From NCBI RefSeq assembly GCF_017308015.1, contig NZ_JAFKFW010000007.1:118844-182843 (forward strand): a stretch of 64,000 nt of DNA, written 5' to 3'. The position numbers and the translations under genes were made by a program. How positions within the stretch are numbered: the stretch's first letter is position 1; each line of letters begins with the position of its first letter. The notes beneath the pieces are model-generated. The model saw only the letters and a list, made by a program, of their open reading frames with translations. It was not told where the DNA came from and did not search any database. The stretch is from Allobosea sp. Lineage in GTDB: Bacteria; Pseudomonadota; Alphaproteobacteria; Rhizobiales; Beijerinckiaceae. Shown piece after piece: positions 1 to 64,000 of this stretch.

Positions 1-490
1 GGAGCGAGAGCAGCTCCAGCATCTGGTATTCCTTGCCGGTGAGGTGCACGCGGGCGGCATCCACCTCGACCGTCTTGGTGTCGAGATTGACGACCAGGTC
101 GCCGGTGGTGATGACCGACTGGGCGTGCCCCTTCGAGCGGCGCACGATCGCGTGGATGCGGGCGACCAGCTCGTCCTTGTGGAACGGCTTGGTGAGATAG
201 TCGTCGGCGCCGAAGCCGAGGCCCTTCACCTTATCCTCGATGCCGGCGAGACCGGAGAGGATCAGGATCGGCGTCTTGACCTTCGCGACGCGCAGCGAGC
301 GCAGAACCTCGTAACCCGACATGTCGGGAAGGTTCAGGTCGAGCAGGATGATGTCGTAGTCGTAGAGCTTGCCGAGATCGACGCCCTCTTCGCCGAGGTC
401 CGTCGTATAGACGTTGAAGCTCTCCGATTTGAGCATGAGCTCGATGCTTTGAGCGGTCGCGCTATCGTCCTCGATCAGCAGAACCCGCAT
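1..490 (-). CDS. ctrA: Cell cycle response regulator CtrA (5' part, cut by window edge)
   Basis: This is the amino-terminal 163 residues of the OmpR-family master regulator CtrA; the 3' end lies outside the window. The receiver domain begins [20 protein letters not shown], has the phospho-acceptor aspartate in [14 protein letters not shown] and the conserved lysine in [10 protein letters not shown], and is followed by the start of the winged helix ([13 protein letters not shown]). In alphaproteobacteria phosphorylated CtrA binds TTAA-N7-TTAA boxes and controls flagellar, division and methylation genes. The start is the ATG at 488-490. It diverges from fliI across a 434-bp region that holds GANTC sites and TTAAC half-sites. 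The near-invariant receiver sequence makes the identity very secure. Confidence 0.96.
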
Positions 491-924
491 GTCCACGTCC
501 CCAATTTCGCCCGCAGGGCAGGTTTGACCGTTGTTTCCGCCCGGACCGTTCGGCCCCGGGCGACGACGCACTTGCCCAATGAAACGCCACGCGACACGCT
601 ACGAGGAAACTGGTTAACAAACCGTGATTCCCGAGCGCAAGCGCTTCCTCGGAGAAAGTGAACGATCCTTGTCGAGGTGAGTCGAATTTGACACGGATCG
701 CTGAATTTCTCGGCCGCGAAAGCGCCTTTCGCGGAGGCAGCTTCGGGAAACAGCGCCATAATGGCGCTGCGACACGCGGCAGCCTCGATCCGCAGTGTTA
801 ATCACAGAGCTTAACAGGTGGTAAATGAGCGCAATTTGTTAGGAACCCTTACCGAATCATCCACAGGGTGGCCGGCAGCGGTTATGGTTGGCCCAAACTC
901 ACTGGCTCAACCGACGCGTTCCGA
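491..924. promoter_or_regulatory. Divergent ctrA / fliI control region with GANTC sites and CtrA half-sites
   Basis: This gene-free stretch separates ctrA (minus) from fliI (plus). Visible signals are three GANTC motifs (GATTC 626-630, GAGTC 679-683, GAATC 856-860), the target of the CcrM methylase, and TTAA cores at 614-617, 798-801 and 811-814. The last two are 9 bp apart, not the canonical 7, so I call them CtrA half-sites rather than a full box. In Caulobacter the ctrA P1 promoter is silenced by GANTC methylation and CtrA binds its own promoter, so the arrangement fits. No convincing -35/-10 pair was assigned. Confidence 0.5.
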
Positions 925-2271
925 ATGAATTCTCCATCCCACGGCCACGACCGCCTCTCCGCTCTGGCCACCGCCATCGAGCACATCGAGGGCGTAACCA
1001 TCTATGGCCGGGTCATCGGCGTGCGCGGCCTGCTGGTCGAGGTCGCCGGGCCGATCGGCGCGATGAGCCTGGGCGGGCGCGTCGGCATCGAGATCGCGCC
1101 GGGCACGCGCGTCCCCTGCGAGGTCGTCGGCTTTTCCGGCGACAAGGCGCTCGTCATGCCCTTCGGCGGTCTCGACGGTGTCCGCCGCGGCTGTCCCGTC
1201 CATGTCGACCGGGCCCAGCCGGGTCTGCGCCCCACGCCGGCCTGGCTCGGCCGCGTCGTCGATGCCCTCGGCCGCCCGGTCGATGGCGGGCCGCCCTTGC
1301 CGCAGGGCGACACGCTCTTCGCCTATCGCAACGATCCTCCGAACGCCCATGCACGGCGCCGGGTCGGGCCGCCGCTCGATCTCGGCGTACGCGCCCTGAA
1401 CACGTTCCTGACCTGCTGCATCGGCCAGCGCATGGGCATCTTCGCCGGCTCCGGCGTCGGCAAGTCCGTGCTGCTCTCGATGCTGGCGCGCTACGCCCAG
1501 GCCGACGTCAACATCATCGGCCTCGTCGGCGAGCGCGGCCGCGAGGTGCAGGAATTCCTCCAGGAGGACCTTGGACCGCAAGGCCTCGCCCGCTCGATCG
1601 TCGTGGTCGCGACCTCGGACGAGCCGGCGCTGATGCGCAAGCAGGCGGCCCTGACCACGCTAACGCTCGCCGAATATTTCCGCGATCGCGGCCTGCAGGT
1701 GATGTGCCTGATGGATTCGGTGACGCGCTTCGCCATGGCGATGCGCGAGATCGGCCTGGCGGCCGGCGAGCCGCCCACGACCAAGGGCTACACCCCGACC
1801 GTCTTCGCCGAACTGCCGCGCCTGCTCGAACGCGCCGGCCCCGGCATCGGCGACGGCGCCATCACCGGCCTGTTCACCGTGCTGGTCGATGGCGGCGACC
1901 ATGACGAGCCCGTCGCCGACGCGGTGCGCGGCATTCTTGACGGCCATATCGTCATGGAGCGTTCGATCGCCGAACGCGGGCGCTATCCGGCGGTGAACAT
2001 CCTGAAGTCGGTCTCGCGCACCATGCCCCGCTCCTGCGATCCGGCGTATTATCCGGTCGTGCAGAAGGCGCGCTCGACGCTCGCGACCTATGCCGACATG
2101 GAAGAACTGATCCGGCTCGGCGCCTATCGCCAGGGCGCCTCGGCCGAGGTCGACGAGGCGATCCGCCTGCATCCCGCGCTCGAGGCCTTTCTGAAGCAGG
2201 CCAAGGACGACGCGACGCCCTTGCCGGAATGCTATGCGCGTCTGGCCGCGATCATGAGCGAAACCGTCTGA
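925..2271 (+). CDS. fliI: Flagellar protein export ATPase FliI
   Basis: FliI (448 aa from this start) is the hexameric ATPase of the flagellar type III export apparatus at the inner membrane, working with FliH and FliJ. The protein has the F1-ATPase-like fold with a Walker A motif GSGVGKS near residue 175, the flagellar/T3SS-type stretch [11 protein letters not shown], and a Walker B region [15 protein letters not shown]. The ATG at 925 gives an amino terminus of normal length; an in-frame GTG at 868 would add 19 residues of low conservation. No strong Shine-Dalgarno is visible, so the exact start is open. Its usual partner fliJ lies downstream but is separated by an opposite-strand transporter gene. 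Confidence 0.96.
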
Positions 2272-2343
2272 CATTGGCCGTACGGCCCCGGGCCAGTGCC
2301 CGACCTGTGGCCGCCGCGGTGCCGGCTTGAACCTGCGCGGCGC

Positions 2344-3570
2344 TCAGCCTCGCTCCACCATCCGCACCAGCGCGAGCATTGCAGCAAAGCCGATTGCCTG
2401 GATCGCGGCGGAAGCGACCAGAGTCGGGTTCGCGCCGAGCCGCTCGACCATCACGGCGAAGAGCAGCGGCGCTGCGGCGAAGGCCATGTTCTGCGGCACC
2501 GTGAGCTTGCCGAGCATCGACGCGAAACCGTTGCGCCCGAACAGGGCGAGCGGCAGCGTCGCCCGCGCGATCGAGATCACGCCGAGCGCCGCGCTGAACA
2601 GCACGACGAAGATCGCCGCGGCCAGGATCGTCATCGGCAAGAAGGGCAGGACAAGGCACAGGACCGGCCCCAGCAGCAGGCCGAACAGCGCGACCCTCTC
2701 GGCCGGCAGCCGCTCGCCGAGCGTCGCGTCGATCGCGCGCGCTGCGAGCGTCGCCGGGCCGCTCAGCGTCGCCACCCAGACGGCCTCGGCCTGCGTCAGC
2801 CCGGCCTCCTGGAACAGGCTGATCAGGTGCAACGGCAATCCCCAGGAGACAAGCCCGCTGGCGGAGAAGGCGAGCGCCACCAGCCAGAACGCCGCCCTGC
2901 GCGCTTCCGGCGCGACGCGCCCGCGCTCACCGACGGAGGTCGCCTCCGGCTTGGCCGCAAGCACTGGCACACGCCGGTAGCGCGGGATCGACGCATAGAT
3001 CGGCAGCACGATGACGAGTTGCATCGCCGCGAAGATGAGCAATGTCGTTCGCCAGCCGAAAGCGTTCATCAGCACCGCTGTCAAAGGCCAGAACACGCTG
3101 GAGGAGAGGCCCGTGACCAGCATCATCAGCCCGATCACGCGCCGCGTCCGGTCGCCCATCAACTGGGCGATGGTGACATTGCCGGTATTGGCCAACGACA
3201 GCGCATGGCCGAGCCCGATCACGAACCAGCTTGCGAGATAGCTCACCGGCCCCTGCGCCAGCGACAGCACGCCGAGCCCGAGCGCGCAGATCAAAGCGCC
3301 CATGCACATCGAGCGGCGCGTGCCCTCGCGGTCGTGCAAGCGCCCGATCGCAGGCGCGACCAGCGCCCCGGTGATCAGCAGGATGGTGATACCGCCGAAG
3401 ACGATCTCGGCATTGAGACCGATCTCGCGATCGAGCGCGCCGACCAGCACCGAGGGCGAATAGAAGGTCGAGCCCCAGCCGATGATGCGGCTCAGCGCAA
3501 GGCCGCAAAGCAGGGGGCCGTGCCCGCCGAAACGAGAAATGGCAGCCAAGACAGGATATCCGCTGGGCAA
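2344..3570 (-). CDS. MFS transporter
   Basis: This protein of about 408 aa is a 12-helix major facilitator superfamily permease. Hydrophobic segments alternate with short basic loops; the first cytoplasmic loop carries GRLHDREGTRRS, a variant of the MFS motif A, and a long middle loop rich in Arg/Glu (near residues 200-215) separates two six-helix halves. The substrate cannot be told from sequence. The start is uncertain: the frame opens with TTG at 3570 and has another TTG near 3549, with no ATG near the amino terminus and no clear ribosome site. It lies antisense between fliI and fliJ, which are normally adjacent. Confidence 0.88.
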   Translation of the reverse strand: MPSGYPVLAAISRFGGHGPLLCGLALSRIIGWGSTFYSPSVLVGALDREIGLNAEIVFGGITILLITGALVAPAIGRLHDREGTRRSMCMGALICALGLGVLSLAQGPVSYLASWFVIGLGHALSLANTGNVTIAQLMGDRTRRVIGLMMLVTGLSSSVFWPLTAVLMNAFGWRTTLLIFAAMQLVIVLPIYASIPRYRRVPVLAAKPEATSVGERGRVAPEARRAAFWLVALAFSASGLVSWGLPLHLISLFQEAGLTQAEAVWVATLSGPATLAARAIDATLGERLPAERVALFGLLLGPVLCLVLPFLPMTILAAAIFVVLFSAALGVISIARATLPLALFGRNGFASMLGKLTVPQNMAFAAAPLLFAVMVERLGANPTLVASAAIQAIGFAAMLALVRMVERG

Positions 3571-3783
3571 AAGGCCGGATGGCCAAGCGCCTGCCTCACT
3601 AGATCATTCCGGTCACGGCCGGCAGCAGCCGCGACGCGGCCTGATCATGCATCAAAGGCAGCCCGTCCCGGTAAGGAAAGGTCAACCTCCTTGCGCCATG
3701 TTGCTCCTCGTCTCGCGGATGGAGTTCTGGCGCTCGCCGAGGGGTCGGCAGCGCCGATGCGTAATCAGGAGTTGATAAACGAC

Positions 3784-4188
3784 ATGAAGTCGCGAGAGAC
3801 GCTTCTTCGGCTCAAGCGCTTCCAGGTCGACGAGAAACGTCGCCGGGTAAGCCAGATCGAGATGATGATCGCCGATTTTCACCGAATGGCGAGCGATCTC
3901 GATCGCGAGATCCAGGCGGAGGAATCGCGCGCCGGCATCGCCGACCCCGCCCATTTCGCCTATCCGACCTATGCCAAGGCAGCTCTCGGCCGCCGTGACA
4001 ACCTGCGCCAGTCGGCCGACAACCTGAAGGGCCAGCTCGACGAGGCCAAGGCCGAGTTGCAGGAAGCCTTCGAGGAGATGAAGAAGGTCGAGATCCTCGA
4101 CGATCGCGAACGCGCCTCGGAGCGCGCGGCGGAAGCCGCCCGGGATCAGTCGGCCATGGATGCGATCGGGTTGCGATCGCGCGCCTGA
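3784..4188 (+). CDS. fliJ: Flagellar export protein FliJ
   Basis: A 134-aa, highly charged, almost wholly alpha-helical coiled-coil protein starting MKSRETLLRLKRFQVDEKRR, typical of alphaproteobacterial FliJ, the central-stalk/chaperone component that works with FliI and FliH. The ATG at 3784 has AGGAG about 12 bp upstream; an in-frame ATG at 3757 would add nine residues. The gene ends just before a strong bidirectional terminator. Function is inferred from the fliI context and the coiled-coil pattern, because FliJ sequences diverge widely. Confidence 0.88.
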   Translation: MKSRETLLRLKRFQVDEKRRRVSQIEMMIADFHRMASDLDREIQAEESRAGIADPAHFAYPTYAKAALGRRDNLRQSADNLKGQLDEAKAELQEAFEEMKKVEILDDRERASERAAEAARDQSAMDAIGLRSRA

Positions 4189-4207
4189 GAGTGCAGACAC
4201 AGTTCAG

Positions 4208-4240
4208 AAAAAGGCGGCGTCCTCGGGACGTCGCCTTTTT
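4208..4240. terminator. Bidirectional intrinsic terminator between fliJ and GNAT gene
   Basis: The sequence AAAAAGGCG...CGCCTTTTT forms a GC-rich stem with an A run on one side and a T run on the other. It sits in the 54-bp gap between two convergent genes, so it can end transcription in both directions. Confidence 0.85.
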
Positions 4241-4242
4241 CT

Positions 4243-4857
4243 TTATGCGATGATGGGGTGGTGTTCGACGGAGTCGCGCCGCAGCTTGCCGGTCAGGCGC
4301 GGATCGTCGTCGACCTCGACCCCGCGCTTGAAGACCGTGAAGCCCGAGCGCTGGTAGAAGCCCAGCGCAGCCGGATGGTCGAGCGTGCAGGTATGCACCC
4401 AGAATCGCGAGATCGGCTTCGTCCAGGCCAGCGCGAGCGCCCGGTTCATCAACCACCGGCCCGCCCCCTTCCCGACCACCGGCTCATCCAGCCCGAAGAA
4501 CGCGAGTTCGCCTTCGCCCGACACGCGGAAATCCAGTTCGAGCAACCCGACATCGCGCCCCTCGAAGCGAACCGCGTAGACTGTGATGGCCGGGTCGGTG
4601 AAGATCGCCTCCAGCTCGGCGCGCGGCTTGGTCAGGCGGCTGAACCACATCCAGCGCTCGCCGAGCAGCCGGTAGACGGTGAGATAGCGTTCGATCTCTG
4701 AATGCCTCATCAGTTCGAGCGAGAAACGTTCGGTACCGGCCGGATCGGGCCGTTGCGGGGGGTGCGCGAACATCTCCAGCGATGTCACGATCGTCGCGAT
4801 CTTGCCGGGCGGCAGGTCGGTCGTTCCGGTCAGGGTGATGCTCAGGCTCTGGGTCAT
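4243..4857 (-). CDS. GNAT family N-acetyltransferase
   Basis: A 204-aa protein with a Gcn5-related acetyltransferase fold in its carboxy-terminal two thirds. Visible features are the beta4/beta5 acetyl-CoA region (GELAFFGLDEPVVGKGAGRW, with the pyrophosphate-binding loop VGKGAGRW), then a WVHTCTLDHPAALGFYQRSG segment that is the common motif B/C end of GNAT enzymes. The amino half (YLTVYRLLGERWMWFSRL) is specific to a subgroup common in Rhizobiales; the acceptor substrate is unknown. The start is the ATG at 4855-4857. It is divergent from the 4939 gene across a perfect inverted repeat. Confidence 0.88.
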   Translation of the reverse strand: MTQSLSITLTGTTDLPPGKIATIVTSLEMFAHPPQRPDPAGTERFSLELMRHSEIERYLTVYRLLGERWMWFSRLTKPRAELEAIFTDPAITVYAVRFEGRDVGLLELDFRVSGEGELAFFGLDEPVVGKGAGRWLMNRALALAWTKPISRFWVHTCTLDHPAALGFYQRSGFTVFKRGVEVDDDPRLTGKLRRDSVEHHPIIA

Positions 4858-4898
4858 GGATGGGAGGTCGCGGCTCGCTCGAAAATCAGGATCATCGC

Positions 4899-4919
4899 CG
4901 CGATCATGACATGATCGCG
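4899..4919. promoter_or_regulatory. Perfect 9-bp inverted repeat in divergent promoter region
   Basis: CGCGATCAT-GAC-ATGATCGCG is a perfect dyad centred midway between two divergent start codons (4857 minus, 4939 plus). That position and perfect symmetry suggest an operator for a dimeric repressor. The cognate regulator is not identifiable in the window. Confidence 0.45.
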
Positions 4920-4938
4920 TTCGAAAGATCACGACGCA

Positions 4939-5358
4939 ATGACACACGCCCGGCCCGAGAGCATAGGTGGATGGCGGCGGCCACGGCGTGGCCGGTCTTC
5001 CGGCTGGCTGTTCGGTCTCCTGGTGATGTGCTTCGCCGTCTTGCCGCATCTGACATTGGCCGCGACGATGCTGCGTATGCCCGGCCCGGCACACCATGCC
5101 GGATCTATGCAAGCCACCCTCGACGAGCAGGCGCAAGCATCCGCCCCTTGCCATGAGGACGGAGATGCGAAGACCCCGGCCTCCGCGGCACCTCCCTGCT
5201 GCACGATCGGCTGCGGCCTGATCGCCGAAGCGCCAGCCGCCCCCTTGCTGCTCGCCACGGTCTGTTGGTCGCGATTGCCGCCGACACCGGTCGCTGCGGC
5301 TCGAAATCGCTCAACCGAGCCGGCAGAACGACCGCCGCGACCCGCGAATTTCGCCTGA
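4939..5358 (+). CDS. Small Cys/His-rich secreted or membrane-anchored protein (DUF2946-like)
   Basis: A 139-aa protein with a basic amino terminus (WRRPRRGRSSG), one hydrophobic segment (about residues 23-43) that could be a signal anchor, then a polar part with CHEDGD and the cysteine cluster PCCTIGCGL. This layout resembles DUF2946-type proteins, many of which are linked to heavy-metal (copper) handling; I see no catalytic domain. It is followed 74 bp later by a His-rich DUF305 protein on the same strand, which supports a metal-related pair. Assignment to the family is tentative. Confidence 0.55.
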   Translation: MTHARPESIGGWRRPRRGRSSGWLFGLLVMCFAVLPHLTLAATMLRMPGPAHHAGSMQATLDEQAQASAPCHEDGDAKTPASAAPPCCTIGCGLIAEAPAAPLLLATVCWSRLPPTPVAAARNRSTEPAERPPRPANFA

Positions 5359-5432
5359 ACCCTCGATTCCGGCGGATCAAGATGCCGCTTTTCGGCGCGG
5401 TCCGCATTTTCATCGACCAAGGATCAAGACAG

Positions 5433-5816
5433 ATGAAGCGTAACACGATCATCCTGGCAGCCCTGCTCGCCGCCGGCTTTCTGGCCGGTCCGGCACAGGC
5501 CCAGCAGCCTCATGGCGGCCATGCCGGCCACGGCACTCCCGCCGCAGCCAAGCCCGGCGACAGCGCCTCGACCAAGGCTTATCGGGACGCCAACACCAGG
5601 ATGCACAAGGATATGGACATCCCCTATTCCGGCAATGCCGATGCCGATTTCGTCCGCGGCATGATCCCGCACCATCAGGGCGCGATCGATATGGCCAGGA
5701 TCGTCCTCGCCCATGGCAAGGACCCCGAGATCCGCAAGCTCGCCGAGAACGTCATCCGCGATCAGGAGAAGGAAGTGGCGATGATGCAGGACTGGCTGAA
5801 GAAGAACGGCAAGTAG
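5433..5816 (+). CDS. DUF305 domain-containing periplasmic protein
   Basis: This 127-aa protein has a clear Sec signal peptide with cleavage after about GPAQAQ, a His/Gly-rich segment (HGGHAGHG) and a DUF305 helical-bundle domain (ferritin-like in fold) containing the hallmark MIPHHQGAIDMA. DUF305 proteins are exported and often accompany copper-resistance genes; the His-rich part is a plausible metal ligand cluster. The start ATG at 5433 is preceded by AAGACAG only, a weak ribosome site. It probably forms a unit with the Cys-rich gene upstream. Confidence 0.88.
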   Translation: MKRNTIILAALLAAGFLAGPAQAQQPHGGHAGHGTPAAAKPGDSASTKAYRDANTRMHKDMDIPYSGNADADFVRGMIPHHQGAIDMARIVLAHGKDPEIRKLAENVIRDQEKEVAMMQDWLKKNGK

Positions 5817-5840
5817 CCCTCTCCTCAACGCCTGGACCTT

Positions 5841-5882
5841 GGGCGAGCGCGGGCGTCTTGAGGCGCTTGCCCTCGCCCTTTC
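5841..5882 (+). terminator. Possible terminator after DUF305 gene
   Basis: GGGCGAGCGC is complementary to a downstream GCGCT...CTCGCCC arm and is followed by TTTCCC. The stem is imperfect and the T run short, so this is a weak call. Confidence 0.4.
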
Positions 5883-5975
5883 CCGCTGGCAGAGAAGGGA
5901 CAGGTTCGCGCCGCAGCGGTGAAGACGTGGGCCAACTGTCGCCGTCACCAATCCGTCCTGAGCTCCGCGGCCTCC

Positions 5976-7013
5976 ATGAAACGCTATCTCGACTATCTCT
6001 GGCCGATCATCGGGCTCGTCGCTGTCGTCTGGTCGGTGGAACTGCTCTGGGGCAAACTCAAGGCCGAGGCCGGGTCGGACGCCACCGTCGAAGCATTGCT
6101 GGAAAATGCGGGGCTCTGGCAGAGCATCAAGATCATCGCCCATCGCATCGGCCACAAGATCGCGGTGATCCCGCCGGACGCCTTCTTCCATGCGGCGCTC
6201 GCGACGCTCGTCGCCTATGCCGCGCTCGCCTGGTACGACCGCATCGCGCTGATCCATCTCGGCAAGGAGAAGGGCATCTCCTGGCCCTATATCTCGCTCT
6301 GCTCCTTCGTGACCTACGCCCTCTCGCACAATATCGGCGCCTCGGTCTTTTCGGGCGGCATGGTGCGCTACCGCGCCTATACCGCGAAGGGCCTGACGGC
6401 GGCCGAGGTCGCGGTCCTCGTCGCGCTCTGCTCCTTCACCTTCGCCTTCGGGACGATCTTCCTAATGGGGCTCGTGCTGCTGTACGAGCCGCAGATCCTG
6501 CATCCGCTGGAGCGGATGTCGAAATGGTTCGCGATCACCGACAGCACCGCCCGGTGGATCGGCGTCGGCATGCTCGCCTTCGTCGCGCTCTACACGGTCG
6601 GCTCCTGGCTGCGCTTCAAGCCGCTGAAGATCGGCAAGTTCGAGATCATCTATCCGCGCCTGCCGATCGTCGCCCGGCAATATCTCGCCGCCCCGATCGA
6701 GCTCGCAGGTGCGGCCGGCATCATCTATTTCGCCTTGCCCGAGCAGGGCAATCCGGGCTTCCTGATCGTGCTCGGCGCCTTCCTGCTGTCGTTCTCGGCC
6801 GGCCTCCTGAGCCAGGTGCCGGGCGGCGTCGGCGTGATGGAGGCGGTCTTCCTCGCGGTGATGCCGGGTGTGCCTGCGCCGGCAGTCTTCGCCGCGTTGC
6901 TGATCTGGCGGCTGTTCTATCTCATCCTGCCGCTGGTCTTCTCGCTGCCGATCGTGCTCGCCTTCGAACGGGCGCAGCTCAAGCGCAGCACCCGCATCGC
7001 CCCGCCGCCATAG
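5976..7013 (+). CDS. Lysylphosphatidylglycerol synthase-type integral membrane protein (UPF0104/YbhN-like)
   Basis: A 345-aa polytopic membrane protein with about eight hydrophobic helices. The signature segments of the lysylphosphatidylglycerol synthase transmembrane-region family are present: a central region with ALSHNIGASVFSGGMVRYRAY and the late motif SQVPGGVGVMEAVFL. No cytoplasmic GNAT-type aminoacyl-transfer domain follows, so it is probably a flippase-like or lipid-linked protein, not a complete MprF. The ATG at 5976 is chosen because translation from the upstream codon (5919) would only add polar residues ahead of the first helix. Confidence 0.8.
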   Translation: MKRYLDYLWPIIGLVAVVWSVELLWGKLKAEAGSDATVEALLENAGLWQSIKIIAHRIGHKIAVIPPDAFFHAALATLVAYAALAWYDRIALIHLGKEKGISWPYISLCSFVTYALSHNIGASVFSGGMVRYRAYTAKGLTAAEVAVLVALCSFTFAFGTIFLMGLVLLYEPQILHPLERMSKWFAITDSTARWIGVGMLAFVALYTVGSWLRFKPLKIGKFEIIYPRLPIVARQYLAAPIELAGAAGIIYFALPEQGNPGFLIVLGAFLLSFSAGLLSQVPGGVGVMEAVFLAVMPGVPAPAVFAALLIWRLFYLILPLVFSLPIVLAFERAQLKRSTRIAPPP

Positions 7014-7022
7014 GAACGCCTC

Positions 7023-7124
7023 GTCATGCCGGGGCGTGACCCGAGCATCAGATGCCGAAAGGGGCTATTGCGTTCGGTACTGCCGGAAACTCTCGGGACT
7101 GCGCTTCGCTCCGCCGGGAATGAC
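7023..7124. repeat. Extragenic repeat-like element with inverted ends
   Basis: The stretch begins GTCATGCCGG and ends CCGGGAATGAC, roughly inverted ends, and contains internal TGACCCGAGCATC and GGGACTGCGCTTCGC blocks. Elements of this composition recur between genes in many alphaproteobacteria. It lies between the convergent 5976 and 8016 genes. Only one copy was recognised in this window, so the repeat status is inferred. Confidence 0.4.
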
Positions 7125-7128
7125 GCCT

Positions 7129-8016
7129 TTATCGCTTCAGTGCGATCGCCGCGGCGCCGAACATCAGGAGCGCGCCGATCGCCTCCGACCAGCCGAAGGG
7201 CTCACCGAGCGCCGCGACGCCGACCGTGACCGCGACGGCCGGGCTGACGAAGGCGTAGAGCCCGGCACGGAACGCCCCCCAGTCTCGCAGCAGCCGCATG
7301 TAGATGGTGAAGCCCATCAGCGAGCCGCCGACGATGAGGAAGAGGACAGCCGGCAACACCGGCCAGCTCGCCAGCGCGCGGATCTCGTCAAGACCGACCG
7401 GCTCCAGCGCGAGCGAGACGATCGTCAGCCCGATGCCACCGATCAGCGTCTGCCAGCCGGCGAGCGTCAGCGTCGGCATCGTCCCGGCGATCGGCCGGGA
7501 GAGCACCGCGCCGACGCAGTAGAACAGCGTGCCTGCCGCGACGGCGGCGAGCCCGATCATCTCCATCGGATCGCCTTGCGCGGCCGAGAGCCCTCCCATG
7601 GCCCGTGTCGCGAACAGGAAACCGAGCCCCACGGTTCCAAGGGCGATCGCCACGATCTTGCGCCGGTCGATGCGCACGCCCTCGATTACCCGGCTCGCCA
7701 GCAGCGTGTAGATCGGGATCGTCGCGAAATTGACGATCGCCGCGAGCCCGGTCGGCGCATGCGCCGTGCCCCAGAACAGCAGCGTGTAATTGGCGGTATT
7801 GAGCAACAACGCGGTGCCGATCAGGCGCGGCCAGGCGCCGCCCGGCACCTTGACCACGTCGCGCCCTGCCCAAAGCAGCATCAGGACGCCGGCAATCGAG
7901 AAGCGCGCCGCCGCCAGGAAGACCGGCGGCACATGCATCGAACCGACTTTCATCGGCATCCAGGTCAGACCCCAGACGAGACACATGACAGTGAAGAGAG
8001 CAGCATTGCGCGACAT
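7129..8016 (-). CDS. EamA/DMT-family transporter
   Basis: A 295-aa protein with ten predicted transmembrane helices arranged as two EamA repeats: the first begins MCLVWGLTWMPMKVG near residue 11 and the second begins about residue 150 (AAGTLFYCVGAVLSRPIAG). Such drug/metabolite transporters usually export amino acids or metabolites; the substrate is not evident. The start ATG at 8014-8016 is supported by the immediate onset of the first helix. It precedes no obvious operon partner; flhA lies upstream on the same strand, 83 bp away. Confidence 0.88.
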   Translation of the reverse strand: MSRNAALFTVMCLVWGLTWMPMKVGSMHVPPVFLAAARFSIAGVLMLLWAGRDVVKVPGGAWPRLIGTALLLNTANYTLLFWGTAHAPTGLAAIVNFATIPIYTLLASRVIEGVRIDRRKIVAIALGTVGLGFLFATRAMGGLSAAQGDPMEMIGLAAVAAGTLFYCVGAVLSRPIAGTMPTLTLAGWQTLIGGIGLTIVSLALEPVGLDEIRALASWPVLPAVLFLIVGGSLMGFTIYMRLLRDWGAFRAGLYAFVSPAVAVTVGVAALGEPFGWSEAIGALLMFGAAAIALKR

Positions 8017-8099
8017 GATGTCCGCTTAGCCGCAGCCTATGGCGCTGACCATTGCGCCGCAGGCATCGCGCCCCCGTGGAAAGCGGAGGCGCGTTGATA

Positions 8100-10229
8100 T
8101 CAGACGCTGCCCACCGTCTTGAGCCTCACGCGCGGATGGATTTCCGCCTGTGACAGCACCGGCGTCTCCCGGCGGAAGCGCTCGATGATCTGGCGGGCAA
8201 AGGGCCGCGCCATGGCCGAGGTGACCAGCGCCGGCATCTCGCCAATGCGCGCGGCGTCCTCGAACTTGTCACGGACGTGATGCACGAACTCCTGCAGGCG
8301 GGAGGGCTGCATGGCGAGATGGCGATCCTCACCCTGGCCGATGATCGACTCGGCGAAAACACTCTCCCAGGCCGGCGACAGCGTGATGATCGGCAGTACG
8401 CCCTGCATGTTCGAGAACTGGGCACAGATCTGGCGGGCGAGCCGCGCACGGACATGCTCGGCGAGCTCGCGCGGGCTGCGCACGCTTGCGGAGACCTCGG
8501 CAACCCCCTCTATGATCGTCGGCAAGTCGCGGATCGAGATGCGCTCGGAGAGCAGGAGCTGCAGCACGCGCTGGATGCCGGTGGTCGAGATCTGGCTCGG
8601 CACGATCTCCTTGACCAGATCGGCATGGTCCTTCGGCAATTCGCGCAAGAGCTTCTGCACCTCGGAATGCGAGAGCAGCTCCGGCATGTTCGACTTCAGC
8701 ACCTCGGTGAGATGCGTCGAGATCACGGTGGCGGCATCGACCACGGTGTAGCCGCGCAGTTGCGCCTCATCCTGCAAGGCAGCATCGATCCAGGTCGCAG
8801 GCAGGCCGAAGGTCGGCTCCAGCACGTTGTGGCCTGGCAGGTTCACCGCCCCGCCCATCGGATCCATCGCCATGTACTGGCCGGCATAGACGATCCCCTG
8901 GCCCGCATCGATCTCCTTGATCTTGATGAAATAGTGGTTGGCCTCGAGCTGGACGTTGTCGACGATGCGCACAGCCGGCATGACGAAGCCGAGCTCGGCC
9001 GCAAGCTGCCGGCGCAGCGCCCGGACCTGGTCGGTCAGCCGGTCCTGCCCGCTCGGCGCATTGACCAGCGGCAGGAGGCCGTAGCCGATCTCGATCTTGA
9101 GCTCGTCCATCTTGAGGAGGTCGTTCAGCGTTTCCTCGCGCGGCGTACCGTCCGCCGCGACCGCGCCACCGGCCTGCGCCGGATCGGCCATGCCCGCTTG
9201 AGCCTCGCGGGCCTTGGCCGCCTTGCCGAAACGGTAAGCCAGAAAACCGGCGCCGGCCGCCAGCAGCAGGAAGGGCAGCATCGGGATGCCCGGCAGCAGC
9301 CCGATCAGCAGCATCACCGCCGCCGACATGCCGAGCGCCTTCGGATAACCCGAGAGCTGCTTGCCGAGCGCCTTGTCGGCCGCGCCGCGCACGCCGGCCT
9401 TCGACACGAGCAGGCCGGCCGCCGTCGAGACGATCAGCGCCGGGACCTGGCTGACGAGACCGTCGCCGACGGTGAGGAGAGTGTAGTTCGTCGCCGCCTG
9501 ACCGAAGCTCAGCCCCTGCTGTGCCACTCCGATGATGATGCCGCCGAGCACGTTGATGAAGGTGATCAGCAGGCCGGCAATGGCGTCGCCGCGCACGAAT
9601 TTCGAGGCACCGTCCATCGAGCCGAAGAAGGAGGATTCGTCCTCCAGTGCCTTGCGGCGAACCTTTGCGGTTTCCTGGTCGATCAGGCCTGCGGAGAGAT
9701 CGGCGTCGATCGCCATCTGCTTGCCCGGCATGGCGTCGAGGGAGAAGCGTGCCGCCACCTCGGCGATGCGGCCCGAACCCTTGGTGATGACGACGAAATT
9801 GACGATGATCAGGATCGTGAAGACGATCACGCCGATCACGAAATTGCCGCTCATCACGAAACCGGCAAAAGCTTCGATCACATGTCCAGCCGCCGATGAA
9901 CCCTCATGACCATGGGCGAGGATCAGACGCGTCGAGGCGAGGTTCAGCGCCAGCCGGAACATCGTGACGATCAGCAGTACGGTCGGGAACGCCGAGAACT
10001 CCAGCGGCTCCTCGATGAAGAGCGCGGTCATCAGCACCAGCACCGACAGGATGATCGACAGCGCCAGCAGCAGGTCGAGCAGAACCGCGGGCATCGGGAA
10101 GATGAGCACCACCAGGATGCCCATGACGCCGACGGCGAGGAACAGGTCGGGCCGGTTGAACAGCTTGCCAAGCGCTCCGCGATCGGGAACGGCGAACCCT
10201 CTGCCCTGCCCTGCCGTCACATCGGTCAT
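8100..10229 (-). CDS. flhA: Flagellar biosynthesis protein FlhA
   Basis: FlhA (709 aa) is the large membrane component and cytosolic docking ring of the flagellar type III export gate. The amino half holds about eight transmembrane helices, including the FHIPEP-type region (SFFGSMDGASKFVRGDAIAG) in the cytosolic loop; the carboxy half is the soluble domain with the EVLKSNMPELLSHSEVQKLL segment that binds chaperone-cargo pairs. In Caulobacter flhA directly follows flbD; here three plus-strand genes (10452-12702) lie between, and flhA has its own upstream region with TTAA-N8-TTAA at 10311-10326. Confidence 0.97.
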   Translation of the reverse strand: MTDVTAGQGRGFAVPDRGALGKLFNRPDLFLAVGVMGILVVLIFPMPAVLLDLLLALSIILSVLVLMTALFIEEPLEFSAFPTVLLIVTMFRLALNLASTRLILAHGHEGSSAAGHVIEAFAGFVMSGNFVIGVIVFTILIIVNFVVITKGSGRIAEVAARFSLDAMPGKQMAIDADLSAGLIDQETAKVRRKALEDESSFFGSMDGASKFVRGDAIAGLLITFINVLGGIIIGVAQQGLSFGQAATNYTLLTVGDGLVSQVPALIVSTAAGLLVSKAGVRGAADKALGKQLSGYPKALGMSAAVMLLIGLLPGIPMLPFLLLAAGAGFLAYRFGKAAKAREAQAGMADPAQAGGAVAADGTPREETLNDLLKMDELKIEIGYGLLPLVNAPSGQDRLTDQVRALRRQLAAELGFVMPAVRIVDNVQLEANHYFIKIKEIDAGQGIVYAGQYMAMDPMGGAVNLPGHNVLEPTFGLPATWIDAALQDEAQLRGYTVVDAATVISTHLTEVLKSNMPELLSHSEVQKLLRELPKDHADLVKEIVPSQISTTGIQRVLQLLLSERISIRDLPTIIEGVAEVSASVRSPRELAEHVRARLARQICAQFSNMQGVLPIITLSPAWESVFAESIIGQGEDRHLAMQPSRLQEFVHHVRDKFEDAARIGEMPALVTSAMARPFARQIIERFRRETPVLSQAEIHPRVRLKTVGSV

Positions 10230-10310
10230 CGACCGCTCCGCCCCACGCCCGCGCGCCCCGAAGCGGGGTGCAGCTCGGCAATTCTTGCCGGGCGCATGGT
10301 GAACGAATTG

Positions 10311-10326
10311 TTAAGAAACGGATTAA
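10311..10326 (-). promoter_or_regulatory. CtrA-like TTAA-N8-TTAA motif upstream of flhA
   Basis: Two TTAA cores lie 8 bp apart about 82 bp upstream of the flhA start. The accepted CtrA box has a 7-bp spacer, so this is a near match only. It may be a degenerate site or chance. Confidence 0.3.
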
Positions 10327-10335
10327 TACCCTCTC

Positions 10336-10360
10336 GGAACCATCAGATGAACGGATGGTT
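10336..10360 (+). promoter_or_regulatory. Possible EcfG-type (general stress) promoter for Tat mini-protein
   Basis: GGAAC at 10336-10340 is followed after 16 bp by GGTT at 10357-10360, close to the alphaproteobacterial EcfG consensus GGAAC-N16/17-CGTT. It lies about 90 bp ahead of the TTG start of the small secreted protein. The -10 element has one mismatch, so the call is weak. Confidence 0.3.
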
Positions 10361-10451
10361 GTCAAAACGCCGCGTTGTGGCCGCATTCGCCGGCCCACTT
10401 GGCTCAGGGACGGCTGAACTTCGCCGGATCCCGACGATATTGGAGGTCATC

Positions 10452-10739
10452 TTGAATCGACGTTCTTTCCTGACGAGCCTTGTCGGCGGCCTTGCGGTTG
10501 CCGCGGTCGGCGGCACCGCGATGGCGAAGAGCCTGGTTGAAACCGCCCCCGCGCCTGTCGAACCCAAGACCGGCGACATCGATCCTGCTCTCAAGGCCGG
10601 CCTCGACGAGACCGATGCCGCATTCACCCAGTATCATCACCGCCGCCCGCGGCGTCACCGCCGCCCGCCACCGCCGCCGGTCCATCACCGCCGCCCGCGA
10701 CGCGTGGTCCGCAACGGCCGGGTCTACTGGGTCCGCTGA
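10452..10739 (+). CDS. Small Tat-signal protein with basic Pro/Arg/His-rich tail (paralogue 1)
   Basis: A 95-aa protein that starts at TTG 10452, chosen because GGAGG lies 5 bp upstream and because the amino terminus is then a twin-arginine signal (NRRSFLTSLVGGLA...). After the signal come an acidic-polar linker (DIDPALKAGLDETDAAFTQY) and a tail of RRPRRHRR, PPPPP and HHRRPRR. Function unknown. It resembles the 12388 gene in signal, linker (D-A-F-x-Q-Y) and basic tail, and the two flank an MFS gene. A perfect terminator follows. Confidence 0.8.
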   Translation: MNRRSFLTSLVGGLAVAAVGGTAMAKSLVETAPAPVEPKTGDIDPALKAGLDETDAAFTQYHHRRPRRHRRPPPPPVHHRRPRRVVRNGRVYWVR

Positions 10740-10748
10740 CCTGCAACG

Positions 10749-10776
10749 GGCCGGCACCTCGCGGTGCCGGCCTTTT
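10749..10776 (+). terminator. Intrinsic terminator after first Tat mini-protein
   Basis: GGCCGGCACC and GGTGCCGGCC form a perfect 10-bp stem around a TCGC loop, followed by TTTT. It ends transcription of the 10452 gene ahead of the MFS gene. Confidence 0.85.
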
Positions 10777-10808
10777 CATTCGCCACCGAAGATCGGGAGA
10801 CCTCCGGC

Positions 10809-12251
10809 ATGACGCCGCCGGGCAACCAGCACCATGGCACGGTCGAAACCGACGTGCCCGCACGGCTCGACCGTCTGCCCTGGTCGCGCTTCCACACGCT
10901 CGTGGTCGTGGCCCTCGGCATCACCTGGATCCTCGACGGGCTGGAGGTCACGCTCGCAGGTTCGGTCTCGGGTGCCCTCAAGGAAAGCCCGACCCTCAAG
11001 TTCACCAATACCGAGATCGGCCTCGCCGGCGCCGCCTATATCGCCGGCGCGGTGCTGGGAGCGGTCTTCTTCGGCTGGCTCACTGATCGCCTTGGGCGCA
11101 AGAAGCTCTTCACGATCACCGTACTTGTCTATCTGTCCGCGACGGCCGCTACCGCCTTTTCCTGGAACGTCGCGAGCTTCATCCTCTTCCGATTCCTGAC
11201 CGGCATGGGCATCGGCGGCGAATACACCGCCATCAACTCCACCATTCAGGAACTCGTCCCCGCCCGCGTGCGTGGCTGGACGGATCTCGTCATCAACGGC
11301 TCGTTCTGGGTCGGTGCGGCGCTCGGCGCGATCGGCTCGATCGTCCTGCTCGATCCCGCCTGGATCGATCCGGAATATGGCTGGCGCCTCGCGTTCTTCA
11401 TCGGCGCCCTGCTCGGCCTGATCATCCTGTTCCTCAGGCAGTGGATTCCGGAAAGCCCGCGCTGGCTGATCAGCCATGGCCATCCCGAACGCGCCGCGGC
11501 GATCGTCGCCGATATCGAGCGCCGCGCCGGCTTCGTCCCGCCCGAAGGCGAAAGACTGCCAGTGACCCGTTTGCGTCCGCGTGCCGCCACCCCGCTCCGC
11601 GAGGTCTTCCACACTCTGTTCGTCGCCCATCGCGAGCGTGCGCTGGTGGGCCTGGCCCTGATGCTGTCGCAGGCCTTCTTCTACAATGCGATCTTCTTCA
11701 CCTACGCTCTGATCCTCACCGACTTCTATGCGGTTCCCTCGCAGAATATCGGCTGGTTCATCCTGCCCTTCGCCGCCGGCAATTTCCTTGGGCCGCTCCT
11801 CATCGGACGGCTGTTCGACACGCTCGGCCGCCGCGCGATGATCGCCGCGACCTATGCCCTCTCCGGCCTGCTGCTGACGGGGACGGGCTATCTCTTCTGG
11901 AGGGACTGGCTGACGGCCTCGCAACTCACGCTGTGCTGGAGTGTCGTGTTCTTCTTCGCCTCAGCGGCAGCGAGCTCGGCCTATCTCACGGTCTCCGAGA
12001 CTTTTCCGGTCGAGATGCGGGCGCTGGCCATCGCGGTGTTCTATGCGGTCGGCACCGGTGCTGGCGGCATCGCCGGCCCGTGGCTCTTCGGCATCCTGAT
12101 CGACACAGGCTCGCGCGGCAGCGTCTTCGGTGGCTACCTACTGGGGGCTGCCCTGATGCTGGCGGCGGCGATCATCGCCGCCCGGTTCGCGATTCGTGCC
12201 GAGCGCCAGCCGCTCGAAAGCGTTGCCCGGCCGCTCAACGCGGTGGATTGA
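10809..12251 (+). CDS. MFS transporter (sugar-porter-like)
   Basis: A 480-aa, 12-helix major facilitator. The first half has WILDGLEVTLAG in helix 1 and the motif A loop GWLTDRLGRKKL; IPESPRWLISHGHPE after helix 6 is the classic PESPRWL signature of sugar/organic-acid porters. The second motif A-like loop is GRLFDTLGRRAM. The ATG at 10809 is taken as start; an in-frame GTG at 10764 lies inside the upstream terminator hairpin and is unlikely. The gene sits between two related Tat mini-proteins on the same strand, splitting flbD from flhA. The substrate is not determinable. Confidence 0.9.
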   Translation: MTPPGNQHHGTVETDVPARLDRLPWSRFHTLVVVALGITWILDGLEVTLAGSVSGALKESPTLKFTNTEIGLAGAAYIAGAVLGAVFFGWLTDRLGRKKLFTITVLVYLSATAATAFSWNVASFILFRFLTGMGIGGEYTAINSTIQELVPARVRGWTDLVINGSFWVGAALGAIGSIVLLDPAWIDPEYGWRLAFFIGALLGLIILFLRQWIPESPRWLISHGHPERAAAIVADIERRAGFVPPEGERLPVTRLRPRAATPLREVFHTLFVAHRERALVGLALMLSQAFFYNAIFFTYALILTDFYAVPSQNIGWFILPFAAGNFLGPLLIGRLFDTLGRRAMIAATYALSGLLLTGTGYLFWRDWLTASQLTLCWSVVFFFASAAASSAYLTVSETFPVEMRALAIAVFYAVGTGAGGIAGPWLFGILIDTGSRGSVFGGYLLGAALMLAAAIIAARFAIRAERQPLESVARPLNAVD

Positions 12252-12257
12252 GCGTGA

Positions 12258-12325
12258 GCCCGCGTAACCATAGCGGGCGAAATCTGCCCGGATGGAACAA
12301 AGCATCATTTAAATGCATTATTCCA
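12258..12325. promoter_or_regulatory. Hairpin and AT-rich near-palindrome ahead of second Tat gene
   Basis: GCCCGC (12258-12263) and GCGGGC (12273-12278) can pair as a weak terminator for the MFS gene. Just after it, TGGAA (12293-12297) and TTCCA (12321-12325) bracket an imperfect palindrome centred on ATTTAAAT. This is strikingly AT-rich for the window and lies about 60-95 bp before the GTG start at 12388, so a regulatory site is plausible. Confidence 0.4.
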
Positions 12326-12387
12326 CACGGGCATTCCTCGCCTAGGGATGCCGTGGGAGATGTGGTGACAACAGCCTGGAGGCCGTC

Positions 12388-12702
12388 GTGGACAGACGCT
12401 CATTCCTGATGACACTGGTTGGTGGCTTTGCCGCGGCCGGCATGGGCGGCATCGCCGCCGCTGAAGCGGCACAGCCCAAGCTGGCACCGCTGCCGGACGT
12501 CGAGCCAAGCAAGGGCGACGAAGCCGTGACCGCCGAGATGAAGGAGGCGCTGGACAAGGCGGATGCCGAGTTCAGCCAGTATTATTACTATCGCCGGCCG
12601 CGCTACTATGCACGCCCACGTTATTATGCGCGCCCGCGTTACTACTATCGGCCGCGCTACTACGCCCGCCCGCGCTACTACTACCGCCGGCGCTACTATT
12701 GA
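12388..12702 (+). CDS. Small Tat-signal protein with Arg-Pro-Arg-Tyr-Tyr repeats (paralogue 2)
   Basis: A 104-aa protein from GTG 12388, with GGAGG 5 bp upstream. It opens with a twin-arginine signal (DRRSFLMTLVGGFAAAGMGG), has an acidic linker (EALDKADAEFSQ), then a tail of about 40 residues made of RPRYYA/RPRYYY units. Such an Arg/Tyr/Pro tail is probably disordered and could bind peptidoglycan, DNA or lipopolysaccharide, but no function is known to me. It is a paralogue of the 10452 product. Its end is only 12 bp from the convergent flbD stop. Confidence 0.8.
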   Translation: MDRRSFLMTLVGGFAAAGMGGIAAAEAAQPKLAPLPDVEPSKGDEAVTAEMKEALDKADAEFSQYYYYRRPRYYARPRYYARPRYYYRPRYYARPRYYYRRRYY

Positions 12703-12714
12703 TCGTTTCTCGGG

Positions 12715-14079
12715 TCAGACCGCATTGATGCGCGTCTGACCCGGCTCGGCCACCGTTATGCCGGCCGACGTATATTCGCTGAGCTTGTTGCGCAGCGTGC
12801 GGATCGAGATTCCCAGGATTTTGGCCGCATGCGTGCGGTTGCCGAGGCAATGATCGAGCGTATCGAGGATCAACTCGCGCTCGACATCGGCGACCGTATG
12901 TCCGACCAGCGAGCGCGTCATCGCCTCCGCCGTCTGGGCCGCGCGTGCTGCCGGGTCCCGCGACGGAGCCGGCGACAGCGCTTCCCCTTCCGGACTGAGC
13001 ACGGCCGAAGCCGCGATCTCGGCCCCGCTCGCCAGCAGCACCGCCCGGTGCATCGTATTCTCCAGCTCACGGACGTTGCCGCGCCAGGCACTGGCCAGCA
13101 ATAGCTTGCGCGCGTCGGCTGCGATCGGCCGCACCGGCAACCCGTTCAGTTCGGCATATTTCTTCGCAAAATGCTCGGCCAGCACCAGGATGTCGGCCGG
13201 CCGCTCGCGCAGCGCCGGCAGACGCAGGTGCACGACGTTCAGACGATAGAGCAGGTCCTCGCGGAATGAGCCCTCGCGCACAGCCTCGGCGAGATTACGG
13301 TTCGAAGTCGCGATGATCCGGATATCGACCTTGACCGGCTGCGCGCCGCCGACGCGATCGATCATCCGTTCCTGCAGCGCGCGCAACAGCTTCGCCTGCA
13401 GGCGGACATCCATTTCCGAAATTTCGTCGAGTAGCAGCGTGCCGCCATTGGCCTCCTCGAATTTCCCGATGCGCCGCGCGATGGCGCCGGTGAAGGCACC
13501 CTTCTCATGGCCGAACAATTCGGATTCGAGCAGGTTGTCTGGGATCGCCGCGCAGTTCACCGCGATGAAGGGCCGATCCTTGCGGCCGGACTTCTGGTGG
13601 AGGTGGCGCGCGATGACCTCCTTGCCGGTACCGCTCTCGCCAGTGACCAGAACCGGTGCTTCCGAGCGCGCGATCTGCGAGGCGAGCTGCACGACGCGCT
13701 CCATTGCCGGGTCGCGCCAGATCAGGCTCGACTGGTCGGCCGCGACCGCCTCCAGCACCGCCGCGATCAGCTCCGGGTCGGGCGGCAGCGGGACGTATTC
13801 GCGGGCGCCGGCCTGGATTGCGGCCACGGCGGCACGCGCATCGGTCGAGGTGCCGCAGGCGACGATCGGCGTGCGGATGCGCTCACTTTCCAGAGCCGCC
13901 ACGTAAGCGGCGATCGGCTGGACGACATCGACCATCAGCAGGTCGGCACCCTTGGCACGCAGTACGGCGAGCGTCTGGTCGAGATTTTCGGTATGGGTGA
14001 CGGCCGCGCCATGCGACATGGCGATCTTGGCGGCTGCGATGATCTGTCCCTTGAGACCGCCGGCGATGACGAGGCGCAT
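12715..14079 (-). CDS. flbD: Sigma-54-dependent flagellar transcription regulator FlbD
   Basis: FlbD (454 aa) activates late, sigma-54-dependent flagellar genes in Caulobacter-type bacteria. It has a divergent receiver-like domain (1-110; [15 protein letters not shown]), an AAA+ domain with Walker A GESGTGKE near 145 and the sigma-54 contact loop GAFTGA near 196, and a Fis-type helix-turn-helix at the end ([20 protein letters not shown]). It is the last gene of the fliF-fliG-fliH-fliN-flbD block. The acidic pocket of the receiver is not well kept, as in other FlbD proteins, which respond to FliX rather than a histidine kinase. Confidence 0.92.
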
Positions 14080-14123
14080 GGCTCAGGTCCTTTTGCTTGT
14101 CGTTCTGGTCATGGAGCGGGCCG

Positions 14124-14474
14124 TCACCGGTCCGCCTTGATGATTTCCGTCATGGTCACACCGAGCCGGTCCTCGACGACCACGACCTCCCCGCGCGCGA
14201 CCAGCCGCTCGTTGACGAAGATGTCGATGGCCTCGCCGACGCGCCGATCGAGCTCGATCACGGCGCCCGGCACGATCTGAAGCAGATCCCCGACCGCGAC
14301 CTTCGAGGAACCGAGCACGGCGGAAACCTTGACCGGCACGTCGAAGACCTGTTCGAGATCCTCGGCCGTCTTGACCGGAACCGGCCCCGAACGCGCAACA
14401 GACATGTCGTTCTGATCGAAGGACAGGTCGGCCTGGTTCAGCGGCGGCAGGTTGAGATCGTTCTCCGTGCTCAT
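14124..14474 (-). CDS. fliN: Flagellar motor switch protein FliN
   Basis: FliN (116 aa) is part of the C-ring switch complex. After a 35-residue polar amino terminus the SpoA/SurfB domain runs to the end, with the conserved VFDVPVKVSAVLGSSKVAVG, GDLLQIVPGAVIELDRRVGE and VNERLVARGEVVVVEDRLGV segments. It lies 11 bp after fliH and 44 bp before flbD on the minus strand. Length and motif order are normal. Confidence 0.95.
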   Translation of the reverse strand: MSTENDLNLPPLNQADLSFDQNDMSVARSGPVPVKTAEDLEQVFDVPVKVSAVLGSSKVAVGDLLQIVPGAVIELDRRVGEAIDIFVNERLVARGEVVVVEDRLGVTMTEIIKADR

Positions 14475-14485
14475 GGCTCAGACCT

Positions 14486-15073
14486 TCATGATTCTGCGTG
14501 GCCATGGCCGAACACGCGGGCGACCGCCTGCTCGACCAGGGCCGTGAGTTGCTGGCTGTCGAGGACGAAACCGCCCTCCGCCCATTCGATGCGCCCGTCG
14601 CCCGGCGTGATGTCGGATTGCCCGAGCACGATCAGCCTGCCGGAGAAACCGTGCTCCGTCGCAAGCTTCCGGGCCAGTTCCTCGGCGGCCTCGACCACGC
14701 TGTCATGGACGCGCAGCACCAGATGAGGCGCGGTACGGGCATGGCCCAGGCACTCCCGGATGGCCCCCGCGAGCGAGGCCAGCGGCTTCTCCGCCAGCGC
14801 GGCCCCGGCCAGCGCCTTCGCGGTCGCAATCGCGACATGCGCCGCATGCTCCTCGATCGCGGCCGTGCGGGCTGCCTCCTGCGCGAAAAGCCGCTCCGCC
14901 GAGCGCGCGAGCTGCCCCGTCAGGCCCGTGAGCTGCGACTGCGCTTCGCGATGCGCCTGCTCCTGCCCTGCATGGAACCCCTCCGCACGGGCCGCGGTGA
15001 GCTCGGCCTCGCCGGCTGCCTTGCGACTGCCTTCGCGGAAGTCCGTCCCGAACATGAACTTGGTCGCGGCCAT
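14486..15073 (-). CDS. fliH: Flagellar assembly protein FliH (FlbE-type)
   Basis: A 195-aa protein with the FliH layout: an Ala/Glu/Arg-rich helical amino half with small-residue spacing (EGFHAGQEQAHREAQ) and a more globular carboxy half (HLVLRVHDSVVEAAEELARK) ending with GRIEWAEGGFVLD, the conserved FliH/YscL signature region. FliH regulates the FliI ATPase and docks it to the C-ring. Position between fliG and fliN matches Caulobacter flbE. The start lies 2 bp past the fliG stop, implying translational coupling. Confidence 0.85.
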   Translation of the reverse strand: MAATKFMFGTDFREGSRKAAGEAELTAARAEGFHAGQEQAHREAQSQLTGLTGQLARSAERLFAQEAARTAAIEEHAAHVAIATAKALAGAALAEKPLASLAGAIRECLGHARTAPHLVLRVHDSVVEAAEELARKLATEHGFSGRLIVLGQSDITPGDGRIEWAEGGFVLDSQQLTALVEQAVARVFGHGHAES

Positions 15074-15074
15074 A

Positions 15075-16154
15075 TCAATACACCAGTTCGTCGTCAGCGC
15101 TGTTCTTGGACAGCACGATCTCGCCCTTGTCGGCCAGGTCCTTGGTCATCTGCACGAGCTTGGTCTGGGCCTCGTCGACCTCCTTGAGACGCAGCGGGCC
15201 CAGTCCCTCCATGTCGTCCTGCATGTTCTTGGCAGCGCGTTGCGACATGGCGCCGAAGAAGAAATCGCGCATTGTCTGGCTGGCGCCCTTGAGCGCGCGC
15301 GCCAGCATGTCCTTGTCGGCCTGGCGCATCAGCGTCTGCAGGCCGGCCGGGTCGAGCTTGCCGAGGTCTTCGAAGGTGAACATCAGGGCGCGGATGCGCT
15401 CGGCCGATTCCTGGTTCGAGGCATCGAGCGCCGAAAGGAAGCGTATCTCGGTCTGCCGGTCGAAGCCGTTGAAGATTTCGGCCATCATCTCGTGCGGATC
15501 GCGCCGGCGGGTCTGGGTCAAGGTCGAGACGAACTCGGTGCGCAGCGTGTTCTCGATATGATCGAGCGCTTCCTTCTGCACCGATTCCAGCCGCAGCATC
15601 CGCCCGACGACTTCGATCGAAAGATCGTTCGGCAGATTGCGCAGCACGTTCGCGGCATGCTCGGCCCGGATTTTCGACAGGATGACCGCGATGGTCTGCG
15701 GGTATTCGTTCTTGAGGAAGTTCGCCAGCACGACGGCATCGATATTGCCGAGCTTCTGCCACATGTTGCGGCCCGCCGGCCCGCGGATCTCCTCCATGAT
15801 CAGCGCGACCTGCTCGGTCGGCAGGATCTTTTCGAGCAGCGAAATCGTCCGGTCGAAGGAGCCCGTGACGGCGCCTGCGCTGGAAAGCTTGCCGACGAAA
15901 TCGAGCATCAGGCGTTCGACCTCGTCCGCATCGACCGTGCCGAGTTCGGCCATGGCCCGTGTGATGATCCGGATCTCGTCGTCGTCGAACTCTTGCCAGA
16001 TCGAACGTCCATGATCTTCGCCGAGCACGAGCAGGATGACCGCCGCGCGCTGCGGACCGGTCATCTCCGCAATCGTGGTCACGCCGAAGCCGCCGCCCTC
16101 GACGGCTTCCTGGAAGCCCGTATTGCGCGTCGCGATGGAGCGGGTCTCGGCCAT
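15075..16154 (-). CDS. fliG: Flagellar motor switch protein FliG
   Basis: FliG (359 aa) is the C-ring protein that binds FliF and transmits torque. The amino-terminal FliF-binding part begins at TGPQRAAVILLVLGEDHGRS; the middle domain has EEIRGPAGRNMWQKLGN, an EHPQ-like region (KNEYPQTIAVILSKI), and the carboxy domain contains MFTFEDLGKLDPAGLQTLM and FFGAMSQRAAKNMQDDME with the charged torque helix. It follows fliF by 14 bp and precedes fliH by 1 bp. Confidence 0.96.
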   Translation of the reverse strand: MAETRSIATRNTGFQEAVEGGGFGVTTIAEMTGPQRAAVILLVLGEDHGRSIWQEFDDDEIRIITRAMAELGTVDADEVERLMLDFVGKLSSAGAVTGSFDRTISLLEKILPTEQVALIMEEIRGPAGRNMWQKLGNIDAVVLANFLKNEYPQTIAVILSKIRAEHAANVLRNLPNDLSIEVVGRMLRLESVQKEALDHIENTLRTEFVSTLTQTRRRDPHEMMAEIFNGFDRQTEIRFLSALDASNQESAERIRALMFTFEDLGKLDPAGLQTLMRQADKDMLARALKGASQTMRDFFFGAMSQRAAKNMQDDMEGLGPLRLKEVDEAQTKLVQMTKDLADKGEIVLSKNSADDELVY

Positions 16155-16168
16155 GGTTCAGCGCTCCG

Positions 16169-17866
16169 TCACGCTGCGGACTTCTCGTGGATCCAGCTCC
16201 GCAGCACCGCGACCGAATCGGCCGGATTCTGCGAGACCAGAGCCCCGATCTTTTCCACGGACTGCGCCTTGAGCTGCCCCTTGACCTGCGCGATCGCCAG
16301 CATCCGCTCGGAGGGTGCCGCTTCCACTTCGACAGAAAGCGGCTCGCCGTCGGTCCCCACCGTCACCGCCCGCCCGCTCCCGGCCGGATCGCCGGTCGCG
16401 CCGGCCGGGCCGGCGAGCACTGCACCGCCGTTGCGCATGAAGGAGGGGATCGCCCGGACATTGCTGTTGTCGGAAGCCAGGACCTGCTTCAGCAGCGGAC
16501 GCACCACCGTCATCAGCACGATGAGCGTCAGCAGCGAGATGACGCCGAGCTCCGCGAAGCGGATCAGATCCTCCCTGGTGAAGGAGGTGAGTTGCTGCAT
16601 CAGCGTCTGTTCGGCGAGCTCGGACGGCGGCGGCGGCGCGTCCGCGAAGCGCAGGTTGACGACCTCGACCTTGTCGCCACGGCCCTGGTCGAAGCCGACG
16701 GCGGTGCGCACCAGCTCTCCGATGCGCTCCAGTTCCTCGTTGTTGCGCGGCTGGTAGGAGAGCTCGCCAGCCGGGCTGCGCGTGTAGTTGCCATCGACGA
16801 GAACCGCGACCGACAGTTTCTTGACCCGGCCGCCCTCCAGCACCTCGGTACGGGTCGTCCGCGAAATCTCGTAATTGGAGACTTCCTCGTTCTTCGAGGA
16901 GTTTTCGCGCTGGTTCTGCTGCGCGCCCTGCGTCTGCTGGGCGCCCGGCAATTCGTTGCCGACGGTGACCGTGCCGTTACCGCCCTCCGTCGTGGTCGAG
17001 GCCTCCGTGCGGTTCTGGCTGGAGCGCAGAACCCGGCTTTCGGGGTCGAAGCTCTCGGAACGGCTCTCGACCCGGTTGGTGTCGAGCGCTGCCGAAACCT
17101 GCACCCGTGCCCGGCCATGGCCGACGACGCTGGCGACGATGTCCTCGACCTGCGATTTGATGCGCTTCTCGATCGCCGTCTGGCGCTCCTCGATGCCCAG
17201 CCCGATCAGGCCTTGGTCGCTCTGCGCGCCGTCCGCCAGCAGACGACCCCGCTCGTCGACGATCGATACCCGCTCCGGCTTCAGACCGTCGACCGCCGAA
17301 GCGACGAGATGGCGCACGGCCCGGACTTGCGCGGCGTCGAGATCGCCCGCGAGCTTGAGCGCGATCGAGGCGCGCGGCGGCTCACGGTCACGCTCGAACA
17401 GGCGTCGCTCCGGGATGACGAGATGGACGCGCGCCGCCTGCACCCGCCCGATCGAACGGATGGTGCGTGACAATTCGCCTTCGAGCGCACGCAGATGGTT
17501 GATGTTCTGGACAAAGCTGGTCGAGGAGAAGGCATCGCCCTTGTCGAAGATCTCGTAGCCGACGCCGCCGCCGGCCGGAATGCCCTTGCTGGCGAGATCG
17601 AGGCGCAGGCGCGGCACGTCGGTCTTCGGAACCAGCACGGTCTGGCCGTCACCACGCAGCTCGTATTTGATGCCGCGGGCGTCGAGATCCTTGAGGATGG
17701 CGCTGACATCCTGGCTCGACAGTTCCGAGAACAGCACGCTCATCGCCGGCTGGGACATCCTGAGCATGACGAAGCCGAAGAAGCCGACGAGAACCAGCGT
17801 AACGGCCAGCATGGCCGCCAGGCGCGCCGCGCCGAATTTGGCAAACTGCTCGATCAGGCCGTTCAC
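16169..17866 (-). CDS. fliF: Flagellar MS-ring protein FliF
   Basis: FliF (565 aa) forms the MS ring in the inner membrane, the first structure of the basal body. It has an amino-terminal helix (about 17-38), two ring-building motifs (YscJ-like, GVGYEIFDKGDAFSSTSFVQ near 95-115), a Gln/Asn-rich periplasmic loop (AQQTQGAQQNQREN), a second membrane helix near 440 (VISLLTLIVLMTVVRPLL) and a short cytoplasmic tail that binds FliG. The start is GTG 17864-17866. Upstream lies a CtrA-like box at 17944-17958. Confidence 0.96.
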   Translation of the reverse strand: MNGLIEQFAKFGAARLAAMLAVTLVLVGFFGFVMLRMSQPAMSVLFSELSSQDVSAILKDLDARGIKYELRGDGQTVLVPKTDVPRLRLDLASKGIPAGGGVGYEIFDKGDAFSSTSFVQNINHLRALEGELSRTIRSIGRVQAARVHLVIPERRLFERDREPPRASIALKLAGDLDAAQVRAVRHLVASAVDGLKPERVSIVDERGRLLADGAQSDQGLIGLGIEERQTAIEKRIKSQVEDIVASVVGHGRARVQVSAALDTNRVESRSESFDPESRVLRSSQNRTEASTTTEGGNGTVTVGNELPGAQQTQGAQQNQRENSSKNEEVSNYEISRTTRTEVLEGGRVKKLSVAVLVDGNYTRSPAGELSYQPRNNEELERIGELVRTAVGFDQGRGDKVEVVNLRFADAPPPPSELAEQTLMQQLTSFTREDLIRFAELGVISLLTLIVLMTVVRPLLKQVLASDNSNVRAIPSFMRNGGAVLAGPAGATGDPAGSGRAVTVGTDGEPLSVEVEAAPSERMLAIAQVKGQLKAQSVEKIGALVSQNPADSVAVLRSWIHEKSAA

Positions 17867-17940
17867 GCCGCCATCCGTCCCACAGAATCGCAGGGACGGC
17901 GCACCTGCTCCGACCCACTAGGCAAGTTTTTCCCAGCGCA

Positions 17941-17958
17941 TGGTTAGCGGGCGGTTAA
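17941..17958 (-). promoter_or_regulatory. CtrA-like box upstream of fliF
   Basis: On the minus strand TTAA-CCGCCCG-CTAACCA reads as TTAA-N7-CTAA with the extended CCA flank, one mismatch from the CtrA consensus TTAA-N7-TTAA. It lies 78-92 bp upstream of the fliF GTG. A further TTAAC occurs at 17975-17979. CtrA control of fliF is known in Caulobacter. Confidence 0.55.
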
Positions 17959-18010
17959 TTTTTGGACGCGGGTCGTTAATCTTTCTTGCCGGGCCTACGA
18001 TGCAAACGCC

Positions 18011-18043
18011 AAAGGCGCCGGCCCTGTCCGGGCCGACGCCTTT
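18011..18043 (-). terminator. Probable terminator after sciP
   Basis: AAAGGCGCCGGCCC and GGGCCGACGCCTTT form a 14-bp stem with one mismatch and a 5-base loop. On the minus strand it follows the sciP stop at 18068 and ends in TTTGGCGTTT. It separates sciP from the fliF promoter. Confidence 0.65.
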
Positions 18044-18067
18044 GAAAAGAAACAGAAATGCTGCTTC

Positions 18068-18343
18068 CTACTGGCGGTAGTGCTGGATGCGGGTCGTCCG
18101 CAGACCGGCGAGGCCGTGCTGATCGATCGACATCTGCCAGCTCAGGAACTCGTCGACGGTCAGCGTGTAGCGCTGGCACGCTTCTTCGAGGCTGAGCAGC
18201 CCGCCGCGCACGGCAGCCACCACCTCGGCCTTCCGCCGGATGACCCAGCGCCTGGTATTCATCGGCGGGAGATCCGCAATCGTCAGCGGACTCCCGTCCG
18301 GTCCGATCACGTATTTCACCCGCGGTCGCAATGGCTCGGTCAT
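18068..18343 (-). CDS. sciP: CtrA inhibitor SciP (DUF1153)
   Basis: A 91-aa protein whose core (YVIGPDGSPLTIADLPP, RRWVIRRKAEVVAAVRGG, LSLEEACQRYTLTVDEFLSW) is the near-invariant DUF1153/SciP helix-turn-helix. SciP is a small protein that, in Caulobacter, represses CtrA-activated promoters in G1 by binding CtrA and nearby DNA. The ATG at 18341-18343 gives the usual length. Its upstream region has a TTAA-N7-CTAA box (18397-18411) and a GATTC site (18438-18442), so it probably sits inside the CtrA/CcrM circuit. It lies between flgD and fliF in the same direction. Confidence 0.93.
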   Translation of the reverse strand: MTEPLRPRVKYVIGPDGSPLTIADLPPMNTRRWVIRRKAEVVAAVRGGLLSLEEACQRYTLTVDEFLSWQMSIDQHGLAGLRTTRIQHYRQ

Positions 18344-18396
18344 GGTACTCTCACACAACTCAACAGAGCTACTGAGGGCAGCATAGGCGGGCGGCT

Positions 18397-18411
18397 TTAA
18401 GAATTGGCTAA
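18397..18411. promoter_or_regulatory. CtrA-like box upstream of sciP
   Basis: TTAA-GAATTGG-CTAA has the CtrA spacing of 7 bp and the same single change (CTAA) as the box ahead of fliF. It lies 54-68 bp upstream of the sciP start, a position where CtrA could act as activator. Confidence 0.5.
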
Positions 18412-18450
18412 AACGATCGCCTCGGATGTCCACGACTGATTCGCCACCAC

Positions 18451-19122
18451 TCAATCGCCGCGGACCACGCTCTTCACCTTGTCGATCGGGATGCTGATCC
18501 CGCCGATCTTGAGCATCGGAATCGAGGAGGTGAAGTCGACGCCGTCGACCACGCCGCTGATCTGCGTCTTCGCCGTGATGGCATCGCCAGCCACGCTCTT
18601 GGCATCAATCGTGACGGTATACTCGTCGTCCGCCGCCTTGCTGCCCGTGGAGGTCGTTCCATCCCACCTATAGGTCTGGTCACCGGCGCTCAACGATCTG
18701 GTCTCCGTCTGGACCACACTGCCCTTCGAATCCTTGATCGTGATCGTCGCGGTGCCAGCAGAGGGCATGGTGACTTTCCAGTCGGCCCTGCCGTCGAGCA
18801 GCCGTGACGTGGCACCGTCGGCCGTGATCGTGGAGCCGATGAACCCGACCGCGTTCGTGGCTGTCCCCGCCGCGCTGAGGCTGAGCAAGGAGGCGAGCGT
18901 CTCGTTGGTCCTGAGCTGCTGCTCGACGCCGGCGAATTGCACGAGTTGCTGGGTGAACTGGTTGGTGTCGAGCGGGTCCAGCGGCGACTGGTTCTTGAGC
19001 TGCGTCGTCAGCAGCCTCAGGAACTGATCGAAATTATTGGCAATGCCGGTGGTGCTACCCGTCACACCGCTATTGCCGGTACCCGATGTGCCGGAGGTGC
19101 CGCTCGTTCCCGAAACCGCCAT
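18451..19122 (-). CDS. flgD: Flagellar hook assembly (hook-capping) protein FlgD
   Basis: FlgD (223 aa) caps the growing hook. After a Gly/Ser/Thr repeat (GTSGTSGTSGTGNSG) the conserved amino domain appears: FLRLLTTQLKNQSPLDPLDT-NQFTQQLVQFAGVEQQLRTN. The carboxy half has FlgD Ig-like/tudor features (GTATITIKDSKGSVVQTETR, SAGDQTYRWDG) and a long tail. It follows fliK by 15 bp on the same strand, the usual hook-protein pairing. Confidence 0.95.
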   Translation of the reverse strand: MAVSGTSGTSGTSGTGNSGVTGSTTGIANNFDQFLRLLTTQLKNQSPLDPLDTNQFTQQLVQFAGVEQQLRTNETLASLLSLSAAGTATNAVGFIGSTITADGATSRLLDGRADWKVTMPSAGTATITIKDSKGSVVQTETRSLSAGDQTYRWDGTTSTGSKAADDEYTVTIDAKSVAGDAITAKTQISGVVDGVDFTSSIPMLKIGGISIPIDKVKSVVRGD

Positions 19123-19137
19123 GGCGCTTGTCCTCGT

Positions 19138-20598
19138 TCAGATGCTGAGATCGACGCCGCCGAGCCGGATGAGACGGCGCTGCGGAACGGGGTCGATCGA
19201 AAGGGGGGCGTCCTCGGTCGGTTCGCTGCCGCCAGACTGGCGCGGGCGCTGCGGCGCCTCGTCCTGCTGGCGGTTCTGGCGGAAGGCCGATTGGTCGGAC
19301 GGATCGCGCAGGGTGATGTCGACGCCGCCATCGGACGGCTTCAAGCCCGCCTGCTCGAAAGCGCGCTCCAGCGTCCGTGCATCGCGCTGCAGGAGGTGAA
19401 GCGTCTCGACGCGATCGACGACCAGCTTTGCGCTGACCTCACCCTTGTCGGAGATCGACAGGCTGACGTCGACCCGGCCGAGCTCGTCCGGGTCGAGCCG
19501 GATATCGAACTGGCGCGAGCCGGACATCGCGCGCAGGCCGATCTCGATCGGCACGACATGGATCGGCGTCGGCTGGCCGCTCGCCGTGCCCTGCCCCGAA
19601 GCTCCGGCGGGCACTCCTGCCGCATTCGGGTCGAAGGGCTGAAGCAGCCGGTCATGCCCGGATTTGCCGGGTGCCTGCTGCAACAGGGTCGAAAGGTCGA
19701 ACGGTGCGGTCGGCTGCTGCTGGAGGGCCTCGAGCGCTTTCGCATCGGTGGAAGCCGTCGCGCCATTGGTCGCAGCCGGCTGGTCGGTCTTGACGAAACG
19801 CTCCACGAGCTCCGGCCCGGCCGCTCCGACGGCATGGATACCACCCGGTATGGTCTTGCCATCGTGAGCGACGGCACCAGCAGCGGGAGCTTGTTCAGCC
19901 GCGGGCATGCTGACGGCAGACAGCGCCACGGTTGCAGCCATCGATTGCGGCCGCGGGGCATCCTTCTTCGCATTGCCCGCGGTCGGCATCGCCTCGACCG
20001 CATCCCCCTCGGCGGCATCGATGGCTAGGAGTGGCCCCTGGGGCAGCAATGCGGGCAGGATCGCGAGGGGAGCAGGCGGCGCCGGGATCTGGACTTCCGC
20101 GACCGGGAGCGTCACCGGCGCGACAGTCTCGCCTTCGCCCGCTGCCTTGGCCCCCTTCTCGGTCGAACTTTCCTGCGTCTCGCCGGCAGCCTCGCCTTCG
20201 CCGGCGGGCTTGGCCTGCAAGCCCGTCTGAGTTGCCGCCATCGCGATCAGGAACGCGACTCCGCTCGCATCCGGCTTTGGCTCCTGTGGCGCGGGCATGC
20301 CCGTCTGAACGGGCTGAGTGGTCGGCACGGCAGCCGGGACGACGGCGCGCGATGGCTCGAACTGCCCCCGCACCTTGGCCGCGTCGACGTGTCCTTCCGC
20401 GCCGGCGGCGTCTTCGACTGCCGCCGCCTCCGGGGGCGCCGCCGCCTTGACGGTCGCGCCAGCTTTGGCCGCGGCGGCCTCGATCTCGGGCAGCGAGAAC
20501 GCTTCGCCTCCCTCGCGCTGCCCGGTTTGGCCGGCGCGCGGACGGGCAGCCGGTGCTTCGGCAGTGGCCTGACTGGAGAACGCGGACTGGATCGGCAT
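19138..20598 (-). CDS. fliK: Flagellar hook-length control protein FliK
   Basis: A 486-aa secreted molecular ruler. The long amino part is Ala/Pro/Glu-rich and of low complexity; the carboxy-terminal 110 residues are the conserved FliK switch domain (DIRLDPDELGRVDVSLSISD, KLVVDRVETLHLLQRDARTL, EQAGLKPSDGGVDITLRD). The ATG at 20596-20598 is preferred; an in-frame TTG at 20679 would add 27 residues. It is the first gene of fliK-flgD and diverges from mnmA across about 256 bp. Confidence 0.88.
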   Translation of the reverse strand: MPIQSAFSSQATAEAPAARPRAGQTGQREGGEAFSLPEIEAAAAKAGATVKAAAPPEAAAVEDAAGAEGHVDAAKVRGQFEPSRAVVPAAVPTTQPVQTGMPAPQEPKPDASGVAFLIAMAATQTGLQAKPAGEGEAAGETQESSTEKGAKAAGEGETVAPVTLPVAEVQIPAPPAPLAILPALLPQGPLLAIDAAEGDAVEAMPTAGNAKKDAPRPQSMAATVALSAVSMPAAEQAPAAGAVAHDGKTIPGGIHAVGAAGPELVERFVKTDQPAATNGATASTDAKALEALQQQPTAPFDLSTLLQQAPGKSGHDRLLQPFDPNAAGVPAGASGQGTASGQPTPIHVVPIEIGLRAMSGSRQFDIRLDPDELGRVDVSLSISDKGEVSAKLVVDRVETLHLLQRDARTLERAFEQAGLKPSDGGVDITLRDPSDQSAFRQNRQQDEAPQRPRQSGGSEPTEDAPLSIDPVPQRRLIRLGGVDLSI

Positions 20599-20854
20599 GA
20601 ATGGTTCCGTGACGCGGGCAACAACGCGCCCGGCCCTGTTCAGCAAGTTACGCGCCAGAAGCGCCCCTTGCTGAATCAAGGCCTTAGCACCACATCATCG
20701 CCGGAGCAGGCAATATGAGCCCGACTCCGCAAGCCCGGGCCGGCAGGATTTGCCGATCCTGCTGGCGGCATCCGGCCAAAGCCGGTATAGAGCCGGCAGA
20801 CGCGCCGATGCCGCCCCTTTTCGAGCCTCCGAGCCAGCCACGACACAACCGAGT

Positions 20855-22042
20855 ATGACCGCGCCCTTCCGCAACTCCCTCGACATCGCCAAGCCGCCCG
20901 CGGCGACACGCGTGGTCGCGGCGATGTCCGGCGGCGTCGATTCCTCGGTGGTCGCCGCCCTGCTCAAGCGCGAGGGCTATGATGTCATCGGCGTCACCCT
21001 GCAGCTCTATGACCATGGCGCCGCCGTTCATCGCGCCGGAGCCTGCTGCGCCGGGCAGGACATCCATGACGCACGCCGCGTCGCCGAGGCCATCGGCATA
21101 CCCCATTATGTGCTCGACTACGAAAGCCGCTTCCGCGATGCGGTGATCGAGCGCTTCGCCGAGAGCTATCTGGCCGGCGAGACGCCGATCCCCTGCGTCG
21201 AGTGCAACCGCACGGTGAAGTTCCGCGACCTCCTCGATCTGGCGAAGGAACTCGGCGCCGACGCGCTGGCGACCGGGCACTACGTGCTCAGCCGCGATCT
21301 CGGCACCGGCCATCGCGGCCTGTTCCGCGCCGCGGATTCGAGCCGCGACCAGAGCTATTTCCTCTACGCGACGACGCAGGAGCAGCTCGACCTGCTGCGC
21401 TTCCCGCTCGGACATATCGACAAGACGCAGACCCGAGCGCTCGCAGCCGAGCTCGGCCTTGCCATCGCCGACAAGCCCGACAGCCAGGACATCTGTTTCG
21501 TGCCCAACGGCCGCTATGCCGAGGTCATCGAGCGGCTGAAGCCTGGCGCCGCCCGCTCCGGCGACATCGTCCATCTCGACGGCCGCATCCTCGGCCATCA
21601 TGACGGCGTGCTCCATTACACCGTCGGCCAGCGCAAGGGACTCGGCATCAGCGCGAGCGAGCCGCTCTACGTGCTGCGCCTCGACGCAGACGCCGCCCGT
21701 GTCATCGTCGGCCCGCGCGAGGCCCTGAGCGTGGGCGAGATTCGCCTGCGCGACCTTAACTGGATCGGCGAGACCTCGCTCGATGCATTGCCACCGGAAG
21801 GGCTCGACGTCGCCGTCCGCGTCCGCTCGACCCGCGCCCCGCGCGAGGCCCGCCTCTTCCGCGACGAGGACGGCCTGCGCATCGAACTCGCCAGCGACGA
21901 GGAGGGCGTCTCGCCGGGCCAGGCCTGCGTGATCTATGCCGATGCCGGGCCCGGCTCCCGCGTCCTCGGCGGCGGCACCATCCTCCGGCGCCCGCTCACT
22001 GTGTCGGCGGCCTGCGTGCCGGCCGCTCTCGCCCTGTCCTGA
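20855..22042 (+). CDS. mnmA: tRNA-specific 2-thiouridylase MnmA
   Basis: MnmA (395 aa) thiolates U34 of tRNA-Glu, -Gln and -Lys. It has the PP-loop SGGVDSSV near residue 25, the catalytic cysteine in [10 protein letters not shown], the ATGHYV segment, the KPDSQDICF motif and the second cysteine region, followed by the central and beta-barrel domains ([12 protein letters not shown]). The ATG at 20855 is followed by a short extension typical of Hyphomicrobiales. A methyltransferase gene follows 43 bp downstream. Confidence 0.96.
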
Positions 22043-22085
22043 CCACTCAGGCTCAGGCTCGCTCTTCCGCTCGGACCCCAGACTC

Positions 22086-22742
22086 ATGCCGGTGACCTAC
22101 GATCTCGACGGCCAGAAGCGCGTCTATGCGACCTGGGCGAAATTCTACGACCGGATCTATCAGCGCATGCTGGCGCGCCCGCAGCGCGAAGCGGTGGAAG
22201 CGGCCTGTGCCTGCGGGCGGGACATCCTCGAGATCGGCGTCGGCACCGGCCTCACCCTGCCCTACTTCACGACGGATTCACGCGTGCTTGGCGCCGATCT
22301 CTCGCTCGACATGCTCAAGGTCGCCCATCGCAAGGTCCTGAATCAGAAGCTCGACCATGTCCGCGGACTGATGGTGATGGATGCCTGCCGGCTCGGCTTC
22401 GGCAACGAACGCTTCGACGCCGTCACCGCACAATTCGTCATCACGCTCGTTCCGAATCCCGAGCAGGCTCTGGCCGAAATGGACCGCGTCCTGAAGCCCG
22501 GCGGCGAGATCATCATCTCCAGCCGCCTCGTCGACGATGGCGGCCCGCTCGCGCCGTTCTGGAGCGCGGTTGCTCCCTTGTCGAAGGCGATCGGCTGGAG
22601 CTCCGACTTCAAGGTCAGCCGCCTGACCGATTGGGCGAAGGCGACGGGCCGCTACGAGACAGTCCATGTCGGGCGCGGCTACTTCAAGGTCGTCCGGCTG
22701 CGCAAGCGTGCTTCTGCCGATAACACGCAATCCAAGGCTTGA
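22086..22742 (+). CDS. Class I SAM-dependent methyltransferase, PmtA-like
   Basis: A 218-aa methyltransferase with the SAM-binding motif I ILEIGVGTGLTLPYF near 47-61, motif II GADLSLDMLKVAHRK and motif III near LKPGGEIIISSR. The pattern VGTGLTLP with the amino-terminal W-x-x-FYDRIY is seen in Rhodobacter-type phosphatidylethanolamine N-methyltransferases (PmtA), which make phosphatidylcholine, so that is a candidate role. The substrate is not proven by sequence. It follows mnmA on the same strand. Confidence 0.82.
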   Translation: MPVTYDLDGQKRVYATWAKFYDRIYQRMLARPQREAVEAACACGRDILEIGVGTGLTLPYFTTDSRVLGADLSLDMLKVAHRKVLNQKLDHVRGLMVMDACRLGFGNERFDAVTAQFVITLVPNPEQALAEMDRVLKPGGEIIISSRLVDDGGPLAPFWSAVAPLSKAIGWSSDFKVSRLTDWAKATGRYETVHVGRGYFKVVRLRKRASADNTQSKA

Positions 22743-22808
22743 CGCGGCCCCGGCGCGACGCCTATATCGCGCCTCGAAGACAAGCCGGCTTGCCGGCTTC
22801 GACCCTGT

Positions 22809-22885
22809 GGCGGGGTAGCTCAGCTGGTTAGAGCAGCGGAATCATAATCCGCGTGTCGGGGGTTCAAGTCCCTCTCCCGCTACCA
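22809..22885 (+). tRNA. tRNA-Met(CAT), elongator
   Basis: A 77-nt cloverleaf can be folded: acceptor GGCGGGG/TCCCGCT, D arm GCTC...GAGC, anticodon stem GCGGA/TCCGC with loop ATCATAA (anticodon CAT), T arm GGGGG-TTCAAGT-CCCTC, and an encoded ACCA end. The G1:T72 wobble and stem sequence fit elongator Met rather than the initiator, which would have a C-A mismatch at 1:72 and three G-C pairs in the anticodon stem. A CAT-decoding Ile2 tRNA (lysidine-modified) is the main alternative. Confidence 0.93.
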
Positions 22886-22948
22886 TTTCTTTTCATTTCG
22901 CTTTTCGGCTTTGTCCTCCGACTCACGGCACTTTTTCGGGAGCTTGGA

Positions 22949-23042
22949 GCGTTTTCGCGCGAAATGCCCCGTTCGCATGAAGAAAATGCATTGAGACGAA
23001 AGCAGAGCGGCTCCGTGTTTCGGATCATCGCGGAACCGCTCT
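22949..23042. repeat. Extragenic palindromic repeat, copy B
   Basis: A conserved 20-bp block at 22971-22990 (GTTCGCATGAAGAAAATGCA) is followed by the inverted pair AGAGCGGCTCCGTG (23004-23017) and CGCGGAACCGCTCT (23029-23042). The block and palindrome recur at 63771-63844 with one change in the 20-bp block. It occupies most of the gene-free gap between tRNA-Met and the M20 hydrolase, and can act as a terminator for the latter. Confidence 0.7.
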
Positions 23043-23136
23043 GGCTCGGACATCTCGGCGGGGGTGAACCGTCAGGCCGCTTCTCTCGACGGTTCAGCGC
23101 TCTCGCATCGCCAGGCACGATACCGCACCGGGAGCA

Positions 23137-24387
23137 TCACTCGGCCAGTTTGGCTCGCGCGAGAACGGCTTGAAGCAAGACGTTCATGCCGGGCTCGATA
23201 TCCGCAATCGTGACGTTTTCCTTTTCGTTATGCGACACTCCCCCTTCGCAAGGGGTAAAAATGATCGTGGCCGGTAGAACGCTCGCGGTGTGAAGCGCGT
23301 CATGCCCTGCCTCGGTCAGCAAGTCTTTCGTTGCATAACCCAAGCGTGCGGCGGCAGATCGAACCAGATCGGTGCACGTCTTGTCCAACTCCACGCCCCC
23401 GTAGGTCCAGCTTTCGGTAACCTCGATGGAGCAGCGGGATCGCTCCTCGAGTTCGGGGAGCCGCTTTCTGAAGGCAGAAATCATCGCGTCTGCGCCGGCA
23501 GCGGTCGGGTGGCGCATGTCGCAGTTCAGCTCGACAAATTTCGGGATTGCACCAAGCAGGTTGGGCTCGGCCTTGAGACGCGTGGTGGTCGACTTGCCCT
23601 CTTCGCCGTGGAACTGCCAGCCGATCTCGTCGACGGCGAGCATCACGAGGCTGGCGGCGACGAGGGCGTTTCGGCGGCTGGGCATCGGTGTCGGACCCGC
23701 ATGGCCCGTTTCCCCGCGAATCTGGATCACATGCCCGTGCACGGTGAAGGCTCCGGTTACGACGCCAACCGGCACCTTCTCTGCATCGAGCCGCGGCCCT
23801 TGTTCGATGTGCAGTTCGAACAGGCTATCGAAGAGATCGGGAGTGAGCGTGTCGGTTCCCTTGAAGCCGAGCCTGTCGAGTTCCTCGCCCAGAGTGACCC
23901 CGTGTCTGTCGGTGCGGGCCCATGCATAGTCCGGTGTCCGGTGGCCCGTGAAGATCGCAGAGCCCATCATCGGCGGCTCGAAGCGCGCGCCCTCTTCATT
24001 GGTCCAGTTCACGACGGTGATCGGATGTTTTGTCGTGATCGCGAACTCGTTCAGCGTATGGACGAGCTCCAACCCTGCCAAAACGCCGAGAATACCATCA
24101 AATCGGCCGCCGTGAACCTGAGTATCCAGGTGGCTGCCCACGAGCACCGGCTTTGCACAAGGGTCACGTCCCGCACGAGTAGCGAAAATATTGCCCACCC
24201 CGTCGATCTGGATCCGGCAACCTGCTTCGACGCACCAATCGATGAACTGGCGCCGCATGGTCGCGTCATCGTCGGACAGGGCGAGCCGGTTCAGGCCGCC
24301 ACCGGGAGTTGCCCCAATTTCAGCCGAGCGCATGAGCATCGACCAAAGGCGCGCCATATTTGGTCTTACGTTGTTGTGCACGTTCAT
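23137..24387 (-). CDS. M20-family Zn-dependent hydrolase (allantoate amidohydrolase / N-carbamoyl-L-amino-acid hydrolase type)
   Basis: A 416-aa enzyme of the hydantoinase/carbamoylase subfamily of M20 peptidases. Metal-binding motifs are VGSHLDTQVHGGRFDGILGV (near 82-101), the NEEGARF glutamate cluster and the late ELHIEQGPRLD region, ending with the TEAGHDALHTA histidine motif. The family splits N-carbamoyl or ureido amino acids. It is on the same strand as the kinase/phospho-lyase cluster but separated by 211 bp, so it may be a later member of that catabolic region. Its exact substrate is unknown. Confidence 0.85.
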   Translation of the reverse strand: MNVHNNVRPNMARLWSMLMRSAEIGATPGGGLNRLALSDDDATMRRQFIDWCVEAGCRIQIDGVGNIFATRAGRDPCAKPVLVGSHLDTQVHGGRFDGILGVLAGLELVHTLNEFAITTKHPITVVNWTNEEGARFEPPMMGSAIFTGHRTPDYAWARTDRHGVTLGEELDRLGFKGTDTLTPDLFDSLFELHIEQGPRLDAEKVPVGVVTGAFTVHGHVIQIRGETGHAGPTPMPSRRNALVAASLVMLAVDEIGWQFHGEEGKSTTTRLKAEPNLLGAIPKFVELNCDMRHPTAAGADAMISAFRKRLPELEERSRCSIEVTESWTYGGVELDKTCTDLVRSAAARLGYATKDLLTEAGHDALHTASVLPATIIFTPCEGGVSHNEKENVTIADIEPGMNVLLQAVLARAKLAE

Positions 24388-24598
24388 GCTCAGGCCTCCG
24401 GATAGGAAGTTCGATAGATATTCGATGTGATCAAAACCCGGACCGCGCCTCTGGTGTCTGGCAGAAGCTTCCGGAATACGGGTCGATCACGGATATGAAC
24501 CGATCGGCGGATGCCCCCCGCGGTTCCCGAACAGTCGCTCGTTATGCGCCGATCCTTGCCTTGGAACGGCGGAGGATCAGCCCCCGGGACGGACCCGA

Positions 24599-25921
24599 TC
24601 AGCCGGTGATGTCCGTCAGCACATCGTCAAGCGCGGTGAGGAACAGGTCGGCGTTCTCCTTCGAGAAGACGAGCGGCGGTCGGATCTTGAGCACGTTTGC
24701 GGTCGGTCCCGCCGCGCTGATGAGAACGCGCCGGGCGCGCAATCCGTTGACGACGCGCGCCGCTTCTTCGGCCGCCGGCTCGCGCGTCGCACGGTCGCGC
24801 ACCAGTTCCGCCCCGACGAACAGGCCGGCGGAACGGATATCGCCGATAATGAGGTGCCGCTGAGCCAGGGTTTCCAGCCCCTTGCGCAGATGGGCTCCGA
24901 CTGTCGCGGCATTCTCGATCAGATTTTCGCGCTCGATGACATCGAGAACCGCCATGCCGACGGCGGCCGAGACTGCATTGCCGCCGAAGGTGTTGAAATA
25001 GCGGAGGCGTTCGCCGAAGCGTGCGAGCACCTCCGGCCGCGCGACCATGCCCGCGATGGGGTGCCCGTTGCCCATGGGCTTGCCGAGCGTGACCATATCG
25101 GGGACGACGCCGTGGCGCTGGAAACCCCACATGCCATCGCCCGTCCGCCCGAAGCCCGGCTGGACCTCATCGGCGATGAAGACGCCGCCTGCCTCGCGCA
25201 CGGCCTCGACAGCCTCGCGCAGGAAGCCTGGTGGATCGGCAAACACGCCATCGCTGGAAAAGATCGTGTCGACCAGAAGCGCAGCCGGACTGACCCCGTC
25301 GGCCCGCATCTGAGCCAGCGCCTGCCGGACATGATCTGCGAAGATGCGGCCGATATCTTCGTCGGGATTGCGGTACGCGTCGGGAGCGGGCACCCGATAG
25401 ATATCCTGACCGAGCTCCATGCCCGCGCCGAGCGACGGGGACATCTCGGCGATCGCATTGGTGACGCCGTGATAGGCGAATTGCGTGATGATGAAGCCGG
25501 TGCCGCCAGTATGGGCCCGGGCGACACGGAAGGCGAGGTCATTGGCCTCGCTGCCGGAGCAGGTGAACATGACATGGCCGAGCTCCGGCGGGAAATAGCC
25601 GAGCAGCCGCTCGGCATAGTCCAGGACCGTCTCGCCGAGATAGCGCGTATGAGTGTTGAGCCGCCCGGCCTGCTCCGCAAGTGCGGCCACGACATGCGGA
25701 TGGCAATGCCCGACCGAGGCGACATTATTGTAGACGTCGAGATAGGGGCGCCCCTCCGGATCGTAGAGCCAGACACCCTCGCCGCGGGTCACATGCACCG
25801 GATCGGCATAGAAGAGCCGGTAGGCCGGGCCAAGCAGGCGCCGGCGGCGGTCGACCATCTCCCGCTCGCGCTCGGCCAGGGCATGGGCGGCGGCAGGGTC
25901 GTAGGCATTGATCATCGTCAT
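24599..25921 (-). CDS. Class III PLP enzyme of the phospho-lyase type (5-phosphohydroxylysine / ethanolamine-phosphate phospho-lyase-like)
   Basis: A 440-aa PLP enzyme usually annotated as aminotransferase class III. Its sequence closely follows human ETNPPL and PHYKPL from memory: VYNNVASVGHCHPHVV, CSGSEANDLA, GGVFIADEVQPGFGR, LGKPMGNGHP (Schiff-base lysine near 281), YFNTFGGNAVSAAVG and NVLKIRPPLVFS. Those enzymes remove phosphate and ammonia from phospho-hydroxyamines, giving an aldehyde. The neighbouring kinase makes the phospho-substrate, which strongly favours this over a simple transaminase. Start: ATG 25919-25921 has GGAG 8 bp upstream; a GTG at 25930 overlaps the kinase stop (GTGA). 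Confidence 0.85.
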   Translation of the reverse strand: MTMINAYDPAAAHALAEREREMVDRRRRLLGPAYRLFYADPVHVTRGEGVWLYDPEGRPYLDVYNNVASVGHCHPHVVAALAEQAGRLNTHTRYLGETVLDYAERLLGYFPPELGHVMFTCSGSEANDLAFRVARAHTGGTGFIITQFAYHGVTNAIAEMSPSLGAGMELGQDIYRVPAPDAYRNPDEDIGRIFADHVRQALAQMRADGVSPAALLVDTIFSSDGVFADPPGFLREAVEAVREAGGVFIADEVQPGFGRTGDGMWGFQRHGVVPDMVTLGKPMGNGHPIAGMVARPEVLARFGERLRYFNTFGGNAVSAAVGMAVLDVIERENLIENAATVGAHLRKGLETLAQRHLIIGDIRSAGLFVGAELVRDRATREPAAEEAARVVNGLRARRVLISAAGPTANVLKIRPPLVFSKENADLFLTALDDVLTDITG

Positions 25922-25926
25922 CGTCT

Positions 25927-26982
25927 TCACTCCAACCGGCAGGCTTGGCGCAGATAGGCCTGGGCTTCCGCCCGATCCAACGCGTCGCAGCGGGCCAGGC
26001 GCACCCAGGCCTGCAGGTTGTTGCGCAGGATATAGTCGCGGTTCTCGGGGTAGCGGGCTGCGCGCCAGCCCGAGATCGCCACGGTCAGAACCATGCGCGT
26101 CGTGATGAGATCGAACAGGAGGTCGAGCTCGACGGGCTCCAGCGGCACGAGCCGATGATAGGCTGCGATCATCTCCGCCGCCATCTCCAGCGGATGACCG
26201 GTTTCAGAGACCTGATAGGCGGCGGCTACAGCCAGGTTGTTGATCATTGGCGCGTGGACCATGTCGCCGAAATCGATGATCCCGACGACCCGGCCGTGAT
26301 CGTCCGGCGCCACCAGCACGTTGTGCGGATTGAGATCGTTATGGATCACCTGTGCCCGCAGGCCCCCCAGCCGGGGCATCGCGTACAGGTCGAACCGATC
26401 GAGCATGCGCTCCGCCAGCGCGCGCTGTGCCGGATCGGGAATATGCGCCAGCAGGGAGCGCACGGTGTTGGCGTGCTTCAGGTCCCACATCAGCTCATGC
26501 CCGGCTCCGGCATGGAAAAAGCCGCGCAGTGCGAGGTCCAGGCGGGCTGCGTGAAGCCCCAGATCGTGCTGCAGGCTTTTGCCGGGGGCGACCTTGTGCA
26601 TCGGGACGCCCTGCAGGAACGACAGCACCCGAACCAGGCGCGGCGCCTCGTCCCGGTCCTCGAGCAGCCAGTCGGCGGCACCGGAACGGGTGCGCATGAG
26701 GCGGGGGACCGGCAGGCCGGGATCGACGGCCGCGATGTGGAGCAGCGCCTTTGTCTGAAAATCGATGACCTGCGGATCCTCGGCAGGATTGCTGACCTTC
26801 AGCACGTAGTGCGCCTCGCCGTGGCGCAGATGGTAGTTGCGGTCACGTTCGCCGGTCAGCTCGCGGACCTCGCCGGCAAGGCCGAAGACATCATGGGCCA
26901 TGCGCTCGACGTCGTGCAGCGACAGCGCCGGCGAAGCCGTGTCGAGAAGGACGCTTGTGTCCGCAATCTGGCTGATCGTCAT
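25927..26982 (-). CDS. Hydroxylysine kinase-like phosphotransferase (APH/HYKK family)
   Basis: A 351-aa kinase of the aminoglycoside-phosphotransferase fold. It has the P-loop-like strand (GERDRNYHLR), YVLKVSNPAEDPQ, the catalytic loop VIHNDLNPHNVLV near 212 and the Mg-binding GIIDFGDM near 232. The segments LKVSN, DLKHANTV, IIDFGDM and YPENRDYI match, by memory, the layout of human hydroxylysine kinase (HYKK: LKISN, NLKN, ILDFGDM, YPENKDYL). It precedes the phospho-lyase by a few bases. A palindrome CGATGCATCG lies 42 bp upstream. The substrate (5-hydroxylysine, ethanolamine or similar) is inferred. Confidence 0.82.
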   Translation of the reverse strand: MTISQIADTSVLLDTASPALSLHDVERMAHDVFGLAGEVRELTGERDRNYHLRHGEAHYVLKVSNPAEDPQVIDFQTKALLHIAAVDPGLPVPRLMRTRSGAADWLLEDRDEAPRLVRVLSFLQGVPMHKVAPGKSLQHDLGLHAARLDLALRGFFHAGAGHELMWDLKHANTVRSLLAHIPDPAQRALAERMLDRFDLYAMPRLGGLRAQVIHNDLNPHNVLVAPDDHGRVVGIIDFGDMVHAPMINNLAVAAAYQVSETGHPLEMAAEMIAAYHRLVPLEPVELDLLFDLITTRMVLTVAISGWRAARYPENRDYILRNNLQAWVRLARCDALDRAEAQAYLRQACRLE

Positions 26983-27023
26983 GGCAAGGCTTCCTGGATG
27001 CGTCGCCGCGGGGTCTTGATTGG

Positions 27024-27033
27024 CGATGCATCG
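27024..27033. promoter_or_regulatory. Candidate GntR operator upstream of kinase
   Basis: CGATGCATCG is a perfect 10-bp palindrome, 42 bp ahead of the kinase start, and shares the 8-bp core GATGCATC with the two palindromes ahead of the transporter operon (35767-35795). The shared core suggests one regulator for both units. Confidence 0.4.
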
Positions 27034-27130
27034 GTGTTGATCTTGACCGTGCGTTCCTTGCAGCCGGCGCCTCGGGAGGGCCATCGGCAGGTTCGTCGCC
27101 GCATGATCGGGAGGTTCGGTGCGCGCGCGG

Positions 27131-27817
27131 CTAGGACTGCGGGTCCGGGCTGTCGGGCGGGATCAGGATGTGGTTGTTGAGGATGACGCCGCCTCCGGCG
27201 AGGATATCCTCACGGATCGCCGTTTTTGCCGCTTGTGGCTCATGGCGCCGGATCGCTTCGATGACGTGGTAGTGATGCTCGATCATGGTTCGTCCGCCAT
27301 CTGCATAGGCCGCGGCGATGACAGGCCCCATCTGGAGCCAGAGATTCTGCAGGATGCCTCGCAGGGTCGGCATGGCGGCGATCTCGGCCAGCTCGAAATG
27401 GAAAATCTGGTTGATCGCCGTCGCGCGCGAAAATTCTTTGCATGCCAGGGCCTGCTCGTTGTCTTCGGTCAGCCGTTCCAGCCTCGCGATATCGGCCGGT
27501 GTCGCGTTCATGGCGGCTCTCTCCGCCGCGAGCCCCTCGAGCTTCAGGCGGATCAGGCGGATTTCGAGATAACGTTCTTCAGGCAGGTTCGGGACGCGGA
27601 TGTCGCGCGGGCTTCTCAGTGCGAGCGCCCCTTCGTGAACCAGCCGGAGGACCGCATCGCGCACGGGCGTCACGCTGGTGCCCGCCTGCTGGGCGAGATC
27701 GCGGATCTTGAGACGGTCGCCGGGTTTCAGCGCGCCTTTGGTCAGCGCCTCGGCGATCTGCTGGTACACGCTGCCGCCGAGACTGTTCTGGCCCCCGCCT
27801 CGATGCTCGAAATTCAC
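27131..27817 (-). CDS. GntR-family transcriptional regulator (FCD domain)
   Basis: A 228-aa regulator with an amino-terminal winged helix (VYQQIAEALTKGALKPGDRL, IRDLAQQAGTSVTPVRDAVLRL) and an all-helical FCD effector domain (EIRLIRLKLEGLAAERAA, FHFELAEIAAMPTLRGIL, EHHYHVIEAIRRHEPQAA) with the usual Asp/His metal-ligand pattern. FCD regulators bind palindromic operators as dimers and release them on sensing acids. The GTG at 27815-27817 is chosen because GGGGA lies just upstream; a longer frame would add 53 residues of unlike composition. It sits between the kinase and aldehyde dehydrogenase genes, same strand. Confidence 0.88.
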   Translation of the reverse strand: MNFEHRGGGQNSLGGSVYQQIAEALTKGALKPGDRLKIRDLAQQAGTSVTPVRDAVLRLVHEGALALRSPRDIRVPNLPEERYLEIRLIRLKLEGLAAERAAMNATPADIARLERLTEDNEQALACKEFSRATAINQIFHFELAEIAAMPTLRGILQNLWLQMGPVIAAAYADGGRTMIEHHYHVIEAIRRHEPQAAKTAIREDILAGGGVILNNHILIPPDSPDPQS

Positions 27818-27909
27818 GATGAGGTCCCCATAAGCTTGGCGCTGTCCGGCCTGCTTAGCGTTGGCCTTGCGGGGCGAGGGCTGATGTCGGCCCCCGCCCC
27901 GGCCAGATC

Positions 27910-29340
27910 TCAGGCAGCCTGGAAGCCGAACATCGACTTGGTCTCGAGAAAGTCCTCGAAGCCGAACCTGCCCCATTCCCGGCCATTGCCGGACTGCTTG
28001 TAGCCGCCGAAGGCGCCGGCGAGATCGCCGGGAGCCCCGTTGAGATGCACCATGCCGGCGCGGATCTGCCGTGCCACCTTGCGTGCCTGATCGAGATTAC
28101 CCGCGGTAACATAGCTCGAAAGCCCGTAGACCGTGTCGTTGGCGATGGCGATCGCCTCCGCCTCGGTGTCGTAGGGCAGGATCGAGAGCACGGGGCCGAA
28201 AATCTCCTCGCGTGCGATCGTCATGTCGTTACGCACATCGGCGAAGATCGTCGGGCGGATATAGTAGCCGCGGTTGAGGGTTTCCGGGCGGCCGGGCCCA
28301 CCAGCCACCAGGCGGGCACCTTCCGCGATGCCGGCTTCGATGAGCGCCTGGATCTTGTCGAACTGTACCTTGCTGACGACCGGCCCGATCGTTGTCGCCG
28401 CATCACGCGGATCCCCGACGACTGTCTGCTCGGCGACCTTTCGTGCGATCTCGATCACCGCTTCCTGCTGGTCCCGCGGCACCAGCAGGCGCGTCGGGGC
28501 GTTGCAAGACTGGCCGCTATTGCTGAAGCACTGGCGCGCGCCATGCGTGATAGCTTTGGCAAGATCGGCGCCGGGCAGGATGATGTTCGGCGATTTGCCG
28601 CCCAGTTCCTGCGCAACACGCTTCACGGTGTCGGCCGCGGCGCGCGCCACGGCGATGCCGGCCCGGGTCGAGCCGGTGAACGAGACCATGTCGACATCGG
28701 GATGCGACGACAGAGCGGCGCCGACCGAAGGGCCGTCGCCGTTGACCATGTTGTAGACGCCGGCCGGGACGCCGGCCTCGTGCATGATCTCGGTGAAGAG
28801 CAGGCCGGACATGGGCGCCACTTCGCTGGGCTTCAGCACCATGGTGCAGCCGGTGGCGAGCGCCGGGCCGACCTTGCAGGTGATCTGGTTCATCGGCCAG
28901 TTCCACGGCGTGATGAAGGCACACACGCCGATCGGCTCGCGGGTAACCAGCGTCCGGTTGATGATCTCGTCGAACTCATAGGTCTTGAGCACCTCCAGAA
29001 CCTGCGACAGGTGGCCGAGACCCGCAGCCGCCTGGGCATCCCGCGCGAAGCCGAGCGGGGCCCCCATCTCGTCGGAGATGGCGGCCGCCATCTCGTCATA
29101 GCGCTTCTTGTAGATGGCGATGACGTTGCTCAGCAGTTCCACCCGCTCCTTCCGGCTGGTGAGCGAATAGGAGGCGAAGGCGCGCCGTGCGGCTGCGACG
29201 GCCTTGTCCACATCGGCGCGCTCGCCCATGGCGATGCGCGCATAGGCCTCTTCGGTGGCCGGATTGACGACGTCGAGCGTAGCGCCGCCCGTCGGAGCGA
29301 CCCAGGAACCGTCGATGTAGAACTGGAGATTATGCGTCAT
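27910..29340 (-). CDS. NAD(P)-dependent aldehyde dehydrogenase
   Basis: A 476-aa aldehyde dehydrogenase superfamily protein. Visible motifs are TPWNWPMNQITCKVGPALA (coenzyme site, near 145), VSFTGSTRAGIAVA, QELGGKSPNIIL with the general-base glutamate and NSGQSCNAPTR with the catalytic cysteine near 279, then EEIFGPVLSI. In the present context it would oxidise the aldehyde made by the phospho-lyase: 2-aminoadipate semialdehyde if hydroxylysine is the substrate, acetaldehyde if ethanolamine is. It is 39 bp after the deacetylase gene in the same operon. Confidence 0.93.
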   Translation of the reverse strand: MTHNLQFYIDGSWVAPTGGATLDVVNPATEEAYARIAMGERADVDKAVAAARRAFASYSLTSRKERVELLSNVIAIYKKRYDEMAAAISDEMGAPLGFARDAQAAAGLGHLSQVLEVLKTYEFDEIINRTLVTREPIGVCAFITPWNWPMNQITCKVGPALATGCTMVLKPSEVAPMSGLLFTEIMHEAGVPAGVYNMVNGDGPSVGAALSSHPDVDMVSFTGSTRAGIAVARAAADTVKRVAQELGGKSPNIILPGADLAKAITHGARQCFSNSGQSCNAPTRLLVPRDQQEAVIEIARKVAEQTVVGDPRDAATTIGPVVSKVQFDKIQALIEAGIAEGARLVAGGPGRPETLNRGYYIRPTIFADVRNDMTIAREEIFGPVLSILPYDTEAEAIAIANDTVYGLSSYVTAGNLDQARKVARQIRAGMVHLNGAPGDLAGAFGGYKQSGNGREWGRFGFEDFLETKSMFGFQAA

Positions 29341-29378
29341 GATCTGTCTCGACTCCTTGGCAAGCAATGAGGATGGCT

Positions 29379-30425
29379 TCAGCGGGTCATAAGCCCGTCC
29401 AGGAACTCCCCGAGGCAGTCCCCGATGACCGAGATCTGGTAGCCGCCCTCCTGAACGATCACGGTCGGCAGTCCCGCGGCGCCGACCCGTTCGCCAATGC
29501 CGCGGAAGCCCGCGGTCGAGACGTCGAGCAGGCCGATCGGGTCTTCGCGGTGGCTGTCGTAGCCGAGCGCCACGACGAGCGCCTCGGCGCCAAACTCGCG
29601 CACCGTCGCGAGCGCTCGGTCCACCGCCTGATGGAAAGCGGTGTCGTCCGCTTTTGGCGCGAGCGGCAGGTTGACGTTGCAGCCCTCGCCCTCCCCCTCG
29701 CCGCGCTCGTCCGCGTAGCCGATGTAATATGGATAGTAGCTGTTGGGATCGACATGGATCGAAACCGTCAGCACGTCGTTGCGGCGGTAGAAGATTTCCT
29801 GCGTGCCGTCGCCGTGATGGGCGTCGACATCGAGCACGGCGACCTTGCCGAAGCGTTGGCGCAGACGCTCGGCCGCGGTGGCCGAATTGTTGAGGTAGCA
29901 GAAGCCGGTGGCCCGGTCGGCGCGGGCATGGTGGCCTGAGGGGCGGCACAGGGCATAGGCCGTCGTCTCGCCGGCGATCACGGCGTCCGCTGCCGCGACA
30001 GCAGTATGGTTGGAGCGCAGAGCCGACCGCCAGGTGTTCGGGCCGATCGGCACCGCCATGTCACCCAGATAGTAGCCGGCTTCGGCCACGATCCAGTTGG
30101 AACGACAAGGCCGGCGATGCGCCATGTCCGGTCGGCCGTTCCAATAGGGCGAAACGTTGGGAAGGACCTCGGGGCCGGCCTCCGGCACCTGCCGCCAGCG
30201 CTCGAAGGCGCTCTCCAGGAAATCGAGATAGCTTTGCGTGTGGACGGCCAGCGCCGGCGCCGTCCCGTAGTCGGAAGGTTGCTCCGTCGCGATGCCCCGC
30301 TGCCTGAGAGCGCCCAGCAGCGCCTCGGTCCGGCTCGGCAGGTCCTTGGGCTCGCGGATGCGGCCGACCTGCATGAACTGCTGAGGATCGTGCAGGCTCT
30401 GGTCCGGATGGAAGAATGCTCGCAT
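29379..30425 (-). CDS. Histone deacetylase-family amidohydrolase (acetylpolyamine amidohydrolase-like)
   Basis: A 348-aa Zn-dependent deacetylase. Motifs: CRPSGHHARADRATGFCYLN (active-site His pair), VAVLDVDAHHGDGTQEIFY (Zn-binding Asp and His), and a late VIVQEGGYQ with the transition-state tyrosine. The amino part (FFHPDQSLHDPQQFM...) and NSYYPYYIGYADERGEGEGEG resemble bacterial acetylpolyamine amidohydrolases (AphA, Mycoplana ramosa type). Such enzymes deacetylate N-acetylated amines. Its place between the importer and the aldehyde dehydrogenase suggests it frees an acetylated or similar amide substrate before catabolism. That role is inferred. Confidence 0.88.
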   Translation of the reverse strand: MRAFFHPDQSLHDPQQFMQVGRIREPKDLPSRTEALLGALRQRGIATEQPSDYGTAPALAVHTQSYLDFLESAFERWRQVPEAGPEVLPNVSPYWNGRPDMAHRRPCRSNWIVAEAGYYLGDMAVPIGPNTWRSALRSNHTAVAAADAVIAGETTAYALCRPSGHHARADRATGFCYLNNSATAAERLRQRFGKVAVLDVDAHHGDGTQEIFYRRNDVLTVSIHVDPNSYYPYYIGYADERGEGEGEGCNVNLPLAPKADDTAFHQAVDRALATVREFGAEALVVALGYDSHREDPIGLLDVSTAGFRGIGERVGAAGLPTVIVQEGGYQISVIGDCLGEFLDGLMTR

Positions 30426-30484
30426 GGCGCCTTGCTCCTGTCGTCCTGATCACATCATCGGTCGGCGCGCTTCTGCGCCGCACC

Positions 30485-32140
<1,656 letters not shown>

Positions 32141-32141
32141 G

Positions 32142-32978
32142 TCAGTCCTTCCGCCCGCGCAGATGCGGATTCATCGCGTCGTTGAGGCCTTCGCCGATCA
32201 GGTTGATCGCCAGCACGGTCAGCAGGATGGCGACGCCCGGGAAAACGCTCATCCACCAGGCTTCGCGCAGCATCGTGCGAGCGGCGCCGATCATGAAGCC
32301 CCAGCTCATCATGTTGCGATCGCCGAGGCCGAGGAACGACAACGAGCTCTCGGTCAGGATCGCGGTCGCCACCATGAGCGAGGCGGTCACGATGATCGGC
32401 GAGATCACGTTGGGCAGGATCTGGGTGAACATGATGCGCGGACCGCTCTGGCCGATGACCACTGCGGCCTGAACGAACTCGCGCGAACGCAGGCTCAGGA
32501 ACTCGCCACGGACAAGGCGCGCCACGGGCGGCCAGGAGACGATCGCGATGGCGAGCGTGATCGAGGTGATGCTCGGATTGAAGATCGCCACCAGGACGAT
32601 GGCCATGGCGAAGGCCGGGATGGTCTGGAAGAACTCGGTGAAGCGCATCAGCACGTCGTCGATCCGGCCACCGTAGTAGCCTGCGAGAGCCCCGATGGAG
32701 ACGCCGATGACGACTGCGACCGCCGTCGAGATCAGGCCGATGAGCAGCGAGACGCGTGCGCCATAGGCGAGACCGGCGGCGATGTCGCGCCCGAGCATGT
32801 CGGTGCCGAGCGGAAAAGCCGGATCTTCGGACGGCGCCAGCAGCGGATCGCCGACGCTCTGCCAGGGGCTGACCGGGAAAAGCAGGGGGGCGGCGAGCGC
32901 GACGATCGCCACGACGACGAGGATGCCGAGGCCGATGAGAGCGCCGTAGTTCTTGGCGTAGCGTTGGAAGAATTTCAC
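32142..32978 (-). CDS. Dipeptide-type ABC transporter permease (DppC-like)
   Basis: A 278-aa inner-membrane permease with an amino-terminal helix (IGLGILVVVAIVALAAPLLF), a periplasmic loop with PLGTDMLGRDIAAGLAYGAR, the typical DppC signature, and five further helices. The EAA loop is VAAAAIVIG-type: SREFVQAAVVIGQSGPRIMF-TQILPNVISPII. It pairs with the DppB-like protein 12 bp upstream. Confidence 0.94.
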   Translation of the reverse strand: MKFFQRYAKNYGALIGLGILVVVAIVALAAPLLFPVSPWQSVGDPLLAPSEDPAFPLGTDMLGRDIAAGLAYGARVSLLIGLISTAVAVVIGVSIGALAGYYGGRIDDVLMRFTEFFQTIPAFAMAIVLVAIFNPSITSITLAIAIVSWPPVARLVRGEFLSLRSREFVQAAVVIGQSGPRIMFTQILPNVISPIIVTASLMVATAILTESSLSFLGLGDRNMMSWGFMIGAARTMLREAWWMSVFPGVAILLTVLAINLIGEGLNDAMNPHLRGRKD

Positions 32979-32989
32979 GACTGCGATCC

Positions 32990-33967
32990 TCAGCTTGCGG
33001 CTTCGATGCGCGGATCGACGAAGCGGTAGAGCAGGTCCGAGACGAGATTCACGAAGACCACGACCGCTGCGGTGACGAGGAAGACGCCCAGCAGCACCGG
33101 ATAGTCGCGCTGCAGGAGCGCATCGAACATCAGGCGCCCGATGCCGGGCCAGGCGAACACGGTTTCCGTCAGCACGGCGCCGCCGACGAGTTGCCCGGCC
33201 TGCATGCTGGCGAAGGTGAAGACCGGCAGGATCGCATTGCGCAGCACGTGCCGCCGGATGATCCGCGCCTGGGGGACGCCCTTGGCGCGAGCGGTCTTGA
33301 CGAAGTCGAGCGACATCACCTCGAGCATCGAGGCGCGGGTGAGACGCGTATAGATCGCGGTGAAGAACAGGCCGAGCGTGACGGTGGGCAGGATGAGGTG
33401 GTGCCCGATGTCGAGCGCCCGGGCCCAGCCGCTATAGCCGCTGCCGATGGTTTCCATGTCGAAGGGCGGCAGCCAGTCGAGATGCAGAGAGAACACCAGC
33501 ACGGCCATCAGCGCGACCCAGAACAGCGGCGTGGCGTAGAAGATCAGGGCACCGGTCATGACCGCGCTGTCGGTGACGCTGCCGCGCCGATAGGCGGCGA
33601 CGACACCGAGCATGATGCCGAGCGCCAGCGAGAACACGAAGGCGCACCCGGTCAGCAGCAACGTCGCCGGCAGCCGGTCGAGGATCAGGGTCATTACCGG
33701 GAGCTGGTTGCGGTAGGAGAAGCCGAGGTCGCCGGTCACGGCGCCCTTCAGATAGGTGAAGAGCTGCTGGTACAGCGGCTGGTCCAGGCCGAACTGCGCA
33801 CGTAGCTGGGCAATGTACTTGGCATCGCCCGCTCCCGCCTCCCCGGCCAGCACCGAAGCCGGATCGCCCGGCGCCATGTGAATAAGCAGGAAGTTCAGGA
33901 TGACCACGCCGAGCACGACGAAGGCCGCCTTGAGCAGGCGTTGAAACACGAAATCGAGTGATTTCAA
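32990..33967 (-). CDS. Dipeptide-type ABC transporter permease (DppB-like)
   Basis: A 325-aa permease with six helices and the DppB signature HMAPGDPASVLAGEAGAGDA after helix 1, plus the EAA loop MSLDFVKTARAKGVPQARII-RRHVLRNAILPV. It forms the pore with the DppC-like subunit for an imported small peptide or amine. Its start lies 75 bp after the substrate-binding protein stop, on the same strand. Confidence 0.94.
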   Translation of the reverse strand: MKSLDFVFQRLLKAAFVVLGVVILNFLLIHMAPGDPASVLAGEAGAGDAKYIAQLRAQFGLDQPLYQQLFTYLKGAVTGDLGFSYRNQLPVMTLILDRLPATLLLTGCAFVFSLALGIMLGVVAAYRRGSVTDSAVMTGALIFYATPLFWVALMAVLVFSLHLDWLPPFDMETIGSGYSGWARALDIGHHLILPTVTLGLFFTAIYTRLTRASMLEVMSLDFVKTARAKGVPQARIIRRHVLRNAILPVFTFASMQAGQLVGGAVLTETVFAWPGIGRLMFDALLQRDYPVLLGVFLVTAAVVVFVNLVSDLLYRFVDPRIEAAS

Positions 33968-34042
33968 GGTTATTCTCCCGACGGCCGCATGGCGTAGGGC
34001 CGGACCGGCATCGTGACGCCGGTCCGGACGTGATCGGCGCGC

Positions 34043-35617
34043 TTACTTGGAGATCCAGACTTCGTCCATGTACTGGTTCAGGCCAATACCGGTATTGACG
34101 AGGTTCTTTACCTTCTTGCGGTTGATCGTGACGTTCTGCATCTCGTAGAGCCAGTTCAGCGCCACGTCGTCGACGAGGATCTTTTGCGCTTCCGCATAGG
34201 CCTTGGTGGCGACATCCTTGCTGACCGCGCTCGCTCCCTCAGCCAGCAGCGCGTCCACCTTCGGGTTCAGGTAGTTCTGGTTGTTGCCGTAGGGCGTGCC
34301 CTTGACGACGTTGCCCGACAGATAGTGGCGGGCCACGCCGAGGGCCGGCTCGCCATATTGATAGGTAAAGTTGAAGGTCATGTCGAAGTCGAAATCCGCG
34401 AGCTTCTGGGACCACCCGCCGGCATCCACGCCCTGAATGTCGATCTTGAAACCGAGCTGCGAGATCTGCTGCTTGATGTACTCGGCCATCCGGTCCCAGG
34501 CCGCGCCATAGGGCAAGGGCATCAGCTTGATGCTGTGGTCAGCCGGGTTGATTCCCGCATCGGCGAGCAGCTTCTTGGCCTTGGCCATATCGAAGGGATA
34601 GGCCGTGACCTCGGGCGTGTAATACAGCGTCGTCGACGCGAACGGACCGGTAGCGGCCTTGCCCAGGCCGAAGAAGATGTTCTTCACGATGAAATCGCGG
34701 TCGATCGCATGCATCAGGGCCTTGCGCACGTTCTTGTCCGAGAACGGCATCTTGCGCTGGTTCAGCTGCATGAAGACGAGCGGGCCATAGACCTCCCAGC
34801 CGCTGGTCGTGCTCTCGACATCCTTCAGCTTGACCAGTCGACGAACCTCGAAACCTTCGACATCGCCGCCGCGCAGCACGTCGACCGTGCCCTTCTCGAA
34901 GGCGACCGCGCGGGAGGCGGCATCCGGGATGATGCGGAAATAGAGCTCGTCGAGATAGGGCTTGCCCGGCTTCCAGTAATCCTCGTTGCGGACGAGGTGG
35001 ATATAGGAGCCGCGCTTCCACTCCTTGAGCTTGAACGGGCCCGTGCCGATCGGCGTCTGGTTGGCGGGATTGGTGCGGTAATCCGTGCCGTCGTAGAGAT
35101 GCTTCGGGATGACCGGGAAGGAACTCAGCTCGAAAGCATAGAGAAACGCCGAGAACGGCTTCTTCAGCTTGAAGACGACCTGGTTCGGGGCGGGTGCGGT
35201 GATGCTCTCGACATAGGTCGCCGCGATCAGGCGCCAGCGCGGATGCGACTCGCGCAGGAATTTGTCGGCCGTAAACACGACATCGTCGGCGCTGAACGGT
35301 TTTCCGTCATGCCATTTGACGTTGTCCTGAAGAGTGAAGGTATAGGTCAGGCCATCCGGCGAAACGGCCCAGGACTTGGCCAGGGACGGCAGCGGCTGCA
35401 GGTCTTTGCCGTAAGTGAGGAGGCTCTGATAGATTTGCCCGCCGACATACAGAGTGGGACCCTGCGTGTTGAGGCCGACCATCAGCATGGGAGGCTCGGG
35501 CTGCGCGATCATATTCAGTATTCCGCCTTTGACCGGCGTTTCCTGAGCGGTTACGCCGCCTGTTGCGGCAAGCACAAGGCCAGCGGCGAGCGCGCCGCGT
35601 CGCGTCAATTGAAACAT
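34043..35617 (-). CDS. ABC transporter substrate-binding protein, family 5
   Basis: A 524-aa periplasmic solute-binding protein with a Sec-type signal (RRGALAAGLVLAATGGVTAQ, cleavage after TAQ) and the extracellular solute-binding family 5 fold: NMIAQPEPPMLMVGLNTQGP, LAKSWAVSPDGLTYTFTLQD-NVKWHDGKPFSADDVVFTAD, TPIGTGPFKLKEWKRG. Family 5 binds peptides, nickel, opines or amines. It is the first gene of the operon, preceded by a strong CCGGAGGAAATCAGC ribosome site and by palindromic operators, so it defines the transport specificity for the catabolic cluster. Confidence 0.95.
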   Translation of the reverse strand: MFQLTRRGALAAGLVLAATGGVTAQETPVKGGILNMIAQPEPPMLMVGLNTQGPTLYVGGQIYQSLLTYGKDLQPLPSLAKSWAVSPDGLTYTFTLQDNVKWHDGKPFSADDVVFTADKFLRESHPRWRLIAATYVESITAPAPNQVVFKLKKPFSAFLYAFELSSFPVIPKHLYDGTDYRTNPANQTPIGTGPFKLKEWKRGSYIHLVRNEDYWKPGKPYLDELYFRIIPDAASRAVAFEKGTVDVLRGGDVEGFEVRRLVKLKDVESTTSGWEVYGPLVFMQLNQRKMPFSDKNVRKALMHAIDRDFIVKNIFFGLGKAATGPFASTTLYYTPEVTAYPFDMAKAKKLLADAGINPADHSIKLMPLPYGAAWDRMAEYIKQQISQLGFKIDIQGVDAGGWSQKLADFDFDMTFNFTYQYGEPALGVARHYLSGNVVKGTPYGNNQNYLNPKVDALLAEGASAVSKDVATKAYAEAQKILVDDVALNWLYEMQNVTINRKKVKNLVNTGIGLNQYMDEVWISK

Positions 35618-35645
35618 GCTGATTTCCTCCGGATTATTTTTTATT

Positions 35646-35665
35646 ATTTGCGATTATTCGCAAAT
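35646..35665. promoter_or_regulatory. Perfect inverted repeat ATTTGCGA-N4-TCGCAAAT
   Basis: Two 8-bp arms around TTAT form a perfect dyad 29-48 bp upstream of the SBP start codon, in an AT-rich leader. The place suits a repressor operator overlapping the promoter. Different in sequence from the GATGCATC sites, so it may bind a second regulator. Confidence 0.5.
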
Positions 35666-35765
35666 TGCTGTTTTCGACTCTAATTTACCTGGCCTTGTCG
35701 TCGACCTCGCGTAAGCTGAAAGCCCCTGCCGGAAGCCTCTCGGCTGCTTGCTTCCAGACGTCGAA

Positions 35766-35796
35766 TTATGATGCATCATATTATGATGCATCATAA
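35766..35796. promoter_or_regulatory. Tandem palindromes TATGATGCATCATA (candidate GntR operators)
   Basis: Two copies of a perfect 14-bp palindrome (35767-35780 and 35782-35795) are spaced 15 bp centre to centre, about 150-180 bp ahead of the SBP start codon. Tandem perfect dyads in a catabolic operon with its own GntR/FCD gene are most simply its operators. The core recurs ahead of the kinase gene. Confidence 0.6.
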
Positions 35797-35963
35797 ACGG
35801 TCAAGAGGCGGCCACATCTTTCGATGGGGAAAGAGCGACCCGCGACGCGCCTTGGAATGCGCCTATCGCGCCATATGCCGCCCGGCGATTAAGCGCGCAG
35901 CCGGGCAGTTGGTGTTCATCTCCACGCGTGAGCATCCGCATTGCAGCGAACGTCGGTCATTGC

Positions 35964-37346
35964 TTACGGGCCTGCGCCCCGGTGCCGGTCCCCTATGGGC
36001 TCCCTGTCGTCTGGCCCGGGCTCTCCCGGAGCGACCGGAACCGATACGGTCGCTCTCAGTCCGCCACCGACATTGTTTTCCAGCGCGACTTTACCGCCAC
36101 CGATATGCGCAAGCGCGGCCTCCGCTATCGCCAAGCCCAGTCCGCTGCCATTTTGGATGTGCCCGCGGCCTCGGTAGAAGCGCTGAGTGACCAGGGACAG
36201 CTCGTCTGGGGGAATGCCGGGCCCCTGGTCTTCGACCGCGATGGTGCGCTGACTTATCCGTCGCCAGCGGACACATCCGCCCTGCGGGCTGTATCCGCAG
36301 GCATTCTCATGCAGATTGCGCAACGCGAGCCGGAGAATGTCGGAAGCCCCGGTGATCGCAAAGGCATCGAGCTCCGGATCGATCTCGACGATGAGATCCT
36401 TTCGCAGGCGCTCGCGATCGATCTCGCGCAGGAGTGGCCCGACCAGGACGCGCCCTGCCGTCGGCTCGGCGAGCCCCGCATCGAGGCGCGCAAGCGCGAG
36501 CAACTGACTCACCAGCCGGCCGGTCCGATCCACGCCGGCGATGATCTGGTCGAGAGCGGAAAGGCGCATGGCAGGCTCCGTCGCCGCCCGAGCGACCTGG
36601 GCCTGGGTGCGGATGCCGGCGAGCGGTGTTCGCAGCTCATGTGCAGCGAAGGCCGTGATCTCGCGCTCGTGCCGCCAGGCGGCTCCGAGCCGCCGGAACA
36701 AGCCGTTCAGCGCGTCGGTGACCGGGCGGATCTCGTCTATCGCTTCGGCGCGCACCGGCGCGAGATCGTCGGGTGCCCGGCCCTTGAGGTCTGCCGCGAT
36801 CTGTTTCAGCGGCCCCAGGCCGCGCCCGATGCTCAGCCAGATCAGTCCGGCAAAGAGTGGCAGAATGAGCAGAATCGGCACGACGAGACCCGAGACGAGA
36901 TCCTGGACGAGCCGCTCGCGCAGCCCGAGCCTGTCGCCGACCAGCACGCGAACGCCTTTCGCCTCATCTTCGATGGCGTAGACACGCCAGGTCTCGCCAT
37001 TGACGACGCTGTCCGAAAATCCTTCCCGCGCCTCGGTCAGCCGTTCTGCCGGAGCCGTGCCGGAGGACGCCACGAGACGTCCGCCCAGCGACCAGATCTG
37101 ACAGGAAAGCTGCCGCGCGTAGCCACCGGCGTTGGCTGACGGCGCCGCCGCAATCGCATCCCCGGTCGCCCCGCCATCGTCCCGGACCAGCGAGGAAACC
37201 ATGCGGGCGGCCTCCTGAAGACGCGTATCGAGAACATGCTCCAGCTCCCGCTTGGTGCCGAGATAGATCCAGATCGTCGCCGCCAGCCAGATCACGCCGG
37301 TGGTGGCCACAAGGATGAGGAACAGTCTGGCACGCAGCGACGTCAC
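35964..37346 (-). CDS. Two-component sensor histidine kinase (QseC/PmrB-like)
   Basis: A 460-aa membrane kinase: an amino-terminal helix (LFLILVATTGVIWLAATIWI), a periplasmic domain of about 120 residues, a second helix near 160-180 (GLVVPILLILPLFAGLIWLS), a HAMP linker, the HisKA box FAAHELRTPLAGIRTQAQ with the phospho-histidine, and an HATPase domain with NLHENACGYSP, DQGPGIP and GSGLGLAIAE. It starts at GTG 37344-37346, overlapping the response regulator stop (GTGA), so the pair is co-translated. The amino-terminal region and motif order resemble QseC/PmrB-type sensors. Confidence 0.93.
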   Translation of the reverse strand: MTSLRARLFLILVATTGVIWLAATIWIYLGTKRELEHVLDTRLQEAARMVSSLVRDDGGATGDAIAAAPSANAGGYARQLSCQIWSLGGRLVASSGTAPAERLTEAREGFSDSVVNGETWRVYAIEDEAKGVRVLVGDRLGLRERLVQDLVSGLVVPILLILPLFAGLIWLSIGRGLGPLKQIAADLKGRAPDDLAPVRAEAIDEIRPVTDALNGLFRRLGAAWRHEREITAFAAHELRTPLAGIRTQAQVARAATEPAMRLSALDQIIAGVDRTGRLVSQLLALARLDAGLAEPTAGRVLVGPLLREIDRERLRKDLIVEIDPELDAFAITGASDILRLALRNLHENACGYSPQGGCVRWRRISQRTIAVEDQGPGIPPDELSLVTQRFYRGRGHIQNGSGLGLAIAEAALAHIGGGKVALENNVGGGLRATVSVPVAPGEPGPDDREPIGDRHRGAGP

Positions 37347-38005
37347 GGCGCGCCCCTCAGGCGATAGCCGACGCCGCGCACGGTCTCGATCCGTTCGCGG
37401 CCGAGCTTCTGGCGCAGATTATGGATATGCACCTCGATCGCGTTGCTCTCCACATCCTCCTGCCAGCCATAGAGGCGCTCTTCCAGTTCGGCGCGTGAGC
37501 GGATCGTGCCGGGTCGTTCGGCGAGCGCGCGCAGGATGGCGAATTCCCGTCGCGTTACGTCGAGTCTGACGCCATCCTGCGCGACCTCGTGGCTCGCGGG
37601 ATCGAGAACGAGCCCGGCCACGGCGATGGTGGCGGCAGCTCTGCCCTCGCCGCGCCGGGCAATCGCGCGCAGACGTGCGGCGAGTTCGTCGAGATCGAAG
37701 GGTTTGCCCAGGTAGTCGTCCGCCCCGCGGTCGAGTCCGGCGATCCGGTCTCGCGTATCGTCGAGAGCCGTAAGCAGAAGAATCGGCCGCCGCTCGCCTT
37801 CCGTCCTCAGGCTGTCGACCAGGTCGAGCCCCGAGCCGTCCGGCAGCATGATGTCGAGTACGATGGCGTCGAAAGAGCCGGCAGCCAGCGCATGCCGGCC
37901 GTCGGCACAGGAACCGACGACCTCCGCGCTGATACCGTGGAGCTTCAGGCCGACGGTGAGCCCGTCGGCCAGGATGGGGTCGTCTTCGACGATCAGAACG
38001 CGCAT
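37343..38005 (-). CDS. OmpR-family response regulator (QseB/PmrA-like)
   Basis: A 220-aa regulator with a receiver domain (MRVLIVEDDPILADGL, acidic pocket EDD, phospho-Asp in DAIVLDIMLPDGSGLD, Lys in YLGKPFDLDEL) and a winged-helix domain (DGVRLDVTRREFAILRALAE, EVHIHNLRQKLGRERIETV-RGVGYRLRG). It overlaps the kinase gene. A direct repeat CTTAAG-N5-CTTAAG at 38038-38054 lies 33 bp upstream of its start, matching the box bound by PmrA/QseB-like regulators, so autoregulation and control of the divergent dsbA-like gene are likely. Confidence 0.95.
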   Translation of the reverse strand: MRVLIVEDDPILADGLTVGLKLHGISAEVVGSCADGRHALAAGSFDAIVLDIMLPDGSGLDLVDSLRTEGERRPILLLTALDDTRDRIAGLDRGADDYLGKPFDLDELAARLRAIARRGEGRAAATIAVAGLVLDPASHEVAQDGVRLDVTRREFAILRALAERPGTIRSRAELEERLYGWQEDVESNAIEVHIHNLRQKLGRERIETVRGVGYRLRGAP

Positions 38006-38037
38006 TTCATTCCCTCGACGCCGATTGTCTTTCGCAG

Positions 38038-38054
38038 CTTAAGGCTGCCTTAAG
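38038..38054. promoter_or_regulatory. Direct repeat CTTAAG-N5-CTTAAG (PmrA/QseB-type box)
   Basis: Two exact CTTAAG hexamers, 11 bp apart start to start, lie in the divergent region between the response regulator gene and the dsbA-like gene. The (T/C)TTAAG-N5-(T/C)TTAAG layout is the recognised PmrA/BasR-like binding pattern. The site could serve both promoters. Confidence 0.65.
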
Positions 38055-38148
38055 CTGGTGGAAGTCGATGCCCGATACCCGCAAGAGACCCGCAGATGCC
38101 GCGCCACCGTCGGCGCTGCGTAGCCGGACATCGAAGAGGCGCAGAACC

Positions 38149-38787
38149 ATGCATCATGACCGCCGCACCGTTCTGGGGGGACTCGCTTTCCTCGCCGCAG
38201 GGCTCCCGAGCCTGGCGTTGGCGCAGGACAGCCAGATCGATACGAATGCCATCCTCAATGATCCCGAGGCGCCCGTCGGCGGTAATCCTGGTGGCGACGT
38301 CACCATCGTCGCCTTCCTCGACTACAACTGCCCGTTCTGCAAGACATCGGCCGCCGAGCTCGCCCGTGTGGTCAAGGAGGACGGCAAGATTCGGCTCGTC
38401 TACAAGGACTGGCCGGTCATCGCCGAAACCTCGGTCTATGCCGCCCAGCTCGCCCTCGCCGCGGCGTACCAGGGCGGCTACCAGAAAGCGCATGATGCGC
38501 TGATGGCGACCAAAGGGAGGCTCACCAGGCAGCAGATCTCGGCAGCGATCAAGGGAGCCGGGCTTGACCTCGCAAGGCTCCAGGCCGACCTCGATAGCCA
38601 CGGCGACAAGATTCTCGCCCTGCTCAAGCGCACCATGGCCCAGGCCGACTCCCTCGGGTTGCAGGGAACGCCAACCTATCTGGTCGGGCCGTTCCGCACC
38701 TCGACGCTGGACTACAAAGGCTTCAAGCAAGTCGTTTCCGACGCCCGCAAGAAACAGGCCGGCGACAAGAAGCAGGCCGGCGAGTAG
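38149..38787 (+). CDS. DsbA-family thiol oxidoreductase, secreted
   Basis: A 212-aa periplasmic thioredoxin-fold protein. The amino terminus carries a signal with twin arginines (HHDRRTVLGGLAFLAAG, cleavage after ALAQ); the catalytic motif is DYNCPFCKTSAAELARVV near residue 63 (CPFC). The fold continues with a helical insertion and the cis-proline loop (LQGTPTYLVG). This resembles DsbA-like proteins of the BdbD/DsbG-like group and may oxidise or isomerise disulfides in envelope proteins. Translation starts at ATG 38149. The L,D-transpeptidase gene follows 12 bp later, so the two form an operon opposite the two-component system. Confidence 0.88.
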   Translation: MHHDRRTVLGGLAFLAAGLPSLALAQDSQIDTNAILNDPEAPVGGNPGGDVTIVAFLDYNCPFCKTSAAELARVVKEDGKIRLVYKDWPVIAETSVYAAQLALAAAYQGGYQKAHDALMATKGRLTRQQISAAIKGAGLDLARLQADLDSHGDKILALLKRTMAQADSLGLQGTPTYLVGPFRTSTLDYKGFKQVVSDARKKQAGDKKQAGE

Positions 38788-38799
38788 GGACGACCGGAA

Positions 38800-39465
38800 A
38801 TGGCTTCATCCGTGTTTCCGCTGCGTGGGCTCGCCGTGGCACTGGCACTTGCCGTGACCGCCGGATGCACCACAATGGCCCAGCGCCCCGAGCCTGCACC
38901 CGCTCCGCGCTTCAGCGCGCTCGACATCGAGCGCTACGGCGAGGTTGATGGCGAGCCTTTTCATGTTCCGGCCGTCTCGCTCGAGGACTTGCGTCCACAC
39001 AATCTGCGCCAGCTCGTCGACTATCGGACGAAGGAAACGCCGGGAACCATCATCGTCGATCCGAAGCACCGGTTCCTCTATCTCGTCCAGGAAGGCGGGA
39101 AGGCCTTGCGCTACGGCGTCGGTGTTGGCCGTGAGGGCCTCGCCTGGTCAGGATCAGCCAATGTCGCGACCAAGCGCGCATGGCCGAACTGGACGCCGAC
39201 ACCCGACATGATCCGGCGCGAGCCCGGAAAATATGCGAAATGGGCAGGCGGGATGAAGGGCGGTGCGGATAACCCGCTCGGTGCTCGGGCGTTGTATCTA
39301 TTCAAGGATGGCCGCGATACGCTTTACCGCATCCACGGCACCAACGAACCCGAGACGATCGGCGAGGCCGTCTCGTCGGGCTGCATCCGCATGATGAACC
39401 AGGACGTGATCGATCTTTATCGCCGCGTCGCTGCAGGCGCGAAAGTCGTGGTCCTGGCAGGTTGA
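38800..39465 (+). CDS. L,D-transpeptidase lipoprotein (YkuD family)
   Basis: A 221-aa secreted protein with a lipobox (AVTAGC, acylated Cys near 23), a linker, and a YkuD catalytic domain. The active-site motif is present: RIHGTNEPETIGEAVSSGCI-RM, with the catalytic Cys in SSGCIRM and the upstream His in IHGT. It cross-links or decorates peptidoglycan (3-3 bonds, or protein anchoring). The gene shares an operon with the DsbA-like protein, which suggests disulfide or redox care of envelope enzymes. Family members in Hyphomicrobiales are numerous. Confidence 0.93.
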   Translation: MASSVFPLRGLAVALALAVTAGCTTMAQRPEPAPAPRFSALDIERYGEVDGEPFHVPAVSLEDLRPHNLRQLVDYRTKETPGTIIVDPKHRFLYLVQEGGKALRYGVGVGREGLAWSGSANVATKRAWPNWTPTPDMIRREPGKYAKWAGGMKGGADNPLGARALYLFKDGRDTLYRIHGTNEPETIGEAVSSGCIRMMNQDVIDLYRRVAAGAKVVVLAG

Positions 39466-39527
39466 TCGCGGGGTGACCGACCGCAACCGCCCTCCGCTTC
39501 TCCCCCGTGCGCATCGAGAAACAGAGG

Positions 39528-39572
39528 CATGGAGCAGTTCCGCGCTTCGAAGAATCGCCGAACTGCTCCATG
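39528..39572. terminator. Long palindrome between convergent genes (repeat-related, copy C)
   Basis: CATGGAGCAGTTC and GAACTGCTCCATG form a perfect 13-bp stem around a 19-base loop. The inner sequence CCGCG-TTCGAAGAA-CGCCG resembles the palindromic part of the repeats at 23004-23042 and 63806-63844. It lies between the L,D-transpeptidase (ends 39465) and the hydrolase (ends 39612) and probably serves as a bidirectional terminator. Confidence 0.65.
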
Positions 39573-39611
39573 AGGCGCCGGGTCGTTCTGGATGACGCAG
39601 GCAGTTTTCAT

Positions 39612-41531
39612 TCAGCCTGCGAGGCTTGTCAGATACGTCAGCGAGGCCAGCGGCACGACCGGAATGACGATCCGGGACGCGCGCGCGCCATCGCAGAACA
39701 CCGTGTTGCGGGCGATCTGCCGCCGACGCCCCTGCCCTTCCGGATCGAACGTATTCGGGTTCACGTCGAATTTCGGGAAGTTCGACGAGGAGATGTCGAG
39801 CCTGATCCGGTGCCCGGCCTTGAACAGCGCCGCCGTCGCGAAGGGCTCGATGGTGATCCGGAACGGAACCTCCGGCTCGATCGGCTCCGGCTTCTCCCAT
39901 GACTTGCGATAGCGGCAGCGGAGGATGCCGTCGGTCAGGTTGAGCGCAAAGCCGGTGGGATAGTCCGCCGAGGGCGGGTGCATGTCGACCAGCTTGGCGG
40001 TGAAATCCGTATCTGGCGCATCGGAGGCGACCCAGAGCTCGACCGTGATCGGCCCGATCACCGCCATATCCTCTTCCAGCGGCCGGCTTTCGAAGGCAAG
40101 CACGTCACGCCGCGCGATCAGGGGCATGCCGGCATCGCGCGAGCCGAAGAAGCGCGGTCCCTCACGCTGGTCGAAGCCGCCGCCCTCGAATATCGGCTGG
40201 CCGCTGGTCAGCGCGCCGCCGATGGTCGGCACCGGATCGGCCGGATCGAAATCATAGGTCAGCGGCGCGGCGTCCGCAGCCGGCGCATCGCGTGAGAGCC
40301 GGCCATTGCCGTGAATGTACCAGGACTGCTGGTCGGTGTCCGGCAGCGGCCATTGCGAAGTCTCGATCCAGCGCCCGCCCTGAACAAGGCGTCCGTCGGC
40401 ATCCTTCTCGCCCGAGCCGCCGCCCATCATGAACAGGCGTAAGGTCGGGTCGGCCTCAAGCCCGTTGGGCTCGTCCCGAAGCCAGCGATCGAACCAGCGC
40501 TTGCGGAAATCGAGCCAGTTCGTGCCAACATTGCCGTCGAAGGGCGCGGCCTCGCCGAAGGAGACGTCGCCGGCGAAGGTCGACTGCCGATTGCCATGCA
40601 GGCCGGCCCCCATGATGACGTTGAGATGCCGGCGGCCTGAAGCGCCGAGGCCCGCGAAATTGTCGAAGGTGGTCTTCACATAGACGTCGTACCAACTCGA
40701 CATCAGCAGGATCGGAATGTCCGGCACCGCGTCGTAGAAGCCCTCCAGCCACAGGCCCGGCCGTTTCCATTCCGGGCCGAACGTGCCGGCGCGCCACTGG
40801 TCGAGCAGATAGGTCTCGTATTCCGGCACCCAGCGCACCGGCGAGCGGCCTTCGCTCCACGGCATCACGCGGAACCAGGCGTGCAGATCCTCAGCCGCGA
40901 GGCCGGCGGCAACGACGGGGTCGGTAAGCGCGTCCGGGCTTTCCTGCGCCCGGTTATAGGCCCAGGTCGCCTGTTTCAGCTCGAAGGCACCGCCCTGGCG
41001 GATGCCGCACTGGAAGGCGTTCGAGAAGCCGCCGGAATCGAGGATCATGCAGGCGAGACCGGGCGGTGTAAGAGAGGCCAGCGCCGCCTGGGTATGGGCG
41101 GCATAGGACAGGCCCATCGTGCCGATCCGGCCATTGCACCAGGGCTGTGCGACGATCCAGGCGCAGGTATCGTAGCCGTCCTCGGCATCGGAGACGTATT
41201 TGACGAACTCGCCTTCCGAGCCATAGCGCCCGCGGCAATCCTGATAGACCACGGCATAGCCGGCCCGGACGAAATGGGCCGCGACACCGGTGCGGGCCAT
41301 CGGCTTGGCCTCGCCGCGGCCGATCTCGGACCGCGAGAGCTCCGCCTTGCCATAGGGCGTGCGCTCCATCACCACGGGAAAGGGACCGGGAAGGGCCTTG
41401 CCATCCCGCGCCGGCAGGTAAACGTCGGTGGCGAGCCGGACGCCGTCGCGCATCGTCACCATGACGTCCTTCAGCGTGACGACATCATCGCCGCTTTCCG
41501 GGGCGGCAGCCTTCATCGATTGGGAGTTCAC
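39612..41531 (-). CDS. CocE/NonD-family hydrolase (X-Pro dipeptidyl-peptidase S15 type)
   Basis: A 639-aa hydrolase of the S15/CocE group. The alpha/beta-hydrolase domain has MVTMRDGVRLATDVYLPARD, the nucleophile elbow GLSYAAHTQAAL (Ser near 145) and the acid/base region MSSWYDVYVKTTFDNF, then the jelly-roll carboxy domain (AELWVASDAP-like, TAKLVDMHPPSADYP, IRLDISSSNFPKFDVN). Such enzymes split X-Pro dipeptides, esters or beta-lactam side chains. It starts at GTG 41531, overlapping the SBP stop (GTGA). As last gene of a peptide-transport operon it is likely an intracellular peptidase or esterase acting on the imported compound. Confidence 0.88.
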   Translation of the reverse strand: MNSQSMKAAAPESGDDVVTLKDVMVTMRDGVRLATDVYLPARDGKALPGPFPVVMERTPYGKAELSRSEIGRGEAKPMARTGVAAHFVRAGYAVVYQDCRGRYGSEGEFVKYVSDAEDGYDTCAWIVAQPWCNGRIGTMGLSYAAHTQAALASLTPPGLACMILDSGGFSNAFQCGIRQGGAFELKQATWAYNRAQESPDALTDPVVAAGLAAEDLHAWFRVMPWSEGRSPVRWVPEYETYLLDQWRAGTFGPEWKRPGLWLEGFYDAVPDIPILLMSSWYDVYVKTTFDNFAGLGASGRRHLNVIMGAGLHGNRQSTFAGDVSFGEAAPFDGNVGTNWLDFRKRWFDRWLRDEPNGLEADPTLRLFMMGGGSGEKDADGRLVQGGRWIETSQWPLPDTDQQSWYIHGNGRLSRDAPAADAAPLTYDFDPADPVPTIGGALTSGQPIFEGGGFDQREGPRFFGSRDAGMPLIARRDVLAFESRPLEEDMAVIGPITVELWVASDAPDTDFTAKLVDMHPPSADYPTGFALNLTDGILRCRYRKSWEKPEPIEPEVPFRITIEPFATAALFKAGHRIRLDISSSNFPKFDVNPNTFDPEGQGRRRQIARNTVFCDGARASRIVIPVVPLASLTYLTSLAG

Positions 41532-43135
41532 TTGGCCAGCCCCGCCCGCGCCGCAGTGGTGTCCTCGGCCATGTTGGCCTCGTAAGTGATGTTGGCCTTC
41601 GAGGCCCAGGCGATCTTCTGCCAGTAGAGCGGGATCACCGGCAGGTCGGCGAAAACCATCTTGGTCGCGGCCTGGATGCCGGCGATCCGCTTGCTGTCGT
41701 CGAACTGCGTCAGCGCCTCGGCCAGCGCCTTGTCGAAGGCGGGGTTGGAATAGCGCGCCCGGTTGAAGCCGCCGGTGCCGGCCTTCGAGTCAGCGGTCAT
41801 GAACAGGTTGCGCATGCCCGGCCCCGCCGTCGGCGTGGTCGTGCCCAGCGAGAAGATGAAGGCGGAGAAGCTCTGCCGGCTCGCGGCGCCGGCATAGACG
41901 TTATAGGGCTGCGTCATCACGCCGTTCACCTTGATGCCGCCGCGCGAGAACATCTGGCCGATCGCCTGCGCGATATCCTTGTCGCCGGCGAAACGGTCGT
42001 TCGAGGAATGGATGGTGATGCCGAACCCGTCCTTCAGCCCGGCCTGCTGAAGCAGCGCCTTGGCACCGGCAAGGTCGTTGGCGACCGGCTTGAGCGTCGG
42101 ATCGAAGCCGGCGACGCCCTCGGGCACGAGCTGACCGGCCGGCACGCCCGCTCCGTTGAGCAGCCGTTCGACGATTGCCGGCACGTTGATCAGCTTGGCC
42201 AGCGCCTGGCGCACGCGCAGGTCCCGCAGGGGGTTGGGCTTCAGCGGCTTGCCGTCCTTGTCAGTGACGAAGGGGCTCTCCTCGCGCGCAGTGTCGAGGG
42301 CGAGATAGATCAGGCGGGCCGAGGGAATCGCGTGAACCTTGAGACCCGCCGTCTTCTCCAGCACCGGCAGGTCGGCCGGCGGCACGCCGTCGATCAGGTC
42401 GACCGCGCCCGAGCGCAGCGCCGCCACGCGGGCAGCGTCATTGGCGATGAAGCGGATCGTCACGGTCTCGAAGGCGGGCTTCGGTCCCCAATAGCCCTCG
42501 TTGCGGGTCAGGATGACGCGGTCGCCCGGCACCCATTCCTTGAACTTGTAGGGGCCGGAGCCGACGAGCCCGTCGCCCTTGTTGTAGTCCTGCAGGCTCT
42601 TGCCCTCGGCAGAGGCGCGCTCGAGGATGTAGACGAAGCCGATGCGCTCCATCAGGTCGGGAGTCGGCGCCTCGGTCTTCACCTCCAGCGTCGTCGCATC
42701 GACCGCTTTGGCCGAGGTCACGCCCGAGACGTTGTTGGAGAACGGCGCCGGGCTGTTGGGCACGTTGCGGGCGCGCTCCAGCGAGAAGGCGACGTCATCG
42801 GCCGTGACCGGCTTGCCGCTCTGGAAACGGGCATCCTTGCGCAGGTTGATCCGCCATGTGGTCGGGTCGATCGTGCTCCAGCTCTCGGCCAGGCTCGGCT
42901 GCATGCGCAGATGCGCGTCGGTCTCGACCAGCCGGTCGAAGATCTGCATGGCGATGTTCTGGTTCGGCCCGGTGCGGGAGAACAGTGGGTCCATCGCCGA
43001 GGGCTCGCTCGCCGTACCGATGATGAGATCGGCGGCCCCGGCTAGGCTCGCGGTGCCCAGCCAGGCGGCGCTGGCCAGCAGGGGCAGGAGCGCGGTGAGG
43101 TGCGGCTTGCGGGTCATGCGAAGCTTGGAGGTCAT
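41528..43135 (-). CDS. ABC transporter substrate-binding protein, family 5 (operon 2)
   Basis: A 535-aa periplasmic binding protein with a signal peptide (LPLLASAAWLGTASLAGAAD), then the family-5 signature LIIGTASEPSAMDPLFSRTG, LAESWSTIDPTTWRINLRKD-ARFQSGKPVTADDVAFSLER and GDGLVGSGPYKFKEWVPGDR. It delivers ligand to the permeases encoded upstream in the operon. It is placed near the end, after the ATPases, unlike the first cluster. Ligand unknown; the hydrolase that follows suggests a peptide or an ester. Confidence 0.94.
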   Translation of the reverse strand: MTSKLRMTRKPHLTALLPLLASAAWLGTASLAGAADLIIGTASEPSAMDPLFSRTGPNQNIAMQIFDRLVETDAHLRMQPSLAESWSTIDPTTWRINLRKDARFQSGKPVTADDVAFSLERARNVPNSPAPFSNNVSGVTSAKAVDATTLEVKTEAPTPDLMERIGFVYILERASAEGKSLQDYNKGDGLVGSGPYKFKEWVPGDRVILTRNEGYWGPKPAFETVTIRFIANDAARVAALRSGAVDLIDGVPPADLPVLEKTAGLKVHAIPSARLIYLALDTAREESPFVTDKDGKPLKPNPLRDLRVRQALAKLINVPAIVERLLNGAGVPAGQLVPEGVAGFDPTLKPVANDLAGAKALLQQAGLKDGFGITIHSSNDRFAGDKDIAQAIGQMFSRGGIKVNGVMTQPYNVYAGAASRQSFSAFIFSLGTTTPTAGPGMRNLFMTADSKAGTGGFNRARYSNPAFDKALAEALTQFDDSKRIAGIQAATKMVFADLPVIPLYWQKIAWASKANITYEANMAEDTTAARAGLAK

Positions 43136-43149
43136 GCGATGTCTCCTCT

Positions 43150-44178
43150 TCAGGCGCTGCCGCCGGCCGTGACTGGCGCGGCGGCGATGGCATTGAGATG
43201 GCAGGCGCTGAGATGTCCGTCAGCGATCGGTTCGAGAGGCGGTCGCGCCTGCGCACAAGGCGCGAAGATGCGCGGGCAACGCGGATGGAAGGCGCAGCCG
43301 CTCGGCGGATGCAGCGGCGAGGGAATTTCGCCGCGGATCGGCGTGAAGGCGCGCCGGCGCTCCTTCACCGAGGGCAATTCGCGCAGCAGGGCCGCGGTAT
43401 AGGGGTGGTTCGGCGCGGCGAAGAAGGCATCGGCCGGCGCGGTCTCGACCACGCGCCCGAGATACATGATCGCGACGCGGTCGCTGATGTGCTTCACCAC
43501 GCTGAGATCATGGCTGATGAAGAGATAGGTCAGGCCGAGCTCCTCGCGCAGGTCCATGAACAGGTTGATGACCTGCGCCTGTATCGAGACGTCCAGCGCC
43601 GAGACCGACTCGTCGCAGACGATCATCCGTGGCTTGACCGCGAGCGCCCGGGCGATGCCGATGCGCTGGCGCTGGCCGCCGGAGAACTGGTGCGGGTAGC
43701 GCTTGCGGTAGGACGGGTCGAGCCCGACCTTCTCGAGCAGTTCCGCGACGTAGTCGTCGACCTCGCCGGCCCGGACGAGGCCATGCACCCGCGGCGCCTC
43801 GCCGACGAGGTCGACGACGCGCTTGCGCGGGTTGAGCGAGGACATCGGGTCCTGGAAGATCACCTGCACGGCAAGCCGCATCTCCAGCGCCTCGCTGCGC
43901 GAGAGCGAGGCGACATCCTTGCCCTGCCAGAGCAGGGTGCCCTCGGTCAGCGGCAAGAGCCCGGCCAGCAGGCGGCCGAGCGTGGACTTGCCGCAGCCGG
44001 ATTCGCCGACGAGGCCGAGCACCTCGCCCTGCCGGATGGCGATGTCGACACCTTCGACGGCATGGACGGTTTCCTCGGAGATGTTTGCGCCGAGCGCGCG
44101 GGCGAGCTTCTCCGCCGCGTCGAGGCCGCGGGAAAAGCGCCGGACGAGGCCGCGTCCTTCGATGAGCGCTCCGGTCAT
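43150..44178 (-). CDS. Oligopeptide ABC transporter ATP-binding protein (OppF-like)
   Basis: A 342-aa ATPase with Walker A GESGCGKSTLGRLLAG, signature FSGGQRQRIGIARALAV, Walker B MIVCDESVSALD and the Opp-type carboxy extension with the Cys pattern (GCAFHPRCPRIFAPC), which binds an Fe-S cluster in some homologues. The start ATG 44176-44178 overlaps the end of the OppD-like gene (ATGA). It is the second ATPase of the transporter. Confidence 0.94.
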   Translation of the reverse strand: MTGALIEGRGLVRRFSRGLDAAEKLARALGANISEETVHAVEGVDIAIRQGEVLGLVGESGCGKSTLGRLLAGLLPLTEGTLLWQGKDVASLSRSEALEMRLAVQVIFQDPMSSLNPRKRVVDLVGEAPRVHGLVRAGEVDDYVAELLEKVGLDPSYRKRYPHQFSGGQRQRIGIARALAVKPRMIVCDESVSALDVSIQAQVINLFMDLREELGLTYLFISHDLSVVKHISDRVAIMYLGRVVETAPADAFFAAPNHPYTAALLRELPSVKERRRAFTPIRGEIPSPLHPPSGCAFHPRCPRIFAPCAQARPPLEPIADGHLSACHLNAIAAAPVTAGGSA

Positions 44179-45146
44179 GCGGCGACTCCGGGCAAGAGCG
44201 GATGGTGACAACGGAAGCTGTGATGCTCGCCCTGTAGGACGGGTTCCTGCTGGCAGATTTCGCTCGCCGCGAAGCAGCGCGTGCGGAAGGCGCATCCGGC
44301 GGGCCGCGCCAAGGGCGAAGGCGAGAGGCCGGGGATCGGATGCAGCCGCTCGCCGCGCGCCGCGTTGGCCGGCAGCGCCTCCATCAGGCCGCGCGTGTAG
44401 GGATGGGCTGGCCGGTCGAGCACATCGTCGGTGGCGCCGGTCTCGACGATGCGGCCGGCATACATCACCGCGATCCGGTCGGCGAGGCCAGCGACGACGC
44501 CGAGATCGTGGCTGATCCAGATCAGCGCCATGCCGAACTCGCTCGCCAGCCGGCGCACCTCGAACAGGATCTGGCCCTGGATGGTGACGTCGAGCGCGGT
44601 CGTCGGTTCGTCGGCGATGATCAGGTCGGGCTTGTGCAGCAGCGCGATCGCGATGGCGACGCGCTGGCGCATGCCCCCGGAGAACTGGTGCGGATAGGCC
44701 TTCAGGCGTTCCTCCGGCGAGGGAATGCCGACGAGGCCGAGCGCATCGCGCGAGCGTACCCGCGCCTCCTCCCGCGAGACCGCGTCATGGGCGAGCACGG
44801 CCTCGACCATCTGCGTCTCGATCGAGAGCACCGGGTTGAGCGTCATCATCGGATCCTGGAAGATCATCGCGATCTTCTTGCCGCGCAGGCGCCTGAGCCG
44901 CTCGGTTGGAAGCCCGACGAGATCCTCGCCCTGGAACAGGATGCGCCCGCCCGCAATCCGTCCGGGCGGCTCGATCAGCCCCAGGATCGAGAAGCCGGTG
45001 ATCGACTTGCCCGAGCCGGATTCGCCGACGAGCCCGAGGATTTCACCGCGGTCGACGCTGAAGGAGACACCGTCCACGGCACGGACCAATCCGGCGGAGC
45101 TGGCGAACTGGGTTTCGAGATTCTCGACGACGAGCACCGGGGTCAT
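44175..45146 (-). CDS. Oligopeptide ABC transporter ATP-binding protein (OppD-like)
   Basis: A 323-aa ATPase with Walker [19 protein letters not shown], signature [20 protein letters not shown], Walker [13 protein letters not shown] and a carboxy extension with [15 protein letters not shown]. It starts 3 bp after the permease stop. With the OppF-like protein it forms the ATPase dimer of the transporter. Confidence 0.94.
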
Positions 45147-45149
45147 GGC

Positions 45150-46070
45150 TCAGCGCTCCGCGAGGCGGGGGTTCAGCACTTCGCGCAGCCTGTCGCCGAC
45201 GATGTTGATGCTGAAGACGAGGGTGAGCAGCAGCAATCCGGGATAGACGCTGATCCAGTACTGGCCGGAGAGCAGCACCTGATAGCCGTTGGCGATCAGG
45301 AGGCCGAGTGAGGGCTGGGTGATCGGCAGGCCGATGCCGAGGAAGGACAATGTCGCTTCGGCCGAGATCGCGTTCGCGACCTGGAGCGTGCCTATGACGA
45401 TCAAGGGCGAGAGGCAGTTCGGCAGGAGATGGCCGAAGAGCATGCGCGGGCGCGACAGGCCCAGCATCTTCGCCGCCTCGATATAGTCCTTGCCCTTCTC
45501 GACCAGCGCCGCGGCGCGAACCGCGCGGGCGAACATCGCCCATTGCACCAGTACCAGTGCGAAGATGACCTTGCCGACGCCCTGCCCAAGGATGGCGAGC
45601 AGCATCAGCGCGACCAGAAGGGTCGGGAAGCCCAGCATCAGGTCGACCAGCCGCATGATCACGCTGTCGACGCGGCCGCCGAAATAGGCGGCCGAGAGGC
45701 CGAGCACGGTGCCGACGAGGAGCGCCACGACGCCGGCGAGGACGCCGACGAAGAGCGAGGTCCTGAGGCCGTAGATCATGGCCGAGAGCATGTCGCGGCC
45801 CTGTACGTCGGTGCCGAACCAGTAGGTCGCGCCGCTCATGCTCTCGGAGCCCGGCGGCAGCTTCGAATCCATGATGTCGAGCGTCGAAAGGTCGTAAGGG
45901 TCCTGCGGCGCCAGCGCCGGACCGAAGACCGCGGTCAGGATCAGCAGGACGCAGACGATAGCCGCGATCGTCGCCTTCGGGCTCTTCAGGATACCGGCGA
46001 GCGAGCGCGCCAGCAGGCTGTCGGCATCGGGGCGGAGCGCCGCGAAGAGGGCGGGTTTCGCAAGCGCCAT
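45150..46070 (-). CDS. Oligopeptide ABC transporter permease (DppC/OppC-like)
   Basis: A 306-aa permease with an amino-terminal cytoplasmic extension, six helices and the DppC-type WFGTDVQGRDMLSAMIYGLRT loop (in two halves). The EAA loop is GKDYIEAAKMLGLSRPRMLF-GHLLPNCLSPL. The ATG overlaps the stop of the DppB-like gene (ATGA). Confidence 0.94.
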   Translation of the reverse strand: MALAKPALFAALRPDADSLLARSLAGILKSPKATIAAIVCVLLILTAVFGPALAPQDPYDLSTLDIMDSKLPPGSESMSGATYWFGTDVQGRDMLSAMIYGLRTSLFVGVLAGVVALLVGTVLGLSAAYFGGRVDSVIMRLVDLMLGFPTLLVALMLLAILGQGVGKVIFALVLVQWAMFARAVRAAALVEKGKDYIEAAKMLGLSRPRMLFGHLLPNCLSPLIVIGTLQVANAISAEATLSFLGIGLPITQPSLGLLIANGYQVLLSGQYWISVYPGLLLLTLVFSINIVGDRLREVLNPRLAER

Positions 46071-47041
46071 CAGTTGCGCCCCAGGCGGATGCGCGGATCG
46101 AGGATCGAGTAGAGCACGTCGACCGCGAAGTTCAGCACGATGAAGAGGCTGACGACGACCAGCAGGTAGGCGACCACCACCGGCCGGTCGAGCCGCATGA
46201 TCGAGTCGATCAGGAGCTTGCCGATGCCGGGCCAGGCGAAGATCGTCTCGGTGACGACGCCGAAGGCGATCAGCGAGCCGATCTCCATACCGATCACGGT
46301 GACCAGCGGGATCATGATCGTCTTCAGCACATGCACCAGCACGACCCGGCGTTCGGTCAGCCCCTTGGCACGCGCGAACTTGACGAAATCGAGCGGCATG
46401 GTCTCGCGCACGCCGGTCCGAGTCAGCCGGATCACCAGCGAGAGCTTGAACAGGGCGAGGTTGGTCGCCGGCAGGATCAGGTGGCGGATGCCCTCCCAGG
46501 AGGCGAAGCTGGTCTCGATGCCGAGGATCTGCCCGGTCGGCCCGCGCCCGCTGGAGGGCAGCCAGCCGAGCCAGACCGAGAAGATCATCACCAGCATCAT
46601 GCCCTGCCAGAAATTCGGCAGGCTGAAGCCGAGGATCGAGCCGGTCATGATCGTCTCGTCGACGACGGAGCGTGGCCTCAGGCCGGCGATCAGCCCGAGC
46701 GGGATGCCGATGACCAGCGCGATCAGGATCGCGACCAGCGCCAGCTCCAGCGTCGCCGGCAGGCGCTCGAGAATCAGCGAGATCGACGGCTGGTTGAAGA
46801 CGAAGGAGCGGCCGAGATCGCCCTTGAGCGCGTTGCCGAGAAAGGCGAGGAACTGGACCGGCAGCGGCTTGTCGAGACCGAGCGAGGCTTCGACCTGCGC
46901 CCGTTCGGCCGGCGTGGCGTCGGGCGCGATCAGCATCTCCGCGGGATCGCCGATGGCATAGACCCCGACGAAGACGATGACGGCGGTCGCCGCCAGCACC
47001 AGCAGGCTCTGCATCAATCGTCGGATGACGAAGACGGTCAT
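46070..47041 (-). CDS. Oligopeptide ABC transporter permease (DppB/OppB-like)
   Basis: A 323-aa permease with six helices, IGDPAEMLIAPDATPAERAQ after helix 1, and the EAA loop FVKFARAKGLTERRVVLVHV. It is the first structural gene of the operon (permease B, permease C, ATPase D, ATPase F, binding protein, hydrolase), all overlapping or within 14 bp. A T-N11-A dyad lies 88-102 bp upstream, next to the LysR gene. Confidence 0.94.
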   Translation of the reverse strand: MTVFVIRRLMQSLLVLAATAVIVFVGVYAIGDPAEMLIAPDATPAERAQVEASLGLDKPLPVQFLAFLGNALKGDLGRSFVFNQPSISLILERLPATLELALVAILIALVIGIPLGLIAGLRPRSVVDETIMTGSILGFSLPNFWQGMMLVMIFSVWLGWLPSSGRGPTGQILGIETSFASWEGIRHLILPATNLALFKLSLVIRLTRTGVRETMPLDFVKFARAKGLTERRVVLVHVLKTIMIPLVTVIGMEIGSLIAFGVVTETIFAWPGIGKLLIDSIMRLDRPVVVAYLLVVVSLFIVLNFAVDVLYSILDPRIRLGRN

Positions 47042-47128
47042 CGATGGCTCCCGGCTACGGCAGGGCGGCGTGATCGCCGTTCACCTGTCGCGCCGACCAT
47101 GAGCGGCGCCGAGAATCTCCGCAACCTT

Positions 47129-47143
47129 ATGCGCAAAGCGCAT
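47129..47143. promoter_or_regulatory. LysR-type T-N11-A dyad upstream of transporter operon
   Basis: ATGCGC-AAA-GCGCAT is a perfect inverted repeat that contains T-N11-A (47130-47142), the classical LysR-type box. It lies between the LysR gene stop (47148) and the permease start (47041). The neighbouring LysR regulator is the natural candidate to bind it. Confidence 0.55.
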
Positions 47144-47147
47144 CGGG

Positions 47148-48047
47148 CTATGTGCCGGCCTGCGCCTCCAGCCGGCTCTTCAGGATCTCCGTGAAGGCTT
47201 CCGCCGAGCGCGACATCGGCGCGCCCTTGAGCGTGACGATGCCATAGGCGCCGTGGATGCAGGGGCTGAACGGGCGCTGCGCGATCGGCAGGTGCCGGTA
47301 GAGCCCGGCGATCAGCTCGGGCACCACCGCGACGCCGAGCCCGCGGGCAACGAGCCCGCAGGTGGCCTCGACCGAATGGACCTCGATGCGCACGATCGGG
47401 AAGACGCCCGCCCGCCGCAATTGCCGCTCGAAGGCGAGGCGCGCCGGCCGCTGGCGGCCTAGCATGATCAGGGGATGTCCCGACAGGTCGCGCGGCACGA
47501 GATTCGGCCGTTCCGCCAGCGGGTGGCCGGCCGGCATGATGCAGACTGACTCCGAGCGCACGATCTCGCGGGCCTCGAAACCCTTGTTGCGCGGCGGCAG
47601 GCTGACGAAGCCGAGATCGGCGACGCGCGCCAGCACCATCTGCTCGATCGCGTCGTAATGTCCGCCGATCAGCTCGACCGAGGCGTCATGGCGCTCCGCC
47701 AGATAGATCTCGATCACCTCCGGCATCACGGTTGCGATGAAGGAATGCGGCACGGCCACCTTGAGGAAGCGCTGGCCGGCGGTTCCCGCCCGCAGGTCCT
47801 CGGTATAGCGCTTCAGCCGCGCGACCAGCGAAGCGAGTTCGCCGACCTCGTCCATCAGGGCGAAAGCTTCCGGCCGCGGCAGAAGGCGGCCATTGCTGCG
47901 CTCGAACAGCTCGAAGCCCAGTTCCTCCTCGAGCTGCGTGAGCTGCCGGCTGACCGCCGATTGCGACAGGCCGAGCGTGGCGGCACCGGCGGTCGTGGAA
48001 CCGCCGGCCATGACGGCGCGGAAGATTTCGATCTGCCGGATCTTCAT
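47148..48047 (-). CDS. LysR-family transcriptional regulator
   Basis: A 299-aa LysR-type regulator: amino-terminal winged helix (IFRAVMAGGSTTAGAATLGLS, SQSAVSRQLTQLEEELGFEL) and periplasmic-binding-like effector domain (LKVAVPHSFIATVMPEVIEI, VARGLGVAVVPELIAG). It precedes the transporter operon on the same strand with 106 bp between, so it probably regulates it. The start codon is ATG 48045-48047. Confidence 0.95.
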   Translation of the reverse strand: MKIRQIEIFRAVMAGGSTTAGAATLGLSQSAVSRQLTQLEEELGFELFERSNGRLLPRPEAFALMDEVGELASLVARLKRYTEDLRAGTAGQRFLKVAVPHSFIATVMPEVIEIYLAERHDASVELIGGHYDAIEQMVLARVADLGFVSLPPRNKGFEAREIVRSESVCIMPAGHPLAERPNLVPRDLSGHPLIMLGRQRPARLAFERQLRRAGVFPIVRIEVHSVEATCGLVARGLGVAVVPELIAGLYRHLPIAQRPFSPCIHGAYGIVTLKGAPMSRSAEAFTEILKSRLEAQAGT

Positions 48048-48488
48048 CGATCGGAAGTCTCGCGATGGGTCGGTGCCGGCTCTTCAGCCGGTGGCCTGAT
48101 CCAATAGCGGATCATTCGCCCCCGCCAGCACTTCTTTCCTGCCCCGGACGATCGGGTCTCGACAAGAAGGCCGTAACGCAAAAGCCGCCTTCCCTCCGCT
48201 CTCGGCACGACGCTCCCCTCATATGATCGACGATGGCTTGGGCCCGATGACCTGGGCGACGATGAGCCACGCGCTCCAAGGCATCCGGTCGCGCACGCTT
48301 CCTCGGGCCGCACGAAAAGGTCGGCGGCGCGTCAGCCCGGCTGGATGGTCGAGAGGCCGCCTTCATTATGGATGCCGTGTTTTCCCGCCCCCCGGAGCGA
48401 GCGGACGCAACGCTCTCCCTCTTTGCTTCATCGCAAAGACAGTCCCGATCAGACCGCTATATCCGCCACGATAAAATCGGAGCCTCTC
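48048..48488. other. Gene-free stretch upstream of LysR and small membrane gene
   Basis: This 441-bp gap holds the expected promoters of the LysR gene (minus) and the small gene at 48489 (plus). Short open frames here have unusual composition and no recognisable domain. I see no strong palindrome, terminator or RNA gene. Confidence 0.4.
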
Positions 48489-48668
48489 ATGACCTTGTCC
48501 GAAGTGACGCGAAACAGAACGATCCTGACCATTCTTCTCCTTGCCGCCGTGGCGGCGGCAGCAGCGATCGCCGCCTTCGGCACCGGCATCTTCCACGTCG
48601 TCCTGTTCTCGGCCTTCGCCCTGTCCGCAACGATCCTCTCGACATTCCTCGTCGTCGCGTTGAACTAG
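48489..48668 (+). CDS. Small membrane protein, two predicted helices
   Basis: A 59-aa protein (ATG 48489) with a short basic start (TLSEVTRNR) and two hydrophobic stretches: ILTILLLAAVAAAAAIAAFG and FHVVLFSAFALSATILSTFL. It resembles small inner-membrane hypothetical proteins. Nothing further can be said about the function. It lies 47 bp ahead of the FAD oxidoreductase gene on the same strand. Confidence 0.6.
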   Translation: MTLSEVTRNRTILTILLLAAVAAAAAIAAFGTGIFHVVLFSAFALSATILSTFLVVALN

Positions 48669-48715
48669 GGGCCCGCGCCTTTCGGGCACGGCCTCCCTCC
48701 TTTCGCAGCAAAGCC

Positions 48716-50011
48716 ATGTCCAAGCTGACCTACCCGAAGTACACAAACCATTGCGGCTGGAACGCGATGCTTCCCGCGCGCACGCCGCGCGCCGCGCTGA
48801 GCGAAGACATAGCGGCCGATTATGCCGTCATCGGCGCGGGCTATACCGGGGTTGCCGCGGCCCGGCGCCTGCACGAGCTCGATCCGCAGGCGCGCATCGC
48901 CCTCATCGAGGCGACGACGGTCGGCGAAGGCTCGTCCGCGCGCAATTCGGGCTTCACCGCCCCCGACGTGCTGCCGCGCACGGCCTCGCTGGAAATGGCG
49001 GACAAGGCCCGCAATCAGACGAGGCTCTTCACCGAAGCCTTCGTCTGGCTGCAAGGCATCATCCGCGACAACGATATCGCCTGCGACATGCAGAAGGTCG
49101 GCTCGATCCGCGCCGCCGCGACCGAAGAGGGCGAGGCCACCCTGCGCAAGGTCGCCGAGGTCGCCCGGGCCAACAACCTCCAGCATACGATCCTCGACCG
49201 GGCCGGCATCCGCGAGCGCATCGGCGCGGATTACTATCGCTACGGCATCCATCTGCACGACACCTGGCTGCTGCAGCCAGCGGCCTTGATCCGTGGCCTT
49301 GTCGATGCGCTCCCCGCGAACATCACGCTCTACGAGCAGAGTCCGGTCCGCGAGATGCGCCGGGAAGGCTCCGGTTGGCGGCTCGCCACCGAGGGCGGCA
49401 GCATCCGCTGCCGGACGGTCGTGCTGGCTAATAACGGCTTCATTCCCCGGCTCGGCTACCTGAAGTCGCGCATGGCGACGATCTTCACCTATGCCGCCGT
49501 CACCGAAGCGGTAAAGGACGCCGATATCGAACATCTCGGCCAGTCCCCTGCCTGGGGCCTCCTGCCCGCACACCGGCTCGGCACGACCTTGCGCCGCATC
49601 GGCCGTGACCGTCTCATGGTCCGTTCGCTCTACGCCCATGACGCCGAGATCGCGCAGGCCGCTGCCGTGCGCGCATTGCGCGACCGTTTCGAGCGCCGCT
49701 GGCCGGCACTGCGGCATATCGATTTCGAATATGTCTGGGGTGGAACGACGGCCTTCACCATGAATGGCGCGCCCTGGTGGGGAAAGCTCGAGGACGGACT
49801 CTATGCCTCCGGCGGCTGCAATGGCAGCGGCCTCGCCAAGGGCACGATGCTCGGCCGCAGTCTCGCCGACCTGATCCGCGGCGTCGGCAGGGCGGTCGAG
49901 GTCGGGACGATCATGGGCGAGGCGAGCTGGATCGCGCCCGAGCCGTTCCGTTCGATCGGCTTCCGCGTCATCTCGACGCTGGAAAGCCGCAAGGCCGGAC
50001 TGGAGGCCTGA
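48716..50011 (+). CDS. FAD-dependent amine oxidase / oxidoreductase (DAO family)
   Basis: A 431-aa flavoprotein of the D-amino-acid-oxidase/glycine-oxidase family. The dinucleotide-binding Rossmann motif AVIGAGYTGVAAARRLHEL lies near 36-55; EGSSARNSGFTAPDVLP follows, as in gamma-glutamylputrescine oxidase (PuuB)-like proteins, and the carboxy end has GGCNGSGLAKGTMLGRSLAD, the second FAD contact. Its likely reaction is oxidative deamination of an amine or amino acid; the substrate is unresolved. It lies next to an Lrp-type regulator (convergent, 40 bp away). ATG 48716 is preceded by a short purine-rich stretch. Confidence 0.9.
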   Translation: MSKLTYPKYTNHCGWNAMLPARTPRAALSEDIAADYAVIGAGYTGVAAARRLHELDPQARIALIEATTVGEGSSARNSGFTAPDVLPRTASLEMADKARNQTRLFTEAFVWLQGIIRDNDIACDMQKVGSIRAAATEEGEATLRKVAEVARANNLQHTILDRAGIRERIGADYYRYGIHLHDTWLLQPAALIRGLVDALPANITLYEQSPVREMRREGSGWRLATEGGSIRCRTVVLANNGFIPRLGYLKSRMATIFTYAAVTEAVKDADIEHLGQSPAWGLLPAHRLGTTLRRIGRDRLMVRSLYAHDAEIAQAAAVRALRDRFERRWPALRHIDFEYVWGGTTAFTMNGAPWWGKLEDGLYASGGCNGSGLAKGTMLGRSLADLIRGVGRAVEVGTIMGEASWIAPEPFRSIGFRVISTLESRKAGLEA

Positions 50012-50050
50012 AGAGCATGCCGGCTCCGGAACGATCCGGGCCGGCCCGCC

Positions 50051-50527
50051 TCACCAGGTTTCCTTGACCGTCTCCATGGCGACATTGGTCGAGGTGTTCG
50101 CGACATGGGGCAGGTTCGAGATCTTCTCGCCCAGCACGGCCCGGTAGCGCCTGATGTCAGGCGTCCTGATCTTGAGGAGGTAGTCGAAACGCCCGGCGAT
50201 CATGTGGCATTCCTCGACCTCCCTGATCTTCTTGACCTCCTCGTTGAACTTCGTCAGCGCCTTTTCCGTGGTGTCGGACAGCTTCACTTCGGCGAAGGCA
50301 ATGTGATCGAGCTTGAGTTTCGCCGGATTGAGCGTCGCCCGGAAGCCCTCGATATAGCCGTCGTCGAGCAGCCTGCGGAACCGGATCTGACAGGGCGTCT
50401 TGGATAGGCCGATCCGCGCCCCGAGTTCTGCGATCGAAATCCGGCCATCCTCCCGGAGCACGTCCAGAATCTTCCGATCGAACGCGTCCAGATCGCCTTC
50501 TATTGGTAATTCCTTAGGCTTTTTCAC
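50051..50527 (-). CDS. Lrp/AsnC-family regulator, probable activator of putA (PutR-like)
   Basis: A 158-aa Lrp/AsnC regulator: amino-terminal helix-turn-helix (LDAFDRKILDVLREDGRISI-AELGARIGLSKTPCQIR) and a RAM ligand-binding domain (IAFAEVKLSD, ECHMIAGRFDYLLKIRTPDI). It diverges from putA across 148 bp, the arrangement of PutR in Agrobacterium and Rhodobacter, where proline-responsive Lrp proteins activate putA. GTG 50525-50527 has GAGG 7 bp upstream and is preferred to TTG 50533. Confidence 0.93.
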   Translation of the reverse strand: MKKPKELPIEGDLDAFDRKILDVLREDGRISIAELGARIGLSKTPCQIRFRRLLDDGYIEGFRATLNPAKLKLDHIAFAEVKLSDTTEKALTKFNEEVKKIREVEECHMIAGRFDYLLKIRTPDIRRYRAVLGEKISNLPHVANTSTNVAMETVKETW

Positions 50528-50675
50528 TTGCAATCCTCAAATCTGAAGTCTGATTGGACTGCAGGATAGCAGCATTTGGACCGCCCGAAAATCAGGCTCA
50601 TGATAAGCTCCCGCGCAAAGAACGGGAGAGGGTATCGCCTCCGGCCCGTCGCGTTCGAACCAGCCGGGAAAAGCC

Positions 50676-53600
50676 ATGAGCCAAGCCTCCGCTTCCGCAG
50701 TCGCCACCGTCACGAGCCCGGCGCCCTTCGCGGGCTTCGCGCCGCCGATCCGGGAGCAATCGGCGCTGCGTCAGGCGATCACCGCCGCCTATCGACGGCC
50801 CGAGACGGAGTGCCTGCCGCCGCTGTTGGCCGCCGCGAAGCTGGCTCCGGCGAGCAAGCAGGAGATCGCCGCGACGGGCCGCAAGCTGATCGAGGCGCTG
50901 CGGGCCAAGCACAAGGGCACCGGCGTCGAGGGGCTGGTTCAGGAATATTCTCTCTCCAGCCAGGAGGGCGTCGCACTGATGTGCCTCGCCGAGGCGCTGC
51001 TGCGTATCCCGGATACCGCGACGCGCGACGCGCTGATCCGCGACAAGATCGCCGATGGCGACTGGAAGTCCCATGTCGGCGGCGGCAAGTCGCTTTTCGT
51101 CAATGCCGCGACCTGGGGCCTCGTCGTCACCGGCAAGCTGACCTCCACCGTCAATGACCGCAGCCTCGCTGCCGCCCTGACGCGCCTGATCGCGCGGGCC
51201 GGCGAGCCGGTGATCCGCCGTGGCGTCGACATGGCGATGCGGATGATGGGCGAGCAGTTCGTCACCGGCGAGACGATCGACGAGGCGCTGAAGCGCGCGC
51301 GCCCGCTGGAAGCGCGCGGCTTCCGCTATTCCTACGACATGCTCGGCGAGGCCGCGACCACCGTCGCCGATGCCGCGCGCTATTATCGCGACTACGAGAA
51401 CGCGATCCACGCCATCGGCCGGGCCGCCAACGGGCGCGGCGTCTATGAAGGCCCGGGCATCTCGATCAAGCTCTCGGCGCTGCATCCGCGCTATAGCCGT
51501 GCGCAGGCCGGCCGCGTGATGTCGGAGCTGCTGCCGCTCGTGCGCGAGCTCGCGCTGATCGCCAAATCTTACGATATCGGCCTCAACATCGATGCCGAGG
51601 AGGCGGACCGGCTGGAGCTCTCGCTCGACCTGCTGGAAGCGCTGAGCTTCGACGATGCGTTGAAGGGTTGGAACGGCCTCGGCTTCGTGGTGCAGGCTTA
51701 TGGCAAGCGCTGCCCCTTCGTACTCGACTGGATCATCGATCTCGCCCGCCGCTCCGGCCGGCGCATGATGGTGCGCCTCGTCAAGGGCGCCTATTGGGAT
51801 GCCGAAATCAAGCGCGCGCAGGTCGACGGGCTCGCCGATTTCCCGGTCTATACCCGCAAGGTCCATACCGACGTTGCCTATGTCGCCTGCGCCCGCAAAT
51901 TGCTGGCGGCGCCGGACGCGATCTTCCCGCAATTCGCGACGCATAACGCCCAGACGCTGGCGACGATCTATCATCTCGCCGGCAACGACTTCGCGGTCGG
52001 CAAATACGAGTTCCAGTGCCTGCACGGCATGGGCGAGCCGCTCTATGACGAGGTCGTAGGCCAGGACAATCTCGACCGGCCCTGCCGCATCTATGCGCCG
52101 GTCGGCACGCATGAGACGCTGCTCGCCTATCTGGTGCGCCGCCTGCTCGAGAACGGCGCGAACTCCTCCTTCGTGAACCGCATCTCCGATCCGAAGGTGA
52201 CAATCGACTCGCTCGTCGCCGATCCCGTCGATGTCGTCGAGGCGATGCCGGTCATCGGCATGCTGCATGACCAGATCGCGCTGCCGGGCGATCTCTACGG
52301 CGCCGACCGCGCCAATTCGAAGGGCATCGACCTCTCGAATGAGGCGGCTTTGGCCGAGTTGGCAGGCAATCTCGCGGCGACGGTCGGGCAAAGCTGGCAT
52401 GCCGTGCCGCTGCTCGCCGACAACTCGACTGCCGGCACGACGCGGCCGATCCTGAACCCGGCCGATCATTCCGACGTCGTCGGGCAGGTCACCGAGCTTG
52501 CGGTCGAGGATGCCGCCAAGATCGCCCGCCTCGCCGCCGAGGGCGGCAAGGCCTGGGCTGCCGTGCCGCCGGCCGAGCGCGCCGCCTGCCTCGACCGTGC
52601 CGCCGATATCATGCAGGCTCGCATCGAGACGCTGATGGCCATCGCCATGCGCGAGGCCGGCAAGTCGGCTGCCAATGCGATCAGCGAGGTGCGCGAGGCC
52701 ATCGATTTCCTGCGATACTATGCCGACCAGGCGCGCAAGACGCTCGGGCCGGCGCATGCGCCGCTGGGGCCGATCGTCTGCATCAGCCCGTGGAACTTCC
52801 CGCTGGCGATCTTCACCGGTCAGGTCGCGGCGGCGCTCGTCGCCGGCAATGCGGTGATGGCCAAGCCCGCCGGCGTCACGCCGATCATCGCCCATGAGAG
52901 CGTGAAGATCCTGCACGAGGCCGGCGTCCCGCGCAGCGCGCTGCAGTTCACGCCCGGCAGCGGGCGCCTCGGCGCGGCACTGGTCGGCGCGGCCGAGACG
53001 GCCGGCGTCATGTTCACCGGTTCGACCGAGGTCGCGCGCGGCATCCAGGCCCAGCTCGCCGAGCGCCTCTCGGCCGAGGGCAAGCCGATCCCGCTCATCG
53101 CAGAGACCGGCGGCCAGAACGGCATGATCGTCGATTCCTCGGCGTTGGCCGAGCAGGTCGTCGCCGATGTCATCGCGTCGGCCTTCGACAGCGCCGGACA
53201 GCGCTGCTCGGCGCTGCGCGTGCTCTGCCTGCAGCAGGATATCGCCGATCGCACGCTGCACATGCTGCAGGGCGCGCTGAAGGAACTCACGATCGGCCGC
53301 ACCGACAAGCTGAGCGTCGATATCGGCCCGGTGATCAGCGAGGGCGCCCAGCGCGAGATCGACGAGCATGTCGCGCGCATGCGCGGCCTCGGCCGCAAGG
53401 TCGAGCAGCTCCCGCTGCCGGACGCCGCGGCGAAGGGCACCTTCGTGCCGCCGACCATCGTCGAACTGAAGAGCCTTACCGATCTGAAGCGCGAGGTCTT
53501 CGGCCCCGTGCTGCACGTCATCCGCTATCAGCGCGACGATCTCGACAAGCTGATCGACGAGGTCAACGGCTCCGGCTATGGCCTGACCTTCGGCCTGCAC

Positions 53601-54377
53601 ACGCGGCTCGACGAAACGATCGCCCATGTCACCAGCCGCATCAAGGCGGGCAATCTCTACGTGAACCGCAACATCATCGGCGCGGTGGTCGGCGTGCAGC
53701 CCTTCGGCGGCCGCGGCCTTTCGGGCACCGGGCCGAAGGCCGGCGGGCCGCTCTATATCGGCCGTCTCGTGCGCAGGGCGCCGATCCCGCCGCAGCACAG
53801 CTCGATCCACACCGATCCGGCGCTGCTCGAATATGCAGCCTGGCTCTCCGGCAAGGGTCTGAACGCTGAAGCGAACACCGCCCGCGAGATCGGCGGCCAT
53901 TCGGCGCTGGGCTTGCATGTCGAGCTGGCCGGCCCGGTCGGCGAGCGCAATCTCTATGCGCTGCATCCGCGCGGCCGCATTCTCCTCGTGCCGCAGACCG
54001 AGGCCGGCCTCTACCAGCAGGTCGCGGCGGCGCTGGCGACGGGCAACCAGCTCGTCATCGACGTGGATTCCGGCCTGAACGGCGCGCTCTCTGGTCTGCC
54101 GGGGACTGTCGAAGCCCGCATCAGCTGGACCTCGGACTGGGAGGCCGACGGCCCGTTCTCCGGCGCGCTGGTCGAGGGCGACACCCAGCGCATCGGCGAG
54201 GTGAACCGCCGCATCGCCCAGCTCCCCGGCCCGCTCGTGCTGGTGCAAGCGGCGAGCACGGAAGAGCTGAAGCGCGACCCCGATGCCTATTGCCTGAACT
54301 GGCTGCTGGAGGAGGTCTCGACCTCGATCAACACCACCGCGGCCGGCGGCAATGCCAGCCTGATGACGATCGGCTGA
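50676..54377 (+). CDS. putA: Bifunctional proline dehydrogenase / L-glutamate gamma-semialdehyde dehydrogenase PutA
   Basis: PutA (1233 aa) oxidises proline to glutamate in two steps. The proline dehydrogenase part (about 160-480) has the FAD-barrel motif KGAYWDAEIKRAQ near 370 and FATHNAQTLA. The aldehyde dehydrogenase part (about 520-1000) has ISPWNFPLAIFTGQ, GGQNGMIVDSS and the catalytic Cys of GQRCSALRVL near 843. A carboxy-terminal extension of about 200 residues follows, as in type B PutA. No amino-terminal ribbon-helix-helix DNA-binding domain is present, so control must come from the divergent Lrp-type protein. Confidence 0.97.
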   Translation: MSQASASAVATVTSPAPFAGFAPPIREQSALRQAITAAYRRPETECLPPLLAAAKLAPASKQEIAATGRKLIEALRAKHKGTGVEGLVQEYSLSSQEGVALMCLAEALLRIPDTATRDALIRDKIADGDWKSHVGGGKSLFVNAATWGLVVTGKLTSTVNDRSLAAALTRLIARAGEPVIRRGVDMAMRMMGEQFVTGETIDEALKRARPLEARGFRYSYDMLGEAATTVADAARYYRDYENAIHAIGRAANGRGVYEGPGISIKLSALHPRYSRAQAGRVMSELLPLVRELALIAKSYDIGLNIDAEEADRLELSLDLLEALSFDDALKGWNGLGFVVQAYGKRCPFVLDWIIDLARRSGRRMMVRLVKGAYWDAEIKRAQVDGLADFPVYTRKVHTDVAYVACARKLLAAPDAIFPQFATHNAQTLATIYHLAGNDFAVGKYEFQCLHGMGEPLYDEVVGQDNLDRPCRIYAPVGTHETLLAYLVRRLLENGANSSFVNRISDPKVTIDSLVADPVDVVEAMPVIGMLHDQIALPGDLYGADRANSKGIDLSNEAALAELAGNLAATVGQSWHAVPLLADNSTAGTTRPILNPADHSDVVGQVTELAVEDAAKIARLAAEGGKAWAAVPPAERAACLDRAADIMQARIETLMAIAMREAGKSAANAISEVREAIDFLRYYADQARKTLGPAHAPLGPIVCISPWNFPLAIFTGQVAAALVAGNAVMAKPAGVTPIIAHESVKILHEAGVPRSALQFTPGSGRLGAALVGAAETAGVMFTGSTEVARGIQAQLAERLSAEGKPIPLIAETGGQNGMIVDSSALAEQVVADVIASAFDSAGQRCSALRVLCLQQDIADRTLHMLQGALKELTIGRTDKLSVDIGPVISEGAQREIDEHVARMRGLGRKVEQLPLPDAAAKGTFVPPTIVELKSLTDLKREVFGPVLHVIRYQRDDLDKLIDEVNGSGYGLTFGLHTRLDETIAHVTSRIKAGNLYVNRNIIGAVVGVQPFGGRGLSGTGPKAGGPLYIGRLVRRAPIPPQHSSIHTDPALLEYAAWLSGKGLNAEANTAREIGGHSALGLHVELAGPVGERNLYALHPRGRILLVPQTEAGLYQQVAAALATGNQLVIDVDSGLNGALSGLPGTVEARISWTSDWEADGPFSGALVEGDTQRIGEVNRRIAQLPGPLVLVQAASTEELKRDPDAYCLNWLLEEVSTSINTTAAGGNASLMTIG

Positions 54378-54391
54378 CCCTGCTAACACGC

Positions 54392-54425
54392 GTCCAGGCG
54401 CCTCCCTTGCGGACGGCGCCTGGAC
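54392..54425 (+). terminator. Perfect 11-bp hairpin after putA
   Basis: GTCCAGGCGCC and GGCGCCTGGAC form a perfect stem around a 12-base loop just after the putA stop (54377). There is no T run, so it may slow or end transcription or protect the 3' end. Confidence 0.5.
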
Positions 54426-54467
54426 CTGCTCAAGGCTGTCCAGAACACAGCAGCATCAGGGGGAAAC

Positions 54468-55475
54468 ATGCAGACCGAACGCGTCATCCAGACCGTCGAG
54501 GCTCATACCGGCGGCGAGCCTTTCCGGATCGTGACCAGCGGTTTGCCGCGTCTGCCCGGCAGGACGATCGTCCAGCGCCGCGACTGGGTGAAGAACAACA
54601 TCGACGAGATCAGGCAGGCGCTGATCTTCGAACCGCGCGGCCATGCCGACATGTATGCGGGCTACCTGACCGAGCCCGTCTCCCCCGAAGCTGATTTCGG
54701 CGTCATCTTCGTCCACAACGAGGGCTACAGCGACCATTGCGGCCACGGCGTCATCGCGCTCGCGACCGCCGCCGTCGAGCTCGGCTGGGTCAAGCGCACC
54801 GAGCCGGAGACGCGGGTCGGCATCGACGCGCCCTGCGGCTTCATCGAGGCCTTCGTGACCTGGGACGGCAAGCGCGCCGCCAGCGTCCGCTTCGTCAACG
54901 TCCCCTCCTATCTCGTCCATCGCGACGTCAGCGTGGAGACGCCGACCTACGGCCGCGTCACCGGGGACATCGCCTTCGGCGGCGCCTTCTACTTCTATAC
55001 CGATGGCCGCCCCTTCGACCTTTCGATCCGCCGGGACAACGCCGAGGCGCTGATCCGCTTCGGCGCCGAGGTGAAGATCGCCGCCAACAAGGCCTTCCCG
55101 GTGGTGCACCCGGAAATCCCGGAACTGAACCATATCTACGGCACGATCATCGACGGCGATCCGCTCGACCCCAAGGCGACGCAGGCCAATTGCTGCATCT
55201 TCGCCGACCGGCAGCTCGACCGCTCGCCGACAGGCTCCGGCACGGCCGGGCGTACCGCCCTGCTCCATGCCAAGGGGCTGCTGGAGCCGGGCGAACTTCT
55301 GGTCAACGAATCCATCGTCGGCTCGATCATGACCGGGCGGGTTCTGCAGGAGACCAGGCTCGGAGAGATCGACGCGATCATCCCGGAAGTCTCCGGCAGC
55401 GCGCATCTCTGCGGCCAGGCGACATGGTTCATCGACCGTGACGACCCGCTGCGGCACGGCTTCCTGCTGCGCTAG
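54468..55475 (+). CDS. Proline racemase-family enzyme, predicted trans-3-hydroxy-L-proline dehydratase
   Basis: A 335-aa protein of the proline racemase fold. The first active-site motif keeps cysteine (GYSDHCGHGVIAL, Cys91). The second, Cys in racemases and 4-hydroxyproline epimerases (SPCGTGT), is Thr here: DRSPTGSGTAGR, Thr255. That Cys/Thr pair marks trans-3-hydroxy-L-proline dehydratase, which yields pyrroline-2-carboxylate. Automatic annotation may wrongly give 4-hydroxyproline epimerase. Its place 90 bp after putA is apt, because reduction of the product gives proline, the PutA substrate. No reductase gene is seen in the window. Confidence 0.8.
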   Translation: MQTERVIQTVEAHTGGEPFRIVTSGLPRLPGRTIVQRRDWVKNNIDEIRQALIFEPRGHADMYAGYLTEPVSPEADFGVIFVHNEGYSDHCGHGVIALATAAVELGWVKRTEPETRVGIDAPCGFIEAFVTWDGKRAASVRFVNVPSYLVHRDVSVETPTYGRVTGDIAFGGAFYFYTDGRPFDLSIRRDNAEALIRFGAEVKIAANKAFPVVHPEIPELNHIYGTIIDGDPLDPKATQANCCIFADRQLDRSPTGSGTAGRTALLHAKGLLEPGELLVNESIVGSIMTGRVLQETRLGEIDAIIPEVSGSAHLCGQATWFIDRDDPLRHGFLLR

Positions 55476-55507
55476 CGCTCGCTACAGCGGACCGAGATCG
55501 CGTAAGA

Positions 55508-56105
55508 TCAGGTTGTATAGCGCCCCTGCGCGGCCGGGGTCAGCGCCTCCCTGTGTCGCGGGATCAGCGAGACCGGCCGGTCGAAGATCGGGGCCACCAG
55601 CGGAATCTGCGCGAGATCAGGCGCAGGTTCTCGACCAGCGATTCCCCCAGAGAGGCCATGCCCAGCCCTTCCGAGGCCAGCCCGACCGCGCTTGAGAAAG
55701 ACCCGACCACGAACTTGGTCTTCACCTCGATGCCCGAAAGCGAGAGTTGCGCCTCCATCAATAGCCGATTGCCGCTGCTGCCACCGAGCATGATCAGGTC
55801 ATGGCCGGCGAGGTCGGCCCAGGTGATGGACTCGCTCCCCGCCAGCGGAAGGTCGTGGCGGCAATAGACGACGAAAGGATCGCGGACCAGGATCTCGTCA
55901 TGCAGGCCCTGCTGGATCGGCGGCGGGACATGCTGGCCGAACTCCGCCTGACGCCGCTGCACCGCCTCGATGACGAGCGTGCTGGTCCGGTCGAGGATCT
56001 CGACGCGGTTGTTCGGGTGCCGTGTGGCGTAGCCGCGCAGGATACGCGGCACGCGCCCATGCATCAGCGAGGGCACCGAGGCGATCGTGATGTCGCCCGT
56101 CGAGA
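55508..56105 (-). pseudogene. LysR-family regulator remnant (effector domain only, frameshifted)
   Basis: The minus strand encodes a recognisable LysR effector domain from about GDITIASVPSLMHGRVPRIL to ENLRLI, but no helix-turn-helix precedes it: the upstream sequence is unrelated. After ENLRLI the frame shifts; another frame continues as IPLVAPIFDRPVSLIPRHRE, the normal family ending, and stops at 55508. Two lesions, a lost amino terminus and a frameshift, mark it as decayed. It may once have controlled the adjacent hydroxyproline gene. Confidence 0.75.
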
Positions 56106-56113
56106 AGCACGCG

Positions 56114-56212
56114 ATGGAAGAGAAGAAGATGCGGGCGATCGAGCAGGGCAAGGACGATCGTAGCTGGATCGACGCCACGCTGACGCGCCTGGGCTGCGTC
56201 ATCGAAGCCTGA
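56114..56212 (+). pseudogene. Possible 3' fragment of another gene (32 codons)
   Basis: A short plus-strand frame (MEEKKMRAIEQGKDDRSWID...) ends with TGA at 56210-56212. It looks like the carboxy end of a lost protein, abutting the broken LysR remnant. No family was recognised, and it may be chance. Confidence 0.3.
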
Positions 56213-56532
56213 CGCGGCGCAGCCGGACACCACGAGGCAGCGCGAACCCGTCGATCGGCCGTCGCATCCATGGCGGAGGTTTCCGGGCTCGCTTCCGGCC
56301 CGCCAGGAAGCGGAGTGCCATCTGAGGAGCGAGGCGAGCAACCAACGTCCTGCTCACCGGCTGCCCTGCACCGCGGAGAGCGCGAATCAGATCGCTGCCC
56401 CAGGTGCCGCAAACCCATCATATCGAGGCGCCGGCGACAGTCAGCACGTTGACATGAAAGTGAAATCTTCACGCCCTTGCCGCGCTCGAATCCTCAGCTA
56501 TCCTCGATGAAAATAAAACTACGGGAGGGACG
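56213..56532. other. Gene-free stretch in decayed region
   Basis: Nothing coding was recognised. The stretch includes TTGACA at 56448-56453, which lacks a good -10 partner at the right spacing, and leads into the small candidate gene at 56533. Confidence 0.35.
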
Positions 56533-56619
56533 ATGATGATCTGGGCGATGATCCTCTGGCTTGCCTGCGCCGCTGTTTTTCTTGAGCTGGTCGAGCGGGC
56601 TCCAGCTATCGACAATTAG
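56533..56619 (+). CDS. Candidate 28-aa membrane micro-protein
   Basis: ATG 56533 is preceded by a strong GGGAGGGACG ribosome site. The 28 codons begin MMIWAMILWLACAAVFLELV, a single hydrophobic helix, then stop with TAG. Good ribosome site and helix support it; length and lack of homologues known to me keep confidence low. Confidence 0.4.
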   Translation: MMIWAMILWLACAAVFLELVERAPAIDN

Positions 56620-56703
56620 GAGACGTGCCCGTCGACGCGGGGCACAACCTGCGCCTGTGGGACAGGCCGGCAGCGATGTTCTCCTGCGCCGGCCCGTTGA
56701 AGT

Positions 56704-58362
56704 TCAGGACGCCCCGGCCGACGCGAAGGCCTGCCCGACAATGCGGCGCGCGTCCTTCTGGATCGTAGCGAGATGAGCCTCGTCGCGGAAGCTTTCCGCA
56801 TAGATCTTGTAGACCTCCTCGGTGCCCGACGGGCGCGCCGCGAACCAGCCATCCGCCGAGGTGACCTTGACGCCACCGATCGGCGCATCGTTGCCGGGAG
56901 CCTTGCTCAGGATCGCCGTGATCGGCTGCCCCGCGAGCTCCTTCGTGGCGATCTGTTCTGCCGACAGGTTCTTGAGGACGGCCTTCTGGCTCGCGCTCGC
57001 CGGGGCGTCGACGCGCGCATAGTGCGGCTCGCCGAGCTCAGCCGTGAGCTTATCGTAGAGCACGCCGGGATCGTTGCCGGTCTTCGCGGTGATCTCGGCG
57101 GCGAGCAGGCCGAGGATGATGCCGTCCTTGTCGGTGGTCCAGGCCGTTCCGTCCATGCGCAGGAAAGAGGCGCCGGCGCTCTCCTCGCCGGCGAAACCGA
57201 AGCTGCCCGAGATCAGACCATCGACAAACCATTTGAAGCCGACCGGCACCTCGACGAGCCGCCGCCCCAGCTTGGCCGCGACGCGGTCGATGATCGCGCT
57301 CGACACCGCCGTCTTGCCGATCGCGGCGTCCGCACGCCAGCCCGGCCGGTTGGCGAAGAGATAGGCGCTCGCCGCCGCGAGATAATGGTTCGGGTTCATG
57401 AGCCCGCTGCTGCGCGTCACGATACCGTGCCGGTCGGCATCGGTATCGTTGGCGAAGGCGACGTCGAAACGGTCGCGCATGCCGATCAGGCTCGCCATCG
57501 CATAGGGCGAGGAGCAATCCATCCGGATCTTGCCGTCCCAGTCGGCCGTCATGAAGCCGAAGGCCGGATCGACCTCCTTGCTGACGATGGTCGCATTCAG
57601 CCCGTAGCGGTCGATGATCGGCTGGTAGTAGTCGAGCCCGGCCCCGCCCAGCGGATCGATGCCGATCACGATCCCGGCCTGGCGGATCGCCTCCATGTCG
57701 ACGACGCTCGCGAGGTCCGAGACATAACCGGTGATGTAGTCGTGCCGGTGAACATGTTCGCTCTTCAGCGCGCGCTCGTAGGGCATGCGCTGAATGCCGG
57801 CGAGCTTCTCGGCAAGGAAGGCGTTGGCCCGCTTCTCGATCCAGCCGGTCGCGTCGGTATCGGCCGGTCCGCCATGGGGCGGATTGTACTTCAGGCCGCC
57901 ATCGGCCGGCGGATTGTGCGAAGGCGAGATCACGACGCCGTCGGCGAGCCCGGCGGAGCGCCCGCGGTTATGCACGATGATCGCATGCGAGATCACCGGG
58001 GTCGGCGTGAAGCCGAGCTTCTCGTCGATGATCGTGGCGACGCCATTGGCAGCGAAGACCTCCAGCACGGTCTCGAAGGCATTGCGCGAGAGCGCGTGTG
58101 TGTCGATGCCGAGGAAGAGCGGTCCATCGATCCCCTGCTCCCGGCGATACAGGCAGATGGCCTGCGCGATCGCCAGGATATGCGCCTCGTTGAACGAGCG
58201 CAGCAGCGCCGAGCCGCGATGGCCGGAGGTGCCGAAGGCGACCTGCTGCGAACGCTGCGAAGGATCGGGCTGCTCGTAATAGGCTTTGGTGAGAGCCGTC
58301 ACGTCGACGAGTTGGCCGGGCTCGAGCCGCTTGCCGGCCAGGGGACTCACGGAATCGCTCAT
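56704..58362 (-). CDS. pgm: Phosphoglucomutase (alpha-D-glucose phosphate-specific)
   Basis: A 552-aa phosphohexomutase interconverting glucose-1-P and glucose-6-P. The sequence has the FGTSGHRG start, the active-site serine motif VVISPSHNPPADGG near 145, the metal-binding DTDADRHGIV, the sugar-binding GEESAGASFLR, and the phosphate-binding loop ARPSGTEEVYKIY near the end. ATG 58360-58362 is the normal start for this family (MSDSVSPLAGK); an upstream in-frame codon is less likely. It diverges from ugd, giving glucose-1-P for UDP-glucose. Confidence 0.96.
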   Translation of the reverse strand: MSDSVSPLAGKRLEPGQLVDVTALTKAYYEQPDPSQRSQQVAFGTSGHRGSALLRSFNEAHILAIAQAICLYRREQGIDGPLFLGIDTHALSRNAFETVLEVFAANGVATIIDEKLGFTPTPVISHAIIVHNRGRSAGLADGVVISPSHNPPADGGLKYNPPHGGPADTDATGWIEKRANAFLAEKLAGIQRMPYERALKSEHVHRHDYITGYVSDLASVVDMEAIRQAGIVIGIDPLGGAGLDYYQPIIDRYGLNATIVSKEVDPAFGFMTADWDGKIRMDCSSPYAMASLIGMRDRFDVAFANDTDADRHGIVTRSSGLMNPNHYLAAASAYLFANRPGWRADAAIGKTAVSSAIIDRVAAKLGRRLVEVPVGFKWFVDGLISGSFGFAGEESAGASFLRMDGTAWTTDKDGIILGLLAAEITAKTGNDPGVLYDKLTAELGEPHYARVDAPASASQKAVLKNLSAEQIATKELAGQPITAILSKAPGNDAPIGGVKVTSADGWFAARPSGTEEVYKIYAESFRDEAHLATIQKDARRIVGQAFASAGAS

Positions 58363-58578
58363 GTAGGCTCTCGTTCTAGGCACGGAAGATGCGACATCCC
58401 TTATAGACGCCGCCATGAACAGAGTTGCAACGGAATGCGACAGGTTCGCGGCATCTGGCCACCGGGCGACTCGGCCTTCATTCGCGTGGCCTTCACAACG
58501 CCGCTTTTCTCTCGCGCTTGTCTCAAAGCCGGGCTAGTACGCGCCCCTGCGCTATCGTCTCACGGACGGGAGTTATCG

Positions 58579-59925
58579 ATGAAGATCGTGATGGTCGGCT
58601 CGGGCTATGTCGGGCTTGTCTCCGGGGCCTGTTTTGCGGATTTCGGCCATGAGGTCGTCTGCGTCGACAAGCTGGAGAGCAAGGTCGCGGCGCTGAAGCG
58701 CGGCGAGATCCCGATCTTCGAACCCGGCCTGTCGGAGCTGGTGCGCAGCAATGCCGCGGCTGGGCGCCTGTCCTTCACCACCGATCTCGCCGGCCCGGTT
58801 GCCGAGGCCGATGCGGTCTTCATCGCGGTCGGCACGCCCTCGCGTCGTGGCGACGGCTTCGCCGACCTGTCCTATGTCTATGCCGCGACCCGCGAGATCG
58901 CGCAGGCAATCAGCGGCCATACCGTCATCGTGACCAAGTCGACGGTCCCGGTCGGCACCGGCGACGAGGTCGAGCGCATCATCCGCGAACTCAGGCCCGA
59001 TGCCGAGTTCGCCGTGGTCTCCAACCCGGAGTTCCTGCGCGAGGGCGCGGCGATCGAGGATTTCAAGCGGCCGGACCGCATCGTCGTCGGCACCGACGAT
59101 GAGTGGGCACGGACCGTGATGGCCGATATCTACCGGCCGCTCTATCTCAACAACGCACCGATCCTGAACACCGGCAGGCGCACGGCGGAGCTGACGAAAT
59201 ACGCCGCCAACGCTTTTCTGGCGACGAAGATCACCTTCATCAACGAGATCGCCGATCTCTGCGAGCAGGTCGGCGCCAATGTCCAGGACGTTGCCCGCGG
59301 CATGGGTCTTGACAACCGCATCGGCTCGAAATTCCTGCATGCCGGGCCGGGCTATGGCGGCTCATGCTTCCCGAAGGATACGCTCGCCCTGATCAAGACG
59401 GCGCAGGATTACGGCACGCCGGCGCGCATCGTCGAGACGGTCGCGGCGGTGAACGAGCAGCGCAAGCGGGCGATGGGTCGCAAGGTCGTTGCAGCCTGCG
59501 GCGGCTCGGTCAGGGGCAAGACGATCGCCGTGCTGGGCCTGACCTTCAAGCCGAACACCGACGACATGCGCGACGCGCCTTCGATCGCGGTGGTCACGGC
59601 GCTGGTCGATGGCGGCGCCACGATCCGCGCCTATGACCCCGAGGGCATGGAGCAGGCGAAAGCCGTGCTGCCGGCCGGCGTGACCTATTGCGGCGACGCC
59701 TATGAATGCGTCGCGGATGCCGACGCCGCAGTCATCGTCACCGAATGGAACATCTTCCGTGCGCTCGATCTCGACCGAGTCAAGGCGGCGATGGCAGCGC
59801 CGATCCTCGTCGATCTCCGTAATGTCTACCGGGCCGAGCAGGTTCGCGCCAAGGGCTTCATCTATGCCGATGTCGGCCGCGGCCTCGCGGCTCCAGAAGG
59901 CAAGGAAGCCGAGACGGCCGCCTGA
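58579..59925 (+). CDS. ugd: UDP-glucose 6-dehydrogenase
   Basis: A 448-aa NAD-dependent enzyme oxidising UDP-glucose to UDP-glucuronate. Features: amino-terminal NAD-binding MKIVMVGSGYVGLVSGACFA, KSTVPVGTGDEVER, NPEFLREGAAIEDF, catalytic HAGPGYGGSCFPKDT near 255-269 (Cys about 263), FKPNTDDMRDAPS, and the carboxy UDP-binding domain. The ATG at 58579 has GGGAG upstream. With pgm on the opposite side it feeds nucleotide sugars into polysaccharide synthesis. Confidence 0.97.
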   Translation: MKIVMVGSGYVGLVSGACFADFGHEVVCVDKLESKVAALKRGEIPIFEPGLSELVRSNAAAGRLSFTTDLAGPVAEADAVFIAVGTPSRRGDGFADLSYVYAATREIAQAISGHTVIVTKSTVPVGTGDEVERIIRELRPDAEFAVVSNPEFLREGAAIEDFKRPDRIVVGTDDEWARTVMADIYRPLYLNNAPILNTGRRTAELTKYAANAFLATKITFINEIADLCEQVGANVQDVARGMGLDNRIGSKFLHAGPGYGGSCFPKDTLALIKTAQDYGTPARIVETVAAVNEQRKRAMGRKVVAACGGSVRGKTIAVLGLTFKPNTDDMRDAPSIAVVTALVDGGATIRAYDPEGMEQAKAVLPAGVTYCGDAYECVADADAAVIVTEWNIFRALDLDRVKAAMAAPILVDLRNVYRAEQVRAKGFIYADVGRGLAAPEGKEAETAA

Positions 59926-59946
59926 GCAGGGTCGCGCGGCAACGAT

Positions 59947-61218
59947 TCATCGCCCCGCTGCACGTTCCTTTGCCGCTCTTTCCTGCATCAAGGCACGCTC
60001 CCGCGCATTCTGCGTGAGCGCGACCGCACGTTCGAAAGCCTCCGCCGCCTCGAGATGGCGGCCGAGCTTGGCGAGCAGATCGCCACGTACGCTCGGCAGC
60101 AGATGGTATCGTTTGAGCGCCGGCTCCTCTGCCAGCGCGTCGATCAGGGCGAGCCCCGCTTCCGGGCCCTCCGCCATGCTGACCGCCACCGCACGGTTGA
60201 GTTCGACGACCGGTGACGGCGTCACCTGCCCCAACACCGTGTAGAGCGCGACGATGCGAGGCCAATCGGTCTCCTCGGCGGTCCGGGCGCGAGCATGACA
60301 GGCGGCGAGCGCGGCCTGCAGCAGATACGGCCCCGGCGTCGTCGCGGCGAGCCGCTGCGCCTGTTCCAGCGCCGTCAGACCACGCCCGATCAGCAACTGG
60401 TCCCAGCGGGCGCGGTTCTGGTCGAGCAGCAGGATCGGCTCGCCATCCGGACCGACGCGCGCCCGAAGCCGCGAGGCCTGCAACTCCATCAGCGCGACGA
60501 GGCCGTGGACCTCGGGCTCGTCAGGCGCAAGCGCCGCCAGGATGCGGCCGAGCCGCAGCGCCTCCTCGCACAGGCCGGGCCGGACCCAGTCCTCGCCAGC
60601 CGTGGCCGAATAGCCTTCGTTGAAGATGAGATAGACGACCTCCAGCACCGAGGCGAGGCGCGCGCCGAGTTCTGTGCCGGCCGGCACCTCATAGGGGACC
60701 CTGGCTTCGCTCAGCGTCTTCTTGGCGCGCACGATGCGCTGCGCCATGGTCGGCTCCGGCACCAGGAAGGCGCGCGCGATCTCGTCGGTCGTCAGTCCGC
60801 CCAGCAGCCGCAGCGTCAGCGCGATCCGCGCCTCCTTCGGCAGCACCGGGTGACAGGCCGTGAAGATGAGGCGCAGCAGATCGTCGCCCACCTCGTCATC
60901 GAGCGTCTCGTCGAGATCCGGCATCGCCGGCCCTTCAGTGTCGATGTCGCGGCCGATCTCGTCCTGCTTGCGCCGTGCCATGATCTCGTGGCGGGCGGCA
61001 TCGAGCGCGCGATGCTTGGCGACCTGCATCAGCCAGGCCGCCGGATTGCGCGGAACGCCCTCTTCCGGCCACTGCTTCAAGGCCGCGACGAGCGCGTCCT
61101 GCGCCAGCTCCTCGGCCCGGCCGACATCGCGCGTCACGCGCGCGAGCCCCGCGATCAACCGGGGCGCCTCCATGCGCCAGACCGTCTCGATGGTGCGGTG
61201 TGCATCGCTGCCCGACAT
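59947..61218 (-). CDS. ECF42-type RNA polymerase sigma factor (DUF6596 / TPR tail)
   Basis: A 423-aa sigma factor: sigma-70 region 2 (TRDVGRAEELAQDALVAALK, NPAAWLMQVAKHRALDAARH) and region 4 (RIALTLRLLGGLTTDEIARA, PTMAQRIVRAKKTLSEAR) in the first 190 residues, then a long helical carboxy-terminal extension (VYLIFNEGYSATAGEDW, LNRAVAVSMAEGPEAGLALI) characteristic of ECF42. This group is encoded with DGPF/YciI proteins, as here: two such genes lie upstream on the same strand. ECF42 factors lack a classical membrane anti-sigma; the tail is thought to matter for activity. Confidence 0.93.
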   Translation of the reverse strand: MSGSDAHRTIETVWRMEAPRLIAGLARVTRDVGRAEELAQDALVAALKQWPEEGVPRNPAAWLMQVAKHRALDAARHEIMARRKQDEIGRDIDTEGPAMPDLDETLDDEVGDDLLRLIFTACHPVLPKEARIALTLRLLGGLTTDEIARAFLVPEPTMAQRIVRAKKTLSEARVPYEVPAGTELGARLASVLEVVYLIFNEGYSATAGEDWVRPGLCEEALRLGRILAALAPDEPEVHGLVALMELQASRLRARVGPDGEPILLLDQNRARWDQLLIGRGLTALEQAQRLAATTPGPYLLQAALAACHARARTAEETDWPRIVALYTVLGQVTPSPVVELNRAVAVSMAEGPEAGLALIDALAEEPALKRYHLLPSVRGDLLAKLGRHLEAAEAFERAVALTQNARERALMQERAAKERAAGR

Positions 61219-61280
61219 GGGAAGCGATACACACCATCAGCCCATCGGCTGACAAGTGGCACCGGCAAGGCGTCGATCGG

Positions 61281-61706
61281 TCAGCGCTGCCCCTCGGACT
61301 CGGCCTTGAGCCGGTCCCACTGCGCCGCGGCTTCCGGCGTGACGATCTCGCCGAAATCGGCCAGCTCGTACAATGGCCGGATCTCGATCTCGGAGGGACC
61401 GGGCATCGGGTTGGGGCAGCGCTTGACCCAGGCGATCGCCTCGTCAAGCGACGCGCATTCCCACAGCCAGTAGCCGGCAACGAGTTCCTTGGTTTCGGCG
61501 AAGGGGCCATCGACGACAGCACGCTTGGCGCCGTCGAACTGGACGCGCGCCCCCTTGGAACTCGGCTGCAGGCCGTCGCCACCCTTCATGATGCCCGCTT
61601 TCACCAGCTCTTCATTGTAGGCCATCATCGCCTCGAGCAGTTCCTGGGTCGGCGGCGCGCCGGCTTCGCTATCCTTGGTCGCCTTGACCATCACCATGAA
61701 ACGCAT
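61281..61706 (-). CDS. YciI / DGPF-domain protein 1
   Basis: A 141-aa protein of the YciI-like fold with MRFMVMVKATKDSEAG at the start and the DGPF motif (VVDGPFAETKELVAGYWLWE) after GARVQF. DGPF proteins are typical partners of ECF42 sigma factors; their chemistry is not settled. It lies 66 bp after the second YciI gene and 62 bp before the sigma factor gene, same strand. It is a paralogue of the 61773 product. Confidence 0.93.
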   Translation of the reverse strand: MRFMVMVKATKDSEAGAPPTQELLEAMMAYNEELVKAGIMKGGDGLQPSSKGARVQFDGAKRAVVDGPFAETKELVAGYWLWECASLDEAIAWVKRCPNPMPGPSEIEIRPLYELADFGEIVTPEAAAQWDRLKAESEGQR

Positions 61707-61772
61707 CGGTTTTCTCCTTTGAAAGGCGAAAGCACGGCTCGCGCCTGGATCGGATTTTGGAGTTTACGTCGC

Positions 61773-62195
61773 TCAGCTTGCGAGCTTCGCCGCGCCGGCC
61801 AGGATGCGCTCTTCCTGCGCGCGCAGCTCCGGCGTCAGCGCCTCGCCGAAATCTGCCATCTCGAAAATGCGGCGCAATTCGATCTCCGCGCCGTCGTCGA
61901 AGGGCGCGCGCTTCAACCATTCGACGGCCTCCTCGAAGGACTTCACCTGCCAGATCCAGAAGCCGCAGAGCAGTTCCTTCGTTTCGGCGAAGGGGCCATC
62001 CGTGATCACCCGCTCGCTGCCCGAGAAGCGCATGCGGAGGCCCTTCGCGCTCGGATGCAGGCCGTCGCCCGCCAGCATGATGCCGGCCTTCACCAGTTCC
62101 TCGTTATAGGCCCCCATCCGGGTGAGGAGTTCTTCGCTCGGCATGATGCCGGCTTCACTGTCCTTGCTGGCCTTGACCAGAACCATGACACGCAT
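61773..62195 (-). CDS. YciI / DGPF-domain protein 2
   Basis: A 140-aa YciI-like protein beginning MRVMVLVKASKDSEAG with DGPF in ITDGPFAETKELLCGFWIWQ. ATG 62193-62195 has AAGGAG upstream. It is the first gene of the operon YciI-YciI-ECF42 and about 70 bp downstream of a TGTCGA-N17-CGAC promoter. Strong similarity to the downstream gene points to a local duplication. Confidence 0.93.
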   Translation of the reverse strand: MRVMVLVKASKDSEAGIMPSEELLTRMGAYNEELVKAGIMLAGDGLHPSAKGLRMRFSGSERVITDGPFAETKELLCGFWIWQVKSFEEAVEWLKRAPFDDGAEIELRRIFEMADFGEALTPELRAQEERILAGAAKLAS

Positions 62196-62267
62196 CGGCT
62201 TTCTCCTTGGTTTGGGAGAACCGGGCGGCTCCGGCGCGGACCGCCGAAACCCGTTCTCTGACTGCAC

Positions 62268-62294
62268 GTCGAACGGGCGCGGCTGGAATCGACA
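62268..62294 (-). promoter_or_regulatory. Predicted ECF42-type promoter (TGTCGA-N17-CGAC)
   Basis: On the minus strand TGTCGA (62294-62289) is followed after 17 bp by CGAC (62271-62268). The reported ECF42 consensus, as I recall, is TGTCGA at -35 and CGA/TC at -10. It sits about 73 bp upstream of the first YciI start codon, so the sigma factor probably activates its own operon. Confidence 0.6.
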
Positions 62295-62376
62295 GCGCCG
62301 GAAATCTTTTTTCGATTTTTTTGCGGGGCCGCCCGCGCGCTCATTCAGAGCCGAACGCGGGCGCCGCCGTTTCGGT

Positions 62377-63717
62377 TCAGGCGCTGCGCGGCAGGGCCTC
62401 CAGGAAGCGGGCCGGCTCGCCCTGCGACGGGGCCGTCAGTTCGCCCTCCCACATCACCTTGAGGCCGCGCACGAAGGTGCCGACCGGCCAGCCGGTGACG
62501 GTGACGCCGTCATAGGGCGTCCAGCCGCATTTCGAGGCGCTCCATTCCTTGGTGATGGTCTCGCGGCGCTTGAGGTCGACGATGGTGAAATCCGCGTCGT
62601 AGCCGACCGCGATCCGGCCCTTGCCCTCCAGCCCGAAGATGCGCTGCGGGCCCGCGCTGCTGAGATCGACGAAGCGCTCCAGCGTCAGCCGGCCGGCATT
62701 CACATGGTCAAGCATGATCGGCACCAGAGTCTGTACGCCCGGCATGCCGGAATGGCTCGCCGGGTAGGGATGGTGCTTCTCCTCATGGGTATGCGGCGCA
62801 TGGTCCGAGCCGAGCACGTCGACGATGCCCTGCTCGACACCCCACCAGATGCGCTGGCGATGGCTGTCGTCGCGGATCGGCGGGTTCATCTGGGCATAGG
62901 TGCCGAGTCGCTCGTAGCAATCCGGCGCAACCAGCGTCAGGTGGTTCGGCAGCACCTCGACGGTCGCGACATCCTTATGATCCTTCAGGAAGACCATCTC
63001 CTCACCCGTCGAGATGTGCAGGATATGGACACGTGCACCGGTCTCCCGCGCGATCCGCACCAGTCGCTTCGTGCAGGTCAGCGCCACCTCGGGCGAGCGC
63101 CAGACCGGATGGCTCGAGGGATCGCCCTCGACACGCAGGGGCATACGCTCGCGCAGCATTCCCTCGTCTTCGGAATGGAAGGCGGCGCGGCGGCGCGTGC
63201 GCTTCAGGATCTCGGCGACGCCGCGATCGTCCTCCACCAGCAGATCGCCGGTCGAGGAGCCCATGAACACCTTGATGCCGGCCGCGCCGGGGAGCCGTTC
63301 CAGCTCCGGCACGTCATGGACGTTCTCATGGGTGCCGCCGACCCAGAAGGCGAAATCGCAATGCATGCGATGGCGCCCACGCCTGACCTTGTCGGCCAGC
63401 GCCTCCGGCGTCGTCGTCTGGGGAATGGTGTTCGGCATCTCGAAGACGCAGGTCACGCCGCCGAGCGCGGCCGAGCGCGAACCGCTCTCCAGGTCTTCCT
63501 TGTGGTCGAGACCCGGCTCGCGGAAATGCACCTGGGAGTCGATCACGCCAGGGAGGATGTGCAGGCCGGTGCAATCGATGACCTCGCCGGCCGAGGCTTG
63601 GCTGAGATCGCCGAGCGCCATGATCTTGCCGCCGGTGACGCCGACATCGCGCGCGACGCGCCCGTCCTGGTTCACCACCGTGCCGCCCTTGAGGATGACG
63701 TCGTAGGTCTGGGGCAT
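62377..63717 (-). CDS. Dihydroorotase (PyrC class I-like)
   Basis: A 446-aa cyclic amidohydrolase. Signature parts are PGVIDSQVHFREPGLDHKED (metal site), GVTCVFEMPNTIPQ, GIKVFMGSSTG, ARVHILHISTGEEM, VDVLGSDHAPHTHEEK and SGMPGVQTLVP. It acts in pyrimidine synthesis or as a related amidohydrolase. Odd point: the usual DxHVHxR metal motif reads D-S-Q-V-H-F-R, with Gln in place of the first His; from memory this variant recurs in a Hyphomicrobiales group. The GC-rich region between it and the YciI operon has the poly-T stretch of the plus strand at 62307-62321. Confidence 0.88.
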   Translation of the reverse strand: MPQTYDVILKGGTVVNQDGRVARDVGVTGGKIMALGDLSQASAGEVIDCTGLHILPGVIDSQVHFREPGLDHKEDLESGSRSAALGGVTCVFEMPNTIPQTTTPEALADKVRRGRHRMHCDFAFWVGGTHENVHDVPELERLPGAAGIKVFMGSSTGDLLVEDDRGVAEILKRTRRRAAFHSEDEGMLRERMPLRVEGDPSSHPVWRSPEVALTCTKRLVRIARETGARVHILHISTGEEMVFLKDHKDVATVEVLPNHLTLVAPDCYERLGTYAQMNPPIRDDSHRQRIWWGVEQGIVDVLGSDHAPHTHEEKHHPYPASHSGMPGVQTLVPIMLDHVNAGRLTLERFVDLSSAGPQRIFGLEGKGRIAVGYDADFTIVDLKRRETITKEWSASKCGWTPYDGVTVTGWPVGTFVRGLKVMWEGELTAPSQGEPARFLEALPRSA

Positions 63718-63739
63718 GGCGGATCTCCGGGAGGTTGAG

Positions 63740-63845
63740 CGCGAAGCATTTTCAAGCGAGGTGGATACCGGTTCGCGTGAAGAAAATGCAAGAAAACAAG
63801 GAGCTAGAGTAACTCCGCGATTCGGAGAAACGCGGAATTGCTCTG
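63740..63845. repeat. Extragenic palindromic repeat, copy A
   Basis: GTTCGCGTGAAGAAAATGCA (63771-63790) differs by one base from the block in copy B. It is followed by the inverted pair AGAGTAACTCCGCG (63806-63819) and CGCGGAATTGCTCT (63831-63844). The element stands in the gap after the dihydroorotase start. Presence of three related copies in 64 kb points to an abundant interspersed repeat. Confidence 0.75.
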
Positions 63846-63972
63846 GCGGCCGATGCAGCCTACCTATCGGCCAACGCGCCGTCCCGGAAGCCCAAACAGT
63901 TTTCGGGTGGCGCCATCATCACCATTCGGCTGACGAGCCCCCGGCCCGATATCAGAACTGGAACGGCTGCCC

Positions 63973-64000
63973 ATGTCCGCAACCCGATTGATCGATCGCG
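63973..64000 (+). CDS. Possible gene start at window edge (partial)
   Basis: ATG 63973 opens a frame (MSATRLIDR) that continues out of the window. Too short to identify, and it may be chance. Nothing else coding is seen after copy A. Confidence 0.2.

What the first reader, a model, noticed from the sequence alone, without database searches (positions are those of the whole stretch)
24599..30425. Kinase + phospho-lyase + aldehyde dehydrogenase cluster: predicted hydroxylysine (or ethanolamine) degradation system
The kinase (25927-26982) has HYKK-like segments and the next gene is not an ordinary transaminase but resembles PHYKPL/ETNPPL phospho-lyases. With the aldehyde dehydrogenase they form a full route: hydroxy-amine to O-phosphate to aldehyde to acid. 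For 5-hydroxy-L-lysine the products would be 5-phosphohydroxylysine, 2-aminoadipate semialdehyde and 2-aminoadipate; for ethanolamine, acetaldehyde then acetate. A dedicated Dpp-type importer and GntR/FCD regulator lie in the same cluster. Bacterial members of these two enzyme families are usually annotated only as 'phosphotransferase' and 'aminotransferase', so the pathway would be missed.
Basis: partly seen in the sequence, partly recalled or inferred. Interest (0 to 1): 0.82.

Follow-up and report, generated by a model that had tools for sequence, protein, structure and literature searches.

The report
Amino-alcohol breakdown cluster with deacetylase
A bacterial gene cluster appears to import a nitrogen-containing alcohol, probably with its amine masked by an acyl group, unmask it, and break it down by adding and then eliminating phosphate; the enzyme types are known, but this combination and its substrate are not settled.

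Summary
The "aminotransferase" (24599-25930) belongs to the phospho-lyase family of ETNPPL and A1RDF1, not to the transaminases; the kinase (25927-26982) is HYKK-like; an aldehyde dehydrogenase with intact motifs sits beside them. The proposed substrates are not established: ETNPPL, A1RDF1 and (recalled) PHYKPL are equally distant from the window enzyme (43-44% identity), so placement cannot choose between ethanolamine and hydroxylysine.

The five fetched loci with the most similar kinases (59-83%) all carry it. Among 78 named kinase+lyase loci, all 10 with this Dpp-type importer also carry an amidohydrolase, against 5 of 68 without it; on the tree too few independent events remain for significance.

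I propose import of an N-acylated vicinal amino alcohol, deacylation, O-phosphorylation, elimination of phosphate and ammonia, and aldehyde oxidation. The cluster is accessory (its deacylase at over 90% identity in 3 of 67 genus members), beside a tRNA-Met gene. The genome holds three further kinase+lyase sets in other contexts, which suggests a diversified toolbox. New variant of a known kind; substrate open.

The parts
34043..35617 (-). family-5 solute-binding protein of the importer (SBP_bac_5)
   Evidence: Pfam PF00496, 318 bits; found next to the permeases in L042, L043 (both cut by the stretch end) and L059
32990..33967 (-). importer permease 1
   Evidence: 88-97% identical in L042, L043, L059; 62-66% in L061, L097, L109, L110, L124, L125, L134, L137
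32142..32978 (-). importer permease 2
   Evidence: same loci
30485..32140 (-). fused double ATPase of the importer
   Evidence: ABC_tran in two stretches; 1-bp gap to permease 2
29379..30425 (-). acetylpolyamine-amidohydrolase-type deacylase (HDAC fold)
   Evidence: top PDB hits are named acetylpolyamine amino-/amidohydrolase, 3men (326 bits) and 6phr (262 bits); motifs SGHHA, DVDAHHGDGT, GYDSHREDP, EGGY present (their metal/catalytic roles recalled)
27910..29340 (-). aldehyde dehydrogenase
   Evidence: Aldedh, 516 bits; Cys279 and Glu245 motifs present (roles recalled)
27131..27817 (-). GntR/FCD regulator
   Evidence: Pfam GntR and FCD; 68-92% homologues in L042, L043, L059, L060, L061
25927..26982 (-). 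HYKK-like amino-alcohol kinase (APH fold)
   Evidence: APH 82 bits; HNDLNPHN and IDFGD motifs; AF2 mean pLDDT 90, nearest folds homoserine kinase 2ppq, amicoumacin kinase 6sui, aminopropanol kinase 6ef6
24599..25930 (-). PLP-dependent phospho-lyase of the ETNPPL/PHYKPL/A1RDF1 family
   Evidence: Lys284 and Asp254 conserved
23137..24387 (-). hydantoinase/carbamoylase-family M20 amidohydrolase; less certain member
   Evidence: PRK09290.1-3, 478 bits; homologues (39-49%) beside the pair in L060, L061, L110, L117 but not found in L042 or L043
22809..22885 (+). tRNA-Met at the edge of the accessory region
   Evidence: homology to the corresponding site of five genomes without the cluster, and of G026, ends at 22886-22894

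Best explanation
An accessory catabolic cassette for a vicinal amino alcohol that probably arrives with its amine acylated. Proposed order: (1) the Dpp-type ABC importer takes up the compound; (2) the HDAC-fold amidohydrolase (in some relatives an M20 amidohydrolase as well or instead) removes the N-acyl group; (3) the kinase phosphorylates the hydroxyl next to the freed amine; (4) the PLP phospho-lyase eliminates phosphate and ammonia, giving an aldehyde; (5) the aldehyde dehydrogenase oxidises it to an acid; GntR/FCD senses the compound. Shown here: gene families, motifs and recurring linkage. Inferred from families: steps 3-5 as chemistry. Inferred from linkage only: step 2 as part of this route, and its order. 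The substrate is undetermined; an acylated hydroxy-diamine (such as acetyl-2-hydroxyputrescine or N6-acetyl-5-hydroxylysine) and an N-acyl-ethanolamine fit best in my judgement.
For: Lyase family. Kinase. Deacylase. The five fetched loci whose kinases are most similar to the window's (59-83%: G026, G050, two Microvirga, Pararhodobacter) all carry importer subunits, TPP enzyme, deacylase, GntR and lyase; four of the five also have the ALDH, L061 does not. Of 78 named pair loci, 10 of 10 with the window-type importer carry an amidohydrolase against 5 of 68 without it (Fisher 2.4e-9, not phylogeny-corrected). The deacylase also occurs with the pair in Inquilinus L134, in five Roseovarius/Sulfitobacter loci, and in G003, G014, G049, where the G049 locus has a PotA over its cut-off and two weakly PotD-like binding proteins. 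Own genome: a second importer+deacylase set stands beside a HemL-like enzyme, with no kinase, as if importer+deacylase were a module joined to different amine-handling enzymes.
Against: On the tree only 4 independent pairs differ in the importer: the HDAC-fold deacylase goes the same way in 3, none against, p 0.25; any amidohydrolase in 2.1 on average, none against, median p 0.5. 81 of 102 scored loci have neither importer nor amidohydrolase, so it is not part of the core reaction. Close lyases without this importer exist: three Microvirga loci (73% identity), of which only L123 has an M20, lie inside the window lyase's 9-row clade. In the class sample no other strong lyase hit was seen by eye beside a listed deacylase hit; that list was truncated. 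No activity is shown. The order could be reversed, with deacylation last. The role of the TPP enzyme in relatives is unexplained.
Confidence: 0.55

Rival explanations
1. Free 5-hydroxylysine degradation as in mammals: kinase, phospho-lyase to 2-aminoadipate semialdehyde, ALDH to 2-aminoadipate; the deacylase supplies or trims substrate or is unrelated.
For: Kinase is HYKK-like (recalled query); lyase 43% to recalled PHYKPL; ALDH present.
Against: Lyase equally close to ETNPPL and A1RDF1; no HglS match for onward 2-oxoadipate use (one known route only); does not use deacylase, M20 or TPP partners; P. fluorescens is reported to use other routes for 5-hydroxylysine (PMC12930750, passages).
Confidence: 0.13
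2. Ethanolamine (free or released from N-acyl-ethanolamines): phosphoethanolamine, acetaldehyde, acetate.
For: A1RDF1 (recalled as active on phosphoethanolamine) and ETNPPL are the two best structure-database matches; no EutB match in the genome, so no ammonia-lyase route for ethanolamine was seen; an amidase-signature enzyme joins a related cluster in Rhizobium L110.
Against: The same genome has three other kinase+lyase sets that could serve ethanolamine; the deacylase family is recalled to prefer acetylated diamines; a Dpp-type importer would be unusual for free ethanolamine (recalled).
Confidence: 0.2
3. Hydroxylated diamine or polyamine catabolism without the acylation step mattering: e.g. 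2-hydroxyputrescine to 4-aminobutanal to GABA.
For: In G049 the pair sits with deacylase homologues, PotA and weakly PotD-like transport genes and a class-III aminotransferase matching omega-transaminases; closest deacylase structures are acetylpolyamine hydrolases.
Against: The window importer is Dpp-type, not Pot-type; no direct evidence for hydroxylated polyamines; G003, G014 and G049 lyases form one close group.
Confidence: 0.15
4. Kinase+lyase pair and importer+deacylase are two unrelated neighbouring functions.
For: In this genome pairs occur without the window-type importer or deacylase (L039, L040, L041) and deacylases without a pair (L139, L140); the tree-corrected association is not significant.
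Against: Same strand, gaps of 1-148 bp and one 4-bp overlap from binding protein to lyase; found together in other genera, with deacylases of 38-96% identity.
Confidence: 0.12

Closest known systems
Mammalian HYKK + PHYKPL / ETNPPL (Veiga-da-Cunha et al. 2012; content recalled; the paper is not held, and was seen only as a reference)
   Same: Same two enzyme families and chemistry: O-phosphorylation, then PLP-dependent loss of phosphate and ammonia
   Different: Here a gene cluster with importer, deacylase, ALDH and regulator; substrate unknown; lyase equidistant from both human enzymes
A1RDF1 phospholyase (PDB 5g4i; Arthrobacter origin recalled) and PRK06148 fusions
   Same: Closest solved lyase; PRK06148 joins homologues of both proteins in one chain
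   Different: Window proteins are separate, and this genome has its own fusion in an open frame of 1033 aa elsewhere; window lyase 44% to A1RDF1, 39% to the own fusion
Aminopropanol (Aut/RMM) microcompartment cluster (aminopropanol kinase, PDB 6ef6)
   Same: APH-type phosphotransferase with an 'aminotransferase' (its class and a phospho-lyase role are recalled), an aldehyde dehydrogenase and a GntR regulator (PMC6620236, passages; that paper itself proposes transamination to lactaldehyde); 6ef6 is the third-ranked fold match of the window kinase
   Different: No BMC shell match in this genome; deacylase and ABC importer instead of shell and GabP permease
Acetylpolyamine amidohydrolases (PDB 3men, 6phr, 3q9b)
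   Same: Deacylase family and motifs
   Different: Here placed beside kinase and phospho-lyase; substrate not tested
[quoted passage not shown]
   Same: Class-III PLP enzyme acting as a lyase within a catabolic cluster
   Different: Window lyase scores the PbfA model at 202 bits against a cut-off of 525 and comes with a kinase

Membership tests
ETNPPL/PHYKPL phospho-lyase family | Clade with characterised phospho-lyases, apart from class-III transaminases | tested here: met
   104 lyase rows incl. A1RDF1 and ETNPPL vs 4 transaminases, SH-aLRT 100 (quick tree, no bootstrap, long-branch warnings)
ETNPPL/PHYKPL phospho-lyase family | PLP Lys/Asp and lyase-specific residues | tested here: met
   Lys284, Asp254 conserved; 25 columns shared by at least 97% of lyases and absent from 4 transaminases, e.g. 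N68, N69, R96, Q257, K415; 19 of the 25 are identical in both A1RDF1 and ETNPPL (few transaminases as contrast)
ETNPPL/PHYKPL phospho-lyase family | Releases phosphate and ammonia from an O-phospho amino alcohol | not testable with these tools
   needs an assay
Hydroxylysine kinase (HYKK) | APH fold with HxDxxxxN and DFGD-type motifs | tested here: met
Hydroxylysine kinase (HYKK) | Closer to HYKK than other APH kinases of the genome | tested here: met
Hydroxylysine kinase (HYKK) | Specific for 5-hydroxylysine | not testable with these tools
   26% identity does not carry substrate
Hydroxylysine pathway | Onward use of 2-aminoadipate by HglS | tested here: not met
   no PF07063 match in the own genome; other onward routes not tested
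PRK06148 three-domain fusion | Kinase and lyase in one chain | tested here: not met
   two genes overlapping by 4 bp
Eut ethanolamine ammonia-lyase route | EutB | tested here: not met
   no PF06751 match in the own genome
Aut/RMM aminopropanol microcompartment | BMC shell proteins | tested here: not met
   no PF00936 match in the own genome
Acetylpolyamine amidohydrolase | Closest solved relatives and metal-site motifs | tested here: met
   (motif roles recalled)
Acetylpolyamine amidohydrolase | Hydrolyses acetylated diamines | not testable with these tools
   needs an assay

The most novel reading that the evidence does not exclude
Bacteria hold a diversified, largely unannotated set of amino-alcohol cassettes built on a kinase + phospho-lyase core, each joined to its own uptake and unmasking enzymes; this cluster is the branch that first strips an N-acyl group with a histone-deacetylase-like enzyme, giving a route for acylated hydroxy-diamines or N-acyl amino alcohols that my ten searches of the held papers did not turn up.
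Probability: 0.35. Interest if true: 0.65.

Novelty: new variant of a known kind. Interest (0 to 1): 0.5.

Why it matters
Phospho-lyase homologues turn up in 39 of 337 genomes of a class sample (E 1e-60) and next to a kinase in most loci examined, but carry generic names such as 'phosphotransferase', 'aminotransferase' or 'hypothetical protein'. A class of amino-alcohol catabolism may thus be overlooked by annotation. The contexts collected here give concrete, testable substrate classes and suggest a biological role for some bacterial HDAC-like deacylases.

Tried and rejected
Ordinary omega-transaminase: rejected. Choosing ethanolamine or hydroxylysine by phylogeny: not possible, all three references equidistant. 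Microcompartment or Eut route: no PF00936 or PF06751 match. Reading the substrate from the importer: the closest solved solute-binding proteins are diverse and below 170 bits. Reading it from the ALDH: the best matches 6x9l, 3i44, 3ty7 carry no substrate name. Significance of the importer-amidohydrolase link after tree correction: not reached. Papers: in ten searches no listed title or abstract start described a deacylase + kinase + phospho-lyase cluster; the library holds only open-licence papers, and I saw passages of three papers only. Rows dropped: L047, L108, L127 and L139-L142 had no scored pair and were left out of the context counts and tree.
Full report
What is there. All genes lie on the minus strand in the order solute-binding protein, two permeases, fused ATPase, HDAC-fold deacylase, aldehyde dehydrogenase, GntR/FCD regulator, kinase, class-III PLP enzyme, M20 amidase. 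Gaps are 75, 11, 1, 59, 38, 92 and 148 bp, then a 4-bp overlap between kinase and lyase, then 211 bp before the M20 gene.

The PLP enzyme. The two best PDB sequences are phospholyase A1RDF1 (376 bits) and human ETNPPL (370 bits); the next, dialkylglycine decarboxylase, has 208 bits. In a quick maximum-likelihood tree of 108 rows the 104 lyase rows, including A1RDF1 and ETNPPL, separate from four transaminases with SH-aLRT 100 (no bootstrap, and the program warned of long branches, A1RDF1 among them). Twenty-five columns are shared by at least 97% of the lyases and by none of the four transaminases; 19 of them are identical in both references, and Lys284 and Asp254 are common to all rows.

The kinase. 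It matches the N-terminal part of PRK06148 (313 bits) and the APH family. A recalled human HYKK sequence finds it first (143 bits) among 8 tested of 12 APH places of the genome, ahead of the three other kinases that sit with phospho-lyases (135, 123, 81 bits); the remaining loci give at most 24 bits. An AlphaFold2 model (mean pLDDT 90) is closest to homoserine kinase 2ppq, amicoumacin kinase and the microcompartment aminopropanol kinase 6ef6, at 17-19% identity. That fits an amino-alcohol or amino-acid kinase, without naming a substrate.

Why sequence does not give the substrate. The window lyase is 43.2% identical to ETNPPL, 43.6% to A1RDF1 and 43.0% to recalled PHYKPL, while recalled PHYKPL and ETNPPL are 67% identical to each other.

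The closest relatives. Two species of the same genus (G026, G050) carry the cluster at 82-100% protein identity, with a 568-aa TPP enzyme between ATPase and deacylase that the window lacks; the G026 copy scores over the PRK08199 cut-off. Two Microvirga loci and one Pararhodobacter locus have importer subunits, TPP enzyme, deacylase, GntR, kinase and lyase; in Pararhodobacter the importer genes point the other way. These five have the most similar kinases (59-83%); the next one, Microvirga terricola L064 at 57%, has neither importer nor deacylase. The ALDH is in four of the five, not in L061. An M20 amidase of the window's type lies between GntR and kinase in L060 and L061, but none was found in L042 or L043.

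Wider contexts. Ten have at least two importer subunits of the window type; all ten carry an amidohydrolase (deacylase or one of two M20 types), against 5 of the other 68 (Fisher 2.4e-9). Five Roseovarius/Sulfitobacter loci combine importer, deacylase, a second TPP type, a second M20 type, kinase and lyase; the two were typed in L125 as PRK07586 and PRK06837. Inquilinus L134 has importer, deacylase, kinase and lyase; Rhizobium L110 has importer, aminotransferase, amidase, kinase, lyase and M20. These are not independent points. On the lyase tree only four supported independent pairs differ in the importer; the HDAC-fold deacylase goes the same way in three, none against (p 0.25), and any amidohydrolase in 2.1 on average, none against (median p 0.5). 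In G003, G014 and G049 the pair sits with deacylase homologues; in G049 with a PotA over its cut-off and two weakly PotD-like proteins. Against a tight link, 81 of 102 scored loci have neither importer nor amidohydrolase, and three Microvirga loci inside the window lyase's own 9-row clade lack this importer.

Own genome. It has three more sets: two split pairs (L039, L040; lyases 60% and 63% identical) and one fusion in an open frame of 1033 aa; the two split pairs have visibly different surroundings. It has a second window-type importer (49-64%) with a deacylase and a HemL-like enzyme and no kinase in the stretch (L140), and a deacylase next to a TPP enzyme (L139). No match was found for EutB, HglS or microcompartment shell proteins. 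I read this as an importer+deacylase module and a kinase+lyase module that can be combined; the window combines them.

Distribution. In an evenly drawn class sample 39 of 337 genomes have a lyase match at E 1e-60 or better (the weakest of these, near 210 bits, may be transaminases) and 187 of 337 a deacylase-family match at 1e-25. By eye, among the listed hits, no other strong lyase had a deacylase nearby; one weak pair in G265 was 5 kb apart; the deacylase list was truncated. Within the genus only 3 of 67 genomes have a close (over 90%) copy of this deacylase, though all 67 have a more distant one. The left neighbour is present in 66 of 67. At the corresponding site of five genomes without the cluster (G012, G023, G029, G044, G060) and of G026, DNA homology stops at 22886-22894, just past a tRNA-Met (22809-22885). 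In G012 it resumes at window 39636, 4.9 kb later; in G029 at 56522, 8.4 kb later. In G026 the cluster lies on a different contig from that site. The cluster is thus accessory and probably horizontally acquired (inference).

Mechanism. The chemistry of kinase, lyase and ALDH follows from their families: R-CH(OH)-CH2-NH2 is phosphorylated, loses phosphate and ammonia, and leaves an aldehyde that is oxidised. The deacylase suggests that the amine arrives acylated, and the importer fits a peptide-like compound. Candidate substrates are acetyl-2-hydroxyputrescine, N6-acetyl-5-hydroxylysine and N-acyl-ethanolamines. The TPP enzyme in relatives could instead mean that a 2-oxo acid with an acylated distal amine is decarboxylated before deacylation, as in the 2-ketoarginine route (recalled). 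The data do not choose between these.

Known and new. Each enzyme type is known, and so is the kinase + phospho-lyase principle in mammals (recalled). A bacterial cluster of APH-type phosphotransferase, aminotransferase, aldehyde dehydrogenase and GntR regulator is described for the aminopropanol microcompartment (PMC6620236, passages). In the listings of the ten paper searches I saw no description of the combination with a deacylase. [quoted passage not shown] I rate it a new variant of a known kind with an open substrate.

Noticed in passing
window 22809-22885 and 22886-39636: tRNA-Met marks a variable region: homology to six genus sites stops within 10 bp of its end; shared sequence resumes at window 39636 in G012 and at 56522 in G029.
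   Followed up: partly
window 30426-30484; L042:4069-5772, L043:4017-5720: A TPP-enzyme gene present in both same-genus clusters is missing from the window; a 51% homologue lies at G000:C18:29475-31130, among genes that by eye look like acyl-CoA metabolism.
   Followed up: partly
L140 (G000:C55:53500-72500): Second window-type importer with a deacylase homologue, a HemL-like PLP enzyme and an FAD oxidase, but no kinase+lyase pair.
   Followed up: partly
L139 (G000:C45:32500-51500): A 62% deacylase paralogue stands next to a TPP enzyme of the type found in L125 (47%); all 67 genus members have a deacylase of 49% identity or more. Why TPP enzymes accompany these deacylases is unexplained.
   Followed up: partly
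L069, L070, L078, L084, L096, L122: In six loci (Caballeronia and relatives, one Roseovarius) the kinase+lyase pair sits with genes that by eye look like 5-oxoprolinase subunits (PxpABC).
   Followed up: no
L051:8122-10467: A frame of 782 aa that appears to fuse kinase and lyase directly, shorter than the roughly 1000-residue fusions.
   Followed up: no
L091, L111, L113, L118-L121, L126, L128, L129 and others: A further pair type, mostly Variovorax-like and Erwinia/Pantoea, is flanked by a regulator that by eye looks Lrp-type and by a short protein that looks HAD-like by eye but gave no Pfam or NCBIfam match at the limits used.
   Followed up: no
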